Shown here: positions 1 to 57,002 of the stretch, one piece after another
Layout: each line of letters starts with the position of its first letter
Numbering within the stretch: position 1 is the stretch's first letter
Assembly (NCBI GenBank): GCA_017470055.1
Contig: JAFUFD010000085.1
Location: 1-57,002 of the forward strand
DNA from: Prevotella sp.
Lineage (GTDB): Bacteria; Bacteroidota; Bacteroidia; Bacteroidales; Bacteroidaceae
Direction of reading: 5' to 3'
Length of the DNA stretch: 57,002 nucleotides
Position numbers and translations under genes: made by a program
The notes under the pieces: generated by a model
Databases searched by the model: none
What the model was told of the DNA's origin: nothing
Seen by the model: only the letters and a program-made list of their open reading frames with translations

Positions 1-1
1 C

Positions 2-643
2 AACATCTTCGTAGACTGCGGTAAGAGCGGTCAGGTCATCAAGGGTCTGAACGGTGGTCAGGGGGGCGCTAACCCGACTTGGACGATTAAGGGCAACATC
101 TTCAACTTCGGCGGTGCTGACACAAGTGCAGCCGAGGATACAGGTGACACTACCGAAGGTGAGACGGTTCAGAACAGTATCGCCGGTGTCGTTGCATTCA
201 CCAACGCTGCTGAGGGTGACTTCGGTGGAACCTTCGCTACAACGAGTGACATTGAAAGTGTTACTGCTGGTGACCCACGTTGGACAATCACTGTTGAAAA
301 ACTCGACGTGACAGCCCTCGATGCAACTATTGCTACCGCAGAAGGTCTGCTGGAAGGTAAGGACGCAACCGTTGCAGACTCTCCAGAAAAGGCTCTGAGT
401 GATGCTATTGTCGCTGCTAAGGCTGCTAAGGCTACTGCTACAACTCAGGCTGAGATCGACGCTGCCAATACGGCTCTGCAGAATGCAATTGATGCTTACA
501 ACCTTGCTACCGGTATCAGCACCGTCAACGTGGATGCTGCCGCTGACGACAATGCTCCTATCTACAACCTCGCTGGTCAGCGTGTAGACAAGAACTATAA
601 GGGAATTGTCATTAAGAATGGCAAGAAGTACTTTAACAAGTAA
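2..643 (+). CDS. C-terminal part of a cell-surface protein (DUF5123-like, 5' end outside window)
   Basis: The frame is open from the window edge, so only the last 213 residues are visible. The first ~90 residues (NIFVDCG..., SIAGVVAFTNAAEGDFGGTF, GDPRWTI) resemble the DUF5123 beta-rich domain often encoded beside SusC/SusD pairs of pectin loci. Then comes an Ala-rich helical segment (about 103-165) of FIVAR-like character. The last ~30 residues form the IYNLAGQRV...KGIVIKNGKKYFNK tail common on exported Prevotella proteins, thought to be a C-terminal secretion or anchoring signal. It is likely a surface glycan-binding protein or lyase whose catalytic or binding part lies to the left. The DUF5123 assignment is from pattern memory, not from a search. 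Its 3' end is duplicated twice downstream. Confidence 0.6.
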   Translation, partial: NIFVDCGKSGQVIKGLNGGQGGANPTWTIKGNIFNFGGADTSAAEDTGDTTEGETVQNSIAGVVAFTNAAEGDFGGTFATTSDIESVTAGDPRWTITVEKLDVTALDATIATAEGLLEGKDATVADSPEKALSDAIVAAKAAKATATTQAEIDAANTALQNAIDAYNLATGISTVNVDAAADDNAPIYNLAGQRVDKNYKGIVIKNGKKYFNK

Positions 644-667
644 TTCACCTTAGATATTCTATATCAA

Positions 668-699
668 TCCTCCTCCCCCAAAAAGGGAGGGGGATTTTT
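668..699 (+). terminator. Rho-independent terminator of the surface-protein gene
   Basis: CCTCCTCCC pairs with GGGAGGGGG (nine pairs, one G-U), extended by flanking A-T pairs, with a 7-base loop and followed by ATTTTTA. It lies 24 bases after the stop codon of the surface-protein gene. Confidence 0.8.
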
Positions 700-730
700 A
701 ATGCCTCTATATAAGTTTTCGATGAATTTG

Positions 731-761
731 TTTGCGGTTTCAGAAAATAGTCGTAACTTTG
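731..761 (+). promoter_or_regulatory. Bacteroidetes promoter for the 46-aa/DUF6169 pair
   Basis: TTTG at 731-734, 19 bases, then TAACTTTG at 754-761, matching the Bacteroidetes -33/-7 consensus (TTTG, 19-21 bases, TAnnTTTG). The ATG of the 46-aa gene follows 25 bases later. Confidence 0.75.
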
Positions 762-786
762 CAAAGGATTAACAAAGTATACGGAT

Positions 787-927
787 ATGACAAGAGAAGA
801 GGCAATGGCGAGGTTTATGGCTTCGAAAAGGAAAAAGGAAGAGAGTTTGGCTGCCTTAAAGAAAAAGGTCGCTTCTGCTTATGAGAATCAAACGGGACTA
901 AAGGCAAAATACATCGCTACATTATGA
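787..927 (+). CDS. 46-aa basic small protein
   Basis: The frame encodes 46 residues starting MTREEAMARFMASKRKK and ending KAKYIATL. It is rich in Lys, Arg, Glu and Ala and is predicted to be one or two amphipathic helices. It is supported by a consensus promoter 25 bases upstream and by an ATGA stop/start overlap with the next gene, which indicates translational coupling. I do not recognise a family. Its position before a DUF6169 gene suggests a dedicated partner, for example an antitoxin or chaperone, but nothing in the sequence proves that. Confidence 0.6.
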   Translation: MTREEAMARFMASKRKKEESLAALKKKVASAYENQTGLKAKYIATL

Positions 928-1424
928 ATTGTCTATCTGCTAACTTAATAAATCAACAATCACCTTACAAAGTTAAAATAATAGAAGGGAGTATAGAATT
1001 CTATACGGATTATGGTGTTCATTATGGAGTGGAATTTGTTGAGGATGATGCCTTACTAAGTAGAGAGGCCTATCATCTTAACATTGTTAATGCCAACCAT
1101 AGAAAATCCCCTAATGACCCGAAAGTAAAAGATACCATAATATGTATCGTTGACGAGTTCTTCAAACAAAACAATACCACCCTGTTGTATATTTGTGATA
1201 CTGGCGATAATAAACAGTCAATGAGAAGTCGTTTGTTTGAACGATGGTTTGAAACATATGAAGGAAAATGGAGTTTTACGTTTCTTTCCTCTTCACTGTT
1301 GGATGAAGACAATAATGTCAATTATGCAGCCATTATTCTAAGAAATGACAATCCATATCTGAAAGAAATTGTTGACGAATTTTTAGAGACAATTCAACTA
1401 TTAGGCAATAAACCTACCACTTAA
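924..1424 (+). CDS. DUF6169 family protein
   Basis: This 166-residue soluble protein has no signal peptide. The central motif (VDEFFK about residue 76, LLYICDTGDNKQSMRSRLFERW about 90-110) is the pattern I associate with DUF6169, a Bacteroidetes family of unknown role in which an ICD..D.RQ..R...F..WF core is conserved. The start codon overlaps the stop of the 46-aa gene (ATGA). The gene sits in a cassette-like slot between the surface-protein gene and a copy of that gene's 3' tail, so horizontal acquisition or exchange is likely. A toxin or defence role is possible but unproven. Confidence 0.6.
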   Translation: MNCLSANLINQQSPYKVKIIEGSIEFYTDYGVHYGVEFVEDDALLSREAYHLNIVNANHRKSPNDPKVKDTIICIVDEFFKQNNTTLLYICDTGDNKQSMRSRLFERWFETYEGKWSFTFLSSSLLDEDNNVNYAAIILRNDNPYLKEIVDEFLETIQLLGNKPTT

Positions 1425-1437
1425 TTCCATCAGTGAA

Positions 1438-1594
1438 GGTAGACACAAGAACTATAAGGGAATTGTCATCAAGCCATCGACGAAGTCGCTTTGACCTTGT
1501 GTCAAAGAACAGGGCAAGAAGTACTTTAACAAGTAATTCACCTTATTAATAATAAAGGAGTGGCGACGGCTATAAGGCTGTCGCCACTTTTTTT
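1438..1594 (+). repeat. Copy 2 of surface-gene 3' tail plus terminator
   Basis: Bases 1438-1473 and 1513-1545 repeat the end of the surface-protein gene (582-652), separated by a 39-base insert carrying the inverted repeat CTTTGAC/GTCAAAG (1489-1507, 5-base loop). The unit ends in a strong terminator at 1559-1594: a 12-bp stem AGTGGCGACGGC/GCTGTCGCCACT (one G-U), 6-base loop, and a T run. A near-identical unit lies at 2356-2517. The tail copy has no open gene in front of it here. Confidence 0.85.
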
Positions 1595-1602
1595 ATGATT
1601 TG

Positions 1603-1634
1603 TTTGGAGGTTATCAAAAGAATGTCTATCTTTG
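1603..1634 (+). promoter_or_regulatory. Bacteroidetes promoter for hepT-mntA
   Basis: TTTG at 1603-1606, a 20-base spacer and TATCTTTG at 1627-1634. The HEPN start codon lies 20 bases downstream of the -7 box, directly after the previous terminator. Confidence 0.75.
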
Positions 1635-1654
1635 CAATGTGAAATGTATTTGAT

Positions 1655-2047
1655 ATGGCAAGAAAAGATGTCGTAAAGAAATGGCTCGATATAGTTGAGC
1701 AAGACTTAAAGGTAGCAGAATTGAATCATAATCATGGCTATTGGCTTTATGCTGCATTCTTATGTCATCAGGCTTTAGAAAAGACTTTAAAGGCATATTG
1801 GGTGGCAACACATGATGATGACCCTCCTTTCACACATAGCCATACAAGACTTCTAAATGGTTGCGGCTTGATTGATAGCCTTTCCGACGAGCAGTTGCGT
1901 TTTATAACTCTTATCGAACCAATGTATATTGAGGCTCGATATCCAGAACAAAAGTTGGATGCAGCAAAGATGTTGAATAAAGAGGCTAGCCGATATATTC
2001 TTAATAAAACAAACGAACTTATACAATGGATAGAACAAAAACTCTGA
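1655..2047 (+). CDS. hepT: HEPN-domain protein (COG2250 type, HepT-like toxin)
   Basis: 130 residues forming an all-helical HEPN domain: KKWLDIVEQDLKVAE at 8-22, FLCHQALEKTLKAY at 35-48, the THSHTRLL turn at 59-66, and the EARYPEQ motif near 93-99, all typical of COG2250. HEPN proteins are commonly RNases or AMPylation targets paired with MNT nucleotidyltransferases. I cannot find the Rx4-6H catalytic motif of RNase-active HEPN toxins, so RNase activity is doubtful. The gene overlaps mntA by 22 bases, which supports a toxin-antitoxin or regulatory pair. Confidence 0.8.
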   Translation: MARKDVVKKWLDIVEQDLKVAELNHNHGYWLYAAFLCHQALEKTLKAYWVATHDDDPPFTHSHTRLLNGCGLIDSLSDEQLRFITLIEPMYIEARYPEQKLDAAKMLNKEASRYILNKTNELIQWIEQKL

Positions 2048-2346
2048 CTTTTGACGATGCACTTGCTATAGTGAAAACCTATAAACAAGTGATAAAGGCG
2101 CGTTATCATAATGAGCCTAAGGTTATTATGTATGGTTCGTATGCAAAAGGTAAGGCTAATCCTGATAGCGATATTGATGTTGCAGTCATTGTTTCGTCTG
2201 ACGAAATTGTGAATAGATGGGAACAATGGGCTGATTTATGGGCTGATATTCGTAAGGTAAGCGTATTGATAGAACCAGTATTGCTTGAGGAGGAAGAAGA
2301 TTCAATGCTCTATCGGGAGGTTATTCGTACAGGGGTTGCTGCATAA
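2026..2346 (+). CDS. mntA: MNT-type nucleotidyltransferase (MntA-like antitoxin)
   Basis: 106 residues of the minimal nucleotidyltransferase fold. The active-site signature GSx10DxD is intact (GSYAKGKANPDSDID, about residues 37-51), giving the metal-binding Asp pair. In characterised HepT-MntA modules this enzyme AMPylates and silences its HEPN partner. The start inside the end of hepT (22-base overlap) makes co-translation likely. A third carboxylate is expected in the IEPVLLEEEE segment near residue 85. The gene is followed within 10 bases by the second copy of the surface-gene tail. Confidence 0.85.
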   Translation: MDRTKTLTFDDALAIVKTYKQVIKARYHNEPKVIMYGSYAKGKANPDSDIDVAVIVSSDEIVNRWEQWADLWADIRKVSVLIEPVLLEEEEDSMLYREVIRTGVAA

Positions 2347-2355
2347 CCAGAGCAG

Positions 2356-2517
2356 TCAGTGTGTAGATAAGAACTATAAGGGTATCGTCATCAAGTCATC
2401 GACGAAGTCGCTTTGACCTCGTGTCAAAGAACAGGACAAGAAGTACTTTAACAAGTATTCACCTTAATTAATAATAAAGGAGTGGCGACGGCTATAAGGC
2501 TGTCGCCACTCTTTTTT
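2356..2517 (+). repeat. Copy 3 of surface-gene 3' tail plus terminator
   Basis: Same arrangement as the unit at 1438-1594: tail sequence (VDKNYKGIVIK codons at 2362-2394), the same insert with inverted repeat CTTTGAC/GTCAAAG (2411-2429), the remainder of the tail (GACAAGAAGTACTTTAAC), then the terminator at 2481-2517 with the same 12-bp stem and a CTTTTTT run. The in-frame TGA inside the insert stops the tail reading frame. Confidence 0.85.
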
Positions 2518-2526
2518 CCTCTTTTT

Positions 2527-2558
2527 CTTGGCAGTTACAGAATAAATGAGTATTTTTG
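2527..2558 (+). promoter_or_regulatory. Promoter of the first RG-II operon
   Basis: CTTG at 2527-2530 (one mismatch to TTTG), 20 bases, and TATTTTTG at 2551-2558. The operon's first ATG is at 2585. No other good promoter match was noticed before 18262, so the six enzyme genes are probably one transcript. Confidence 0.6.
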
Positions 2559-2584
2559 TGCCAAAGAAATAACTACTTAAGACT

Positions 2585-5500
2585 ATGAACAAACGAAAAC
2601 TGCTGTATTTTGTCTGGGCATGGTGTCTGACGCTTTCCGTGGAGGCGAAAGATATCTACGTGTCCTCTTCTTTCCATGAGCCCGCTACCGAGGGACTGCG
2701 CTTCATCTATAGTTATGATGGGGTGAGGTGGGACTCCATACAAGGGGTGTTCCTGCGTCCTGAGGTGGGAGCGCAAAAGGTGATGCGTGACCCAAGTATC
2801 GTGAAAGGACCTGACGGCACGTTCCATCTGGTGTGGACCAGTTCCTGGCGTGGTGACCGTGGCTTCGGCTATAGTTCATCGAAAGACCTGATCCACTGGA
2901 CGAAGCAGCGGTTTATCTCCACAGGGATGGACGAGATGACGGTGAACACCTGGGCACCTGAACTGTTCTATGACGACGTGAAGAAGCAGTTCCTCATCAT
3001 CTGGGCTTCGTGTGTACCAGGGAAGTTCCCTGACTATCAGGAGGACCCTAAGAACAACCACCGCCTGTATTATATGACCACCCGTGACTTCAAGACGTTC
3101 TCGAAGGCACAACTCTTCTACGACCCAGACTTCAGTGCTATTGACGCAACACTGGTAAAGCGGGGGAAGGATGACTACGTAATGGTGGTGAAGGACAACT
3201 CCCGCCCCATGCGGAATATCAAGGTGGCGTTCAGCAAGTCGCCCTACGGTCCGTGGAGCAGTGCCTCTGCGCCCTTCACGGAGTCGTTTACGGAAGGTCC
3301 CTCAACGGCAAAGGTAGGTGACTGGTGGTATATCTACTACGACAGTTACCGCTATAAGATATACGGTGCCCATCGCACCAAGGACTTCAAGACCTTCCAA
3401 GACCAGACGGGCGCCGTCAGTTTCCCTGTAGGGCATAAGCACGGTACCGTGTTCTTTGCCGATGAGCAACTGGTGGAGGGACTCATCAAATACAACCGTG
3501 ATGTGGTGCACTATAGCGGTACGACCATCGCACGTCCAGAACGTCATGACGGAGGTCTGAAACCCGTTGTCGGCGTGCATACCGTCCAGACCATGCGAGG
3601 GGAGAAGCCGTGGACCTACAACCATCAGCCGATGCTTGCCTATTGGAACGGTAAGTTCTATATGCACTACCTGACCGACCCCCGTCATGAGCATGAGGCA
3701 CCCGGTAAGACAATGCTGCAGACCTCCGAGGACGGCTATACATGGACAGACCCCGTGGAACTGTTTCCTGAGTATGACGTACCAGAGGGCTGGACGAAAG
3801 AGGATAGGGACTTCCCGCCCGCCCACCATCTCAAGGCGGTGATGCACCAAAGGATGGGGTGGTACGAGTACAGGCAAAGCGGGCGATTGCTTGCTGTTGC
3901 CAACTATGGCATCTGCCTGACCATTAAGGACGACCCCAATGACGGTAATGGTATCGGTCGTGTGGTCCGTGAGATCAAGAAAGACGGTTCTTTCGGTCCC
4001 ATCTACTTTATCTACTACAACCACGGCTTCAGTGAGAAGAACACCGACTTCCCCTATTATAAGAGGAGTAAGGACAAAGGCTTTGTCACCGCTGTCGACG
4101 CCATGCTTGCCGACCCTATGCAACGGATGCAGTGGGTGGAGGAGGCTGACCGCAACGACCCGCTTATTCCCCTGAACAAGCCGTATAAGGCATTCAGCGG
4201 CTATACCCTGCCTGACGGCAGGAAGGTTGCCTTGTGGAAACATGCCGTCACGAGCCTGTCGGCTGACGGAGGGAATACGTGGCGACTGGTCGATGTAAAC
4301 GGGAAGTTAGGCTGTGACCGTGCCCCTGGCTTCGTCAACTCCAATGCGAAGATATGGGGACAGCGGTTATCGGACGGAACCTATGCCACTGTCTATAACC
4401 CTGCGGAATACCGCTGGCCTCTCGCCGTCTCACTCAGTCAGGACGGACTGGAGTATAACACGCTGTCGCTCATCCATGGTGAGGTGACACCTCTGCGTCA
4501 TGGTGGACAGTATAAGAGTTATGGTCCGCAATATGTCCGTGGCATCGAGAATAACGAAATGGCTAACAGCCACCTCCCCAACGACCTCTGGGTCACTTAC
4601 TCCAATAACAAGGAGGATATGTGGGTGAGCCGCATTCCTGTCCCAGTCAGACTGGAGGCAACCCGTCATGCGGTACCCTTTGGACAGGGAGTGAGGTTGG
4701 CAGACCTTACCGACTGGAACATCTATTCACCGCAGTGGGCTCCTGTGTCCCTGCAAGGGGAGTGGTTGCAGTTGAGCGACTGTGATCCTTACGACTATGC
4801 GAAGGTGGAGCGACTGATTCCCAATACCAAGGAACTGGAGGTGGAGTTTGACCTGAAGACCGCACAGAACACCCATGGTGAACTGGATGTGGAGTTTCTG
4901 GATGACGGTGGTAATGTCTGCTCCCGTATCGTGGTTGACTCCACAGGAGCCATCCGTGTGAAGGGTGGTGCCAGATATGGCACTCTTTTAAGACACTATG
5001 AGGCGGGTCAGGTCTATCATATCAAGACCGTGCTGTCCGCTTCCTTGTATCGTGCCGTGTATTACCTGAATGGCAAGAAAGCGTGTGAGCGACAGTTCGA
5101 CACCCCTGTGGAGAGCATCAGCCGTATCGTGTTCCGTACGGGGATGCCCTTTGACAAGCCCGACATCAATACTCCTGCCGATCAGGACTTCGATATGCCC
5201 CGTGCCGACGAGAGCGACCCAACAGCATCCTTCGGTATCGCGAATATCACCAGTCGTCCTGTAGACGGTCGTGTCACCGCCGTCCTCGATTATGATGACT
5301 ATGCCCATTATGCCGACCACTTCAACACCATGGAGGATGAGAATATCGTCACCACCATCCCCAATGCGCAGTCGTCGGAATGGATGCGTCGGAATATCCC
5401 GCTGTTCGACTGTCCGCAGGAGAACTTCCAAGAGATGTATTACTATCGCTGGTGGACCTTGCGCAAGCATATCAAACGGACTCCTGTGGGCTATGGCATG

Positions 5501-6739
5501 ACGGAGTTCTTGGTGCAACGCTCGTATGCTGACCGCTATAACCTCATTGCCTGTGCCATCGGTCATCATGTGATGGAGAGCCGTTGGCTGAGGGATACTA
5601 CCTATCTGCACCAGATACTCCGTACTTGGTACTATGGCAATGACGGTAAGGCGATGACGAAGATGAACAAGTTCTCGTCGTGGAATCCCGCTGCCATTTT
5701 GGAGATGTGGAAGGTACAAGGCGATACGACCTTCATGTTGGGACTGAAGCCACGGTTGGAGGAGGAGTATGCCCGTTGGGAGCATACCAACCGACTGGCG
5801 AACGGTCTTTATTGGCAGGGTGACGTGCAGGACGGTATGGAGGAGAGTATCAGTGGAGGACGCAGGAAGCAATATGCGCGTCCTACCATCAATAGTTATA
5901 TGTATGGTAATGCCAAGGCACTTGCTGTGATGAACCGTATGACGGGAGAGGCGACCAAGGCGGCAGACTATGAGTTGAAGGCTGACACGCTGAAGAATCT
6001 CATAGAGACCAAGTTATGGAATGAGGAACAGCAGTTCTTCGAGACTCATCGGGGTGACTCCTCCGCCAATGTCCGTGAGGCGATTGGCTATATTCCTTGG
6101 TATTTCAATATGCCAGAAAGTGGCTCGAAATACGAGATCGCTTGGCAACAACTAACTGACGAGAAAGGTTTCTCGGCACCCTATGGACTGACCACGGCGG
6201 AACGCCGCCATCCCCTGTTCCGTAGTCATGGTTTCGGCAAGTGTGAGTGGGACGGTGCCATCTGGCCCTTTGCCACAGCACAGACATTGACGGCACTTGC
6301 CAATTATCTGAATGAGGGTCATGGGTTGAATGGACTGGATGGAGTGTTCTTCCGTCAGATGGAACTCTATGTGGAGTCGCAGCATCATCGTGGGCGACCC
6401 TATATCGGTGAGTATCTTGACGAGACGAATGGCGCTTGGCTGATGGGTGACCGTGAGCGTAGCCGCTACTATAACCACTCGACCTTCAACGACCTGATGA
6501 TTACAGGTGTTTGCGGACTCCGTCCTCAGGAGGATGGGAGCATCGTGGTGAATCCCCTCGTACCGCAAGACAAATGGGGCTATTTCTGTCTGGACGGTGT
6601 CAGTTACCGTAGGCATATCCTCACCATTCTCTGGGATAAGGACGGACAACGCTATCACCAGGGAACAGGACTGACTTTGATGGTTGATGGTGAGGTAGTC
6701 GCAAATCGTAAAGACATTGGTAAACTGGAATATAAATGA
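2585..6739 (+). CDS. GH43-GH143-GH142 multidomain RG-II glycosidase
   Basis: 1384 residues with a signal peptide (1-21), so periplasmic. Residues 22-305 form a GH43 propeller with its triad visible: Asp69 (RDPSI), Asp187 (SAIDATL) and Glu237 (FTEGPS). Residues 306-690 are a sialidase-like region with Asp-box motifs (TSEDGYTWTDP near 380; SADGGNTW near 560). A jelly-roll segment follows (700-895), then an (alpha/alpha)6 barrel (915-1330; MYYYRWWTLRKH at 951). The last three parts match the B. thetaiotaomicron BT1020 plan: GH143 (DHA hydrolase) plus GH142 (beta-L-arabinofuranosidase), which clear RG-II chain D. The GH43 part resembles the separate neighbour BT1021, so this looks like a fusion of the two. 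Family numbers rest on memory of architecture and context. It overlaps the next gene by ATGA. Confidence 0.75.
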   Translation: MNKRKLLYFVWAWCLTLSVEAKDIYVSSSFHEPATEGLRFIYSYDGVRWDSIQGVFLRPEVGAQKVMRDPSIVKGPDGTFHLVWTSSWRGDRGFGYSSSKDLIHWTKQRFISTGMDEMTVNTWAPELFYDDVKKQFLIIWASCVPGKFPDYQEDPKNNHRLYYMTTRDFKTFSKAQLFYDPDFSAIDATLVKRGKDDYVMVVKDNSRPMRNIKVAFSKSPYGPWSSASAPFTESFTEGPSTAKVGDWWYIYYDSYRYKIYGAHRTKDFKTFQDQTGAVSFPVGHKHGTVFFADEQLVEGLIKYNRDVVHYSGTTIARPERHDGGLKPVVGVHTVQTMRGEKPWTYNHQPMLAYWNGKFYMHYLTDPRHEHEAPGKTMLQTSEDGYTWTDPVELFPEYDVPEGWTKEDRDFPPAHHLKAVMHQRMGWYEYRQSGRLLAVANYGICLTIKDDPNDGNGIGRVVREIKKDGSFGPIYFIYYNHGFSEKNTDFPYYKRSKDKGFVTAVDAMLADPMQRMQWVEEADRNDPLIPLNKPYKAFSGYTLPDGRKVALWKHAVTSLSADGGNTWRLVDVNGKLGCDRAPGFVNSNAKIWGQRLSDGTYATVYNPAEYRWPLAVSLSQDGLEYNTLSLIHGEVTPLRHGGQYKSYGPQYVRGIENNEMANSHLPNDLWVTYSNNKEDMWVSRIPVPVRLEATRHAVPFGQGVRLADLTDWNIYSPQWAPVSLQGEWLQLSDCDPYDYAKVERLIPNTKELEVEFDLKTAQNTHGELDVEFLDDGGNVCSRIVVDSTGAIRVKGGARYGTLLRHYEAGQVYHIKTVLSASLYRAVYYLNGKKACERQFDTPVESISRIVFRTGMPFDKPDINTPADQDFDMPRADESDPTASFGIANITSRPVDGRVTAVLDYDDYAHYADHFNTMEDENIVTTIPNAQSSEWMRRNIPLFDCPQENFQEMYYYRWWTLRKHIKRTPVGYGMTEFLVQRSYADRYNLIACAIGHHVMESRWLRDTTYLHQILRTWYYGNDGKAMTKMNKFSSWNPAAILEMWKVQGDTTFMLGLKPRLEEEYARWEHTNRLANGLYWQGDVQDGMEESISGGRRKQYARPTINSYMYGNAKALAVMNRMTGEATKAADYELKADTLKNLIETKLWNEEQQFFETHRGDSSANVREAIGYIPWYFNMPESGSKYEIAWQQLTDEKGFSAPYGLTTAERRHPLFRSHGFGKCEWDGAIWPFATAQTLTALANYLNEGHGLNGLDGVFFRQMELYVESQHHRGRPYIGEYLDETNGAWLMGDRERSRYYNHSTFNDLMITGVCGLRPQEDGSIVVNPLVPQDKWGYFCLDGVSYRRHILTILWDKDGQRYHQGTGLTLMVDGEVVANRKDIGKLEYK

Positions 6740-8028
6740 GAAAGATATTGATGACAATGATGACCCTCCTTGCCATGGAGGCATCATCACAAAGTTATGA
6801 GACCCAGTTCTGTCGTCCTGTGAGTGACGTGATGCAGGACGTGGCAAGGCGTTTTGACGTGCGGTTTAAGTTTGATGCGAATGTCGATACGGCAGGAGTT
6901 ACCCTGACCTATGCCGACTTCCGCATCCGTCCCTATAGCATCGAGCAGACCCTCGATAACATCTGCAAGCACTTCGACTGGAACTGGTGGAAGCAGTCGG
7001 GCAACCTCTATAAGATCAAACGCTATGAGTATCCCCGTCGCCATGAGGATGAGGGACGGCAGATGCTGGACTACCTCTCCACCTTATATAATAATAGGGA
7101 GCAGTGGGAGGCTCGGCGTGACAGTCTTCGCAAGGAGGTGCGCCAGCGCTTGGAGTTGGATGCTTTCCTTGACTCCTGTACCCTCAAGCCCTTACTCTCC
7201 AAAGTCCGTAAGCACGATGGCTATACCACCCAGAACATCTGTATCGAACTGACCCCCGGTCAGCATCTTTTCGGTACTATCTATGCCTCGACGAAGAAAG
7301 GAAAGCATGCGTTGATCGTCTGTCCTGACGGTCACTGGCCCTTGCGCTATCGTAAGGATGAGCAACAACGGTTGGGGACACTCGCACGGATGGGTGCCGT
7401 CTGTGTGGACTTCGACCTGTATGGCTGGGGAGAGTCAGAGAAAGAGGTGGGCGCAGAAGCACACCATACCAGTCGTGCCCATGTCTATCAGGCAGCCTGT
7501 GGCTATGTGTTGTTGGACTATATGCTCAAGAACCGAAAGGATATCGATACGGAGCGTGTTGGGGTGATGGGCGGCTCTGGTGGTGGTACGCATACCGTCC
7601 TCTTGTCATTGCTTGACGAGCGGGTAACGGCATCGGCTCCCGTCGTACACCTTGCCTCGCATTTCGACGGTGGCTGTCCCTGTGAGAGCGGTAAGCCCGT
7701 ACAACTTGCGGCAGGCGGTACCTGTGAGCCTGAATTGGCGGCTGTCATGGCTCCCAAGCCGATGCTCATCGTCAGTGACGGTGGTGACTGGACCAGCAGT
7801 GTGCCGACATTGGAGTTCCCCTACCTGCAGCGTGTCTATGGTTTTTACGGAGCAAAGGATATGGTACGTAATGTCCATCTGCCTAAAGAGCGTCATGACT
7901 TCGGAAAGAACAAACGACAGGCGGTCTATGACTTCTTCATTGATGTGTTCCACCTTGACCGTGCGATGCTGGATGAGAGTAAGATAGAGATAGAACCAGA
8001 CGAACAACTTAAATCACTATACAAATGA
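6736..8028 (+). CDS. CE19-type pectin methylesterase (BT1017-like) with STN-like N-terminus
   Basis: 430 residues with a signal peptide (1-19). Residues 20-97 look like an STN/DUF4974-type beta-alpha-beta domain ([15 protein letters not shown], then [10 protein letters not shown]). Residues 160-410 are an alpha/beta hydrolase: nucleophile Ser281 in GVMGGSGGG, acidic residue Asp348 or Asp351, and His387 (KERHDFG). RG-II backbone methylesterase BT1017, founder of CE19, is the best match by context, removing methyl from galacturonate and releasing methanol. An acetyl xylan esterase-like role is the alternative. It starts inside the stop of the GH142 fusion (ATGA) and ends the same way against GH95. 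Confidence 0.7.
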
Positions 8029-10409
8029 GGAAACTAATAAGTGTCATCATGGGAGTCATGGTGTTTATGACGACATCGGCTCATGAATATAGACTTTGGT
8101 ATGATCGTCCCGCCAAGACTTGGACGCAGGCATTGCCTATTGGTAATGGCGTGATGGGTGGTATGGTTTTCGGTACGCCCTCCGTAGAGCGTATCCAACT
8201 GAATGAGGAGACGATTTGGGCAGGACAGCCGAACAGTGTCTGTCATCCAGAGGCAAAGGAATACCTGCCGAAGGTGCGTCAACTGATCTTTGAGGGGAAG
8301 TACAAGGAGGCACAGGAACTTGCCAACCAGAAAGTGATGCCAGTGGGTGCCGGGCAGAATAGCGGGATGCCCTATCAGCCTTTTGGCGACCTGTATATAG
8401 CGATGGCAGGTGGGGCAGACTACACGAACTATGAACGCTTGTTGGATTTGGACAACGCCCGTTCCATTGTACGCTATCAGGTGGATGGTGTGGACTATGA
8501 GCGGGAGACCATCGCCCCGTTGGGTAGTAAAGTTATCGCCATCCATCTGCGAGCGTCGAAACCAGGGATGATAACCTTTACCACTTATATGCAGTCGCCC
8601 CATGAGAATGTGCTGGTCGCTGGTGAGGGACTGGAGGCTACCTTGTTAGGGGTAACCTCTAAGCATGAGGGTGTGAAAGGCAAGGTCCGTTTCCAGGGAA
8701 GACTATCCGCACAGGCAGAAGGTGGTAGGGTCACACAGAAGAATGGCATCATCAGTGTGGTGGGTGCCGACGAGGCTACTATCTATGTCACAGTGGGAAC
8801 GAATGTCGTTAATTACAAAGACATCACGGGGAATGAGGTGGCACAGTCGAAAGACCGCCTGCATGCAGCGATGACTATGGGCTATCAGCAGTTAAAGGCT
8901 CGTCACGAGCAACTTTACCACCAGTATTATGACAGGGTGAGACTGGATCTTGGTGTTGATACTTTCCCGAAGGTGTCCACCGACCAGCGTATCGACCAGT
9001 TCAGGGGACATCAGGATAACTATCTCGTGGCGACTTATTTCCAGTTTGGACGCTACCTGCTGATATCCTCCTCACAACCTGATAATATCAACCCCGCCAA
9101 CCTGCAGGGTATCTGGAACGACAAGATGTTTCCTGCGTGGGACTCGAAATACACGACGAATATCAATCTGGAGATGAACTACTGGCCCTCGGAGGTTACT
9201 AACCTGACAGAGATGAACGGTCCTTTGTTCCGTCTGATTGATGAGATCAGTGTGACAGGAAAAGAGACGGCAAAGAAGATGTATGGCGCTGATGGCTGGG
9301 TGCTACACCATAATACTGACCAATGGCGTATCACGGGTCCCGTAGACCATGCTCCCAGCGGTCTGTGGCCTACGGGCTCAGGGTGGTTGTGCCGACACCT
9401 ATGGGAACACTATCTCTTCACAGGTGATAAGGATTTCCTACGTCGGTCCTTTCCTATCATGTTGGAGGCGGCACGCTTCTATACCCAGATACTGGTCAAG
9501 CACCCGACGAAGGGTTATTTGGTGATATGCCCAGGAGAGTCTCCAGAGCATGGAGGTAAGGGACGCCCGACTCCATTAGACGCAGGTGTGACGATGGACA
9601 ACCAGATTATCACAGAACTTTATACCAATGTGCTGGAGGCGGCGAAAGTTCTGGGGAATATAGGAGAACAAGGAAAACTAAGTGTTTTAGACACTATCCG
9701 CACGCAACTCTCCCAACTGCCTCCCATGCAGATTGGTAAATGGGGACAGTTGCAGGAATGGCTTGACGACCTTGATGATCCGAAAGACAACCATCGCCAT
9801 TTCTCCCATCTTTATGGACTGTATCCCTCTAACCAGATATCACCGTTCCGCACTCCTGAGTTATGGAAGGCGGCACGTACTTCCCTGGAGGCACGTGGTG
9901 ATGTCTCTACGGGATGGTCGATGGGATGGAAGGTCTGTTCATGGGCGCGTCTGCTGGATGGTGAGCATGCCTATAAACTGATACAGGACCAGTTGACACT
10001 GACCGTGGATACCTTCCTCATCTTCGGTGCCACAAAGCAGACGGGCGGCACCTATCCCAATATGTTCGATGCTCATCCACCTTTCCAGATAGACGGTAAC
10101 TTTGGGTGTACCGCAGGTATCGCAGAGATGCTGCTACAGAGCCATGACGGCTTTGTCTATCTGTTGCCGGCTCTACCTAAGGCATGGAAGGATGGCAGTG
10201 TCAAGGGGCTGGTGGCACGTGGCGGTTTTGAGGTGGACATGGATTGGAGAGACGGTAAATTGGCTAAAACCGTTATCCGTTCCCGTCAGGGCGGCATCTG
10301 TCGTCTTCGCAGTAATACGTCCTTGAAGGGGAAAGGATTGAGGGGAACCAAGGAGAAAAATGTGTATATACTATCCACCAAGGCAGGTGGGGAATATGTA
10401 ATTCAATGA
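8025..10409 (+). CDS. GH95 alpha-L-galactosidase/alpha-L-fucosidase
   Basis: 794 residues with a short signal peptide (1-19). The N-terminal beta-domain starts [23 protein letters not shown] (the 'LPIGNG' motif of GH95), followed by the (alpha/alpha)6 barrel. Catalytic features are intact: the Asn pair in [10 protein letters not shown] (379, 381), Glu508 in GESPEHGG, and Asp690 in [16 protein letters not shown]95 enzymes are inverting alpha-L-fucosidases or alpha-L-galactosidases. Beside a GH140 apiosidase, the alpha-L-galactosidase role on RG-II chain A (as BT1010) is the likelier one. ATGA overlaps at both ends place it inside the operon. Confidence 0.85.
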
Positions 10410-11869
10410 CTATGAGAAAGATTATAGCGATATGGAGTCTCCTGTTGCTGACGGTGTCGGTACAGGCAGGCAAACCGTGGGAAAACGGATTATTGAAAGT
10501 GTCAGATAACCAGCGTTATCTGCAGTTTGAGAATGGGCAGCCCTTCTTTTGGCAGGGTGAGACAGGATGGCTGTTGCCAGAGCGTCTGGACCGTGCAGAG
10601 GCGGAGTGGTACCTGCAACGTTGCAGGGAGGCTGGCTATAACGTGGTACAGATACAGGTCATCGACGGAGTTCCTGCCTATAATATCTATGGGCAGCCCT
10701 CGAATATCGACGGGTGGAACTTCACAAATATAAACCAGAAAGGTGTCTATGGCTATTGGGACCATCTGGACTATATCATCAACCTTGCCCAACAGAACGG
10801 TATCTATATCGGAATGGTGTGTATTTGGGGCGGTCTGGTCAAAGACGGGAAGTTGAGTGTAGAGGAGGCAAAACAATACGGAGCCTTCCTCGCCAACCGT
10901 TACAAAGACAAGCCCAATATCATCTGGTTTATGGGTGGTGACATCCAGGGTGATATCAAACCAGAGGTGTGGAATGCGCTGGCGACAACGATTAAGTCGA
11001 TAGACAAGAAACACCTGATGACCTATCATCCTCGTGGACGCTATACCTCCGCGAAATGGTGGGCTAAGGCTCCATGGCTCGATTTCCATACCTTCCAGAG
11101 CGGTCACCGTAAATACGGACAGCGCATGGGGAACGCCGACTATCCTATTCCTGACAATACCGAGGAGGATAACTGGATGTATGTGGACTCCACATGGGCA
11201 TATAAGCCCATCAAGCCCGTGCTTGACGCAGAACCCAGTTATGAGGATATCCCGATGGGACTGCACGACAAGAACGAGGCTCGCTGGCAGGCATGGGATG
11301 TGCGCCGCTATGCCTATTGGAGCGTGTTTGCCGGCAGTTGCGGACATACCTACGGACATAATGCCATCATGCAGATGCTGAAACCAGGCTATCCCACGAG
11401 TTACGGGGACGCAGGGGATGTGAAGACATGGTATCAGGGACTGAACGACCCAGGATTCAACCAGATGAAATACCTGAAACAACTCATGCTGTCGCTCCCA
11501 TACTTCGAGCGTGTACCCGACCAGAGCATCATTCAGGAGAACGGAACACAGTATGACCGTCTCATAGCGACTCGTGGCAATGACTACCTGCTGGTCTATA
11601 ACTACACCAGTCGCATCATGAAACTCGACCTGACCAAGATATCAGGTGATAAGAAGAAGGTTTGGTGGATGAATGCAGGAACGGGTGCCCTGCGCTATTT
11701 AGGAGAGTTTGATTCTAAGGTCCTCACCTTCCGTATCCATAAGGAAGGGGTAGGTATCGAGGATGGAGTGCTGATCGCTATTGACGCTACGAAGGACTAT
11801 TTGCAGAAAGATCAGACGCAAGTTTCTGATATGTCACTCTCAGGTAAAGCAAGAGACTTAAACGAATAG
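10406..11869 (+). CDS. GH140 apiosidase (DUF4038)
   Basis: 487 residues with a signal peptide (1-21) and a (beta/alpha)8 barrel of the DUF4038/GH140 type, with a small C-terminal beta-domain (about 395-470). Landmarks are [15 protein letters not shown] (47-61), [11 protein letters not shown] (174-184, catalytic Asp179) and [10 protein letters not shown] (271-280, catalytic Glu276). GH140 hydrolyses the apiose-galacturonate bond that anchors RG-II chains A and B to the backbone, and it is a hallmark of RG-II systems. Start: ATG at 10406 overlaps the upstream stop like its neighbours; ATG at 10412 is an alternative that gives MRKIIAIW directly. Confidence 0.9.
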
Positions 11870-11870
11870 G

Positions 11871-14800
11871 ATGATGAGAAGATATATCTGTTGGATAGCA
11901 CTGGCTTTGTTTGCCTTGCCTGTCAGTGCCGCCAAGAAGTCACAACCTGTTGTCAGCGTAACGGATCTCCGTACGGAGCGACTGGTTAACCCCATGACTG
12001 TTGATACACCGACACCAAGATTGGGTTGGCGTATCGAGTCATCAGAGAAAGAGGTGATGCAGACACGGTGCCATATCCTTGTGGCCTCTACCCGTGAGAA
12101 GGCGGAGGCGCTGGAGGGTGACTTGTGGGATGCGACCTTAGAGAGTGACCGCTCACAGTGGGTACCTTATCAAGGGAAGACCTTGAGGAGCAACACCCGT
12201 TGCTACTGGCGTGTGAAAGTGTCGACGACGAAGGGTGAGACAGACTGGAGCGACGTTTCTATGTGGAATGTCGGTTTGTTGACGGAATCGGATTGGGGAG
12301 GCAGATGGATTGGCTGGAACCATGCGATGCCTTGGGACGTGGAGACAGAGCATAGTCGGCTGTCGGCACGTTATCTCCGTAAACAATTCGACTTCGACAA
12401 GGAGGTGAGGCAGGCAACGCTCTATATCAGTGGTCTGGGTATGTATGAGGTGTTTATCAATGGCAAGCGGGTAGGTGATCAGGTATTGGCACCTGCTCCT
12501 ACCGATTACCGTCGTACAATATTGTATAACGCCTATGACGTGACCAGTCTGTTGTCGCAGAAGAATGCCATAGGAGTGGTTCTTGGTAATGGTCGTTTCT
12601 ACACCATGCAGCAGGACAAGAAACCCTATAAGATTACCAACTTCGGTTATCCTACGCTGCGCTTGAACCTGAAGGTGGAGTTTGCGGATGGAAGTCAAAA
12701 GACCATCTCGTCGGATGAGCGTTGGAAGATATGCCTTGACGGTGCCATCCGTAGTAATAACGAGTATGATGGTGAGACCTATGATGCCCGCAAGGAGTTT
12801 GACGGCTGGACGGAAGTCGGTTTTGATGACGCCAGTTGGAAGAAGGCGGAGCGCACGGCGATTCCCTATGGTACCCTTCGTGGCGCCATGGCTAAGAACA
12901 TGAAGGTGCTCAAGCAGTTGAGACCCCAGAATGTCCAGCGTAAGGACGATAAACTGATTGTCGACATGGGACAGAATATGGCGGGTTGGTTGAGACTACG
13001 TATCTCGTCTGTTGCCGCCGGTGACTCTGTCATTATCCGTTTTGCGGAGAAACTGGACTCGACGGGTAACATCTGGGTGGAGAACTTCCGTCATGCGCAG
13101 AGTACCGATCGTTACTATGCCAATGGACAAGAGCAAGGACGCTGGTGGCATCCTACGTTTGTCTATCATGGTTTCCGCTATGCGGAGGTTACTGGACTGA
13201 GGAACGCCAGTCAGGATGACTTCATCGGTGAGGTTGTCAGTGACGCCATGGAGGAGACGGGACATTTCGTCTCTGCAGATACTATATTAAATAAGGTGTA
13301 CCGTAATGCCTATTGGGGTATCTTGAGTAACTATAAGGGGATGCCTGTTGACTGTCCGCAGCGTGACGAGCGTCAACCATGGCTGGGTGATCGTACCCGT
13401 GGCTGTTTTGGTGAGGCGTATCTCTTTGATAACGGTCCTCTCTATGCCAAATGGGCGAGGGATATCACAGAGGCACAGCGGGAGGACGGTTGTATTCCCG
13501 ATGTGGCTCCAGCCTATTGGAACTACTATAGCGATGACCTGACATGGGCTGCGGCATTGCCGATGTCTCTCTCCATGCTGCTTGGTCACTATGGCGATGA
13601 GGCTCCGTTGCGGAAATACTATCCTAACGTGAAACGCTGGTTAGCGCACATGAAGAGCCAGTATCAGCAGAACGGACTGATCCATTGCGGGAAATACGGA
13701 GACTGGTGTGTGCCTCCCGAGAAACAGGAACTGATACACAGTCAGGATCCGGCACGTAAGACAGATATCACCCTGATATCCTCCGCTTATTATTATTACC
13801 TCTGTAAGATGATGGCAGGGTATGCCCGTATGCAGAGACTGGAGGAAGATGCCCTATGGTTCGAGCAAGAGGCAAAGATGACCAAGGCTGCGTTTAACAA
13901 GGAGTTCCTGACCCTCAAGAAAGGGACGACAACAGTACCCGGACATATCCTGTATCCAGACAGCACCTTCTACGGCAATAACACCGTGACAGCGAATCTG
14001 CTACCGTATTATTTCGGAATGATAGATGACCCCTATGTGAAGCAAGAGGTGGAGAAGAATATCGTGAAGGCGATTATCGACCAAGGGGCTATCACCTCGG
14101 GAGTCATCGGCACGGGATGGTTGATGCATGCGCTGACCAGGATGGGGCGTTCGGATGTCGCTTGGCTGCTTGCCACCAATAAGAAATATCCCTCATGGGG
14201 GTATATGGCGGAACATGGTGCCACCACAATTTGGGAACTATGGAACGGAGACACTGCCTCACCGAAGATGAACAGTGGCAATCATGTGATGCTGCTCGGC
14301 GACCTGCTCTCATGGCTTTATGAGGATGTGGCAGGTATCGGAGCCGCAGATGTAGGCTTCAAGCATATTACCATGAAGCCCGACTTCTCGGTGGACGAGA
14401 TGGATGATATTGACGCCAGTTACCAGTCTATCTATGGAAAGATTGTCAGTCGCTGGAAGAAGGAGCATGGGAAACTCTATTGGCATGTGGAGATTCCCGC
14501 TAATACCAAGGCGACGCTCTTCTTATCCCATGACGAGACGAAGAACATAGGTTCTGGCAGTTATGACATCACCCGTGACCTGCCACAGCGAGGACCACAG
14601 GTGGTTGTGGATGAGTTCCTCTACAAAAACGCTGATTTCCCGCAGTGCCATTCCGCCAGTATCGTGGAGACGAAGAGGGGCGACCTGATCGCCACCTATT
14701 TCGGAGGTACGAAGGAGCGCAATCCGGATGTCTGTATCTGGGTGAGTCGTAAGCCCAAGGGCAGTCAGGAATGGACAAAGCCTCAGATGGTTGCAGACGG

Positions 14801-15686
14801 TGTGGAGTTACAGCCTCTGAAACCGAATCCACAAGGAAAGGTCAGTCAGGTGACGACCAGTGCGAAGCCTGCCTTTGGCGCACAGTTTATGCCCTTGCCA
14901 CAATGGGTGGGCAATAGGGGAGAGTATGCCATTGGCGACAACTACCGTGAGGCATGTTGGAATCCGGTCCTCTTCGAGACACCTGATGGTGAACTGCAGT
15001 TATACTTCAAGATTGGTCCTAATGTGGCAGGCTGGCTGGGTTGGTATGTCACCTCCAAAGACGGGGGGAAGACGTGGAGCCAACGGAAGAAACTGCCAGA
15101 GGGATTCTATGGACCTGTCAAGAACAAACCAATACTGAACAAGGGGCGTCTGATAGCACCTACCAGTGATGAGCGTGACGGATGGAAACTCTATTTCGAA
15201 CTGTCTGACGACATGGGGAAGACATGGCGGAGGACTGCTTTCGTAGAGGCGGACAAGAACGTGAAGGCTATTCAACCCAGTATCTTGCTACTGCCTGACG
15301 GACGACTGGAGGCGGTTTGTCGTACTCGTAGCCGTCATATCGGTGTCACCTACAGTAGTGATAATGGAGAGACATGGAGCAAACTGGCGTTCTTGGAGAC
15401 ACCTAATAATAACAGTGGTATCGACGCAGTGACCCTACAGGATGGTACCTATGCCATGATTTGTAATGACTGGCCGATTGAGCCCACAAAGGAGAAGGGA
15501 GCCCGCACACCGCTCTCCATCCTTCGCAGTAAGGACGGCATCCATTGGGACCATTGGATTACCTTGGAGGACAGTCCAATCTCACAGTACTCCTATCCCT
15601 CTATCATCCAGAGCCGTGACGGACATCTCCATGCCATCTATACATGGCGTCGGCAACGTATCAAACATGTAGAACTTATCCCGTAA
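11871..15686 (+). CDS. GH78 alpha-L-rhamnosidase fused to sialidase-fold (GH33-like) Kdo hydrolase
   Basis: 1271 residues with a signal peptide (1-21). Residues 25-895 are a complete GH78: rhamnosidase N-domain (YISGLGMYEVFINGKRVGD), the DCPQRDERQPWLGD acid motif (Glu500), TIWELWNGD (Glu789) and a C-terminal beta-domain. Residues 905-1271 form a BNR/sialidase-type propeller with HSASIVETKRGDLIATYFGG and Asp boxes (SKDGGKTW, SDDMGKTW, SSDNGETW, SKDGIHW). RG-II chain C is L-Rha linked to Kdo, a sialic-acid-like sugar, so this one polypeptide can strip the whole chain, as proposed for BT1019. The link between the domains is short (DITRDLPQRGPQ). Confidence 0.85.
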   Translation: MMRRYICWIALALFALPVSAAKKSQPVVSVTDLRTERLVNPMTVDTPTPRLGWRIESSEKEVMQTRCHILVASTREKAEALEGDLWDATLESDRSQWVPYQGKTLRSNTRCYWRVKVSTTKGETDWSDVSMWNVGLLTESDWGGRWIGWNHAMPWDVETEHSRLSARYLRKQFDFDKEVRQATLYISGLGMYEVFINGKRVGDQVLAPAPTDYRRTILYNAYDVTSLLSQKNAIGVVLGNGRFYTMQQDKKPYKITNFGYPTLRLNLKVEFADGSQKTISSDERWKICLDGAIRSNNEYDGETYDARKEFDGWTEVGFDDASWKKAERTAIPYGTLRGAMAKNMKVLKQLRPQNVQRKDDKLIVDMGQNMAGWLRLRISSVAAGDSVIIRFAEKLDSTGNIWVENFRHAQSTDRYYANGQEQGRWWHPTFVYHGFRYAEVTGLRNASQDDFIGEVVSDAMEETGHFVSADTILNKVYRNAYWGILSNYKGMPVDCPQRDERQPWLGDRTRGCFGEAYLFDNGPLYAKWARDITEAQREDGCIPDVAPAYWNYYSDDLTWAAALPMSLSMLLGHYGDEAPLRKYYPNVKRWLAHMKSQYQQNGLIHCGKYGDWCVPPEKQELIHSQDPARKTDITLISSAYYYYLCKMMAGYARMQRLEEDALWFEQEAKMTKAAFNKEFLTLKKGTTTVPGHILYPDSTFYGNNTVTANLLPYYFGMIDDPYVKQEVEKNIVKAIIDQGAITSGVIGTGWLMHALTRMGRSDVAWLLATNKKYPSWGYMAEHGATTIWELWNGDTASPKMNSGNHVMLLGDLLSWLYEDVAGIGAADVGFKHITMKPDFSVDEMDDIDASYQSIYGKIVSRWKKEHGKLYWHVEIPANTKATLFLSHDETKNIGSGSYDITRDLPQRGPQVVVDEFLYKNADFPQCHSASIVETKRGDLIATYFGGTKERNPDVCIWVSRKPKGSQEWTKPQMVADGVELQPLKPNPQGKVSQVTTSAKPAFGAQFMPLPQWVGNRGEYAIGDNYREACWNPVLFETPDGELQLYFKIGPNVAGWLGWYVTSKDGGKTWSQRKKLPEGFYGPVKNKPILNKGRLIAPTSDERDGWKLYFELSDDMGKTWRRTAFVEADKNVKAIQPSILLLPDGRLEAVCRTRSRHIGVTYSSDNGETWSKLAFLETPNNNSGIDAVTLQDGTYAMICNDWPIEPTKEKGARTPLSILRSKDGIHWDHWITLEDSPISQYSYPSIIQSRDGHLHAIYTWRRQRIKHVELIP

Positions 15687-15691
15687 TCATC

Positions 15692-18262
15692 ATGAAGAAG
15701 ATTTCTTTCCTATTACTTGCCCTGTTTGGGGTGATGCCTCTCATGGCAGAGCCTGTGTCTGTCGCAGGACTGTTCCCTGTGGCGAATAGTGGTCGCATCG
15801 TGTATAACTTCAACGAGGGCTGGTGCTTCAGACTCGGTGATGTCGCTGGTGCGGAGGCTACCGACTTTGACGACTCCCAGTGGGAGATGGTATGCGCTCC
15901 CCACACGGTACGTCTGGAACCTGCTGATGTCAGTGGATGCCGTAACTATCAAGGGGTGTGCTGGTATCGGAAGCGGTTTGTGGTTCCTGCGGACATGCGG
16001 GGTAAGGAGGTCACCGTCCACTTCGAGGCTATCATGGGTAAGCAGTGGGTCTATGTTAACGGCAAACTGGTCAAGGAGCATTTGGGTGGTTATCTGCCTG
16101 TCACCATCAACCTCTCCAAAGAGGGGGTCAAGGCTGGTGACACCTGCCTGATAGCCGTCAAGGCAGATAATAGTGATGACAAGTCCTATCCTCCAGGTAA
16201 GAAACAGACACAACTTGATTTTGCCTATCATGGGGGCATGTATCGGGATGTCTGGCTGATTGGGAAGTCACCTGTCCATATCACAGATGCCATTGAGCGT
16301 GGACAGGTCGCCGGTGGTGGCGTCTTTATCCATTATGGGGATATCTCAGAGAAGCGTGCTGACATCTTTGTCGATGTGGACGTAGAAGGGCAGGGTAACG
16401 TCACCGTCGTTGCCCGCATCAAGGATGCGGAAGGGCGGCTCGTCAAGACACTCAAAGAGTCTAAAAAGATAGCAACCTCTTCCGTCTTCCATCTGACATC
16501 ATCCCTTCCGTCTCCCCACCTGTGGTCGCCAGAGGATCCTTATCTCTATCAAGTGGAGATTTCTGTGATGAGCGGCAAGCAGGTGATGGATGGTGGTATG
16601 GTCCGTGCGGGTATCCGTAAGGCGGAGTTCCGTGGAAAGGATGGCTTTTGGTTGAACGGCAAACCCTATCACCAGTTGATTGGTGGCAACCGTCATCAGG
16701 ATTTTGCCTATGTGGGCAACGCACTGCCAAACTCTCAGCAATGGCGTGATGCCAAACGGTTGAGGGAGGCTGGCATGACCATCATCCGTGCTGCCCATTA
16801 TCCTCAGGATCCGTCCTTCATGGATGCCTGTGATGAGTTGGGGCTCTTTATCATCGTACCTACTCCTGGGTGGCAGTATTGGAACAAAGACCCGCAGTGG
16901 GGGGAGATGGTGCACCAGAACACTCGTGATATCATCCGTCGTGACCGTAACCACCCCTGTGTGCTGATGTGGGAGCCTATCTTGAACGAGACACGCTATC
17001 CCAAGGACTTTGCGCTGAAGGCATTGCAGATTACCCGTGAGGAGTATCCTTACGAGGGTCGTCCTGTGGCTGTGGCAGACCTGAACTCGGAAGGAGTGAA
17101 AGAGCATTATGACGTGCTGTATGACTGGGCGGACAATATTGGAAAGGGCGCATTGGATACAGACAAATGTATCTTCACCCGTGAGTGGGGTGAGTATGTG
17201 GATGACTGGTATGCCCATAACGCCATCAACAGGGCGGCACGCGGCTGGGGCGAGCAGGCTCAGGTGACGGCGGCACTCTCCCTTGCCGACACCTATGGGA
17301 TGATGTATCGTGGACAACGACAGTTTATCGGAGGTTGCCAGTGGCATCCTTTCGACCATCAGCGTGGCTATCATCCCGATGCTTATCTGGGTGGTATCTA
17401 TGATGCCTTCCGCCAGAAGAAGTATGCCTTCGAGATGTTCCGCTCGCAGATAGATGACACCCCGATGGTGTTTGTCGCTCATGAGATGACGCAGTTCTCA
17501 GACAGTGACGTGGTGGTGTTCAGTAATTGCGACAGTGTGCGCCTGACAGCCTTTAACGGTTGGAAGTCCGCTACGCTTCCTGTGGTACACCAGCCAGAGG
17601 GTACTCCTCACACACCGATTATCTTCAAAGGCTTCTGGAACTTCTGGAAAGCACGTGAGCAGAGTTATACCAATCGTCGTTGGCAAGATGTGAGACTGGT
17701 AGCGGAGGGTATCAAGGACGGTCAGGTGGTATGCCGTGAGGAGAAGATGCCGTCCCGCCGTAGCACCAAGATACGCCTGTATGCGGATGAGATGGGAAAA
17801 CCGTTAGTTGCCGATGGCTCCGACTTCATGGTGGTGGTGGCTGAGATCACTGACGATAATGGCAATGTGCGTCGCCTTGCCCGTGAGCAGGTGGCTTTCT
17901 CCGTGGAGGGAGAGGGCGAGATCATCGGCGATGCCGCTATTGGTGCCAATCCCCGTTTAGTGGAGTGGGGCAGTGCACCTTGTCTGATACGCAGTACGCA
18001 TCGTGCAGGTAAGATTCGTATCATCGCCCGTCCTGCCTATGAGGGTGTTCATGCCCCCATTGCAGATACGCTTGAGATAGAGAGTGTTCCTTACGAACTA
18101 CCCGTATATGCTGCCGATCACCAGCGGAAACAAAAGTCCTCCTCTGCGACACAGAGGAAAGTGGAAGGCGGACAATCCCAGACAACTATTTCTGACGAGC
18201 AACGTCGTAGGGAATTGGAGGAAGTGGAGAAGCAACAACAGGATTTTGGTATCGAACAATAA
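15692..18262 (+). CDS. GH2 beta-glycosidase (probable beta-uronidase)
   Basis: 856 residues from the MKKISFLLLALFG signal peptide; this start is preferred over an earlier in-frame ATG inside the upstream gene. GH2 layout: sugar-binding jelly roll (35-195), Ig-like domain (200-310), TIM barrel from about 315. Acid/base Glu433 lies in MWEPILNETRY and the likely nucleophile Glu498 in FTREWGEY. The GH2 set of RG-II loci removes beta-galacturonate or beta-glucuronate from chain A, and that role is inferred here. The last 45 residues are a hydrophilic, Gln/Glu/Arg-rich tail (QRKQKSSSATQRK...) unlike the rest of the protein. It is the last gene of the plus-strand operon. Confidence 0.8.
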   Translation: MKKISFLLLALFGVMPLMAEPVSVAGLFPVANSGRIVYNFNEGWCFRLGDVAGAEATDFDDSQWEMVCAPHTVRLEPADVSGCRNYQGVCWYRKRFVVPADMRGKEVTVHFEAIMGKQWVYVNGKLVKEHLGGYLPVTINLSKEGVKAGDTCLIAVKADNSDDKSYPPGKKQTQLDFAYHGGMYRDVWLIGKSPVHITDAIERGQVAGGGVFIHYGDISEKRADIFVDVDVEGQGNVTVVARIKDAEGRLVKTLKESKKIATSSVFHLTSSLPSPHLWSPEDPYLYQVEISVMSGKQVMDGGMVRAGIRKAEFRGKDGFWLNGKPYHQLIGGNRHQDFAYVGNALPNSQQWRDAKRLREAGMTIIRAAHYPQDPSFMDACDELGLFIIVPTPGWQYWNKDPQWGEMVHQNTRDIIRRDRNHPCVLMWEPILNETRYPKDFALKALQITREEYPYEGRPVAVADLNSEGVKEHYDVLYDWADNIGKGALDTDKCIFTREWGEYVDDWYAHNAINRAARGWGEQAQVTAALSLADTYGMMYRGQRQFIGGCQWHPFDHQRGYHPDAYLGGIYDAFRQKKYAFEMFRSQIDDTPMVFVAHEMTQFSDSDVVVFSNCDSVRLTAFNGWKSATLPVVHQPEGTPHTPIIFKGFWNFWKAREQSYTNRRWQDVRLVAEGIKDGQVVCREEKMPSRRSTKIRLYADEMGKPLVADGSDFMVVVAEITDDNGNVRRLAREQVAFSVEGEGEIIGDAAIGANPRLVEWGSAPCLIRSTHRAGKIRIIARPAYEGVHAPIADTLEIESVPYELPVYAADHQRKQKSSSATQRKVEGGQSQTTISDEQRRRELEEVEKQQQDFGIEQ

Positions 18263-18269
18263 TAGATGA

Positions 18270-18350
18270 TTCGAATGAAGCCTTCAAACGGGTCGAATGT
18301 GGCTTACATTCGACCCGTTTGAACGTTACAAACACCTTGAATGTAAGCCT
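18270..18350. repeat. 81-bp palindromic intergenic element, copy A
   Basis: It contains a perfect 16-bp inverted repeat, CAAACGGGTCGAATGT (18285-18300) and ACATTCGACCCGTTTG (18306-18321), around a 5-base loop, then a related AACACCTTGAATGTAAGCCT stretch. A copy of the same length lies at 53486-53566. It follows the last gene of the plus-strand operon directly, so it may act as a transcript 3' end or REP-like element. Confidence 0.8.
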
Positions 18351-18496
18351 CCACCGCAAGACTATCATATCTCCGATAGAGGAGTGTACCCTCTCCGGTG
18401 GCTGATGGAAGACTCTTATATCAAGGATGGAAGGCTCTTGTCTTCACTATCGGAGACTTTAGTGACGGAAAACGTCTTGGGACTAATAAACGCAAA

Positions 18497-18557
18497 CACC
18501 ACAAACATCACCCCTAACCATCTGATAATCAGCACGAGTGATGTTTGTGATGTTTTT
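18497..18557 (+). terminator. Terminator-like hairpin after the first RG-II operon
   Basis: CACCACAAACATCAC (18497-18511) pairs with GTGATGTTTGTGATG (18538-18552) with one mismatch, and TTTTT follows directly. The 26-base loop holds a small CTGAT/ATCAG hairpin. The region 18351-18662 otherwise contains no convincing gene. Confidence 0.6.
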
Positions 18558-18584
18558 AGAAAAAAATAATCGTATGAGGTAGGC

Positions 18585-18623
18585 GTGTGAATAAAGAAGG
18601 ACAGGAGCGTATATACTCCTGCC
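18585..18623 (-). terminator. Terminator of the glycosyltransferase operon
   Basis: On the minus strand, CAGGAG (18621-18616), an 8-base loop and CTCCTG (18607-18602) are followed by TCCTTCTTTATT. It lies 42 bases past the stop codon of the last glycosyltransferase gene. Confidence 0.6.
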
Positions 18624-18662
18624 CATAAGTGATGATTGTATCTGAGTGGATTTGTACTCATT

Positions 18663-19658
18663 TCAAATGTATTTTACTATATAATGCCTCAATCTCCACC
18701 TCCACGAATTGAAAATTATCAAGAAGCAGAAGGGTGGCATTGTTGAGAGGTAAAAGAAAAAACCGCAACTTGTCTTCAACACCCCATTATATATTTTTCT
18801 TGACATCTTCCAAAATACAAGCCATTGTTTCAGCGAGTGGGATTGGCTAAGTTGAAACATACAATTACACAGGAAATTAGCCAAGTATCTACAATAATTC
18901 CGACCAACTGGTTTTTCAGATTTAACCATGTCATCATAAATGGCTTGCGCAGTCAACAAGTGCCACTCTACACGTTTTTCGATATAAGAACTTGAACGAG
19001 ATGTCGTGGAACTATTCGCATTAATATAATAAAAATAAGTACCTCTATTAGTAAAAGCAGCAGAACTCGTCCTTTGTGAAAGAAAATATATCCAATACAG
19101 GTCTTCACAGTTTGCTATACCTTCTGGAAAATACAAGGAATTATTTACCAAAAAAGAGCGCCTGATGAGGCGATTCCATACTGTTGTTACCGTGTCAAAT
19201 AGTATCAACTTCTCCAATTCATCCCTACTATTACAATACTCAGGAACCTGGCGGTGGAAACGATGAGTAACAAGACAGCCTGTTCCCTTTATAGTGTTAC
19301 CTTGTACAAAATCTGTATCAGGATGCTTCTCTGCAAGGGCTACAAGCGTCTCAATGCAGTCTGGTGTAATGGCATCGTCACTATCCATGAATAACAGATA
19401 GTCGCCCGTCGCTACGTAAACGCCAGTATTTCGGGCAACTCCCTGTCCCTGATTATGTATGTGACTTATAATCTTGAAAAGAATTGGTCCTTTATACTCT
19501 TTGATATATTGCTCTGCTTTTTCAATACTATTGTCTGTGCCACAATCGTCTATCAGCAAACACTCAAAAGGTGGGTAAGTTTGCGCACATACAGAGTCTA
19601 TGCACCTGATTATGTATTGACTGACATTGTAAACAGGAATGATAATACTTATTTTCAT
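18663..19658 (-). CDS. Family 2 glycosyltransferase
   Basis: 331 residues with a GT-A fold. It starts MKISIIIPVYN, with nucleotide-sugar motif DDCGTDNS (37-44), NQGQGVARNTG (69-79) and the metal-binding DSDD (92-95). The C-terminal ~60 residues contain a hydrophobic, aromatic stretch (FFFYLSTMPPFCFLIIF) suggesting membrane association. It is a clear paralogue of the next gene upstream, with the same ending (WRWRLRHYIVKYI versus WRWRVRNYIIAKI). With the flippase it forms a three-gene cell-surface polysaccharide unit. Acceptor and donor sugars cannot be told. Base use is more AT-rich than in the flanking glycosidase operons. Confidence 0.9.
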   Translation of the reverse strand: MKISIIIPVYNVSQYIIRCIDSVCAQTYPPFECLLIDDCGTDNSIEKAEQYIKEYKGPILFKIISHIHNQGQGVARNTGVYVATGDYLLFMDSDDAITPDCIETLVALAEKHPDTDFVQGNTIKGTGCLVTHRFHRQVPEYCNSRDELEKLILFDTVTTVWNRLIRRSFLVNNSLYFPEGIANCEDLYWIYFLSQRTSSAAFTNRGTYFYYINANSSTTSRSSSYIEKRVEWHLLTAQAIYDDMVKSEKPVGRNYCRYLANFLCNCMFQLSQSHSLKQWLVFWKMSRKIYNGVLKTSCGFFFYLSTMPPFCFLIIFNSWRWRLRHYIVKYI

Positions 19659-19663
19659 GATGA

Positions 19664-20656
19664 TTATATTTTAGCGATTATGTAATTGCGCACTCTCCAA
19701 CGCCACCATCTAAAAGCGGTCAATATGCACAATGGTGGCATAGTGCAAAAGAAAAACAGGCTTCGATAGAGAGTTATTTTTTTACGAGCATCCCAGCCCA
19801 TCCGAAGCAATCGTATCCAGAATGAACTCCACTTGCTGAGAGAATAAAAAGAAACAAGAAGTTGCATATAGTTGATGAATGCATCCGCAAAATACTGGCG
19901 CTGGTATGTACTTGTTGATCCGTGTAGTTGCAAGTCCTTAAAAAAAGCATCTATGATAACTCCATGACTATGAATACGGCTTGCCATTGCTGCTTTTGAG
20001 TTCATAATGCTATCCCCATTGTGGTAATAATAGTATGTCCCCTCGTTGGTGAATGCGGCTTTCTGAGTATGTTTTGCCAGAAAGAAGAGCCAATAAACAT
20101 CTTCATGAACTATCCCTACGGGGAAAAACAATCCATACCGAATGATAAAAGACCATTTAATAAGTCTATTCCATGAATTATATATTGTAGCAGACAATAA
20201 GATGTAATCTAATTGCTCACGACTTGCGACACACTCTGGAACTATTTCCCTAAAATGGTGATTTTCCAACCCCACTCCATCATTATTTATATTTCCAAGT
20301 ACAAAATCTGCATCTGGATACTTAACAGCCAAATCTGTAAGAATCTTTATGCAGTCTGGTGTTATTGCATCATCACTGTCCAAGAAATAGATATAGTCTC
20401 CTGAAGCCACCTCAATTCCAGTATTACGTGCAACTGAAAGACCTTGATTTGCTGAATGAGAAAAAATGGTGAAACGTATTTTCCCTGTATAACTTGCTAT
20501 CCATTCCCTTGCTATGTATATACTGTCATCTGATCCACGATCATCGACTAACAGACACTCCATATCGCCGGTATATGTCTGTGCAGCAACAGAATCGAGA
20601 CATCGCTTGATATAGGGAGCAACGTTGTAGACTGGAATAATGATACTTACCTTCAT
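19664..20656 (-). CDS. Family 2 glycosyltransferase (paralogue of the downstream gene)
   Basis: 330 residues, GT-A fold: MKVSIIIPVYNVAPYIKRCLDS, VDDRGSDDS at 37-45, NQGLSVARNTG at 70-80, LDSDDAITPDC at 92-102. The C-terminal hydrophobic segment SLFFFCTMPPLCILTAF probably anchors it to the inner membrane. It shares length and motif spacing with the gene 5 bases downstream, so the two arose by tandem duplication and presumably add successive sugars to a lipid-linked glycan. The gap to the flippase is 3 bases. Confidence 0.9.
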   Translation of the reverse strand: MKVSIIIPVYNVAPYIKRCLDSVAAQTYTGDMECLLVDDRGSDDSIYIAREWIASYTGKIRFTIFSHSANQGLSVARNTGIEVASGDYIYFLDSDDAITPDCIKILTDLAVKYPDADFVLGNINNDGVGLENHHFREIVPECVASREQLDYILLSATIYNSWNRLIKWSFIIRYGLFFPVGIVHEDVYWLFFLAKHTQKAAFTNEGTYYYYHNGDSIMNSKAAMASRIHSHGVIIDAFFKDLQLHGSTSTYQRQYFADAFINYMQLLVSFYSLSKWSSFWIRLLRMGWDARKKITLYRSLFFFCTMPPLCILTAFRWWRWRVRNYIIAKI

Positions 20657-20659
20657 GGG

Positions 20660-22189
20660 TTAATGCCTAATGATATTAATAATTCGTAGAGTAAATTGCC
20701 TCATCCCTTTGTTCGTTACATATAGAAGCATATAGGTTAAAGAGGCATAAGCAATAAAGGCTGGGAGAAGGCGGAGCATTTGCGCCAGATTGTTTTCTGA
20801 CGCATTTGGAATAAGGAGATTGCATCCCACAGCACACAAAAGCAGTATGAGGATGAGCCATGCATACTGTGCATAATAGATCACCGAAGAGGTCTTGAAC
20901 CCATAACGGAACAAGTAATAGGGTTTCCATAAAAGTACTATCAGTACCAGACTGAGATTACTGCCAAACAGGATTCCATTCAATCCCCACAGATAGCCAA
21001 ACAGGATAGAGCCACCAAAATTAATGATAGCCTCAACTACTGGTGCCCACACGTCGGCAAACAACTGATAGGCATCTTTAAACGAATCAATAATGCTGCG
21101 CGACAACCGTATAAATGCTCCAACAAGTATCAGTAGCAGGGTTTGTTCTTCCAAAAGATAATCATTGCCAATCCACAAACAGATGAAAGGTGACATGAAC
21201 AGATAGATAGCATAGCAAGCAAGTGCTGCAATCCATAAGCGGGAAGCCAATAATTCCCAAAACACCGCAAGTGTGTGCTGTTTATTGTTTTCTGCCACAA
21301 GACTGCCAATGGATGCACTCATGCCTGCAAACACGACACCTACGGAGGTCCACACATAACCAACTATAATCATATAGTTGGCGTAATGCGTCACCATGGA
21401 AAGAGAAACATACGCATAGATGACAAGCGGAGTGGTCTGCTCTAAAACGAAAGTTGCTAACTTATGGACAAAGAGTTGCTTGGTCATTACAATCAGGTGA
21501 TGATACTTGTTCAGCAACTCTCTGCCTTTCACTCTTGATTGATGTAGCCAGGGATATTCTTTCTTCAGTACTGCATTGATGACAAAGACTGCCACAACAT
21601 TTCCTACAAACGTCCAGAATAGCCATCCCCAGATGCCCCAATTGAGTACACAAAGACTGAAAATCTGAAAGACCATGATGGCATAGCGCACAACGTGCAT
21701 CCATGGCTGTAGTTTGTAATTCTTTTGGTCAGCACTGATAAGCACCTGACGGTAGTTCCACCAATAACTTGTTAGCGTGCCAAACAAGAAAACAACAAAC
21801 GAAGAATAGACATAGGCAAGTCCACAATCGGTATCGGGGAAGATGAAGGGCAGCAATGCCATGACTACAACGCCTGCAAAGAGAATCAGCAGTGCAACGC
21901 GGCGGTAAAGCCACCCTTGAACGGAAATAATCTCACAGATAGTCTCTTGGTCTTCCTCATGAATGAACCTATAGAGAGAGGTCGCCATGGCAACTCCGAT
22001 TCCCAGTTCGGCAAGGTTCATAAAACTCAGAATGTTACCTAACGTAGTGTTAAGTCCTAGTATTTCTGCACCCAGATAGTCAAGGAAAATCTTTCGTGAG
22101 TAAAAGCCTACAACGATTTGCACCAGAAAAAGCATTAGCGACATTCTGGAGTTCTGTAAGGTCCTCTTAGTGCGAGAAGCCTCACGCAT
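20660..22189 (-). CDS. Wzx-type polysaccharide flippase
   Basis: 509 residues with about 12-14 hydrophobic segments, beginning LFLVQIVVGFYSRKIFLDYLGAEILGLNTTLGNILSFMNLAELGIGVA, which is the N-terminal signature of MATE-superfamily polysaccharide transporters. It would flip a lipid-linked oligosaccharide across the inner membrane. It is the first gene of the minus-strand operon (flippase, GT2, GT2). No polymerase or initiating transferase gene is present, so this is only part of a capsule or O-antigen system, or it decorates an existing glycan. A 0.5-kb structured leader lies upstream. Confidence 0.9.
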   Translation of the reverse strand: MREASRTKRTLQNSRMSLMLFLVQIVVGFYSRKIFLDYLGAEILGLNTTLGNILSFMNLAELGIGVAMATSLYRFIHEEDQETICEIISVQGWLYRRVALLILFAGVVVMALLPFIFPDTDCGLAYVYSSFVVFLFGTLTSYWWNYRQVLISADQKNYKLQPWMHVVRYAIMVFQIFSLCVLNWGIWGWLFWTFVGNVVAVFVINAVLKKEYPWLHQSRVKGRELLNKYHHLIVMTKQLFVHKLATFVLEQTTPLVIYAYVSLSMVTHYANYMIIVGYVWTSVGVVFAGMSASIGSLVAENNKQHTLAVFWELLASRLWIAALACYAIYLFMSPFICLWIGNDYLLEEQTLLLILVGAFIRLSRSIIDSFKDAYQLFADVWAPVVEAIINFGGSILFGYLWGLNGILFGSNLSLVLIVLLWKPYYLFRYGFKTSSVIYYAQYAWLILILLLCAVGCNLLIPNASENNLAQMLRLLPAFIAYASLTYMLLYVTNKGMRQFTLRIINIIRH

Positions 22190-22694
22190 GACTATAATGG
22201 GTACAAGATACCCTCTCTGTTATTAGATTTGCTGGCATGTCTGGTCGGACGCTTTACAAAATCTAAGTTAAACCACGATGTTTTTCCACGGGCATAAAGA
22301 AAGCGTATGCTCCTCCTGGATTCATCCCTAAGTTCAGGTAGCGTCCGACCAAAGATTTTACCTCTTCTGTGAAATGAAAGGAAGAGATACGCCTATCAGG
22401 ATAAGCGTATCATCATTCCTCGGGTTCACAGAAATGTTGGTCGGACATTAATTTCGAACTTAGCCCCTTTGGAACTGAATACGTTAATTCAATATAGCCA
22501 CAATGTCTGTTAAAAGCCTCCTATGGGCTTTATGCTGCAAAGATAAGAATTATTTCTGAAACAAAAAAGAAAAAGGGGAAAATTGTTTGGGGTTTAGATT
22601 TCTTGTAAGCGAAAAGTGTAAATAGGGTTTTACATATTTTGTCTGAATATGGTAAATCTAATTCTGCATATACCAAAACCGTCCCCATCATCCA
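22190..22694 (-). promoter_or_regulatory. Structured leader of the flippase operon with inverted repeats
   Basis: No gene seen in 505 bases. A possible minus-strand -7 box, TATCTTTG, is at 22545-22538, with no well-spaced TTTG. Downstream of it are a long hairpin (TTCTGTGAA 22365-22373 with TTCACAGAA 22425-22433, and inner GATACGC 22386-22392 with GCGTATC 22405-22411) and a 12-bp inverted repeat TGGTCGGACGCT (22242-22253) / AGCGTCCGACCA (22340-22351). A third TGGTCGGAC lies at 22438-22446. This could be an attenuating leader, or an old invertible element. Confidence 0.5.
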
Positions 22695-24254
22695 TTAATT
22701 GAAATAGACGTATAGTCCTATCATTACCACCGCCAAGGCAATCCATAGCCCAATGGCAAGTCTCGACTGGCTCTCATGTACGGGAGCCGGTATTTCGTAG
22801 ACGGTCTTGTCTTTGTCCGTCAGACTGATCACTACCATCGAGACAACAAGAATGACAAATAACTCAAACGACAATAGCATGAAGTGCGGCCAAGGGAACT
22901 GAAGCCATTCGGGCGGCCATAGATAGAGGATACCGACGGTCAGGCAGAAAATGGTACCAACGGTCAAGGCAAAGTTGGCGGCACGTGTCGTGGTGCGTTT
23001 CCAGAAAATACCAAGGACGAAAACTGCCGCCATCGGGGGAGCGATGAAGCCCAGAACACTCTGGAACACATTGAAGAGATTGAGCCCTTTGATGGCATCA
23101 ATGGCAATGGTGAGGACGATGGCAAGGGCGGCACCGATGATAGTAACCAAACGTCCCACAAGGTTAATCTCCCATTGTGGAGCACCAGGTTTGAAGTTCT
23201 TGACGTAGACATCCATGGTAAATACGGTGCTTAACGCATTGAGCGCAGAGCCTATCGTGGATACCAGACATGCCGTCAGCACGGCAAACACCAAGCCTAC
23301 CATTCCCACAGGAAACAGGTTCTCCACCATCGTCAGGTATGCCTCGTCGGGATTCTCCAGTGTGGGGAAGAGGGCAAAGCAGATAATACCTGGCAGGATA
23401 TACAGGGCGACATCCAGAATCTTCAACCATCCCGTGAAGTTAGTACCCAGTTGTCCCTCTCGTAAATCCTTAGCGGCAAGGACAGGTTGTACCATGCTCT
23501 GGTCAGTACACCAGAACCAGATGCCCATCACTGGGTAGCCGAGGATAATAGGTAACCAAGGGAATGCCTCGTCAGTGTTGGGCTTGAACATCACCCAATA
23601 GTCGGCAGGAACCTTGGCGACCAAGGCAGAGACACCTCCAACACGGTCAAGACCGATGATGACTAATGTAAGTGAAACGACAATCAATAATACCATCTGG
23701 TAGACATTGGTATAGGCGACAGCCTTCAGTCCTCCCAGCATCGTGAAGAAGGCGGAGATGATCAGCAAAACCAATGCTGACATCCACATGGGAATATCGA
23801 ATACCTGACGGATCAGGATACCTCCGGCAAAGAGTGTCAGGGCAAGCCAGGATATGATGATGGTGACAATGGTATACCAAGCGAGGATATTCCTCGTAGA
23901 CTGTCCGAAGCGCAATCCCATGAACTCAGGCAGTGTATGCACCTTGGCCCCTAAGTAACGGGGAGCAAAGACAAAGGCAAGCAGGGCAATGAACACAAAG
24001 GCATACCACGCATAGTTGCCGGAGACGATACCTGTCGTGAATCCCGCTGAGGCAGAAGCAATCAGCATGGAGGGACCGACATTCGTTCCCCACATGGAGA
24101 AACCGATATGGTGCCAGCGCAGGGAGTGCTCTGCGAGGAAAAGGGAACCCTCTTTCTTTCGTTTGCTACTTGCCCATACGCCGATGGCAAGTAGGATGAT
24201 GAAATAGATCGCCAGGATCATCCAGTCTAAGGAATGCATGTAATGTGTATTCAT
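22695..24254 (-). CDS. SSS-family sodium:solute symporter
   Basis: 519 residues with about 13-14 membrane segments, starting near LDWMILAIYFIILLAIGVWASS and ending in a final helix (LWIALAVVMIGLYVYF). The family signature region is visible: WGTNVGPSMLIASASAGFTTG (54-74) and TACLVSTIGSALNALSTVFTMD near 310-331, as in sugar SSS carriers. It imports a solute with Na+ across the inner membrane. The ATGA overlap with the GH31 gene upstream in the transcript suggests it brings in the GH31 substrate, perhaps a small alpha-linked disaccharide released from RG-II. The specific sugar is not known. Confidence 0.9.
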   Translation of the reverse strand: MNTHYMHSLDWMILAIYFIILLAIGVWASSKRKKEGSLFLAEHSLRWHHIGFSMWGTNVGPSMLIASASAGFTTGIVSGNYAWYAFVFIALLAFVFAPRYLGAKVHTLPEFMGLRFGQSTRNILAWYTIVTIIISWLALTLFAGGILIRQVFDIPMWMSALVLLIISAFFTMLGGLKAVAYTNVYQMVLLIVVSLTLVIIGLDRVGGVSALVAKVPADYWVMFKPNTDEAFPWLPIILGYPVMGIWFWCTDQSMVQPVLAAKDLREGQLGTNFTGWLKILDVALYILPGIICFALFPTLENPDEAYLTMVENLFPVGMVGLVFAVLTACLVSTIGSALNALSTVFTMDVYVKNFKPGAPQWEINLVGRLVTIIGAALAIVLTIAIDAIKGLNLFNVFQSVLGFIAPPMAAVFVLGIFWKRTTTRAANFALTVGTIFCLTVGILYLWPPEWLQFPWPHFMLLSFELFVILVVSMVVISLTDKDKTVYEIPAPVHESQSRLAIGLWIALAVVMIGLYVYFN

Positions 24255-26524
24255 AGGGTAATGCCTTTAAAGTTGTGTGTAATGGTGATATCAGTAGATT
24301 GTGAGAGATCCATATCGTCGGTGGAGTTGACATCATGCGGGTACGTCTTGATGACAGTGTCAGGACGAACAAAGACGGGCATCTGGTCGAGGGGCACCTC
24401 CACCTGATAGTACCAGCGACCGCCCTCCAGGCGCTCACCTGTCAGGAAGTTGACCCATGTTCCTTCGGGCAGGTAGATATCCCGACGGTTGTCTGCGTTC
24501 ATCACAGGGCATACCAGCAGTTCATTGCCGAAGTAGTACTCATCGTCGATATGCCATACCTGACGGTCGTGAGGATGGTGGAACAGCAATGCCTGAACGA
24601 GAGGAAGACCACTCTGGCAGGCAAGTTCAGACTGTTCTACGATATAGGGAAGCAGGCGATAGCGGAGTTTCCACCAACGCTTGACAATCGGGGCAATCTC
24701 TGGGTAATGCCAAGGCTCTCGCTTACAGGTGCCATGATAGCGCATATTGGAGGTGAACACTCCAAACTGGGTCCATCGCACATAGACTTGCTCATCAATG
24801 GGGGAGTTCATGAAGTCGGGCGTGGAGTGGAATCCAGGTACGTCATGACTCCAGAAAGCGAAGCCAGAGAGCCCTAAGTGGAGTCCGCCTTTGAGAGAGC
24901 CCGCCATACCAGCCCATGAACTCTCGCTGTCGCCACCCCAATGGAGAGGGTAACGCTGGCAGCCCGCCCACCCGGCACGTGCCCAGATAATACCGTCGCC
25001 AGTTACCTCACGGGTCACCTCATAGGCTGCTTTCTGGTAGAGCAGGGCATAGATGTTATTCAGTCTCTCTGGTGTCGACGCATGGTATTGGTGATCCATG
25101 TGGATATTCTCTCCGAAGTCGGTCTTGATACACTTCACCCCCATGTCCAGCAGCGGCTTCAGTAGAGTGTACTTATACCAGTCGGTTGCCTTGGGATATG
25201 TGAAGTCAATCGTTCCCGCATAGTCGAGGGCGGAGAAGTTGGAGGCTCCACCTGTTGATGTGTCCTCTTCCTTCGTCGGTTGACTGATATAATTGTTCTG
25301 CTTTGCCTCCTCCAACTGCTCGGCGCCTTGGGCGATATAAGGCAGTTGCCAGAGGGACACCTTGAAACCTTGCTCCTTCAGTCTGCTGATGAATGCCTTG
25401 GGGTCGGGGAAACGCTCAGGGTTGAATTTCCATTCGCAGAGCCAGTCTGTACGGAACCAGCCTGTATCGAGGTGAATGACATCACAGGGATAGTGCTCCT
25501 CTCGCAGACGGTGACAGATGTCCTCCACCTCATCAGCGGAGAAATAGGTCATACGACTCATCCAGATACCGAAACTCCAAAGGGGAGGCATGGCAGGAAA
25601 ACCCGTCAGCATACGATATCCTCTCAGAATCTCCTCCGGGTTCTGTCCCCCTATGAGGAAGACATCCAGCGTAGCACGGTCGCACATAAACTGCACACTC
25701 CTTGCGCTATGGTCAGCGAGGGATAACTTGCAGTAGTCGGAGGTGTGGTAAAAGACACCATACATGCGACTGGACAGGTAGAACGGGATGTTCTTATAGC
25801 AGCGACGGTTGTTGACACCCTGTCCGTCCTGGTTCTTCAACTGGAACGTCTGTCCGCTCAGGTCCATCTTACGGAACCGCTCGCCAGTACCCACAAAGTG
25901 CTCGTCAGCGTCACATCTGAAGGAGATGGTGGCTCGCTCAGGCTTTGGGGCTGTAACAGTGTCGCAACATAAGGAACAGAAACCGAGCGGCAGGGCATCA
26001 TAGCGGGGTGGTGAGAAATGGTCGTCGCTGAGGGCAACAGGCTTAGAGGTGTCACCATCAGGATAGAAAGTGATAAACGGTGCTGGTTGCGGAGCAGGCA
26101 GGAGGTCGCTCCAATGGTCGAGGCGAGGGGTTTCCAGATTAATGGTGGCGACTTTCTTGTCATTCGCTGCGACAATGTCGCAGTATACGGAACCATGGAG
26201 ATGGAGGGGCTGGCGCTTCACGGCTGGTGCCATCTGTAGCATCTCGTCATGATCCGTCATCTCGTCATCCGTCATCGTCGTAAACAAGCGGATGATGTTA
26301 GGCTCATAGGAACGGATGATGAGGTCATAGGTCTGCTGGGGAGTCTCTGTGTCAGGCTCCATATCCTCTTGATGTCTCTGCTTCTGGTAAGGGATGGTGA
26401 TGATGATATCCCCGTCACGCTCTACAACCTTTGTGGGCGCATAGGCTTTCCACAGGCTCTCGTCCCGCTGTAGGGTCGGGTCAAAGTCCATGAAGTCAAA
26501 AAGATAGTAGTTAGTTTGTTTCAT
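24251..26524 (-). CDS. GH31 glycoside hydrolase, cytoplasmic (alpha-xylosidase-like)
   Basis: 757 residues with no signal peptide (MKQTNYYLFDFMDF), so predicted cytoplasmic, unlike nearly all other hydrolases here. The GH31 barrel carries nucleophile Asp469 (IKTDFGENI) and acid/base Asp532 (HWGGDSESSW), with HLDTGWF at 351-357 and a beta-sandwich N-domain. The KTDFGE form is typical of alpha-xylosidases of the YicI group. RG-II chain A carries an alpha-xylose on fucose, so an imported Xyl-containing disaccharide is a plausible substrate. It lies between the beta-helix enzyme and the symporter, overlapping both by 4 bases. Confidence 0.8.
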   Translation of the reverse strand: MKQTNYYLFDFMDFDPTLQRDESLWKAYAPTKVVERDGDIIITIPYQKQRHQEDMEPDTETPQQTYDLIIRSYEPNIIRLFTTMTDDEMTDHDEMLQMAPAVKRQPLHLHGSVYCDIVAANDKKVATINLETPRLDHWSDLLPAPQPAPFITFYPDGDTSKPVALSDDHFSPPRYDALPLGFCSLCCDTVTAPKPERATISFRCDADEHFVGTGERFRKMDLSGQTFQLKNQDGQGVNNRRCYKNIPFYLSSRMYGVFYHTSDYCKLSLADHSARSVQFMCDRATLDVFLIGGQNPEEILRGYRMLTGFPAMPPLWSFGIWMSRMTYFSADEVEDICHRLREEHYPCDVIHLDTGWFRTDWLCEWKFNPERFPDPKAFISRLKEQGFKVSLWQLPYIAQGAEQLEEAKQNNYISQPTKEEDTSTGGASNFSALDYAGTIDFTYPKATDWYKYTLLKPLLDMGVKCIKTDFGENIHMDHQYHASTPERLNNIYALLYQKAAYEVTREVTGDGIIWARAGWAGCQRYPLHWGGDSESSWAGMAGSLKGGLHLGLSGFAFWSHDVPGFHSTPDFMNSPIDEQVYVRWTQFGVFTSNMRYHGTCKREPWHYPEIAPIVKRWWKLRYRLLPYIVEQSELACQSGLPLVQALLFHHPHDRQVWHIDDEYYFGNELLVCPVMNADNRRDIYLPEGTWVNFLTGERLEGGRWYYQVEVPLDQMPVFVRPDTVIKTYPHDVNSTDDMDLSQSTDITITHNFKGITL

Positions 26525-28005
26525 TGTTTGAATATGAGGTTAGGACCAGGGTGGTTGTCGCCAATCTCGTCACGACGAATCAGTCGGTCTTCTGTTTTGT
26601 TATTCTCTATGGTGAAGCCATCTGTCCGTGCATCGAGATAGATGCGGAAACCACGGTTGTTGGTAGCGTATGGGGCTGGATAGGGCTGGCTGATCTCATT
26701 ATCCCTGATGCTGGAATCCGGTTGGTTGGATAAGGTGTAGATGCCACCAGCATCGTATAGTTGACGGGCATAGTCGCTCACCTTATTATTGATAATGTGA
26801 TTATTCCGCATGCCTGTGTCAAGGGGTGTCCATCCCCAGCCGATGCAGATGCCACTGTAGTTGACGTGAGAAATATCATTTTGGGCTATGACGCAGTCAC
26901 GCACGTAGCCGCAACTGATGGCGACGGCTCCCCAGTCCTCGTTGGCGGCATTGTAAATGGTGTTATGCTTGATGAGCAAACGTTTCCATTGCGAGGCAAG
27001 GTCGTTATAGGGACGATGCACCTCACGAGGACTTTCTGCAAAAGAGCCTGCCATGATTGCCGTTCCACCGATGTCTTCGAATGTGCAGTTCACAATAGTG
27101 CCATGATTAACACTTTCAAGGTCGAGGGCAGTACTGCCCAAGTGCTGAAATCGACAGTTTTTAAAAAAGATTGTCTGGGCATTGCGAACAGTGACAGCAG
27201 CGGTGGGTCGTTCTATCCATGCTTGGTTCTCCAGTCCTTCATCCCAAGGCAGTCCAGGACTCTCCTTCAGTTTATAGGCATCAATAAGTGGGAAACCGCC
27301 TTGCAGGGTGACGTGTCCCTTATGTAACGGACGGTTCCAACAGGTATTTTCGAAGGTGGTTTCCTCGAATTTGACGTAGTCGGCACCGTCGACGATGACC
27401 AGTTGTTCCACTCCATCCCGCTGTTCTGTCGTTCTCAAGAGAAAGGAACTATTGCCCTTTTCCCCACCGATGACAGGCTGAGGCCAAGGGTGCTCAAACT
27501 CCAAGCGACTCTCAGGCTCCTTGAAAGAGACAATCGTCTGGTCGCCCCGCACCTTCATCTCTTTGACTCGAAGAATGGCCATCGCCCAACGCTGATGCAC
27601 TACCATTTCCAGATTCTTGGTATCCAGGACCTCCTTCGGGGGTGTGGGAATGGTGATGGTACGATTGGTAGTGTTGAAATCTATCATGCGCTCCATCCCT
27701 TCCTTGGGGAAGAGTTGCCTATGCCGTTGGCGTATGTCACCATAGAGCGTCCCTCCACGGATAGTGGTCCATGATGCGTTTTTCCCACTATCCTCAGGGC
27801 GCAGGAACAAAGGCTCGTTCATAAAGTGACGACCTTCGATGATGATGGTAATTCCCCACTCACATCGTGGGTCATTGGTACGTCGCCATTCACGTGCCTG
27901 TCGTAAGGCATCGTGAATACTCTCACCCTCCCTGACGACAATCTCACCTGCATGAGAGATATTGGCGATAAGTAATAGAAGAATACAGGTTAGTGTTTGT
28001 TTCAT
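26521..28005 (-). CDS. Secreted right-handed beta-helix enzyme (GH141-like)
   Basis: 494 residues with a signal peptide (1-19, ...NISHA). The fold is a parallel beta-helix: successive coils such as VTVRNAQTIFFKNCRFQ, LDLESVNHGTIVNCTFE, and GICIGWGWTPLDTGMRNN followed by LYDAGGIYTL. The GWGW and DAGGIY motifs are those I associate with GH141, whose RG-II member BT1002 is an alpha-L-fucosidase; related beta-helix hydrolases and lyases cannot be excluded. It is the first gene of a three-gene unit with GH31 and the symporter, divergent from the UroD methyltransferase gene. Confidence 0.6.
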   Translation of the reverse strand: MKQTLTCILLLLIANISHAGEIVVREGESIHDALRQAREWRRTNDPRCEWGITIIIEGRHFMNEPLFLRPEDSGKNASWTTIRGGTLYGDIRQRHRQLFPKEGMERMIDFNTTNRTITIPTPPKEVLDTKNLEMVVHQRWAMAILRVKEMKVRGDQTIVSFKEPESRLEFEHPWPQPVIGGEKGNSSFLLRTTEQRDGVEQLVIVDGADYVKFEETTFENTCWNRPLHKGHVTLQGGFPLIDAYKLKESPGLPWDEGLENQAWIERPTAAVTVRNAQTIFFKNCRFQHLGSTALDLESVNHGTIVNCTFEDIGGTAIMAGSFAESPREVHRPYNDLASQWKRLLIKHNTIYNAANEDWGAVAISCGYVRDCVIAQNDISHVNYSGICIGWGWTPLDTGMRNNHIINNKVSDYARQLYDAGGIYTLSNQPDSSIRDNEISQPYPAPYATNNRGFRIYLDARTDGFTIENNKTEDRLIRRDEIGDNHPGPNLIFKQ

Positions 28006-28095
28006 ATTTTAAAGACGTGAAGAACCTTGAAATGTCACCACTTTGGATAGTGACAAAGCGGTAGTTTTGTCGTCTTTAATGAAAAAAGGGAACAG
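28006..28095. promoter_or_regulatory. Divergent control region between beta-helix and methyltransferase operons
   Basis: TTAAAGACG (28009-28017) and CGTCTTTAA (28071-28079) form a perfect 9-bp inverted repeat around the 90-base gap, and a smaller GTCAC/GTGAC pair lies inside. TAGTTTTG at 28062-28069 fits a plus-strand -7 box; a TTTG at 28042 is spaced only 16 bases away, so the promoter call is weak. There is no room for a cobalamin riboswitch. Confidence 0.4.
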
Positions 28096-29106
28096 ATGAA
28101 GCAGAATATGAGACAATGGATAGCGGATGTCATCCAACGGAAGGAGGTCATGGCATTGCCTGTGATGACTCACCCTGGTATCGAGATGAATGGCAATACC
28201 GTGCGACAGGCTGTCAGCAACGGACGGGTTCACTATGAGGCTGTGCAGACCTTGGTCAATCGTTATCCTACAGTGGCTGCGGCTACTATCATGGACCTGA
28301 CGACAGAGGCTGAGGCTTTTGGTGCGGAGATTGCTTTCAGCGATATCGCGGTACCTGCCGTGGTAGGACATCCTTTGGTGGATGTGGCGACTATTGAGCG
28401 TCTGGAGGTTCCCTCTCTCTCGGCTGGTCGCATCCCTGCCTATCTGAAAGCAAATCTGCTTGCTGCCCGCCATATCACAGATCGTCCTGTCTTTGCAGGA
28501 TGTATCGGTCCATTCTCCCTTGCAGGTCGCCTGTATGATATGTCAGAGTTGATGATGCTTATCTATGAGAACCCTGACGCTTCCCATCAATTGCTCAGTA
28601 AGTGTACGATGTTCATCAAGAAATACTGTCAGGCTTTAAAGCAGACAGGAGTAGGAGGTGTCATGATGGCGGAGCCTGCCGCAGGACTAATGTCGGACAA
28701 GGACTGCCAGACGTTCTCCTCTGACTATGTGCGCTATATCGTGAATGAGGTGCAGTCTGACGACTTCCTGGTGATTCTCCATAACTGTGGTAATACGGGA
28801 CATTGTACTCGTGCGATGGTCAGCACAGGTGCGGCGGCATACCACTTCGGTAATAAGTGCCGCATGGAGGAAGTCATCCGTGACGTACCGCCTACTGCCC
28901 TTGCCATGGGTAATATCGACCCCGTGAGTGTTTTCAAGGATGGGATGCCCTCGCAGATGCACCAGACCGTGACAGACTTGTTGGAGAAGATGCGGGATTA
29001 TCCTAACTTCGTCCTCTCCAGCGGTTGTGATACACCACCGCATACGCCACAGCATAACGTGGATGCCTTCTTTGAGGCACTCAAAGAGTGGAATGAGCAA
29101 TCATGA
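28096..29106 (+). CDS. UroD-superfamily corrinoid methyltransferase (MtaA/MtbA/CmuA-like)
   Basis: 336 residues, no signal peptide, cytoplasmic. It has the uroporphyrinogen decarboxylase fold with the methyltransferase zinc motif: His229-x-Cys231 (ILHNCGNTG) and Cys311 (SSGCDTPPHTP). MtaA, MtbA and CmuA of this superfamily move methyl groups between a corrinoid protein and a small acceptor or donor. True HemE lacks this Cys pair, so haem synthesis is unlikely. It overlaps the activation-domain gene by ATGA, and the corrinoid fusion gene converges on this pair. Inferred role: methyl transfer onto or from the corrinoid partner, with an O-methyl sugar or methanol as possible donor. Confidence 0.8.
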   Translation: MKQNMRQWIADVIQRKEVMALPVMTHPGIEMNGNTVRQAVSNGRVHYEAVQTLVNRYPTVAAATIMDLTTEAEAFGAEIAFSDIAVPAVVGHPLVDVATIERLEVPSLSAGRIPAYLKANLLAARHITDRPVFAGCIGPFSLAGRLYDMSELMMLIYENPDASHQLLSKCTMFIKKYCQALKQTGVGGVMMAEPAAGLMSDKDCQTFSSDYVRYIVNEVQSDDFLVILHNCGNTGHCTRAMVSTGAAAYHFGNKCRMEEVIRDVPPTALAMGNIDPVSVFKDGMPSQMHQTVTDLLEKMRDYPNFVLSSGCDTPPHTPQHNVDAFFEALKEWNEQS

Positions 29107-29756
29107 CGGAGAAGACACTTGACTATGATACTTTAGGTATAACCCCTGCTGATCTCTATGAGCAGATGGGCTATCACGACGTGGAACCCGATGAGGCGAC
29201 ACGACGGGAGGCATTAGCCGTCATGGACGAGGTACGTCCTTGGCTGCGCCCCCGGTTCTGTTATCAAGTCGTAAAAGACCTGCCCGCCTTCGACATGGGT
29301 AAGATTATCCCTCGTCAGTTGCGTGGCGCAGAGGCTTATGCCCTCTTTGTCTGTACGAGTGGCACGGCGTATGAGGCATACCAGCAACGACTGAAGGACG
29401 AGGGGGATATGGTACGTGTATTCATTGCCGATGCCCTTGGCTCTGTCATTGCCGAGCATTGCGCCGACCAGATGGAGGTGAGTCTGCAAGAGAGTATCGA
29501 TAAGTTAGGTTGGCATCATACCAACCGTTTCTCTCCTGGCTATTGTGGCTGGCATGTGTCCCAACAGCAACTGCTCTTCCCTTTGTTCGAAGGACATACC
29601 TGTGGAGTCCGTCTGACAGACTCCTCCCTGATGGTACCCATCAAGTCTGTCAGTGGTATCATCGGACTGGGCAAGGATGTCCGCCATCTGGACTATACCT
29701 GTGGGCTCTGTGATTTCAAACAGTGTTTTAAGCGGAAACTACGTCCGACACACTGA
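29103..29756 (+). CDS. Stand-alone MetH activation-domain protein (corrinoid reactivator)
   Basis: 217 residues, cytoplasmic. The C-terminal half has the cobalamin-dependent methionine synthase activation signature: RFSPGYCGWHVSQQQLLFPL (about 140-159), GVRLTDSSLMVPIKSVSGIIGLG (167-189), and a Cys cluster CGLCDFKQC near the end. In MetH this domain binds S-adenosylmethionine and reductively methylates inactive Co(II). Here it is a separate protein, matching a corrinoid fusion that lacks the domain. It is coupled to the UroD-type gene by a 4-base overlap. The CxxC-x4-C end, absent from E. coli MetH as I remember it, could bind a metal or cluster. Confidence 0.85.
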   Translation: MTEKTLDYDTLGITPADLYEQMGYHDVEPDEATRREALAVMDEVRPWLRPRFCYQVVKDLPAFDMGKIIPRQLRGAEAYALFVCTSGTAYEAYQQRLKDEGDMVRVFIADALGSVIAEHCADQMEVSLQESIDKLGWHHTNRFSPGYCGWHVSQQQLLFPLFEGHTCGVRLTDSSLMVPIKSVSGIIGLGKDVRHLDYTCGLCDFKQCFKRKLRPTH

Positions 29757-29763
29757 TTGAGTC

Positions 29764-32580
29764 TTACAATTTCCCTAATAACTGTTTGGCGACAGTGACG
29801 GCGGAGTTAGCGTTGTCGCTATAACCATCGGCTCCTATCTCATCAGCGAAACCTTGAGTGACAGGAGCACCGCCTACCATTACTTTCACTTGGTTGCGGA
29901 TGCCAGCAGTATCCAAGGCATCAATGACCTCCTTCATATATCCCATCGTTGTGGTGAGCAGGGCACTCATACAAAGGATATCGGGTTGATTCTCCTTGAT
30001 AGCCTCGATGAAGGCGTCGGCAGAGACATCAATACCAATATTCACCACCTCAAAACCGCAGCCTTCCAGCATGGAGGCAACGAGGTTCTTGCCGATATCA
30101 TGCAGGTCACCTTTCACAGTGCCAATCACCACCTTCCCCAAAGACGTATTTGCCGTACCTGCCATCATCGGCTTCAACAGTTCGAGTGCCGCCTTCATAG
30201 CACGTCCTGCCATCAGCAACTGAGGCACGAAAGCCTTGCCGTCCTGAAAGCGTCTGCCCACCTCACTCATCGCACGAATCATCTGTCCGTTGATGAGGTC
30301 TTGCGGAGCGATGTTCTGGGCGATAGCGTCCCTTGTGGCTGCAGCGGCATCGTCACTCTTACCATCGAGGATCGCCTGATAGAGGCGTTCAGAGGGGGAT
30401 GATTGGGCAGGCTGGGCAGGTTGGGGCGGTTGGGGGGATTTGGGGGATTGAGCAATTTGGGTGATTTTGGGAGAACCGCTTTTGGGATTTAAAGGCGATA
30501 GATATACTCCAGGGACAGGCTCTACCGCCTGTGCCATCAGTCGGATATGTGCATCTGTCGTACCGCAGCATCCTCCGATGATGTTCAGGCAATGGTTTTC
30601 CAACAACTGCCATACGTCGCCCAACAGGCTCTCTGGTGTCTTGGTATATTGTCCTTTGGCATCGGGCATTCCAGCGTTAGGGTAGAGGCTTACCCTTGTT
30701 CCGTACTGGGACAGTTGACAGATCAGTGGAGTCATCTGCTGGATATCTGAGAGGCAGTTGACACCGATAGAGAAGAATTCCTTCTTCTCCTCATGGAGGA
30801 AATCAAGGATGCTCTGCCCCAGCATGTTATGACCATCAGGGGTAGAGACGGAGAAACTGAGCATGATGGGGAGGTCGGGTGCGATGTGTGTTGCCGCCTC
30901 GATGGCGATACGGGCATTCTCCACATCGAAGATGGTCTCGATGAGCAGTATGTCCACACCTCCTTCGGCAAGTGCTTTGATCTGTTCCTCGTAGGCTGTA
31001 CGTAGTTCTTCCTTGGACAAGGGAACACCAGAGGTGGCTACAGAGGTCGTACGACTGGTCGGACCAATGCTGCCTGCGACATAGCGTGGTTTCTCTGGTG
31101 TGGAATACCTCTCCGCCATCTCACGGGCTATCTTCACAGCGGCAAGATTGATGTCACGACAATAGTCCTGCATCCCATAGTCACCCATCGAGATGCGTTG
31201 GGCATTGAACGTGTTGGTCTCAATGATGTCAGCACCCGCCTCTAAGTATTTGCGGTGAATATCCCGAACGATGAAAGGACAGGTCAGCGACAGTACATCA
31301 TTACAACCTTTCAGGTCGTAGTCATGATGGGCGAAGCGTGACCCACGGAAGTCCTCCTCCCGCAGTTGGTATTGCTGAATCATCGTTCCCATCGCACCGT
31401 CGAGGACAAGGATACGGTCGGTAGGGAAGGCGGGTCTGTCATTCTTGGCAGTCTCAGTGGGGGATTCGATGAGTCGGATAATCTCTTTTACCTCCTCGTC
31501 CACCTCGTCATGACTTTGGTACTCCTCGATGATGCGCATTGCCTGTTCCACCTCTCGCTCGTTATGGAAGTCCATCTCCAGATGTACGCCATCACCACCA
31601 ATATTGTCGAGCAACGGACGTAACTCGTCGAGTGTCACCCAGCAAGCCATGATGCTCTTGCCGTGGGCAAGGATTTTCTTGTAGAGGTCATACCACTTGG
31701 GACTGCCTCCCTGTGGCTCGCCCACACCTGGAGTCCACTGGATAGCGTTCAACTCCTCAATCTCCAAGAGAGCGTCCAGATGATGCATGGCACCCACACC
31801 GTCCAGATGGTAGAGGGTATAGTCAATCTTCTGACACTGTTCACGGATAAATGGCTGTACGAAACGGCGATAGTCATCCACACTGATCATCGTAGAGATA
31901 TCACTCTGTAGTTTCGACATCTTGCCAGGAGCCCATGAGGAGAAATAGCAGAAAGCCATCTCGTCACCCTCACGGATGATATCGTAGAGTTCGTCGAACA
32001 CTTGGAAATAGATATCGTTGATCTGTTGCATCTGGTGCTCCAGTACCTCTGGTTGCATCACAGTGTCAAGCAACACCTTGTCAGTACCCTTGATGGCGGC
32101 AAGCACGTCGAGTCCTTCCATCAAGTCAGGCATGCCCACATAGTAGTGTCCCTGTGCCTTCTGCTTGCAAGCCTTTAACAGTTCCTTATGCAGCAGGTAG
32201 TTGGGATGGTTGGGGTCAAAGACGATATCATCTTTGTAGTGAGGGTCAGGATGAATCCAGATCGTATCCTCACCTCCCTCAAAGACACCACCAAGGATGG
32301 CGGCAAGGGAGCCTGGTCCCAGTTGGGTGTTAGCCACAGGCAGCATGTCAGCCATCAGTGACGAGTGTGCCACATACCAGTCGAGGTAGTCGGCACGCCA
32401 TTGCGGGTCGAACCATTTCTGGTTCAAGTCACGGGGGGCTGGTGGCATAGGGATGTCAGCATGAGGGGTAACCCCCTCTTGGAAGTGTTCCCACATATTC
32501 AGGATGATACCCTTGTGGCTCCACCAGTTGATATATCGTTTCTTTGTCTCCTCAAGATTCAGTTTCCAAGTATTCATCAT
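29764..32580 (-). CDS. UroD-like / homocysteine methyltransferase / corrinoid-protein fusion
   Basis: 938 residues, no signal peptide. Residues 1-365: UroD-superfamily domain (LYHLDGVGAMHHLDALL at 256-272; no HxC zinc motif seen). Residues 388-690: MetH-type homocysteine methyltransferase, VLDGAMGTMIQ at 392-402, with zinc ligands Cys609 (GVNC) and Cys671-Cys672 (GGCCGTT). Residues 700-730: Pro/Gln/Ser linker. Residues 731-938: corrinoid module with helical cap and Rossmann part, DLHDIG (His827 as lower cobalt ligand), SALLTTTM and GGAP. MetH's folate-binding and activation domains are absent. The ATGA overlap with DUF5703-GH78 makes it the last gene of the RG-II glycosidase operon. Inferred reaction: methyl from a non-folate donor via Co(I) to homocysteine, giving methionine. 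Confidence 0.85.
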   Translation of the reverse strand: MMNTWKLNLEETKKRYINWWSHKGIILNMWEHFQEGVTPHADIPMPPAPRDLNQKWFDPQWRADYLDWYVAHSSLMADMLPVANTQLGPGSLAAILGGVFEGGEDTIWIHPDPHYKDDIVFDPNHPNYLLHKELLKACKQKAQGHYYVGMPDLMEGLDVLAAIKGTDKVLLDTVMQPEVLEHQMQQINDIYFQVFDELYDIIREGDEMAFCYFSSWAPGKMSKLQSDISTMISVDDYRRFVQPFIREQCQKIDYTLYHLDGVGAMHHLDALLEIEELNAIQWTPGVGEPQGGSPKWYDLYKKILAHGKSIMACWVTLDELRPLLDNIGGDGVHLEMDFHNEREVEQAMRIIEEYQSHDEVDEEVKEIIRLIESPTETAKNDRPAFPTDRILVLDGAMGTMIQQYQLREEDFRGSRFAHHDYDLKGCNDVLSLTCPFIVRDIHRKYLEAGADIIETNTFNAQRISMGDYGMQDYCRDINLAAVKIAREMAERYSTPEKPRYVAGSIGPTSRTTSVATSGVPLSKEELRTAYEEQIKALAEGGVDILLIETIFDVENARIAIEAATHIAPDLPIMLSFSVSTPDGHNMLGQSILDFLHEEKKEFFSIGVNCLSDIQQMTPLICQLSQYGTRVSLYPNAGMPDAKGQYTKTPESLLGDVWQLLENHCLNIIGGCCGTTDAHIRLMAQAVEPVPGVYLSPLNPKSGSPKITQIAQSPKSPQPPQPAQPAQSSPSERLYQAILDGKSDDAAAATRDAIAQNIAPQDLINGQMIRAMSEVGRRFQDGKAFVPQLLMAGRAMKAALELLKPMMAGTANTSLGKVVIGTVKGDLHDIGKNLVASMLEGCGFEVVNIGIDVSADAFIEAIKENQPDILCMSALLTTTMGYMKEVIDALDTAGIRNQVKVMVGGAPVTQGFADEIGADGYSDNANSAVTVAKQLLGKL

Positions 32581-35500
32581 AATGTCAGTCTTTGATTTCT
32601 CAGTATGTGCTGTCCCTCGCCAACCACCGTTGTCTGTCCGTTATAGGGGAGTCGGATGGTTGCTTTCCTACCAGTGGGAATGTCCACCTTCAGCACAAAG
32701 GTATTGCCTTCAAAATGCCAGTCAACCTTTACGTCTTCCATCCGTCCTCGGCACCAGGTGAGGTCGCCCACGGGATGAGGGGCTATCGTGATATGGTCAC
32801 CCTCCCGCCAGATGCCTAAGAAATAAGGTATGAGCAGGTTGTTCAAGTGTCCCATCATGAAATGGTTCATGGAGGCACCGTGCTCTGGGTTCCATTGCTC
32901 CGTCAGCGTGGTATGTCCGAGTTTGATCTGATAGCCGTAGCCAGGTACGTCGTAGTGGTTCAGCATCTTGTAGAGCAGTTCCTGCTGTCCGTTGTGGATG
33001 AGGGCGTTAAACAGATAGCGGTTGCCTACGTCACCCGTTGTCAGACGGTCTCCATGGGCATGGATATCGTTTATCAGTTGCCCGAGCACCGCCTCACGGT
33101 CACCATCTGGTACCAGGTTCATCTCAAGGGCAATCGCCTGTGCACATTGACTGCCTGTGGCATACTGGTGGGTGGTAGGGTTGTAGAACTCCTTGATGAA
33201 CGCAGCCTTGATACTGTCTGCACGTGCCTCACCCATCAGGTGATTCCACCAATAGTAATGAGCCGTCGAGACAAGCGCCATGGGAGTGTTTTGGGCAAAT
33301 CCCGCACGCCTTGGTCCGTAGTCGTACCAGTCACCCAGTCCCTGACGAAGGATATAGCATGAGTCCTGCGTCGCCAGATAATCCACATAACACTTCATCT
33401 GTGGGCGATAGCGGGTGATAAGTTTATCGTCACCATAGAACGACTGATAGAGGAAGGGTAGGGCGATGAAAGCACCTCCCCATTCAGGTGACTCTAAGAA
33501 AGGAGGAGCCCATGAGCCCTCGAAGATCACGTAGTTAGGGGCAATCTCAGGCAAGGCGCCATGCGGGTATTGTGCGTCGGCGATGTTCTGCATGGTCTGC
33601 TCCATCATCGCACGACAGTCGTAATTAGCAAGGAGTCCCTCGCCGTTCAGCCAGTCTTGTTCCAACCAACCCAGTTTCTCACGATGGGGACAGTCCGTCC
33701 ATACTGCCTGCCAATTGGAGCGGATGGCACGGTCTATTAGGCGGTAGGCGTCGTTGAAGAGGGGATTGGAACACTCGAAGTCGCCCGTCTTTTGTGCAGA
33801 GTTATATACGAAGCATGACTGGATGTTCTTCAGCACGTCAAGATCTCCCTCTACTTGCATGTAGCGATAGCCATAATACGAGAAACGGGGATGCCATCTT
33901 TCTGGCTGTTGGCTGTCACCTTTTAATATATAAGTATAATAATGTGGGCGACCCGTTTGCTTCTGATTCACCAATCCGTCTTTTGTCAAGGTCTCGCCAG
34001 GAGTCAGTCTCAGCCATTGTCCCTGTTGTCCCTTGACGGTAATCTCTGGGAATCCTGCCAGGTTCTGTCCCATGTCGAGCACTAATACAGAGTCTTTCCT
34101 GATAGTATCCTTGACGGGATAGCGTTCCATGATTTTGACGGGCTCTGCCATCTGTTGGCGGAGGACACCCTTTGGAGCCTCTTGGATGACGACAGGGTGC
34201 CAGTTGGTAGCATTCTCCAAGCGAGCGTCATAGTCCTCACCGCCATAGATGCTGTTGAAGGTGACAGGTGATAATGCCCACTGCCATTGCCCGTCACTGA
34301 CGATATCCTCTGTCTTTCCGTCGAGATACTCAATGTGCATGCGGAACAGGAGGGTGGGAGGACCAAATGAGATTTTCATCTTGGCATAACGTCGTCCCTG
34401 TTCGTTGTAGAAACCATTGCCCAACAGGACTTGCACAGCAGTTGGTTTTTGGCTGAGGTAAGAGGTGACATCGTAAGTATTGTAGAACACTGTTTTGTCA
34501 TAGTCGCTCCATAGAGGTGCAAAGGATGCGTCACCCACCTTCTTACCGTTGATGGTGAGTTCATAGAAACCCAGTCCGACGATAGAGACGGTTGCCTTGA
34601 ATACTTTCCCTTTGAGGGGAATGTCTCTGCGTAGTACGATACTCCGTTGACTCAGGGTATCGACATTCTTCCATGCCTCTTTCACCAGAGGCTCTTTCAG
34701 TTTGGCACCAGTGTAGTTGCGTCCCTCAGGTAATCGTGACTCCTTCTTTGTGATGGCACCAATCCACAGAGCCTTCTCAGGGGCTTCTAAATCATCAGAG
34801 TAATCAACCCCATCGATGGCATAAGTGATTCTACCATCCTTTATTTCCGCATCGACACAACGTCGTCCAGAGAGATAGAGTCGGAAGCGACAGTTCCACT
34901 CACGAGACCATGCAGGGAAGAGGATAGGTTTATGATCGAGGTCTTCCTGTAGCAGCATCTCTTGCAGTCCAATCATACCAGCGCCCCCTCTGTTATGGTC
35001 AGGAGCCCAGTCGAAACCAGGGTCCCAGAAGGCGGGGAAACGATAGGGACCATTAGCCAACTTCTCCGTATTCAGACGTGTCGCCTCGTCGGTCATACCC
35101 AGACATGCCGCCCAGATATTGTCTTGTTTCCATCCTTTCGTACTACGCATCTCGATAGCATGCGGATCTTTGAGATAGGTATTGCGGGCGATATCAAGGT
35201 GTGGTCGTCCCATACCATAGATGCGCCAAGGGAAGACAGGGTATAGTTGCGGTGTCTCCGTGTTCTGTATCCGTTCCCAACTGATGGCAGGAGCGATACA
35301 CGTATCACCGTCAATCACATGAAGGGGGATGTCAGGGATGGTGGAAATATCCGTACCAACATCGACGAGATAGTTTTTCAGTGCCTGCAAGGCAGCGACG
35401 GTACAGGAGGGATTGCGTGCTATCTTATAAGTCTCACAGCCTGATCCAGGATAGATAACGAAGTTAGGATAGTGTTCGACGAAGAAACGCAAGGGCTCAG

Positions 35501-36926
35501 TGACGAGGACACGGTATTTCTCCAAAGTAGAGTCAGGGTACCATGGTAACATATCGAGGGACATTTTTCCGAACTCCAAGGCGGTGTCCCACTCATATTC
35601 CAGCCATTTGTTCTTCTCGACGCCCCAGTCGTCCTCCTCCTTGTGCTTACCATATTCGGCAGGATTGGGCAGTCCGAAGTTTTCTATCTGTTCGCTGAAA
35701 CATGCCCCTCCGTGTCCCCAGTGGTGGCGTGACCATGCGATGGCATTAGGAAGCATCCGCAGATAAGTGTCGAGTTGTGGCTTCAGTACCTCGTAGTCAC
35801 CACTTTTAAGCATAGGCCAATAAACCAGTCGTTGGTTCTGTGCCGTCATTGTACCGCCTCCCCATTTACGATAGTCTGGGGTGAACGTCATCGTGGAGTC
35901 AACATAGACGGGGTCAAAGGTGAAGAGTCCGCCATTGAATTTCGTAGGCCACTCACCATAGGCGTTGCATCCCAGCATATACCGCATCAATTCGTAGTTG
36001 CGGATCATCTGTGTCACCTCCCGTAGTTCGCAGTCACTCTGTATGTAACTCCGTTGCCAATACTTATGCCACCATGATGCGCTTCTCTCCTTTGATACCG
36101 TCGCATTGACAGACGAAGTAGGTACTTTACCAGTATATAATTGAATAGAGATAACTCCTTTCTTCATCTTCTTTCGTTGGAAGTTCCAACTGCGATAGTC
36201 TGTCGAGGCGTATACGCCCTCCGTGGTTCCTATGTACGAGAATCCGTCGGCCTGCATCTTTCCACCCATTCTTAAATTGCCGATGGGGTTATAGAGGTCG
36301 TCCTTGATAGCATCCAAACGCTCACGACTGACCGTGAAGTCGAACACTGTCTCTGCTTTATTCTGATGGGTAAAAGTCAACTGACTTCCTTTTGCTTGAA
36401 TGTTGTCTGCGAACGTCTTGCAGTCGGTAGGCAATACCCACTTATAGGAACACTGTTGACACTCCGCCTTCGTCACAGAACGGTCTTTGTATCGCCAACT
36501 CTCATAACTGAGCGTCGCTTGTTTTGCATGTGGCGATGACATCTCCACAAACACAACGGGGGAATAAACATCCACCCATATCTGGATATTGACATCCTTT
36601 CCCTTGATATAGACGGCACCCTCATCGAGGCATAGCCGTTGCTCGAAGTGTTGGTCCTTGAACGGTTCACCGTCTAAATGCAGTCTCCAGCGTCCAGCCT
36701 TCAACAGGGTGTTGTTCTCATCAAACCATCCGCTTTGGGCGATATAGAAGAGCACATCCCCGTTCTCCACCCATACGTTCATGCCGATGTCATGACCTCC
36801 ACAGGGCATCGACTCACTGGAGTTCCTGCTGGGAGTTGTCCAGACATAGTCTTTCGGCGTGTAGTCGCTTCCCTGAATGAGCGTCGAGAACGCTAATAAG
36901 ATGGATAGTAGTATGCTTCTTGTCAT
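32577..36926 (-). CDS. DUF5703 - GH78 alpha-L-rhamnosidase fusion
   Basis: 1449 residues with a signal peptide (1-19). Residues 22-720 match the DUF5703 group of (alpha/alpha)6-type hydrolases: YVWTTPSRNSSESMPCGGHDIGMNVWVENGDVLFYI at the start, GLFTFDPVY, HHWGHGGACFSEQ, and a late DWAPDHNRGGAGMIGLQEML. Residues 735-1449 are a full GH78: YELTINGKKVGD, VLDMGQNLAG, acid motif TDCPHREKLGWLEQDW and base motif TTLTEQWNPEHG. The GH78 half removes L-rhamnose; the DUF5703 half has no role known to me. Two large enzymes in one chain suggest sequential cuts on one side chain. Neighbours are SASA (5-base gap) and the methyltransferase fusion (4-base overlap). Confidence 0.85.
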   Translation of the reverse strand: MTRSILLSILLAFSTLIQGSDYTPKDYVWTTPSRNSSESMPCGGHDIGMNVWVENGDVLFYIAQSGWFDENNTLLKAGRWRLHLDGEPFKDQHFEQRLCLDEGAVYIKGKDVNIQIWVDVYSPVVFVEMSSPHAKQATLSYESWRYKDRSVTKAECQQCSYKWVLPTDCKTFADNIQAKGSQLTFTHQNKAETVFDFTVSRERLDAIKDDLYNPIGNLRMGGKMQADGFSYIGTTEGVYASTDYRSWNFQRKKMKKGVISIQLYTGKVPTSSVNATVSKERSASWWHKYWQRSYIQSDCELREVTQMIRNYELMRYMLGCNAYGEWPTKFNGGLFTFDPVYVDSTMTFTPDYRKWGGGTMTAQNQRLVYWPMLKSGDYEVLKPQLDTYLRMLPNAIAWSRHHWGHGGACFSEQIENFGLPNPAEYGKHKEEDDWGVEKNKWLEYEWDTALEFGKMSLDMLPWYPDSTLEKYRVLVTEPLRFFVEHYPNFVIYPGSGCETYKIARNPSCTVAALQALKNYLVDVGTDISTIPDIPLHVIDGDTCIAPAISWERIQNTETPQLYPVFPWRIYGMGRPHLDIARNTYLKDPHAIEMRSTKGWKQDNIWAACLGMTDEATRLNTEKLANGPYRFPAFWDPGFDWAPDHNRGGAGMIGLQEMLLQEDLDHKPILFPAWSREWNCRFRLYLSGRRCVDAEIKDGRITYAIDGVDYSDDLEAPEKALWIGAITKKESRLPEGRNYTGAKLKEPLVKEAWKNVDTLSQRSIVLRRDIPLKGKVFKATVSIVGLGFYELTINGKKVGDASFAPLWSDYDKTVFYNTYDVTSYLSQKPTAVQVLLGNGFYNEQGRRYAKMKISFGPPTLLFRMHIEYLDGKTEDIVSDGQWQWALSPVTFNSIYGGEDYDARLENATNWHPVVIQEAPKGVLRQQMAEPVKIMERYPVKDTIRKDSVLVLDMGQNLAGFPEITVKGQQGQWLRLTPGETLTKDGLVNQKQTGRPHYYTYILKGDSQQPERWHPRFSYYGYRYMQVEGDLDVLKNIQSCFVYNSAQKTGDFECSNPLFNDAYRLIDRAIRSNWQAVWTDCPHREKLGWLEQDWLNGEGLLANYDCRAMMEQTMQNIADAQYPHGALPEIAPNYVIFEGSWAPPFLESPEWGGAFIALPFLYQSFYGDDKLITRYRPQMKCYVDYLATQDSCYILRQGLGDWYDYGPRRAGFAQNTPMALVSTAHYYWWNHLMGEARADSIKAAFIKEFYNPTTHQYATGSQCAQAIALEMNLVPDGDREAVLGQLINDIHAHGDRLTTGDVGNRYLFNALIHNGQQELLYKMLNHYDVPGYGYQIKLGHTTLTEQWNPEHGASMNHFMMGHLNNLLIPYFLGIWREGDHITIAPHPVGDLTWCRGRMEDVKVDWHFEGNTFVLKVDIPTGRKATIRLPYNGQTTVVGEGQHILRNQRLTL

Positions 36927-36931
36927 AGGGA

Positions 36932-38338
36932 TTACCAGTTATCTGTTCGGAAGGAAGAGACGGGGAGACCGTCGTGCATCAGATCCCCATCCGCCCAGTC
37001 CTTGAAGGCATAGCGTACGGCGACAGGTTGCTGGACAGCATCACAAGTGATATAGACACGATTACGGGACACCCACACCTTGGTGGCGGGGTGGAACACT
37101 CTGTCTGAGCCTGCCACCTCGAAGTTGTTGGAGGTGGTGCCATGCTCGAAATAGACCCATTCCTTGGAGCGGTCGAAGGCTACGACAGCGGTATCGTTCT
37201 GGAAGGTCACCTCCTTATAAGACGCAAACTCAGGAAGTCCCTTCACGTCATAGGTGTTGGCAAGGGCGAGCAGGGCAAGTCGCTCACCAGCCTGACGTTT
37301 CTTGCGGGGGTGGATGCCATACTCCAGACCTGCATCCATCAATACAGCCATGCGAGCATTGGGAATCATCGTCTCAGCCTTTGCCTGTTGTTCCCGCAGG
37401 TACTGGCTGTCTTTCCAGTCTATCAGGGAATAGTCGTAAGGGGCTATCTGACAGTAATAGAAAGGGAAGTCGCCTTGTTTCCACTCACTGCGCCAACCCT
37501 CTACCATCGTCTTGAGGAGGGGAGCATAGTAGTCGTAGCGGGGTACGTTATCCTCTCCCTGATACCAGATGGCACCACGCATCGTATATCCAATAAGGGG
37601 ATGCAATTGCCCGTTATAGAGGGCGGTAGGACAACGTTGCTCTAACTTCTTGACATCCGCCTCCGTGATAGTTTGTTGTACTTTCGGGAAGGCACGCAAC
37701 CAGTCTGCTTTCATCCATGCCTCACAGGCAGAACCGCCCCATGCAGTGACGATAAGTCCTACGGGTACATCCATGGTGGATCGTAAAGCACGTCCGAAAT
37801 AGTAGGCGGTAGCCGAGAAATCACGGACACTCGCACTGTTAGCCTCGTTCCATTGTCCTGTCACGTCATATTCCGGGGTCAGGGATACGTGTCGTTTAAC
37901 GGTAAACAGCCGCAACTGGGAGTCCTTGCAACGTAGCAGTTCCTCCGTCGTTCCCTCGACGGGTTGCTGCTTGAATCCCTTCATCTGCATCTCCATATTC
38001 GACTGTCCGGAGCAGATCCATACCTCACCGATGAGGATATTATGCAGGGTGAACGACTTGCCGTCATTGAAAGTGATCTCATACGGTCCACCTGCCTTCG
38101 GTGTCTGTACCTTCACCTCAAACCGCCCGTTCTGGTCAGCCTTTACCTGATAACTCCTCTGATTCCATGAGGTTGTGATTTTCACCGTCTTACCTTTATC
38201 GGCTGTTCCCCAAAGGTTACACTCGGTTTGCTGCTGCAACACCATATTGTCGCTAAAGAAACGAGGGAGTCTTACCTCCGCAAAGGAGGTGCTGAGCGAT
38301 AATAAACACGTGATCAAAAAGAATGTGATGCGTCTCAT
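36932..38338 (-). CDS. Sialate O-acetylesterase-like (SASA/CE20-type) esterase
   Basis: 468 residues with a signal peptide (1-20). The family start LPRFFSDNMVLQQQTECNLWG is followed by an Ig-like insert, then the SGNH-type catalytic domain with nucleophile Ser in VWICSGQSNMEMQ (about 112), GGSACEAW, and GAIWYQGEDN (about 259-268). These enzymes remove O-acetyl groups from sugars. RG-II carries acetyl on aceric acid and methyl-fucose of chain B, which fits an operon with GH106 and GH78. The start is 1 base after the GH106 stop, so coupled translation is likely. Confidence 0.85.
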   Translation of the reverse strand: MRRITFFLITCLLSLSTSFAEVRLPRFFSDNMVLQQQTECNLWGTADKGKTVKITTSWNQRSYQVKADQNGRFEVKVQTPKAGGPYEITFNDGKSFTLHNILIGEVWICSGQSNMEMQMKGFKQQPVEGTTEELLRCKDSQLRLFTVKRHVSLTPEYDVTGQWNEANSASVRDFSATAYYFGRALRSTMDVPVGLIVTAWGGSACEAWMKADWLRAFPKVQQTITEADVKKLEQRCPTALYNGQLHPLIGYTMRGAIWYQGEDNVPRYDYYAPLLKTMVEGWRSEWKQGDFPFYYCQIAPYDYSLIDWKDSQYLREQQAKAETMIPNARMAVLMDAGLEYGIHPRKKRQAGERLALLALANTYDVKGLPEFASYKEVTFQNDTAVVAFDRSKEWVYFEHGTTSNNFEVAGSDRVFHPATKVWVSRNRVYITCDAVQQPVAVRYAFKDWADGDLMHDGLPVSSFRTDNW

Positions 38339-38339
38339 A

Positions 38340-41300
38340 TTATGGTTCTATTTTTAATTCAGGTTGTGCTAACAGACCGGCAGGCAATAGATGGTCACCT
38401 TTCGTGCGGTATTTGGCATTGGTCCAGATTCCCTCATAGGGTGCCTTTCCTTGGTCCATACCACGCAGGGCGTTGTGCCAGGTGTTGACGATCTCTATCT
38501 CCAAGGTATTCTTGCCTTTCTTCAAAGCCTTTGTCACCTCCACCTCGTAAGGCGCTGTCCAAGCAATACCGCAGTCGATGCCGTTTACCCATACATGGGC
38601 GATGTCCCTGATATCGGGGAATACCAGCCATGTACGCCCTTTAGACAGTCTCTTCTGCTTGAAAGTCGTGGTATACAAAGCATGTCCACTGAAATAGCGG
38701 ATCCGGTCGTCAGTATGCTTACTCCAGTCAAAGAGTTGCTGGTTGTCGAGGGTGATATTACTTTCTTTGAAAGTGATACGATAGGGAGTAGTGATTATTC
38801 CCACGCTGGGAATGTTTTTTCCCACGTTGGGAATATTTTTTTCCCACGTTGGGAATATTTTTTTCCCACATTGGGAATGTTTTTTCCCCACGTTGGGAAT
38901 AAATACGGAGCCATAAGCAGGCATCGTGAAGGTTACTTTCGTCCTACCGTTCTCCTTCGTATAAGCAACTTTATTCCACTCATCCGTAACGGGGTTATAG
39001 ACAGCAGGAATATGTCCTGTACAGCGGAAAGACGCTGTTATCTGACGCTCCTTGTCCTCTTGATTAGCGAGGAAATAGATGTCTTGGTCGTCAGTGACTC
39101 GATGGGTATAGGCGATTCCCTCTGGCAGGATGACATCAGGCTCCACCCCCTCAAGGGTCTCTGCCTGGTACGGTTTGTCGATAATCAGGACACCTTGTTG
39201 GCGTAATTGTGCTATTCGCTCTTGTGCCTCTTTGGAAATCAGACAGCCCTGCGGGATGACCAATGCCTTGTAGTTGAAAGACCGTGTCAGCAGTGCATCC
39301 TTATTCATGGAGTCATACTGGTAACCATGCAACGGATTAATCCAGTCTTTCAGATCAAGGATTCCTGCGGAATGGCGTACACCCACAGGACTTTCCTCCA
39401 TCGGCTGTCCAACATTGGCAAGTCGTTTTTGTTCGGAGGCGACACGCTCTGGACCGAAAAGTCCTGGCAGCATTGGCACGAGTCGGTCTGGTGTCTGTGC
39501 TCGGGAGGGCATTTCCTCCCCCGTATAGACAGCAATGTCGACGACAGGCTTACCTTTTTGCAGCATGGTCTGACAACGGGTGACATAATCAACAAATGCC
39601 TTTGCCTCTGGGAACCATGTCTGGTCACGCTGGAAGAATAGTCCGATGCCGTCGAGTGTCATACCAGGTTTTCGGTCGAGCCACGGGTTATGGGTGTTGA
39701 CATGGAAGAAAAGACGGTTCATACCCAGACAGAAGTTACGGTCGAGTAGGGGTTTGATGCTTGCTGGTGTCTCATCCCATACCCCACGAACCTCGGTAAA
39801 ACCCTCTGCTTGGATGACGTTCTTGCCATAGACATGTCCGCCATGAATGGCATCAAGCATATCATTGGGCTTGTCATGGGTAGGGGAATTCAACCAGAAC
39901 TCGCCCATTGGCAGGTCGACATACTTATAATGCTCCATACCGTCAGAGACCATGGTCGGGGCGACACTCTCAGAGGAAAGTTGTATTCCGTATTCCTTAG
40001 CCCGTAATGCAAGGGTTGTGAAGAACACCTCGTTAATCAGTTCGTTGATAGTGATGCGGATATCCCGTAACACCTGCTCTGCATGGTCCATCGGGATACC
40101 GGCATAGACGGGCAGGTAAGGAAGCAGGTCGTAGCCCCTTCGCTGCTGAAACTCATGGGCGAAAGTCTTGGACCAGTTCTGGGAACCACACTCCCAACTG
40201 TCGACATGCATATACTTAACGACGTTGGCATGCGGACGTCTCATGAAACGGTCAAACCACCCGTCAATCTGTTTGTTGACGGCACTGACGGAGAACTTGT
40301 CACATTCCAGTCCTTTTCCTCCGCCAGCCGTAGCATTGGTATGTCCTGTGGAGGTGTGTCCGAAACGGATGATACGCCAAAGACCTGTAGGAAGGACGGT
40401 CTGGGGAGTGACTTTAATAACCTTGGGAAGTGGTGATGTAGTCTGATAGGTAGCGGCTATTCTCCAGACAGAACCGTTCTTGGACTCATATTGGTCGATA
40501 CGTGGTTCTGCGGAGAGACGGAGATCCTTGATCTTCAGTACAGGCGACCATTTGGCGGCGTCAAGGTCCTCACTGCCTGGCTCTGTCCCTTCTGGGGTCC
40601 AATAGAAACGGAAATACCTTGCCGTGGTCTCAGGCAAGGAGTAGGTATAGTCTTGATCTGTGTTCTGCCAGCCCTGACGGGGAGGTGTCAACTGGCGGAT
40701 ATCATGGAAGGTGAGTCCGTCATCACTTGCCTGTACGAGCAGTCGCTGTGCCTGTACATTATTCCCACTGGGTATGATCTCCACACTTCTGACCGTCTGT
40801 GGCTGCTCATAGGAGACTTGGATATATCCTGCTTCTTTGGAGCGGAACGTCCCTTTCTCATCCCGTATGATAGTACCGGAAAACTGAGCGGCAGGTAATG
40901 GCTGCTCTGCCTGAATGGCGAAAGTGGCGATATCCTCGTAATATTCCTCATAGCCAATAACGGCACGAGGCACAGGTATCGTTGTCCCCTGACGGGTGAT
41001 GGTGACAAGGGTGTCGCTCCACACCACTTTCTGCATCGACTCTGCCGGGGTAATCCAAGGACCGCCAGCCAGTGCGAACCCGTCGCAGATATGAATACCC
41101 ATCTCCAAACCAAGGGAATCGGACTGTTGCATGGCATAGTCTATCATCTTCCAGAACGCTGGGGTGAGTTGCTGCGCCCTTCCTTGGTATTCGGGTCTTT
41201 CCTGTGTTCCACGGATAGGCATCAGGTAACAGCCGCCTAATCCTACGTCTTTCATCGCCTGCAAGTCTGCATGGATACCTTGCTCTGAAACGGCACCGTA

Positions 41301-41396
41301 CATCCAGTACCAGAATGTCCAGGGCTTGGTGGTGTCCCCCCCTTGCGCTGACAGCGCAAGGCACAGGACAACAGCAGAGAGAATTATCTTTTTCAT
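38340..41396 (-). CDS. GH106 alpha-L-rhamnosidase
   Basis: 1018 residues with a signal peptide (1-19). The GH106 barrel begins TKPWTFWYWMYGAVSEQGIHADLQAMKDVGLGGCYLMP. Other landmarks are DGFALAGGPW, HVDSWECGSQNW, the region QLSSESVAPTMVSDG, and a C-terminal carbohydrate-binding beta-sandwich (DIAHVWVNGIDCGIAW). B. thetaiotaomicron BT0986 and BT1001, the RG-II GH106 enzymes, remove terminal L-rhamnose. Between the two late domains (about residues 833-866) there is a 34-residue low-complexity insert encoded by five imperfect 21-22 bp palindromic repeats (38798-38899). It overlaps the GH2 gene by 4 bases and is followed by the acetylesterase. Confidence 0.85.
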   Translation of the reverse strand: MKKIILSAVVLCLALSAQGGDTTKPWTFWYWMYGAVSEQGIHADLQAMKDVGLGGCYLMPIRGTQERPEYQGRAQQLTPAFWKMIDYAMQQSDSLGLEMGIHICDGFALAGGPWITPAESMQKVVWSDTLVTITRQGTTIPVPRAVIGYEEYYEDIATFAIQAEQPLPAAQFSGTIIRDEKGTFRSKEAGYIQVSYEQPQTVRSVEIIPSGNNVQAQRLLVQASDDGLTFHDIRQLTPPRQGWQNTDQDYTYSLPETTARYFRFYWTPEGTEPGSEDLDAAKWSPVLKIKDLRLSAEPRIDQYESKNGSVWRIAATYQTTSPLPKVIKVTPQTVLPTGLWRIIRFGHTSTGHTNATAGGGKGLECDKFSVSAVNKQIDGWFDRFMRRPHANVVKYMHVDSWECGSQNWSKTFAHEFQQRRGYDLLPYLPVYAGIPMDHAEQVLRDIRITINELINEVFFTTLALRAKEYGIQLSSESVAPTMVSDGMEHYKYVDLPMGEFWLNSPTHDKPNDMLDAIHGGHVYGKNVIQAEGFTEVRGVWDETPASIKPLLDRNFCLGMNRLFFHVNTHNPWLDRKPGMTLDGIGLFFQRDQTWFPEAKAFVDYVTRCQTMLQKGKPVVDIAVYTGEEMPSRAQTPDRLVPMLPGLFGPERVASEQKRLANVGQPMEESPVGVRHSAGILDLKDWINPLHGYQYDSMNKDALLTRSFNYKALVIPQGCLISKEAQERIAQLRQQGVLIIDKPYQAETLEGVEPDVILPEGIAYTHRVTDDQDIYFLANQEDKERQITASFRCTGHIPAVYNPVTDEWNKVAYTKENGRTKVTFTMPAYGSVFIPNVGKKHSQCGKKIFPTWEKNIPNVGKNIPSVGIITTPYRITFKESNITLDNQQLFDWSKHTDDRIRYFSGHALYTTTFKQKRLSKGRTWLVFPDIRDIAHVWVNGIDCGIAWTAPYEVEVTKALKKGKNTLEIEIVNTWHNALRGMDQGKAPYEGIWTNAKYRTKGDHLLPAGLLAQPELKIEP
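38798..38899. repeat. Five palindromic repeats inside the GH106 coding region
   Basis: The 15-base unit TTCCCACGTTGGGAA (six-base arms TTCCCA/TGGGAA) occurs at 38798, 38819, 38841 and 38863, and with one extra C at 38884. Spacers are runs of T. Repeat steps are 21, 22, 22 and 21 bases, total 102 bases, so the reading frame survives although single units change it. Confidence 0.9.
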
Positions 41397-44203
41397 TCGA
41401 ACCTTAGGATTGTATTGATGGTACCTTTTCCTTTACTCCAATAAGGCTGTGCGGAAGGACCGTTCAGGTCGGTGGTGTTCACCTTGTTACGCACGGCAGG
41501 GATTGCCTTGAAGAAGGCAATGTCCGTCTCGGGAAGGGTATAGAGAAGGTGGTCACGACCGTCACGAGGGGTATAGATGCCGACATAGTCGGAGGGGTTG
41601 ATGATGCCAATCTTACCCTCTGTTGTCTCTATTTGCATCCAATCAACATCAGTAAAATAGCCTTTGAACTCAGGATACTCAAAAGACTCACCGGGGATGG
41701 GGTCGTTATAAGCGGTTTGCCAATAACCGTATTGGGGACCTTCCAGACGGTTCTGCCATACACGGTAAGGACCACGTCCTACCCATTGCTTGCTTTTGAC
41801 GTTGCTCTCTGGATAGTCGAAGGCAATGCCTAAGAGGTCTACCACACCATTGAAGTAATAGTCGGCATGCAAGGCGACCTCGCCATTGCTGTTGAATGCC
41901 CATGTAACGGTATTCAGAGAACCGTGCTGGTAGTGAGCCGTCAACACACCGTCCTTGAAGTCAAAGCCGCAGAAAGCACCCATGTCGGCGTACTCCGTAT
42001 AGTCGGTCTTTTTCTGGAAAGCCTCCTTGTCATCATGGTTATAGAAACCGTCTTGTGAACGGTCAGAGCGCTTGGCGGCTACAAAACGGGGACCGTTGTT
42101 CAATGAAATGGTCTTTCCACCAACAGAAACAGATTTTAGGTGACCGTCTTTCTTCGAGAAAGTATAGGTCTTGCCAACAGCCTTGACCGACAACTCATCA
42201 GCGGTCTCTGTCTGGGTGCAGTCAGTACCGGCACCATCACTTACGATAATTGCATCGGACTTGAACGACCATGTATATACTTCCTCGCCTTTCGGATTGG
42301 TGGCTGTTATTTGCAGTACGTCACCGGAACCTTTAGGCTTGTCAATCGTGGTAGAGGCAAACGGCTCCACACTACCCATATTCAGGGTTCCTTGGCTGAC
42401 GGTCTTTACAGTCGACTGACCAAAGGTAGGCATTTTCAGGTATTGATAACTGAACAGACACTCTTTTAGGTTGGTGAAGTTATAGCAATTGCTAATCTCT
42501 AACTTCTCATCTCTCATCTTTACCTGTATCGGGCTCCATATCTCGCGAATGGTATAGAACGAGCCTTCCTTCTCCATATGTGGTCCAACGATACCGTCAG
42601 AGCCGAAGTTACCCATACAGTCCACGATGTTATTCATATCGGTACGTACCACACCCTGGTCCATCAAGTCCCAGAGGAAACCACCGGCACAACGGGGATT
42701 CGACATCATCAACTCCCAATAGTCCTTCAGACCGGCACCATGTCCTCCGTCATACAGACCATGCAGGAACTCGGTAGGCATGAAAATCTCCTTTTGGCGC
42801 ATATACTCAGCCGTCTCTCCCCATGAGCGGTAATGCTTGGTCTCAAACCCGTTGCGGTTTGCCCAAGGATAGAGAACCACACGTTGCTGAGGGTCGAACT
42901 TCCCAAAGAAAGGCTCTAACTCATAGTTGAAGCCTCCTTCGTTACCATTGCTCCAGAAGATAATGCTGGGGTGGTTGACATCACGGGTCACCATCTCCTC
43001 TACCAACTGGGAGCCAATGATGGTCTCATGTGCCCAATGCCAACCAGGCAGTTCACACTCCACATAAAGACCTAACGAGTCGCAGGCATCCAAGAACTCT
43101 GGGTCAGCAGGGTAGTGGGAGAGGCGTACGGCATTCATGTTCATCGACTTGATGAGTTTGACATCCTCGATATTCTTAGCCTTAGAAAGGGTACGACCAG
43201 TCTCGGGGCGGAAGGAATGGCGGTTGGCACCCTTCACGATGACTTTCTTGCCGTTGATAAAGAGACCATCCTCCTTGTCGCCAGCATATTGATGCCGATA
43301 CTCGATGGTACGGAACCCGAACTTCTGACGTTCGATATGGAGCGTCTTGCCTTGTTTGTCTTTTAAGGTAAAGATAGCCGTATAGAGGTTAGGTTGTTCC
43401 GCATTCCACGTCTTGATACCCTTGGCACTGAAGTCTACCTTCGTCTGGTCGCTGGTAATCGTGAAGGCAGGACTTTGCGCCACTTTTGTCCCCTTTGCGT
43501 CGACAATGTCGACGCATACAGAACTACCTGCAACAGCACGATTTAAAAAGACATCCGCCATAAACCGTCCATCGCCCTTGGCGTCAATGGCAACACGTTG
43601 GATATTCTGTGAAGGCTTCGAGATGATAAACACAGGACGCCAGATACCACCGAAATTCCAATAGTCGGCACGGCGTTCTGCGAGATTGACCTGTGGCACT
43701 GTGCTCTCTTTCAGCACCTCCACCTCCAGACGGTTCTTCTTTGCTCCGAAGAAGACACGGTCTGATACGTCAATGGTGTGACGGGTATAGCCTCCTTGAT
43801 AGGTGCCATTGCCTGCCTTGCGTCCGTTAATCTGTACTTGAATCTCCGTAAAGGCAGCCTCAAAGACGAGCAGAATCTGTCGCCCTGCCCATTCCTGCGG
43901 CAGGGTGAACTCATGTTTATACAAGCCTCTCTCGTCGGCAATACCCTCAGGAGTCGCTTTACCATAGAAACGCATTCCATATTGGTAGGTGCCGAATCCC
44001 TGGAGTTCCCAACAGGAGGGCACACCTATCTTCGTCCATATACCACTGTTTCGTCCATCGGTGCATTTGAAGTCCCATTGCACCATGTCGTCACATCCTG
44101 TTCCACTCAGATACTGCCGATGAGTGTTTACGTCAGCAGATTGCGCTTTCATGCCCATTTGACATGCTGCCATGATGAGCATTGCTGTTATATGCTTTTT
44201 CAT
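41393..44203 (-). CDS. GH2 beta-galactosidase/beta-uronidase-type enzyme
   Basis: 936 residues counted from MKKHITAMLIMAACQMGMKAQ, the likelier start because it gives a clean signal peptide; an ATG nine bases upstream (44212) lies inside a 20-bp palindrome. GH2 plan: jelly roll, Ig-like domain, TIM barrel, then beta domains. Using numbering from the longer start, acid/base Glu425 is in WSNGNEGGF and nucleophile Glu481 in FMPTEFLHG. The 'ECELPGWHW' loop and the C-terminal Bgal-small-like region (QWVGRGPYRVWQNR) resemble large Bacteroidetes GH2s. First gene of the five-gene operon that ends with the methyltransferase fusion. The exact sugar removed is unknown. Confidence 0.8.
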   Translation of the reverse strand: MKKHITAMLIMAACQMGMKAQSADVNTHRQYLSGTGCDDMVQWDFKCTDGRNSGIWTKIGVPSCWELQGFGTYQYGMRFYGKATPEGIADERGLYKHEFTLPQEWAGRQILLVFEAAFTEIQVQINGRKAGNGTYQGGYTRHTIDVSDRVFFGAKKNRLEVEVLKESTVPQVNLAERRADYWNFGGIWRPVFIISKPSQNIQRVAIDAKGDGRFMADVFLNRAVAGSSVCVDIVDAKGTKVAQSPAFTITSDQTKVDFSAKGIKTWNAEQPNLYTAIFTLKDKQGKTLHIERQKFGFRTIEYRHQYAGDKEDGLFINGKKVIVKGANRHSFRPETGRTLSKAKNIEDVKLIKSMNMNAVRLSHYPADPEFLDACDSLGLYVECELPGWHWAHETIIGSQLVEEMVTRDVNHPSIIFWSNGNEGGFNYELEPFFGKFDPQQRVVLYPWANRNGFETKHYRSWGETAEYMRQKEIFMPTEFLHGLYDGGHGAGLKDYWELMMSNPRCAGGFLWDLMDQGVVRTDMNNIVDCMGNFGSDGIVGPHMEKEGSFYTIREIWSPIQVKMRDEKLEISNCYNFTNLKECLFSYQYLKMPTFGQSTVKTVSQGTLNMGSVEPFASTTIDKPKGSGDVLQITATNPKGEEVYTWSFKSDAIIVSDGAGTDCTQTETADELSVKAVGKTYTFSKKDGHLKSVSVGGKTISLNNGPRFVAAKRSDRSQDGFYNHDDKEAFQKKTDYTEYADMGAFCGFDFKDGVLTAHYQHGSLNTVTWAFNSNGEVALHADYYFNGVVDLLGIAFDYPESNVKSKQWVGRGPYRVWQNRLEGPQYGYWQTAYNDPIPGESFEYPEFKGYFTDVDWMQIETTEGKIGIINPSDYVGIYTPRDGRDHLLYTLPETDIAFFKAIPAVRNKVNTTDLNGPSAQPYWSKGKGTINTILRFE

Positions 44204-44208
44204 AAGAA

Positions 44209-44270
44209 TCATTATTTATAAATAATGACTCCATTCAATGGCTTTTGTAACCGCTCATCATTACAAAAGC
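44209..44270. promoter_or_regulatory. Divergent control region with two perfect palindromes
   Basis: TCATTATTTA (44209-44218) joined to TAAATAATGA (44219-44228) is a perfect 20-bp palindrome. GCTTTTGTAA (44241-44250), ten bases, and TTACAAAAGC (44261-44270) form a perfect 10-bp inverted repeat with one-helical-turn spacing, as expected for a dimeric repressor or activator. It lies between the GH2-to-methyltransferase operon and the aldolase/symporter operon. No clear TAnnTTTG box was found for either side. Confidence 0.55.
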
Positions 44271-44312
44271 GAGCATTCTTCGTCTTCATAGAAAAGTTAG
44301 TAAGAAAAGATT

Positions 44313-45245
44313 ATGATTAAAAGTTATCCCCTAAGCGGTATTATCCCGCCCCTTGTTACTCCACTGAAAGACAATGAGACACTTGATGTGGAGAGTCTTG
44401 AGAGATTGATAGAGCACCTGATAGCAGGTGGTGTTCATGGACTTTTTATCCTCGGTACAACTGGTGAGGAGCAGAGTCTTAGTTATGGCGTGCGTCAGCA
44501 GATGATTCGTGAGTCTGCACGTATCAACAAAGGTCGTCTGCCTCTGTTGGTCTGCGTGACAGACACCAGTATCGTGGAGAGTATTAAACTTGCTAAGGTT
44601 GCCGCAGAGTGTGGTGCCGATGGTGTTGTCTCTGCTCCCCCCTATTACTTTGCCACAGGTCAACCAGAACTTGCCCAGTTCTATGAGGAGTTAGTGCCCC
44701 AGTTGCCATTGCCTGTGTTCCTGTATAACATGCCCAGTCATGTAAAGGTTAGTTTCGCCCCGGATACCGTTCGTCGTATTGCCCGGAATCCTCAGGTGAT
44801 TGGATTTAAGGACTCTTCTGCCAATGCGGTTTATTTCCAGTCTGTGATGTATAAGATGAAGGAGCGTCCAGACTTTGCCATGCTCGTAGGTCCTGAGGAG
44901 ATAACAGGTGAGTGCGTGCTGCTGGGTGGTCATGGTGGTATCAACGGTGGTGCCAATATGTTCCCTGAACTATATGTGGCAATGTATGAGGCAGCATGTA
45001 ATCGTGATATCCAGAGAGTATTGGAGTTGCAGCAGTATATCATGCAGATATCCACCTCTATCTATACAGTCGGCAAGCACGGCTCCAGTTACCTGAAAGG
45101 ACTGAAGTGTGCCCTATCGCTGTTGGGTATCATCAATGATGATTTCGTAGCCTCTCCCTTCTATAAGTTTGAGGAGCCTGAACGGGAGAAGATTCGTCAG
45201 GCACTGGCAGCACTACCTATCAAAGACGGCAAACTATGCATCTGA
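44313..45245 (+). CDS. DapA/NanA-family aldolase (probable 3-deoxy-2-ulosonate aldolase)
   Basis: 310 residues, cytoplasmic TIM barrel. It has the GTTGE loop (49-52), Tyr138 in LYNMPSH and Schiff-base Lys166 in GFKDSSAN, the family's full catalytic set. Family members include dihydrodipicolinate synthase, N-acetylneuraminate lyase and keto-deoxy-sugar aldolases. Coupling to a solute symporter and location among RG-II enzymes argue against lysine synthesis. RG-II yields two 3-deoxy-2-ulosonic acids, Kdo (chain C) and DHA (chain D); cleavage to pyruvate plus an aldose or aldonate is the proposed role. The next gene starts 10 bases before this one ends. Confidence 0.8.
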   Translation: MIKSYPLSGIIPPLVTPLKDNETLDVESLERLIEHLIAGGVHGLFILGTTGEEQSLSYGVRQQMIRESARINKGRLPLLVCVTDTSIVESIKLAKVAAECGADGVVSAPPYYFATGQPELAQFYEELVPQLPLPVFLYNMPSHVKVSFAPDTVRRIARNPQVIGFKDSSANAVYFQSVMYKMKERPDFAMLVGPEEITGECVLLGGHGGINGGANMFPELYVAMYEAACNRDIQRVLELQQYIMQISTSIYTVGKHGSSYLKGLKCALSLLGIINDDFVASPFYKFEEPEREKIRQALAALPIKDGKLCI

Positions 45246-46756
45246 TAGATTTTATTATCTTTATCGTCTTTACACTTGGAGTAGTAGTCTTTGGCTGTTC
45301 CTTCTTCAAGAAAGGAAGTTCTGCGGATGAGTTCACCTCCGCAGGACACTCCATTCCTGGCTGGGTCGTGGGAATGTCCATCTTTGCGACCTATGTGTCA
45401 AGCATCAGTTATATAGGTTATCCGGGAAAGGCTTTCGCCTCTAACTGGAATGCCTTTGTCTTCTCCCTGTCTATTCCCATTGCGAGTTATTTTGCCGCTA
45501 AGTACTTCGTACCTTTCTACCGTCATAGTGGTTCGGTGTCAGCCTATACCTTTTTAGAAGAGAAATTCGGGGCGTGGGCACGTCTTTATGCCTCGGCATG
45601 CTATCTGCTTACCCAGATAGCCCGTATGGGTAGTATCCTTTATCTGCTTGCCGTCCCGATGTATATTCTGATGGGATGGAATTTGCATATCGTCATCATT
45701 GCCACTTCCATCGGTATCATTATCTACTCGATGTTAGGCGGATTGAAGGCGGTTATCTGGGCGGATGCGATACAGGGCATTATCCTGATAGGAGGGGCGA
45801 TAGTGTGTCTTGGCATCCTGATGTTCTCCATGCCGGAGGGACCTATGCAGACTTTTGATATTGCCATCAACTCTCCAGAGGGGAATAAGTTCTCGTTGGG
45901 CGCGTTCACGTCAGACTTGACGACCTCTACGTTTTGGGTCTGTCTCATCTATGGTATCTTCATCAACTTGCAGAACTATGGTATTGATCAGAACTATGTA
46001 CAGCGGTACCATGCGGCGAAGACAGACAAGGACGCTAAGTTCTCGGCACTCTTTGGCGGTTACCTCTTTATTCCCGTGTCAGCGTTGTTCTTCCTGATAG
46101 GTTCCGCTTTGTATTCCTATTATACGGCGGGAGTGGCTCCATTGCCTGCAGAGATAGCGGAGAAACCTGACTATGTGTTTCCTTATTTTATAGTCAATGA
46201 GTTACCTGTCGGTCTGCGAGGGTTGCTGATAGCCTCTATCTTCGCAGCAGGTATGAGTACGGTGTCTACCAGTGTGACCTCTGCTGCCACCATCTTGTTG
46301 ACGGACTATTTCCGTCCGTTTTTCCTAAAGGCACGTTATGTTACAGACCGTCTTCGTCACCACGACCCCAATGATCATCACAAGCATCAGAAGTTGGAAC
46401 TTGCCATCTTGCGTCTGTCGTCAGTAGGCGTGGGAGTGCTGGGTATCATCGTTGCTATAGCCATGCTGAGTGTGGAGAGCATTATTGACGCATGGTGGAC
46501 ACTGTCAAGTATCTTCTCTGGGGGAATGTTAGGACTATTTCTCTTAGGTTGTATGCCTCGGAAAATCAACAGGACTGCCGCTTTGATAGGATGTATCTGT
46601 GGCGTGTTAGTCATCGCATGGATTTCATTGGCTGGCATGTGGAGCCTTCCTGGTATCCATCTACATGAATACCTTGCCATTGTCTTAGGGACATGTACTA
46701 TCTTCTTAGTAGGCTTCCTTGCTACTTGGCTCTATCAGACCAGTAAAAGGGTATAG
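45236..46756 (+). CDS. SSS-family sodium:solute symporter (paired with aldolase)
   Basis: 506 residues with about 13 membrane segments, from LIDFIIFIVFTLGVVVFGCSFF to the last helix LAIVLGTCTIFLVGFLATWLY. Signature pieces are SADEFTSAGHSIPGWVVGMSIFATYVSSISYIG (28-60) and IASIFAAGMSTVSTSVTSAATILLTDYF (near 330-357), the latter typical of NanT-like SSS carriers. A hydrophilic His-rich loop (RHHDPNDHHKHQ) follows. Its start lies within the aldolase gene, so the two are co-translated and it most likely imports the aldolase substrate, perhaps Kdo or DHA. It converges on the GH2 gene with a 10-base gap. Confidence 0.9.
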   Translation: MHLIDFIIFIVFTLGVVVFGCSFFKKGSSADEFTSAGHSIPGWVVGMSIFATYVSSISYIGYPGKAFASNWNAFVFSLSIPIASYFAAKYFVPFYRHSGSVSAYTFLEEKFGAWARLYASACYLLTQIARMGSILYLLAVPMYILMGWNLHIVIIATSIGIIIYSMLGGLKAVIWADAIQGIILIGGAIVCLGILMFSMPEGPMQTFDIAINSPEGNKFSLGAFTSDLTTSTFWVCLIYGIFINLQNYGIDQNYVQRYHAAKTDKDAKFSALFGGYLFIPVSALFFLIGSALYSYYTAGVAPLPAEIAEKPDYVFPYFIVNELPVGLRGLLIASIFAAGMSTVSTSVTSAATILLTDYFRPFFLKARYVTDRLRHHDPNDHHKHQKLELAILRLSSVGVGVLGIIVAIAMLSVESIIDAWWTLSSIFSGGMLGLFLLGCMPRKINRTAALIGCICGVLVIAWISLAGMWSLPGIHLHEYLAIVLGTCTIFLVGFLATWLYQTSKRV

Positions 46757-46766
46757 TCAGAGATGT

Positions 46767-53319
<6,553 letters not shown>

Positions 53320-53348
53320 CTGTCTGTCGTTTTAGTAGAATTATAGGG

Positions 53349-53415
53349 CAAAGGTACAAATAAGCGAGTGAAAAACCAAATTTATTTGAGTTTTTCCAAG
53401 CGAGAGTACTTTCGA
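53349..53415 (-). promoter_or_regulatory. Promoter unit 1 upstream of GH137-GH2
   Basis: On the minus strand TTTG (53380-53377), 20 bases, TACCTTTG (53356-53349), a full consensus match 29 bases before the start codon. The surrounding 67 bases are repeated as unit 2. Confidence 0.8.
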
Positions 53416-53424
53416 CCGTCAGGT

Positions 53425-53490
53425 CAAAGGTACAAATAAGCGAGTGAAAAACCAAATTTATTGAGCATTTTTGAACGTGAGTATCTTCGA
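53425..53490 (-). promoter_or_regulatory. Promoter unit 2, tandem duplicate
   Basis: Same boxes with the same 20-base spacing: TTTG (53456-53453) and TACCTTTG (53432-53425), inside a 66-base direct repeat of unit 1. A more distant relative lies at 56672-56735. Confidence 0.8.
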
Positions 53491-53566
53491 ACGAAGCCTT
53501 CAAACGGGTCGTTTGTGGCTTACATTCGACCCGTTTGTAAGCCACAAACACCTCGAAAGTAAGCCT
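53486..53566. repeat. 81-bp palindromic intergenic element, copy B
   Basis: Same length and layout as 18270-18350: TTCGAACGAAGCCTTC, then CAAACGGGTCG... and ...CGACCCGTTTG arms. Here an outer GTTTGTGGCTTAC/GTAAGCCACAAAC pair gives an alternative fold. The stretch 53567-53737 holds no recognisable gene. Confidence 0.8.
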
Positions 53567-53737
53567 CAAATCATTCCCACAAATCAGTCGGTAACAGACC
53601 ACCCTTCAGTTAACGACTGATTTTTGTTGACTAAACTTTTTTATGCAACCTTGTGCCAACCTTGACGACCTCAAAAAGGTTGCAAAGCCAGTGGCTATCG
53701 GTGTTTTGTGTCCTTTATCAAGTATGAAGTTATCATC

Positions 53738-54130
53738 TTAATCCTTTTCTGGAGGAAGTAAAGGCTCAGAGGCAAGCATGGCATTAGTCTCATAAGCATG
53801 TGACAACTCCTTTTGTACCGCACGATTAATAAAATCGTTGATAGTCAAACCCGTAGAGGCTGCGAATGCAGCAATGCGAGAATGCAATTCTGAGGTCATG
53901 CGGAGATTTAACCTACCACTGTATGGCTTACAAGGCTCAACACCATCAGCCTTGCAACCTTCCAGATAGTCATCAATGCCATCCTCGAAATCTTTACGAA
54001 GTTCCTCAAGAGTCTGACCTTCATATAGTATAAGAGCCTTACTTAATCCTTGAACCTTGCCTACTAAGCAATTATCTTCCTTGCTATATTCTACGGATCC
54101 TTTATATCCTTTATACTCTAAATAATCCAT
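53738..54130 (-). CDS. hicB: HicB-family antitoxin
   Basis: 130 residues. The N-terminal half is the HicB partial RNase H-like fold (YKGYKGSVEYSKEDNCLVGKVQGL, then TLEELRKDFEDGIDDYLEGC). The C-terminal part, LNLRMTSELHSRIAAFAASTGLTINDFINRAVQKEL (about 74-109), is a ribbon-helix-helix DNA-binding domain. HicB neutralises HicA mRNA interferase and represses its own promoter. It has a strong Shine-Dalgarno (AGGAGG, 9 bases before ATG), unusual in this window. The upstream hicA is reduced to a short remnant, so this antitoxin is effectively orphaned, or has been kept as a regulator. Confidence 0.85.
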   Translation of the reverse strand: MDYLEYKGYKGSVEYSKEDNCLVGKVQGLSKALILYEGQTLEELRKDFEDGIDDYLEGCKADGVEPCKPYSGRLNLRMTSELHSRIAAFAASTGLTINDFINRAVQKELSHAYETNAMLASEPLLPPEKD

Positions 54131-54161
54131 AACTTTCCTCCTTATATTAATTGGTTATTTT

Positions 54162-54233
54162 TCAAATGTCTGTAAATGTAAAGTCTTTGGGGAGTCTTTT
54201 GAATCGTTCCTTCAGTTTATTCTTTGCAACCAT
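54162..54233 (-). pseudogene. Truncated hicA remnant (23 codons)
   Basis: The minus-strand frame encodes MVAKNKLKERFKRLPKDFTF, then TDI and stop. The LxxRFKxLPKDFTF stretch is the usual N-terminus of HicA toxins, which are normally about 60-80 residues and carry a catalytic His later. Only the first helix remains; the dsRBD-like core and the His are absent. It still sits behind an intact promoter and 31 bases ahead of hicB, the normal hicAB order. Confidence 0.7.
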
Positions 54234-54251
54234 TATGATATGATTTTGTCG

Positions 54252-54283
54252 CAAAGGTACTAAATTTGGTACTAACCTCCAAA
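54252..54283 (-). promoter_or_regulatory. hicAB promoter with direct-repeat operator
   Basis: On the minus strand TTTG (54283-54280), 20 bases, TACCTTTG (54259-54252). Two direct copies of TTAGTACC (54275-54268 and 54263-54256), a 12-base step, overlap the -7 region and are a candidate HicB operator. Confidence 0.7.
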
Positions 54284-54319
54284 TAAAAATAGAATAATTT
54301 TATGCGACAATCTACGGAG

Positions 54320-54480
54320 GTGCCGCCTCCTTGCCACGAAGCCCGTACCTTCGAGGGCAGGAGGTGGCACATCCTCGGGTCGAAGGTACGGGCTTCGAAG
54401 GGAGGATGTAGGGGCTTCGTTTCCTGTAGCAGGGTTGTAGCACCATTGTAGCAGGGTTAGCACCAACCATGCTACAGGCT
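54320..54480. repeat. GC-rich block of inverted and direct repeats
   Basis: A perfect 17-bp inverted repeat GAAGCCCGTACCTTCGA (54338-54354) / TCGAAGGTACGGGCTTC (54380-54396), with GTGCCGCCTCC and GGAGGTGGCAC able to pair across its left arm. Then come two direct copies of GTAGCAGGGTT...AGCACCA (from 54426 and 54448) enclosed by CCTGTAGCA/TGCTACAGG (54423-54478). No gene seen; the rest of 54284-54567 is AT-rich. Confidence 0.75.
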
Positions 54481-54567
54481 CCGCCCTTTATTTATCGGCA
54501 TTTGCATCAATTTGGTGATGTTGTGATATTAAAAACTAAAAATTTACGTGTATTTGAAATAGAAATA

Positions 54568-54599
54568 ACGACTGGCAGGAACATTGCTCTGCCAGTCGT
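54568..54599 (-). terminator. Terminator of the BspA-like operon
   Basis: An 11-bp perfect stem ACGACTGGCAG/CTGCCAGTCGT with a 10-base loop, followed on the minus strand by TTATTTCTATTTC. It lies 87 bases after the stop of the 54686 gene. Confidence 0.65.
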
Positions 54600-54685
54600 A
54601 TGATTATTCTTGAATATTGTGGGTTAGTCAGTCCACAAGTTGCCGTGAAAATTAATGGAGGAATTTACCATGTATTCAATTATTC

Positions 54686-55807
54686 TTATTTGACAAGTAT
54701 CTTTTTTGTCTCGCCATTCCTCATACGGACAATGTTTAGACCTTTGTGTGGAACATCACTATTTCGTCCGTCTAAAGTATAATATTTTGCAATAGAGTTC
54801 TCATAAATTACTTTTTTGCCAATGGACGTAACACTCTGGTCAATGTTTACATTCTCATTCAAGACAAATCCGAATTGTGAATTACCCATAGTAATTCCAT
54901 TACTTGCATTCTCCATTGGTAAAATAGTAGGAACTATTGAGAGGTCTAACTCTCCATTTGTAGTAAGTGTCGCATATCTTTTTGCACCAATATTATATAA
55001 TGCAAAGCCATCATCAGTCTTGACTATCTGCCAACTATTGTAAGGGCTACTTTCATCAAAGTTAGAATGTGACCCTCTTGATGTAATATGATTGTTGACG
55101 ACATCATAAACATAATAATTAAAATTCTTAGTATCTATCAAAGCGTATGCTTTAGATTCTGATAGTCCTTCTACATCCATAGCCATTTCTCGAATATGAA
55201 TAAAATTACTCCAACCAGGAATTCTGTTTTCTGTATATGCAAAGTCTGCCCACGTACCAACAGGAACAAATAAATTGGCATGTTTATATGTATTTTGAGT
55301 AAATATGTCAGTTTGATAGTTGGTATAAACACTACCAAATCTATCGTAATAATCGTCAGGGTCATTAATATGCTTTACAATTACATTCTCTAATTTGCAA
55401 CTATAGAATATAGATGATCCTCCGTAAAAAATTTTGCTGATATTCTCAAAAATTAAAGTTTTCAGCCTTTCTCTAAAGAGTCCAGATATTTGTTTTATAC
55501 TTTGAGGAATATATAATTTAGATATGTAATAAGCCTGATAATTTAAATTACCAGCCAAAGAAATCCCATAAACAGAATATATATTCCCATTATATGTCAC
55601 ACTTTCAGGAATATAAAGTTCAAAACACTCACCTGTTGCTATAGAAGATGGGATTGACGAAATATTTATAACAGAGGCTCCCTCGTCACTCAAATTATAT
55701 TCGATACCAATACCGTCTTCATTTTCTATAACTACTTTTGAAGATACTTTTACACTTGTTATTGTTACGAAAAGAACAAGTATAATCCTAATGTTTAAAT
55801 GTTTCAT
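54686..55807 (-). CDS. BspA-like surface protein with C-terminal tail
   Basis: 373 residues from MKHLNIRIILVLFVTITSVKVSS, a signal peptide; an ATG 24 bases earlier (55831) would place eight polar residues before it and overlap the previous gene. The middle resembles BspA-type leucine-rich repeat cores (CFELYIPESVTYNG, SKLYIPQSIKQISG, LKTLIFENISKIF, VGTWADFAY). A later beta-rich segment (NFNYYVYDVVNN, GFALYNIGAKRYATL) follows, and the end YYTLDGRNSDVPHKGLNIVRMRNGETKKILVK is a Bacteroidetes C-terminal sorting-type tail. Likely exported to the cell surface. The coding sequence is strongly AT-rich compared with the RG-II genes. The binding partner is unknown. Confidence 0.7.
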   Translation of the reverse strand: MKHLNIRIILVLFVTITSVKVSSKVVIENEDGIGIEYNLSDEGASVINISSIPSSIATGECFELYIPESVTYNGNIYSVYGISLAGNLNYQAYYISKLYIPQSIKQISGLFRERLKTLIFENISKIFYGGSSIFYSCKLENVIVKHINDPDDYYDRFGSVYTNYQTDIFTQNTYKHANLFVPVGTWADFAYTENRIPGWSNFIHIREMAMDVEGLSESKAYALIDTKNFNYYVYDVVNNHITSRGSHSNFDESSPYNSWQIVKTDDGFALYNIGAKRYATLTTNGELDLSIVPTILPMENASNGITMGNSQFGFVLNENVNIDQSVTSIGKKVIYENSIAKYYTLDGRNSDVPHKGLNIVRMRNGETKKILVK

Positions 55808-55820
55808 AAGTTTTATATTA

Positions 55821-56093
55821 TTAGAGTTCATGTTTTATTTCACCTTTTGCTATCTTATCAATCATGTCAATACATTTTTCTGACACATAGTCCAGCCCAT
55901 ATTTGCTTATACCATAAATAGGGGCTGAATGCTTAATACATAACTCTTCAAAAGGATGCCATTCTAACTCCCTTTGAATCTTTACATATGCTTCGTCTTT
56001 TTCTTTTTGTTTCGTTGCATGCAAATAGGCTCTATACGCTTCCTGTAACAAGTTGTTGCGTGCTTGCCATTCTTTCATTATCTGTTCTTCCAT
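55821..56093 (-). CDS. 90-aa hypothetical protein
   Basis: 90 residues, soluble, mostly helical and charged: MEEQIMKEWQARNNLLQEAYRAY, then AYVKIQRELEWHPFEELC and a C-terminal CIDMIDKIAKGEIKHEL. No signal peptide or membrane segment. I do not recognise a family. It lies 13 bases before the BspA-like gene and 15 bases after the 61-aa gene, so the three are probably one transcript. Confidence 0.55.
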   Translation of the reverse strand: MEEQIMKEWQARNNLLQEAYRAYLHATKQKEKDEAYVKIQRELEWHPFEELCIKHSAPIYGISKYGLDYVSEKCIDMIDKIAKGEIKHEL

Positions 56094-56108
56094 TTTTAAT
56101 CAGTTTGA

Positions 56109-56294
56109 CTATTTAACTTCTCCTATTTTAAGATAATGTCCTTGTATTTGAGTTAATACAGAGTCTCCTTCTATTTCAATAGGTCCAAAACCATTCATAA
56201 TTTCTCCCATATACTCTGCAATAGCCTCTTTAGAGGTGAATGAAATGGGAGGTCTACCGTCATTGGGATAAAACATTTTGTTCATCTTGCACAT
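56109..56294 (-). CDS. 61-aa hypothetical protein
   Basis: 61 residues beginning MCKMNKMFYPNDGRPPISF, containing EAIAEYMGEIMNGFGPIEIEG and ending HYLKIGEVK. No family recognised and no export signal. A GGGAGG stretch lies 13-18 bases before the first ATG; internal ATGs at codons 4 and 7 are alternatives. First gene after the candidate RNA region and its promoter. Confidence 0.5.
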   Translation of the reverse strand: MCKMNKMFYPNDGRPPISFTSKEAIAEYMGEIMNGFGPIEIEGDSVLTQIQGHYLKIGEVK

Positions 56295-56354
56295 CGAATT
56301 AAGAGGTGCCTCCCTTCACCTTCAGTTATAATCAAGAGTTTTGCTAATATACAT

Positions 56355-56671
56355 AAAAAGCGTGGGAGTTCTACCTGTTACCCGTCCCACCCTTAGAGGC
56401 TCTGGCATCGCCCAACTAGTAAGAACGAGCAACGCCGAAGCCCACGCCAGTATGTATAATCAACTATAATAGTCATAATCCAATAAGGGATACAACTATT
56501 AAGGATATTACATACCCATGAGCGTCATTGTTGCTTTGTTTCTTGACTAGTTGTTTGGAACTGCCAGATTCCTAAGGGTCAAGCACAAAGCGTCAAGTAA
56601 CGCCTTTCCTATATATAGGTCCTCACCCTTACAGTCCCACACTCATGCAGGGCTTCGGTATGAGAACACCG
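56355..56671 (-). ncRNA. Candidate structured RNA or long leader
   Basis: No gene seen, but the stretch starts just after a consensus minus-strand promoter and ends in a stem: GCGTGGG (56447-56441) with CCCACGC (56366-56360), then TTTTT (56359-56355). An outer TATACATA/TATGTATA pair lengthens the stem. Several smaller GC-rich pairings are possible within. I looked for tmRNA, RNase P and SRP RNA signatures and did not find them. It may be an independent ~315-nt RNA or an attenuator for the 61-aa gene. Confidence 0.4.
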
Positions 56672-56735
56672 CAAAGATACGAATAAGTGAGCAAAATACC
56701 AAATTTATTTGGATATTTTCGAGCGAAAGTATCTT
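56672..56735 (-). promoter_or_regulatory. Promoter of the candidate RNA
   Basis: On the minus strand TTTG (56703-56700), 20 bases, TATCTTTG (56679-56672). The surrounding ~64 bases are a diverged copy of the promoter unit repeated at 53349-53490. Confidence 0.75.
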
Positions 56736-57002
56736 AAAAACTTGTTTTAAAGATACTAAGAATTTTTGAATCGCCAAAAGAATCAAAAGAAAAAATAGGA
56801 TGAAACAGGTTCCTGTCCCTTACGCCCTCTGATTCTTAGGTCTCATAAGTGTTTAGTGTTTTAACCCGTTGGCGGAATTAAAAAGAGTATTCCTTATTGA
56901 GCTACCTCTGAAAGATTAATGAGGACACAGATTTGCGTTTATATTCTAAGTCAAGGTGTTATGTGTCTTTTCCTGCTTCAAGTCCTTTGTTTCATGCTCA
57001 TG
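56736..57002. other. Intergenic, nothing recognised
   Basis: No open frame of coding character, tRNA or clear terminator. Only a short ACAGG/CCTGT hairpin at about 56807-56818 stands out. Confidence 0.4.

Follow-up and report, generated by a model that had tools for sequence, protein, structure and literature searches.

A corrinoid gene set in gut and rumen degraders of the pectin RG-II, with a role in methyl removal and methionine formation predicted from sequence

Corrinoid O-demethylases of the UroD superfamily (MtvB, OdmB, VdmB, MtoB and CdmB) combine a first methyltransferase (MT1) with a corrinoid protein, a second methyltransferase (MT2) and a reactivation protein; those described act on aryl methyl ethers or on chloromethane, handing the methyl to tetrahydrofolate. 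The gene set described here appears to share this four-part plan, but it sits in glycan loci, is partly fused to a homocysteine S-methyltransferase (HMT) domain and carries a MetH-type activator in place of an ATP-dependent one, and neither Pfam scans nor hhalign detected sequence similarity to the described demethylases. The chloromethane methyltransferase CmuA carries, on a single chain, a UroD-type domain and then a corrinoid domain. The form of our fusion found in Bacteroides, an N-terminal domain (N-domain) followed by a corrinoid domain, has a like order, although CmuA has another substrate and no HMT domain, and the MtaA_CmuA model does not match the N-domain. MetH has HMT, corrinoid and activation domains in common with the present set, which differs in having no pterin domain, an activation domain on a separate gene, an extra N-domain and a corrinoid domain nearer to those of substrate methyltransferases. 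The coenzyme M methyltransferases MtaA, MtbA and MtsA, and MtaA-like proteins, share a URO-D domain and an H-x-C...C site with our 336-aa protein. The RG-II loci of B. thetaiotaomicron have GH141, GH78, GH106, apiosidase-like and BT_1020-like enzymes in common with the present locus. Mlp clusters, as excerpted, comprise three Mlp proteins and RACE, whereas here we find an activation domain, GH31, GH141 and SSF (PMC10418091). The core folate-independent methionine synthases MesA-MesD methylate homocysteine without folate, as is proposed here, and MesA-C probably take the methyl from corrinoid proteins; they are related to MetE, whereas the present acceptor domain is of MetH type and shares a chain with a corrinoid protein of its own and a putative demethylase (excerpts of PMC7857596).

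Our window is the whole 57,002-nt stretch of Prevotella sp. contig JAFUFD010000085.1 (Table 1). A preliminary description of this DNA had outlined three open reading frames, all of which are present as described, and an ATGA overlap that we confirmed between the start of the fusion and the stop of the DUF5703-rhamnosidase gene (32577-32580). Its span of 28096..32580 proved too narrow, since conservation extends over 22695..32580 as one unit. The HMT, corrinoid and MetH-type reactivation domains it had named were recovered by Pfam (S-methyl_trans; B12-binding, E 9e-30, with B12-binding_2, E 7e-23; Met_synt_B12), as was the claimed lack of a folate-binding domain: pterin-binding, MtaB, MTTB and other methylamine-methyltransferase families had no match in the three proteins at E <= 0.001. 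The lack of a pterin domain thus makes methyl-THF an unlikely donor, as the lack of MtaB does methanol, and that of MTTB and its related families does methylamines and betaine. An Rfam scan of the window and four loci gave no match at gathering score.

Table 1. Features of the gene set and its RG-II context in the window.
Feature	Position	Strand	Evidence or proposed role
Fusion gene, 938 aa	29764..32580	-	N-domain + HMT + corrinoid domain, without pterin-binding domain (Pfam)
N-domain of fusion, residues 1-360	31501..32580	-	candidate MT1, putative sugar O-demethylase
HMT domain, residues 391-686	30523..31410	-	PF02574, E 3e-85
Corrinoid-binding domain, residues 731-928	29797..30390	-	PF02607 + PF02310
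MtaA-like URO-D protein, 336 aa	28096..29106	+	PF01208, E 5e-55; candidate MT2 (methyl-corrinoid:thiol methyltransferase)
Stand-alone MetH-type activation (reactivation) domain protein	29103..29756	+	PF02965, E 5e-13
GH141-like protein	26521..28005	-	GH141_M PF21231; signal-peptide-like N-terminus by eye
GH31	24251..26524	-	PF01055; candidate cytoplasmic alpha-xylosidase
SSF sodium:solute symporter	22695..24254	-	PF00474; candidate importer
DUF5703 + rhamnosidase-type protein, directly upstream of fusion	32577..36926	-	PF18961, PF17389
BT_1020-like RG-II enzyme (context)	2585..6739	+	PF24067, E 8e-102
Apiosidase-like protein (RG-II context)	10406..11869	+	PF13204, E 4e-112
GH106 rhamnosidase (context)	38340..41396	-	PF17132

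Within the genomes searched, the system is restricted to those with an RG-II marker. Among 301 genomes of the same family, the RG-II marker BT_1020 occurred in all 14 that encode the N-domain and in 15 of the other 287 (G123 and G218, matching the BT_1020 model below its cut-off, were left out of the marker-positive count). GH141, GH31, SSF or other RG-II-type genes lay within 10 kb in 59 of 80 loci, by identity thresholds of our choosing; the 80 are the best of 214 relatives, a choice that over-represents close relatives of the window. The preliminary description had named homologues mostly outside RG-II or methylated-glycan loci as an outcome that would refute it, and these counts show the opposite. 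Of the 21 loci without any scored gene, 17 are shorter than 21 kb; L086 counts as a miss in the scoring of the 80. From the tree rows we excluded L086, whose N-domain was lost to an overlapping frame in the ORF filter, and G122, G206 and G293, which duplicate the contigs of L087, L108 and L095.

The partner genes were inherited together. Of the 301 genomes, the 14 with the N-domain, and no others, had a GH31 ortholog at E <= 1e-150 (Fisher 2e-24, the genomes being related and from four genera). The SSF symporter (E <= 1e-100), the UroD protein (E <= 1e-20) and the activation protein were each present in 14/14 N-domain genomes and in 0/15 marker genomes without it. Chance neighbourhood was ruled out, since co-occurrence of GH31, UroD protein, activation protein and SSF persists where the genes are unlinked. 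All 14 genomes also had at least two GH141_M matches, while among the 15 marker genomes only G257 had two, the second below cut-off; a GH141 lay near the fusion in only 10 of 13 relatives. It counts against the pathway proposed below that a second GH141 is required, though most of the 14 genomes have another.

By sequence, the set supplies two candidate MT2 enzymes: the HMT domain with its zinc cysteines and the MtaA-like protein. The GxNC and GGCCG zinc-cysteine motifs were intact in all 72 HMT fusions longer than 900 aa (two more, of 74 in total, run off the locus end). Eight of the 14 genomes with the N-domain lacked the HMT domain, as did 12 of 90 tree rows, and methionine is therefore not the evident product there; G109 (88% complete) had no MetE match and only a weak 32% HMT match, with none that was MetH-like, which likewise counts against a methionine product. 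In the MtaA-like protein, H229-x-C231 and C311 were kept in at least 97% of 50 sequences; its best PDB match was 4ay7, a methylcobalamin:CoM methyltransferase, and its best NCBIfam models, PRK06252 (131.7 against a curated cut-off of 244) and MtaA_CmuA, all scored below curated cut-offs. R-x-S-P-G-Y was conserved in 49 sequences of the activation protein. The corrinoid domain accompanied the N-domain in all 14 genomes, as an adjacent gene in G109 and G077 and as part of the fusion in the remaining 12, and was fused to it in 77 of 79 scored loci, the other two running off the locus end; DxHDIG was present in 77/77 fused copies. Its closest models were MtgC, MtbC and pyl_corrinoid, matched over the model length and below their cut-offs.

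On one modest fold match, the N-domain is likely kin to the UroD superfamily. Residues 1-364 had no Pfam match at E <= 10 except one chance match, PDB sequences gave nothing below E 0.7, and hhalign against the UroD-protein family returned a probability of 0.4% from very shallow profiles. In a phylum-wide search of 345 genomes for distant kin, three matched, one being the source of the window and the other two giving partial matches of 20-23 bits. Its AlphaFold model, itself modest (pLDDT 66.6, pTM 0.69), gave 11 PDB fold matches at E <= 0.001, all UROD (TM 0.42-0.45) and, as far as listed, all human UROD, wild type and mutants, i.e. one protein. For a second model, of the N-domain-corrinoid protein of P. 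vulgatus (pLDDT 65.0), UROD was absent among the 50 fold matches listed; these were corrinoid-binding proteins including MetH, and a methylamine corrinoid protein and MttC ranked high among them. Of the two UroD-superfamily domains previously proposed, Pfam confirms that of the 336-aa protein; the N-domain is without such confirmation. The MT1 of MtvB, OdmB, VdmB, MtoB and CdmB has a UroD fold, a likeness that a modest model suggests for the N-domain. H258-x-D260 is conserved where, in our side-by-side placing, the MtaA-like protein has H-x-C. The N-domain thus seems to be without the H-x-C...C site, like CdmB and the Moorella O-demethylase, described as MT1 enzymes that work without zinc (excerpt of PMC13222342).

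Turning to the sugar-active partners, the window GH141 matched PF21231 with 120 bits over positions 29-131 of 156, and its only PDB match was BT_1002 (5mqp, E 2e-94). A signal-like stretch was seen by eye at or near the GH141 start in the window and 12 loci, and a signal-like start was absent from GH31 in the same set, which would place the cut sugar beside the cytoplasmic methyltransferase. The closest PDB relatives of GH31 were 5f7c, over the full length, and then YicI, an alpha-xylosidase. In the alignment GH31 has T-G where YicI has C307-F308, and lacks the Ile-Asp of alpha-glucosidases at this place. BT_1002 is reported to release 2-O-Me-Xyl-a1,3-Fuc (excerpt of PMC10154630).

We propose that these genes form a corrinoid pathway devoted to side chain A of RG-II, in which the methyl transferred is drawn from 2-O-methyl-xylose, and give this a probability of roughly 0.6. 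In the periplasm, GH141 would release 2-O-methyl-D-xylose-alpha-1,3-L-fucose, which the SSF symporter would take into the cell and the cytoplasmic GH31 would split into L-fucose and 2-O-methyl-D-xylose. The N-domain, as a UroD-type MT1, would move the methyl group of the ether onto the Co(I) of the corrinoid domain, leaving D-xylose, and the HMT domain would pass the methyl of CH3-Co(III) to homocysteine, yielding methionine. The MtaA-like protein may be a second, more widespread MT2 for the same step, or for another thiol, where the HMT domain is not fused, and the activation-domain protein would re-methylate Co(II) with S-adenosylmethionine. The preliminary description had proposed a corrinoid route from an RG-II methyl sugar or methanol to homocysteine. 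The corrinoid set, the homocysteine acceptor domain and the RG-II tie (marker in 14/14) stand, and the donor is narrowed: the context points to chain A 2-O-methyl-xylose, via 2-O-Me-Xyl-a1,3-Fuc, over methanol or 2-O-methyl-fucose. If true, this would be the first corrinoid O-demethylase, to our knowledge, to act on a sugar ether instead of an aryl ether or halide, and the first link known to us from glycan breakdown to methionine supply. Vitamin B12 would gain a use in pectin digestion, BT_0338-0343 of B. thetaiotaomicron would have a directly testable function, and cleavage of the one RG-II bond left unbroken would be explained. More tentatively, at somewhat less than even odds, the B12 cassette may be the missing route for the linkage that this species reportedly leaves, importing and splitting 2-O-Me-Xyl-a1,3-Fuc and passing the methyl ether to methionine, as the sole methionine methyl source in some Prevotella.

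B. thetaiotaomicron carries the cluster, by annotation and synteny, as BT_0338-0343. Published annotation has BT_0338 as GH141, BT_0339 as 'alpha-xylosidase' and BT_0340, BT_0342 and BT_0343 as 'Mta'; an excerpted study lists the last three as B12 proteins of methylamine/trimethylamine type, the only one of five known B12-protein systems that its B12 probe missed (PMC8941943). The listings from one open library showed no description of such a system, and the excerpts assigned BT_0338-0343 neither a role in RG-II use nor a substrate, but the 'Mta' listing qualifies the earlier statement that none existed. Of the linkages in RG-II, 2-O-Me-Xyl-a1,3-Fuc is stated to be the only one that the species leaves intact, with the disaccharide building up (excerpt of PMC7939467). 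In a carrier of the cluster this counts against the pathway, as does the missed capture of the Mta proteins by the B12 probe.

Other readings of the same genes were weighed. The corrinoid machine could instead draw on another RG-II methyl ether, chiefly chain B 2-O-methyl-L-fucose, which GH139 would free, while the linkage attacked by GH31 and GH141 would be an adjacent one. This sugar is described as not found in other plant wall glycans (excerpt of PMC12282258) and is labelled in an excerpted figure of B. thetaiotaomicron spent medium; GH141 is reported to include a fucosidase (PMC10154630, in part), and seven loci have a fucI-type gene (one checked by model) no more than 10 kb away. We nonetheless regard this donor as unlikely, given that the invariant partner is a GH31 nearest, after 5f7c, to YicI, that 2-O-methyl-xylose is RG-II's alpha-xyloside, and that GH139 was not among the conserved neighbours as looked at without a GH139-specific model. 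Slightly less likely still is that the corrinoid enzymes serve some small, free methyl donor (methanol released from pectin methyl esters, methylamines, betaine or methylthiols) and merely travel with RG-II genes. The 'Mta' listing would suit it, MtaA-like proteins elsewhere are tied to methyl-sulfur and selenium metabolism (excerpt of PMC10418091), and methanol released by the RG-II esterase BT1017 serves as its assay readout (excerpt of PMC7939467), but the invariant GH31 and SSF would go unexplained and the corresponding substrate-methyltransferase families are absent from the three proteins.

That the N-domain binds or modifies the sugar, for example as a UroD/TIM-barrel decarboxylase or lyase, with the corrinoid parts serving another purpose, would agree with its lack of a sequence link to known methyltransferases; its constant pairing with a methyltransferase-type corrinoid domain makes this quite improbable. 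Least probable, and by our estimate very much so, is that the fusion serves as a variant methionine synthase, or as a backup for MetH, receiving the methyl of methyl-THF via another protein, with no sugar demethylation. The HMT domain is clearly MetH-like by sequence, and in G206 and G291 the fusion is the only HMT found, with MetA present and no MetE match, a finding that also favours the proposed pathway. Against a methionine synthase stand the missing pterin domain, a corrinoid domain that resembles MttC structures (43-44% identity) more than it does MetH, the confinement to RG-II-marker genomes among the 301, and the HMT-free genomes.

The wider neighbourhoods held further sugar genes, of which those of RG-II type, the fucI-type gene included, favour the proposed pathway. 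Within 10 kb we found pectate lyases in L091 and, in L111, an aceric acid hydrolase match in a frame cut by the locus end; L051, L053 and L059 adjoin an acid-sugar transporter and kinase, which counts against it. An FGGY kinase in L091 had been considered as an apulose kinase, a reading weakened by its score of 607.9 against a glycerol kinase subfamily cut-off of 498. Ten loci had, within 10 kb, an aldo-keto reductase, an amidohydrolase (no match in the PDB) and a Zn-dehydrogenase. We dropped the idea that the reductase acts on L-fucose, since its relatives in the PDB are L-galactose dehydrogenases; L-galactose is also a sugar of RG-II chain A.

The conserved unit to which the corrinoid genes belong is larger than the three genes of the preliminary description, and takes in GH31, the SSF symporter and GH141 as well. 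By open reading frames and Pfam the three genes were all present as described (see table), none of their proteins having a pterin-binding domain by Pfam, in keeping with the claim that no folate-binding domain is encoded; the ATGA overlap was also recovered, with the fusion start on the stop of the DUF5703/rhamnosidase gene. A search of the window's family (301 genomes) found the N-terminal domain of the fusion (N-domain) in 14, and a GH31 ortholog (E <= 1e-150) in exactly those 14. The SSF symporter and GH31 lay beside the N-domain in 13/13 of the other genomes and GH141 in 10/13. The UroD and activation genes were near it in 4/13 within the stretch fetched, and in most of the 14 were on another contig or distant from the N-domain. 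BT_1020, a marker for degradation of the pectin RG-II, was found in 14/14 N-domain genomes versus 15/287 others (Fisher 2e-16, which is not an independent-sample probability because the genomes are related and fall in four genera), so that the proposed co-occurrence with RG-II genes holds: the N-domain was found only in marker-bearing genomes among the 301. Within the 29 genomes whose marker exceeded the cut-off (14 with the N-domain, 15 without), the UroD protein, activation protein and SSF symporter were present, at the thresholds used, in 14/14 versus 0/15. All 14 also had at least two GH141_M matches (the second of G036 being weak and distant), while among the 15 only G257 had two, the second below cut-off. 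These corrinoid genes are a genuine set, inherited together in Bacteroidaceae and Prevotellaceae that degrade RG-II.

Corrinoid genes and selected neighboring features of the window
Feature	Position	Strand	Content
Fusion	29764-32580	minus	938 aa; S-methyl_trans 391-686; two B12-binding domains 731-928 (Pfam)
URO-D protein	28096-29106	plus	URO-D (Pfam)
Activation protein	29103-29756	plus	Met_synt_B12 activation domain (Pfam)
GH141	26521-28005	minus	494 aa; GH141_M partial
Genes between two RG-II gene blocks	18663-22189		Two family 2 glycosyltransferases; protein without Pfam match

A contig profile scan returned 214 relatives, of which the best 80 were analyzed with author-chosen thresholds for gene presence. 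GH31 was found in 49 of these 80 loci, GH141 in 50, SSF in 45, UroD in 50 and the activation gene in 49; at least one of GH31, GH141 and SSF was present in 53, rising to 59 with other RG-II-type genes added. Such genes occurred in 34 of 38 full 21-kb loci, and the 21 loci lacking them comprised 17 shorter ones and four full ones (L059, L064, L077 and L091).

The homocysteine methyltransferase (HMT) domain lies between the N-domain and the corrinoid domain in Prevotellaceae loci, and is absent in Phocaeicola vulgatus ATCC 8482, P. sartorii, two Bacteroides loci and further genomes. The 14 N-domain genomes include six with the HMT fusion, six with an N-domain-corrinoid protein, and two (G109 and G077) in which N-domain and corrinoid domain are on separate genes. 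On a 90-row tree (bootstrap not settled) the HMT distribution requires two changes, readable as one gain and one loss, the loss in L102. In the five HMT-less loci among the 80, UroD and activation genes were nearby in every case. Since the HMT is missing in some forms while these genes stay near, the UroD protein is a candidate for a general methyl-corrinoid:acceptor methyltransferase (MT2), and the HMT a candidate for an added, dedicated route to methionine. Judged from gene content, two genomes of the window's genus (G206 and G291) may have no methionine synthase other than the fusion: it holds the only HMT found in them, and PF01717 (MetE), searched for in all 14, had no match there, although a gene may have been missed in these drafts of 99% completeness. 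MetE was found in two of the 14 (G023 and G049), and MetA (PF04204) in 14/14, G206 and G291 included. G109, which has no fused HMT and is 88% complete, had no MetE match and no MetH-like HMT, only one 32% HMT match. Four-module MetH is longer than 918 aa. The other HMT/corrinoid frame of G000 (contig C8, 101835-104348) encodes 918 aa, too few for such an enzyme, and MetH-like frames across the genomes were mostly 915-949 aa.

The preliminary description also counted two UroD-superfamily domains. One is the separate URO-D protein recognized by Pfam; the other, the N-domain, goes as far as one modest UROD fold match, with a negative profile comparison. Residues 1-364 of the fusion matched no Pfam family apart from one chance match, and nothing below E 0.7 among PDB sequences. 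An AlphaFold model of modest quality (pLDDT 66.6, pTM 0.69, 22 close homologues as input) gave 1278 PDB matches, and all 11 with E <= 0.001 were UROD (TM 0.42-0.45), which count as a single match since the entries, as far as listed, are all variants of the same human protein. When the two-domain protein of P. vulgatus was modeled as well, none of the 50 fold matches listed was UROD; they were corrinoid-binding proteins, MetH included. No similarity was found between the profiles of the N-domain and the neighboring UroD protein, both of them shallow. H229-x-C231 and C311 are conserved in the UroD protein, presumably as a zinc thiolate site as in MtaA, and the N-domain carries H258-x-D260 where the UroD protein has H-x-C. 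Excerpts of one source describe UroD-type substrate:corrinoid methyltransferases (MT1) without zinc, namely CdmB and a Moorella O-demethylase (PMC13222342). Given a zinc-type site only in the UroD protein and the existence of such zinc-free enzymes, we infer an MT1 role for the N-domain and an MT2 role for the UroD protein.

The GH141 BT_1002, in the accessible text of PMC10154630, is endo-acting and frees 2-O-Me-Xyl-a1,3-Fuc from chain A. It was the only PDB match of the window's GH141, and the window's GH31 was similar over its full length to PDB 5f7c, followed by YicI. By eye, in the window and 12 loci, GH31 has a cytoplasmic-looking start, and a signal-like segment lies in or close to the N-terminus of GH141. 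An exported GH141 would cut chain A outside the cytoplasm; the cut sugar would be imported and then split by cytoplasmic GH31, and a cytoplasmic demethylase, beside GH31, would act last, making GH141, import, GH31 and demethylase one putative line of flow. The window's GH141 is short; about 600 aa is found in many other loci.

The protein of 5f7c, which we take to be BT_0339, is 98.5% identical over its first 197 residues to the GH31 of L114, a locus of an uncultured Bacteroides sp. with the order GH141, GH31, N-domain-corrinoid, SSF, activation, UroD. Published names, as excerpts of their sources give them, fit this order: BT_0338 is a GH141 (PMC8264420), BT_0339 an alpha-xylosidase (PMC10434189), and BT_0340, BT_0342 and BT_0343 Mta corrinoid proteins (PMC8941943), which places the cluster in B. 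thetaiotaomicron by annotation and gene order. When B. thetaiotaomicron was co-cultured with A. muciniphila, BT_0338, BT_1002 and BT_0984 reportedly all went up, a weak point because 93 genes of 40 PULs were up in the same co-culture and the authors read the response as mucin-directed. Against the 2-O-methyl-xylose reading, B. thetaiotaomicron cleaves all RG-II linkages except 2-O-Me-Xyl-a1,3-Fuc and the disaccharide accumulates, in the portion of PMC7939467 available, so that under those conditions the cassette would be silent, inactive or for something else. Its Mta proteins were moreover not captured by a B12 probe, as reported in an excerpt of PMC8941943, which also counts against this reading. 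Overall, we put the probability that the gene set handles an RG-II methyl compound at about 0.75; 2-O-methyl-xylose as that compound, with its methyl passed to homocysteine, is somewhat favored. No description of such a pathway was among the matches listed from open full-text literature, a scope with most subscription papers outside it, so absence from print is not established.

Neighboring genes in the wider loci touch on further sugars. Fucose, L-galactose and aceric acid are named as sugars of RG-II in part of PMC7939467. Genes of the fucI type lay within 10 kb in seven loci (one checked by model), and a fucI gene is present in L077. In 10 loci an AKR resembling L-galactose dehydrogenase was nearby, along with an amidohydrolase and a zinc dehydrogenase; the PDB match of the AKR was obtained for L111, in which the aceric acid hydrolase model is matched over half its length by a gene truncated by the locus end. 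Two loci (L071 and L075) have an arabinofuranosidase-like neighbor, read by eye. Directly upstream of the fusion, L091 (2917-9988) carries pectate lyases and a transketolase split into two halves, together with an FGGY kinase that scores over the glycerol-kinase subfamily cut-off; despite that score, the gene set resembles apiose catabolism. A galactonate-type (acid-sugar) transporter with threonate-kinase-like and KCE-like genes occurs in L051, L053 and L059 (those of L051 scanned). These three loci have the fusion, activation and UroD genes and lack GH31 and GH141, a different catabolic context, and also contain an Asp/Glu-racemase-like gene, read by eye. L102, from a record labelled Paenibacillus, has a Bacteroidales-type cassette with an N-domain 88% identical, and its contig is probably mis-binned. 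Polysaccharide synthesis genes adjoin the fusion in L057, and the window has family 2 glycosyltransferases of its own (see table).
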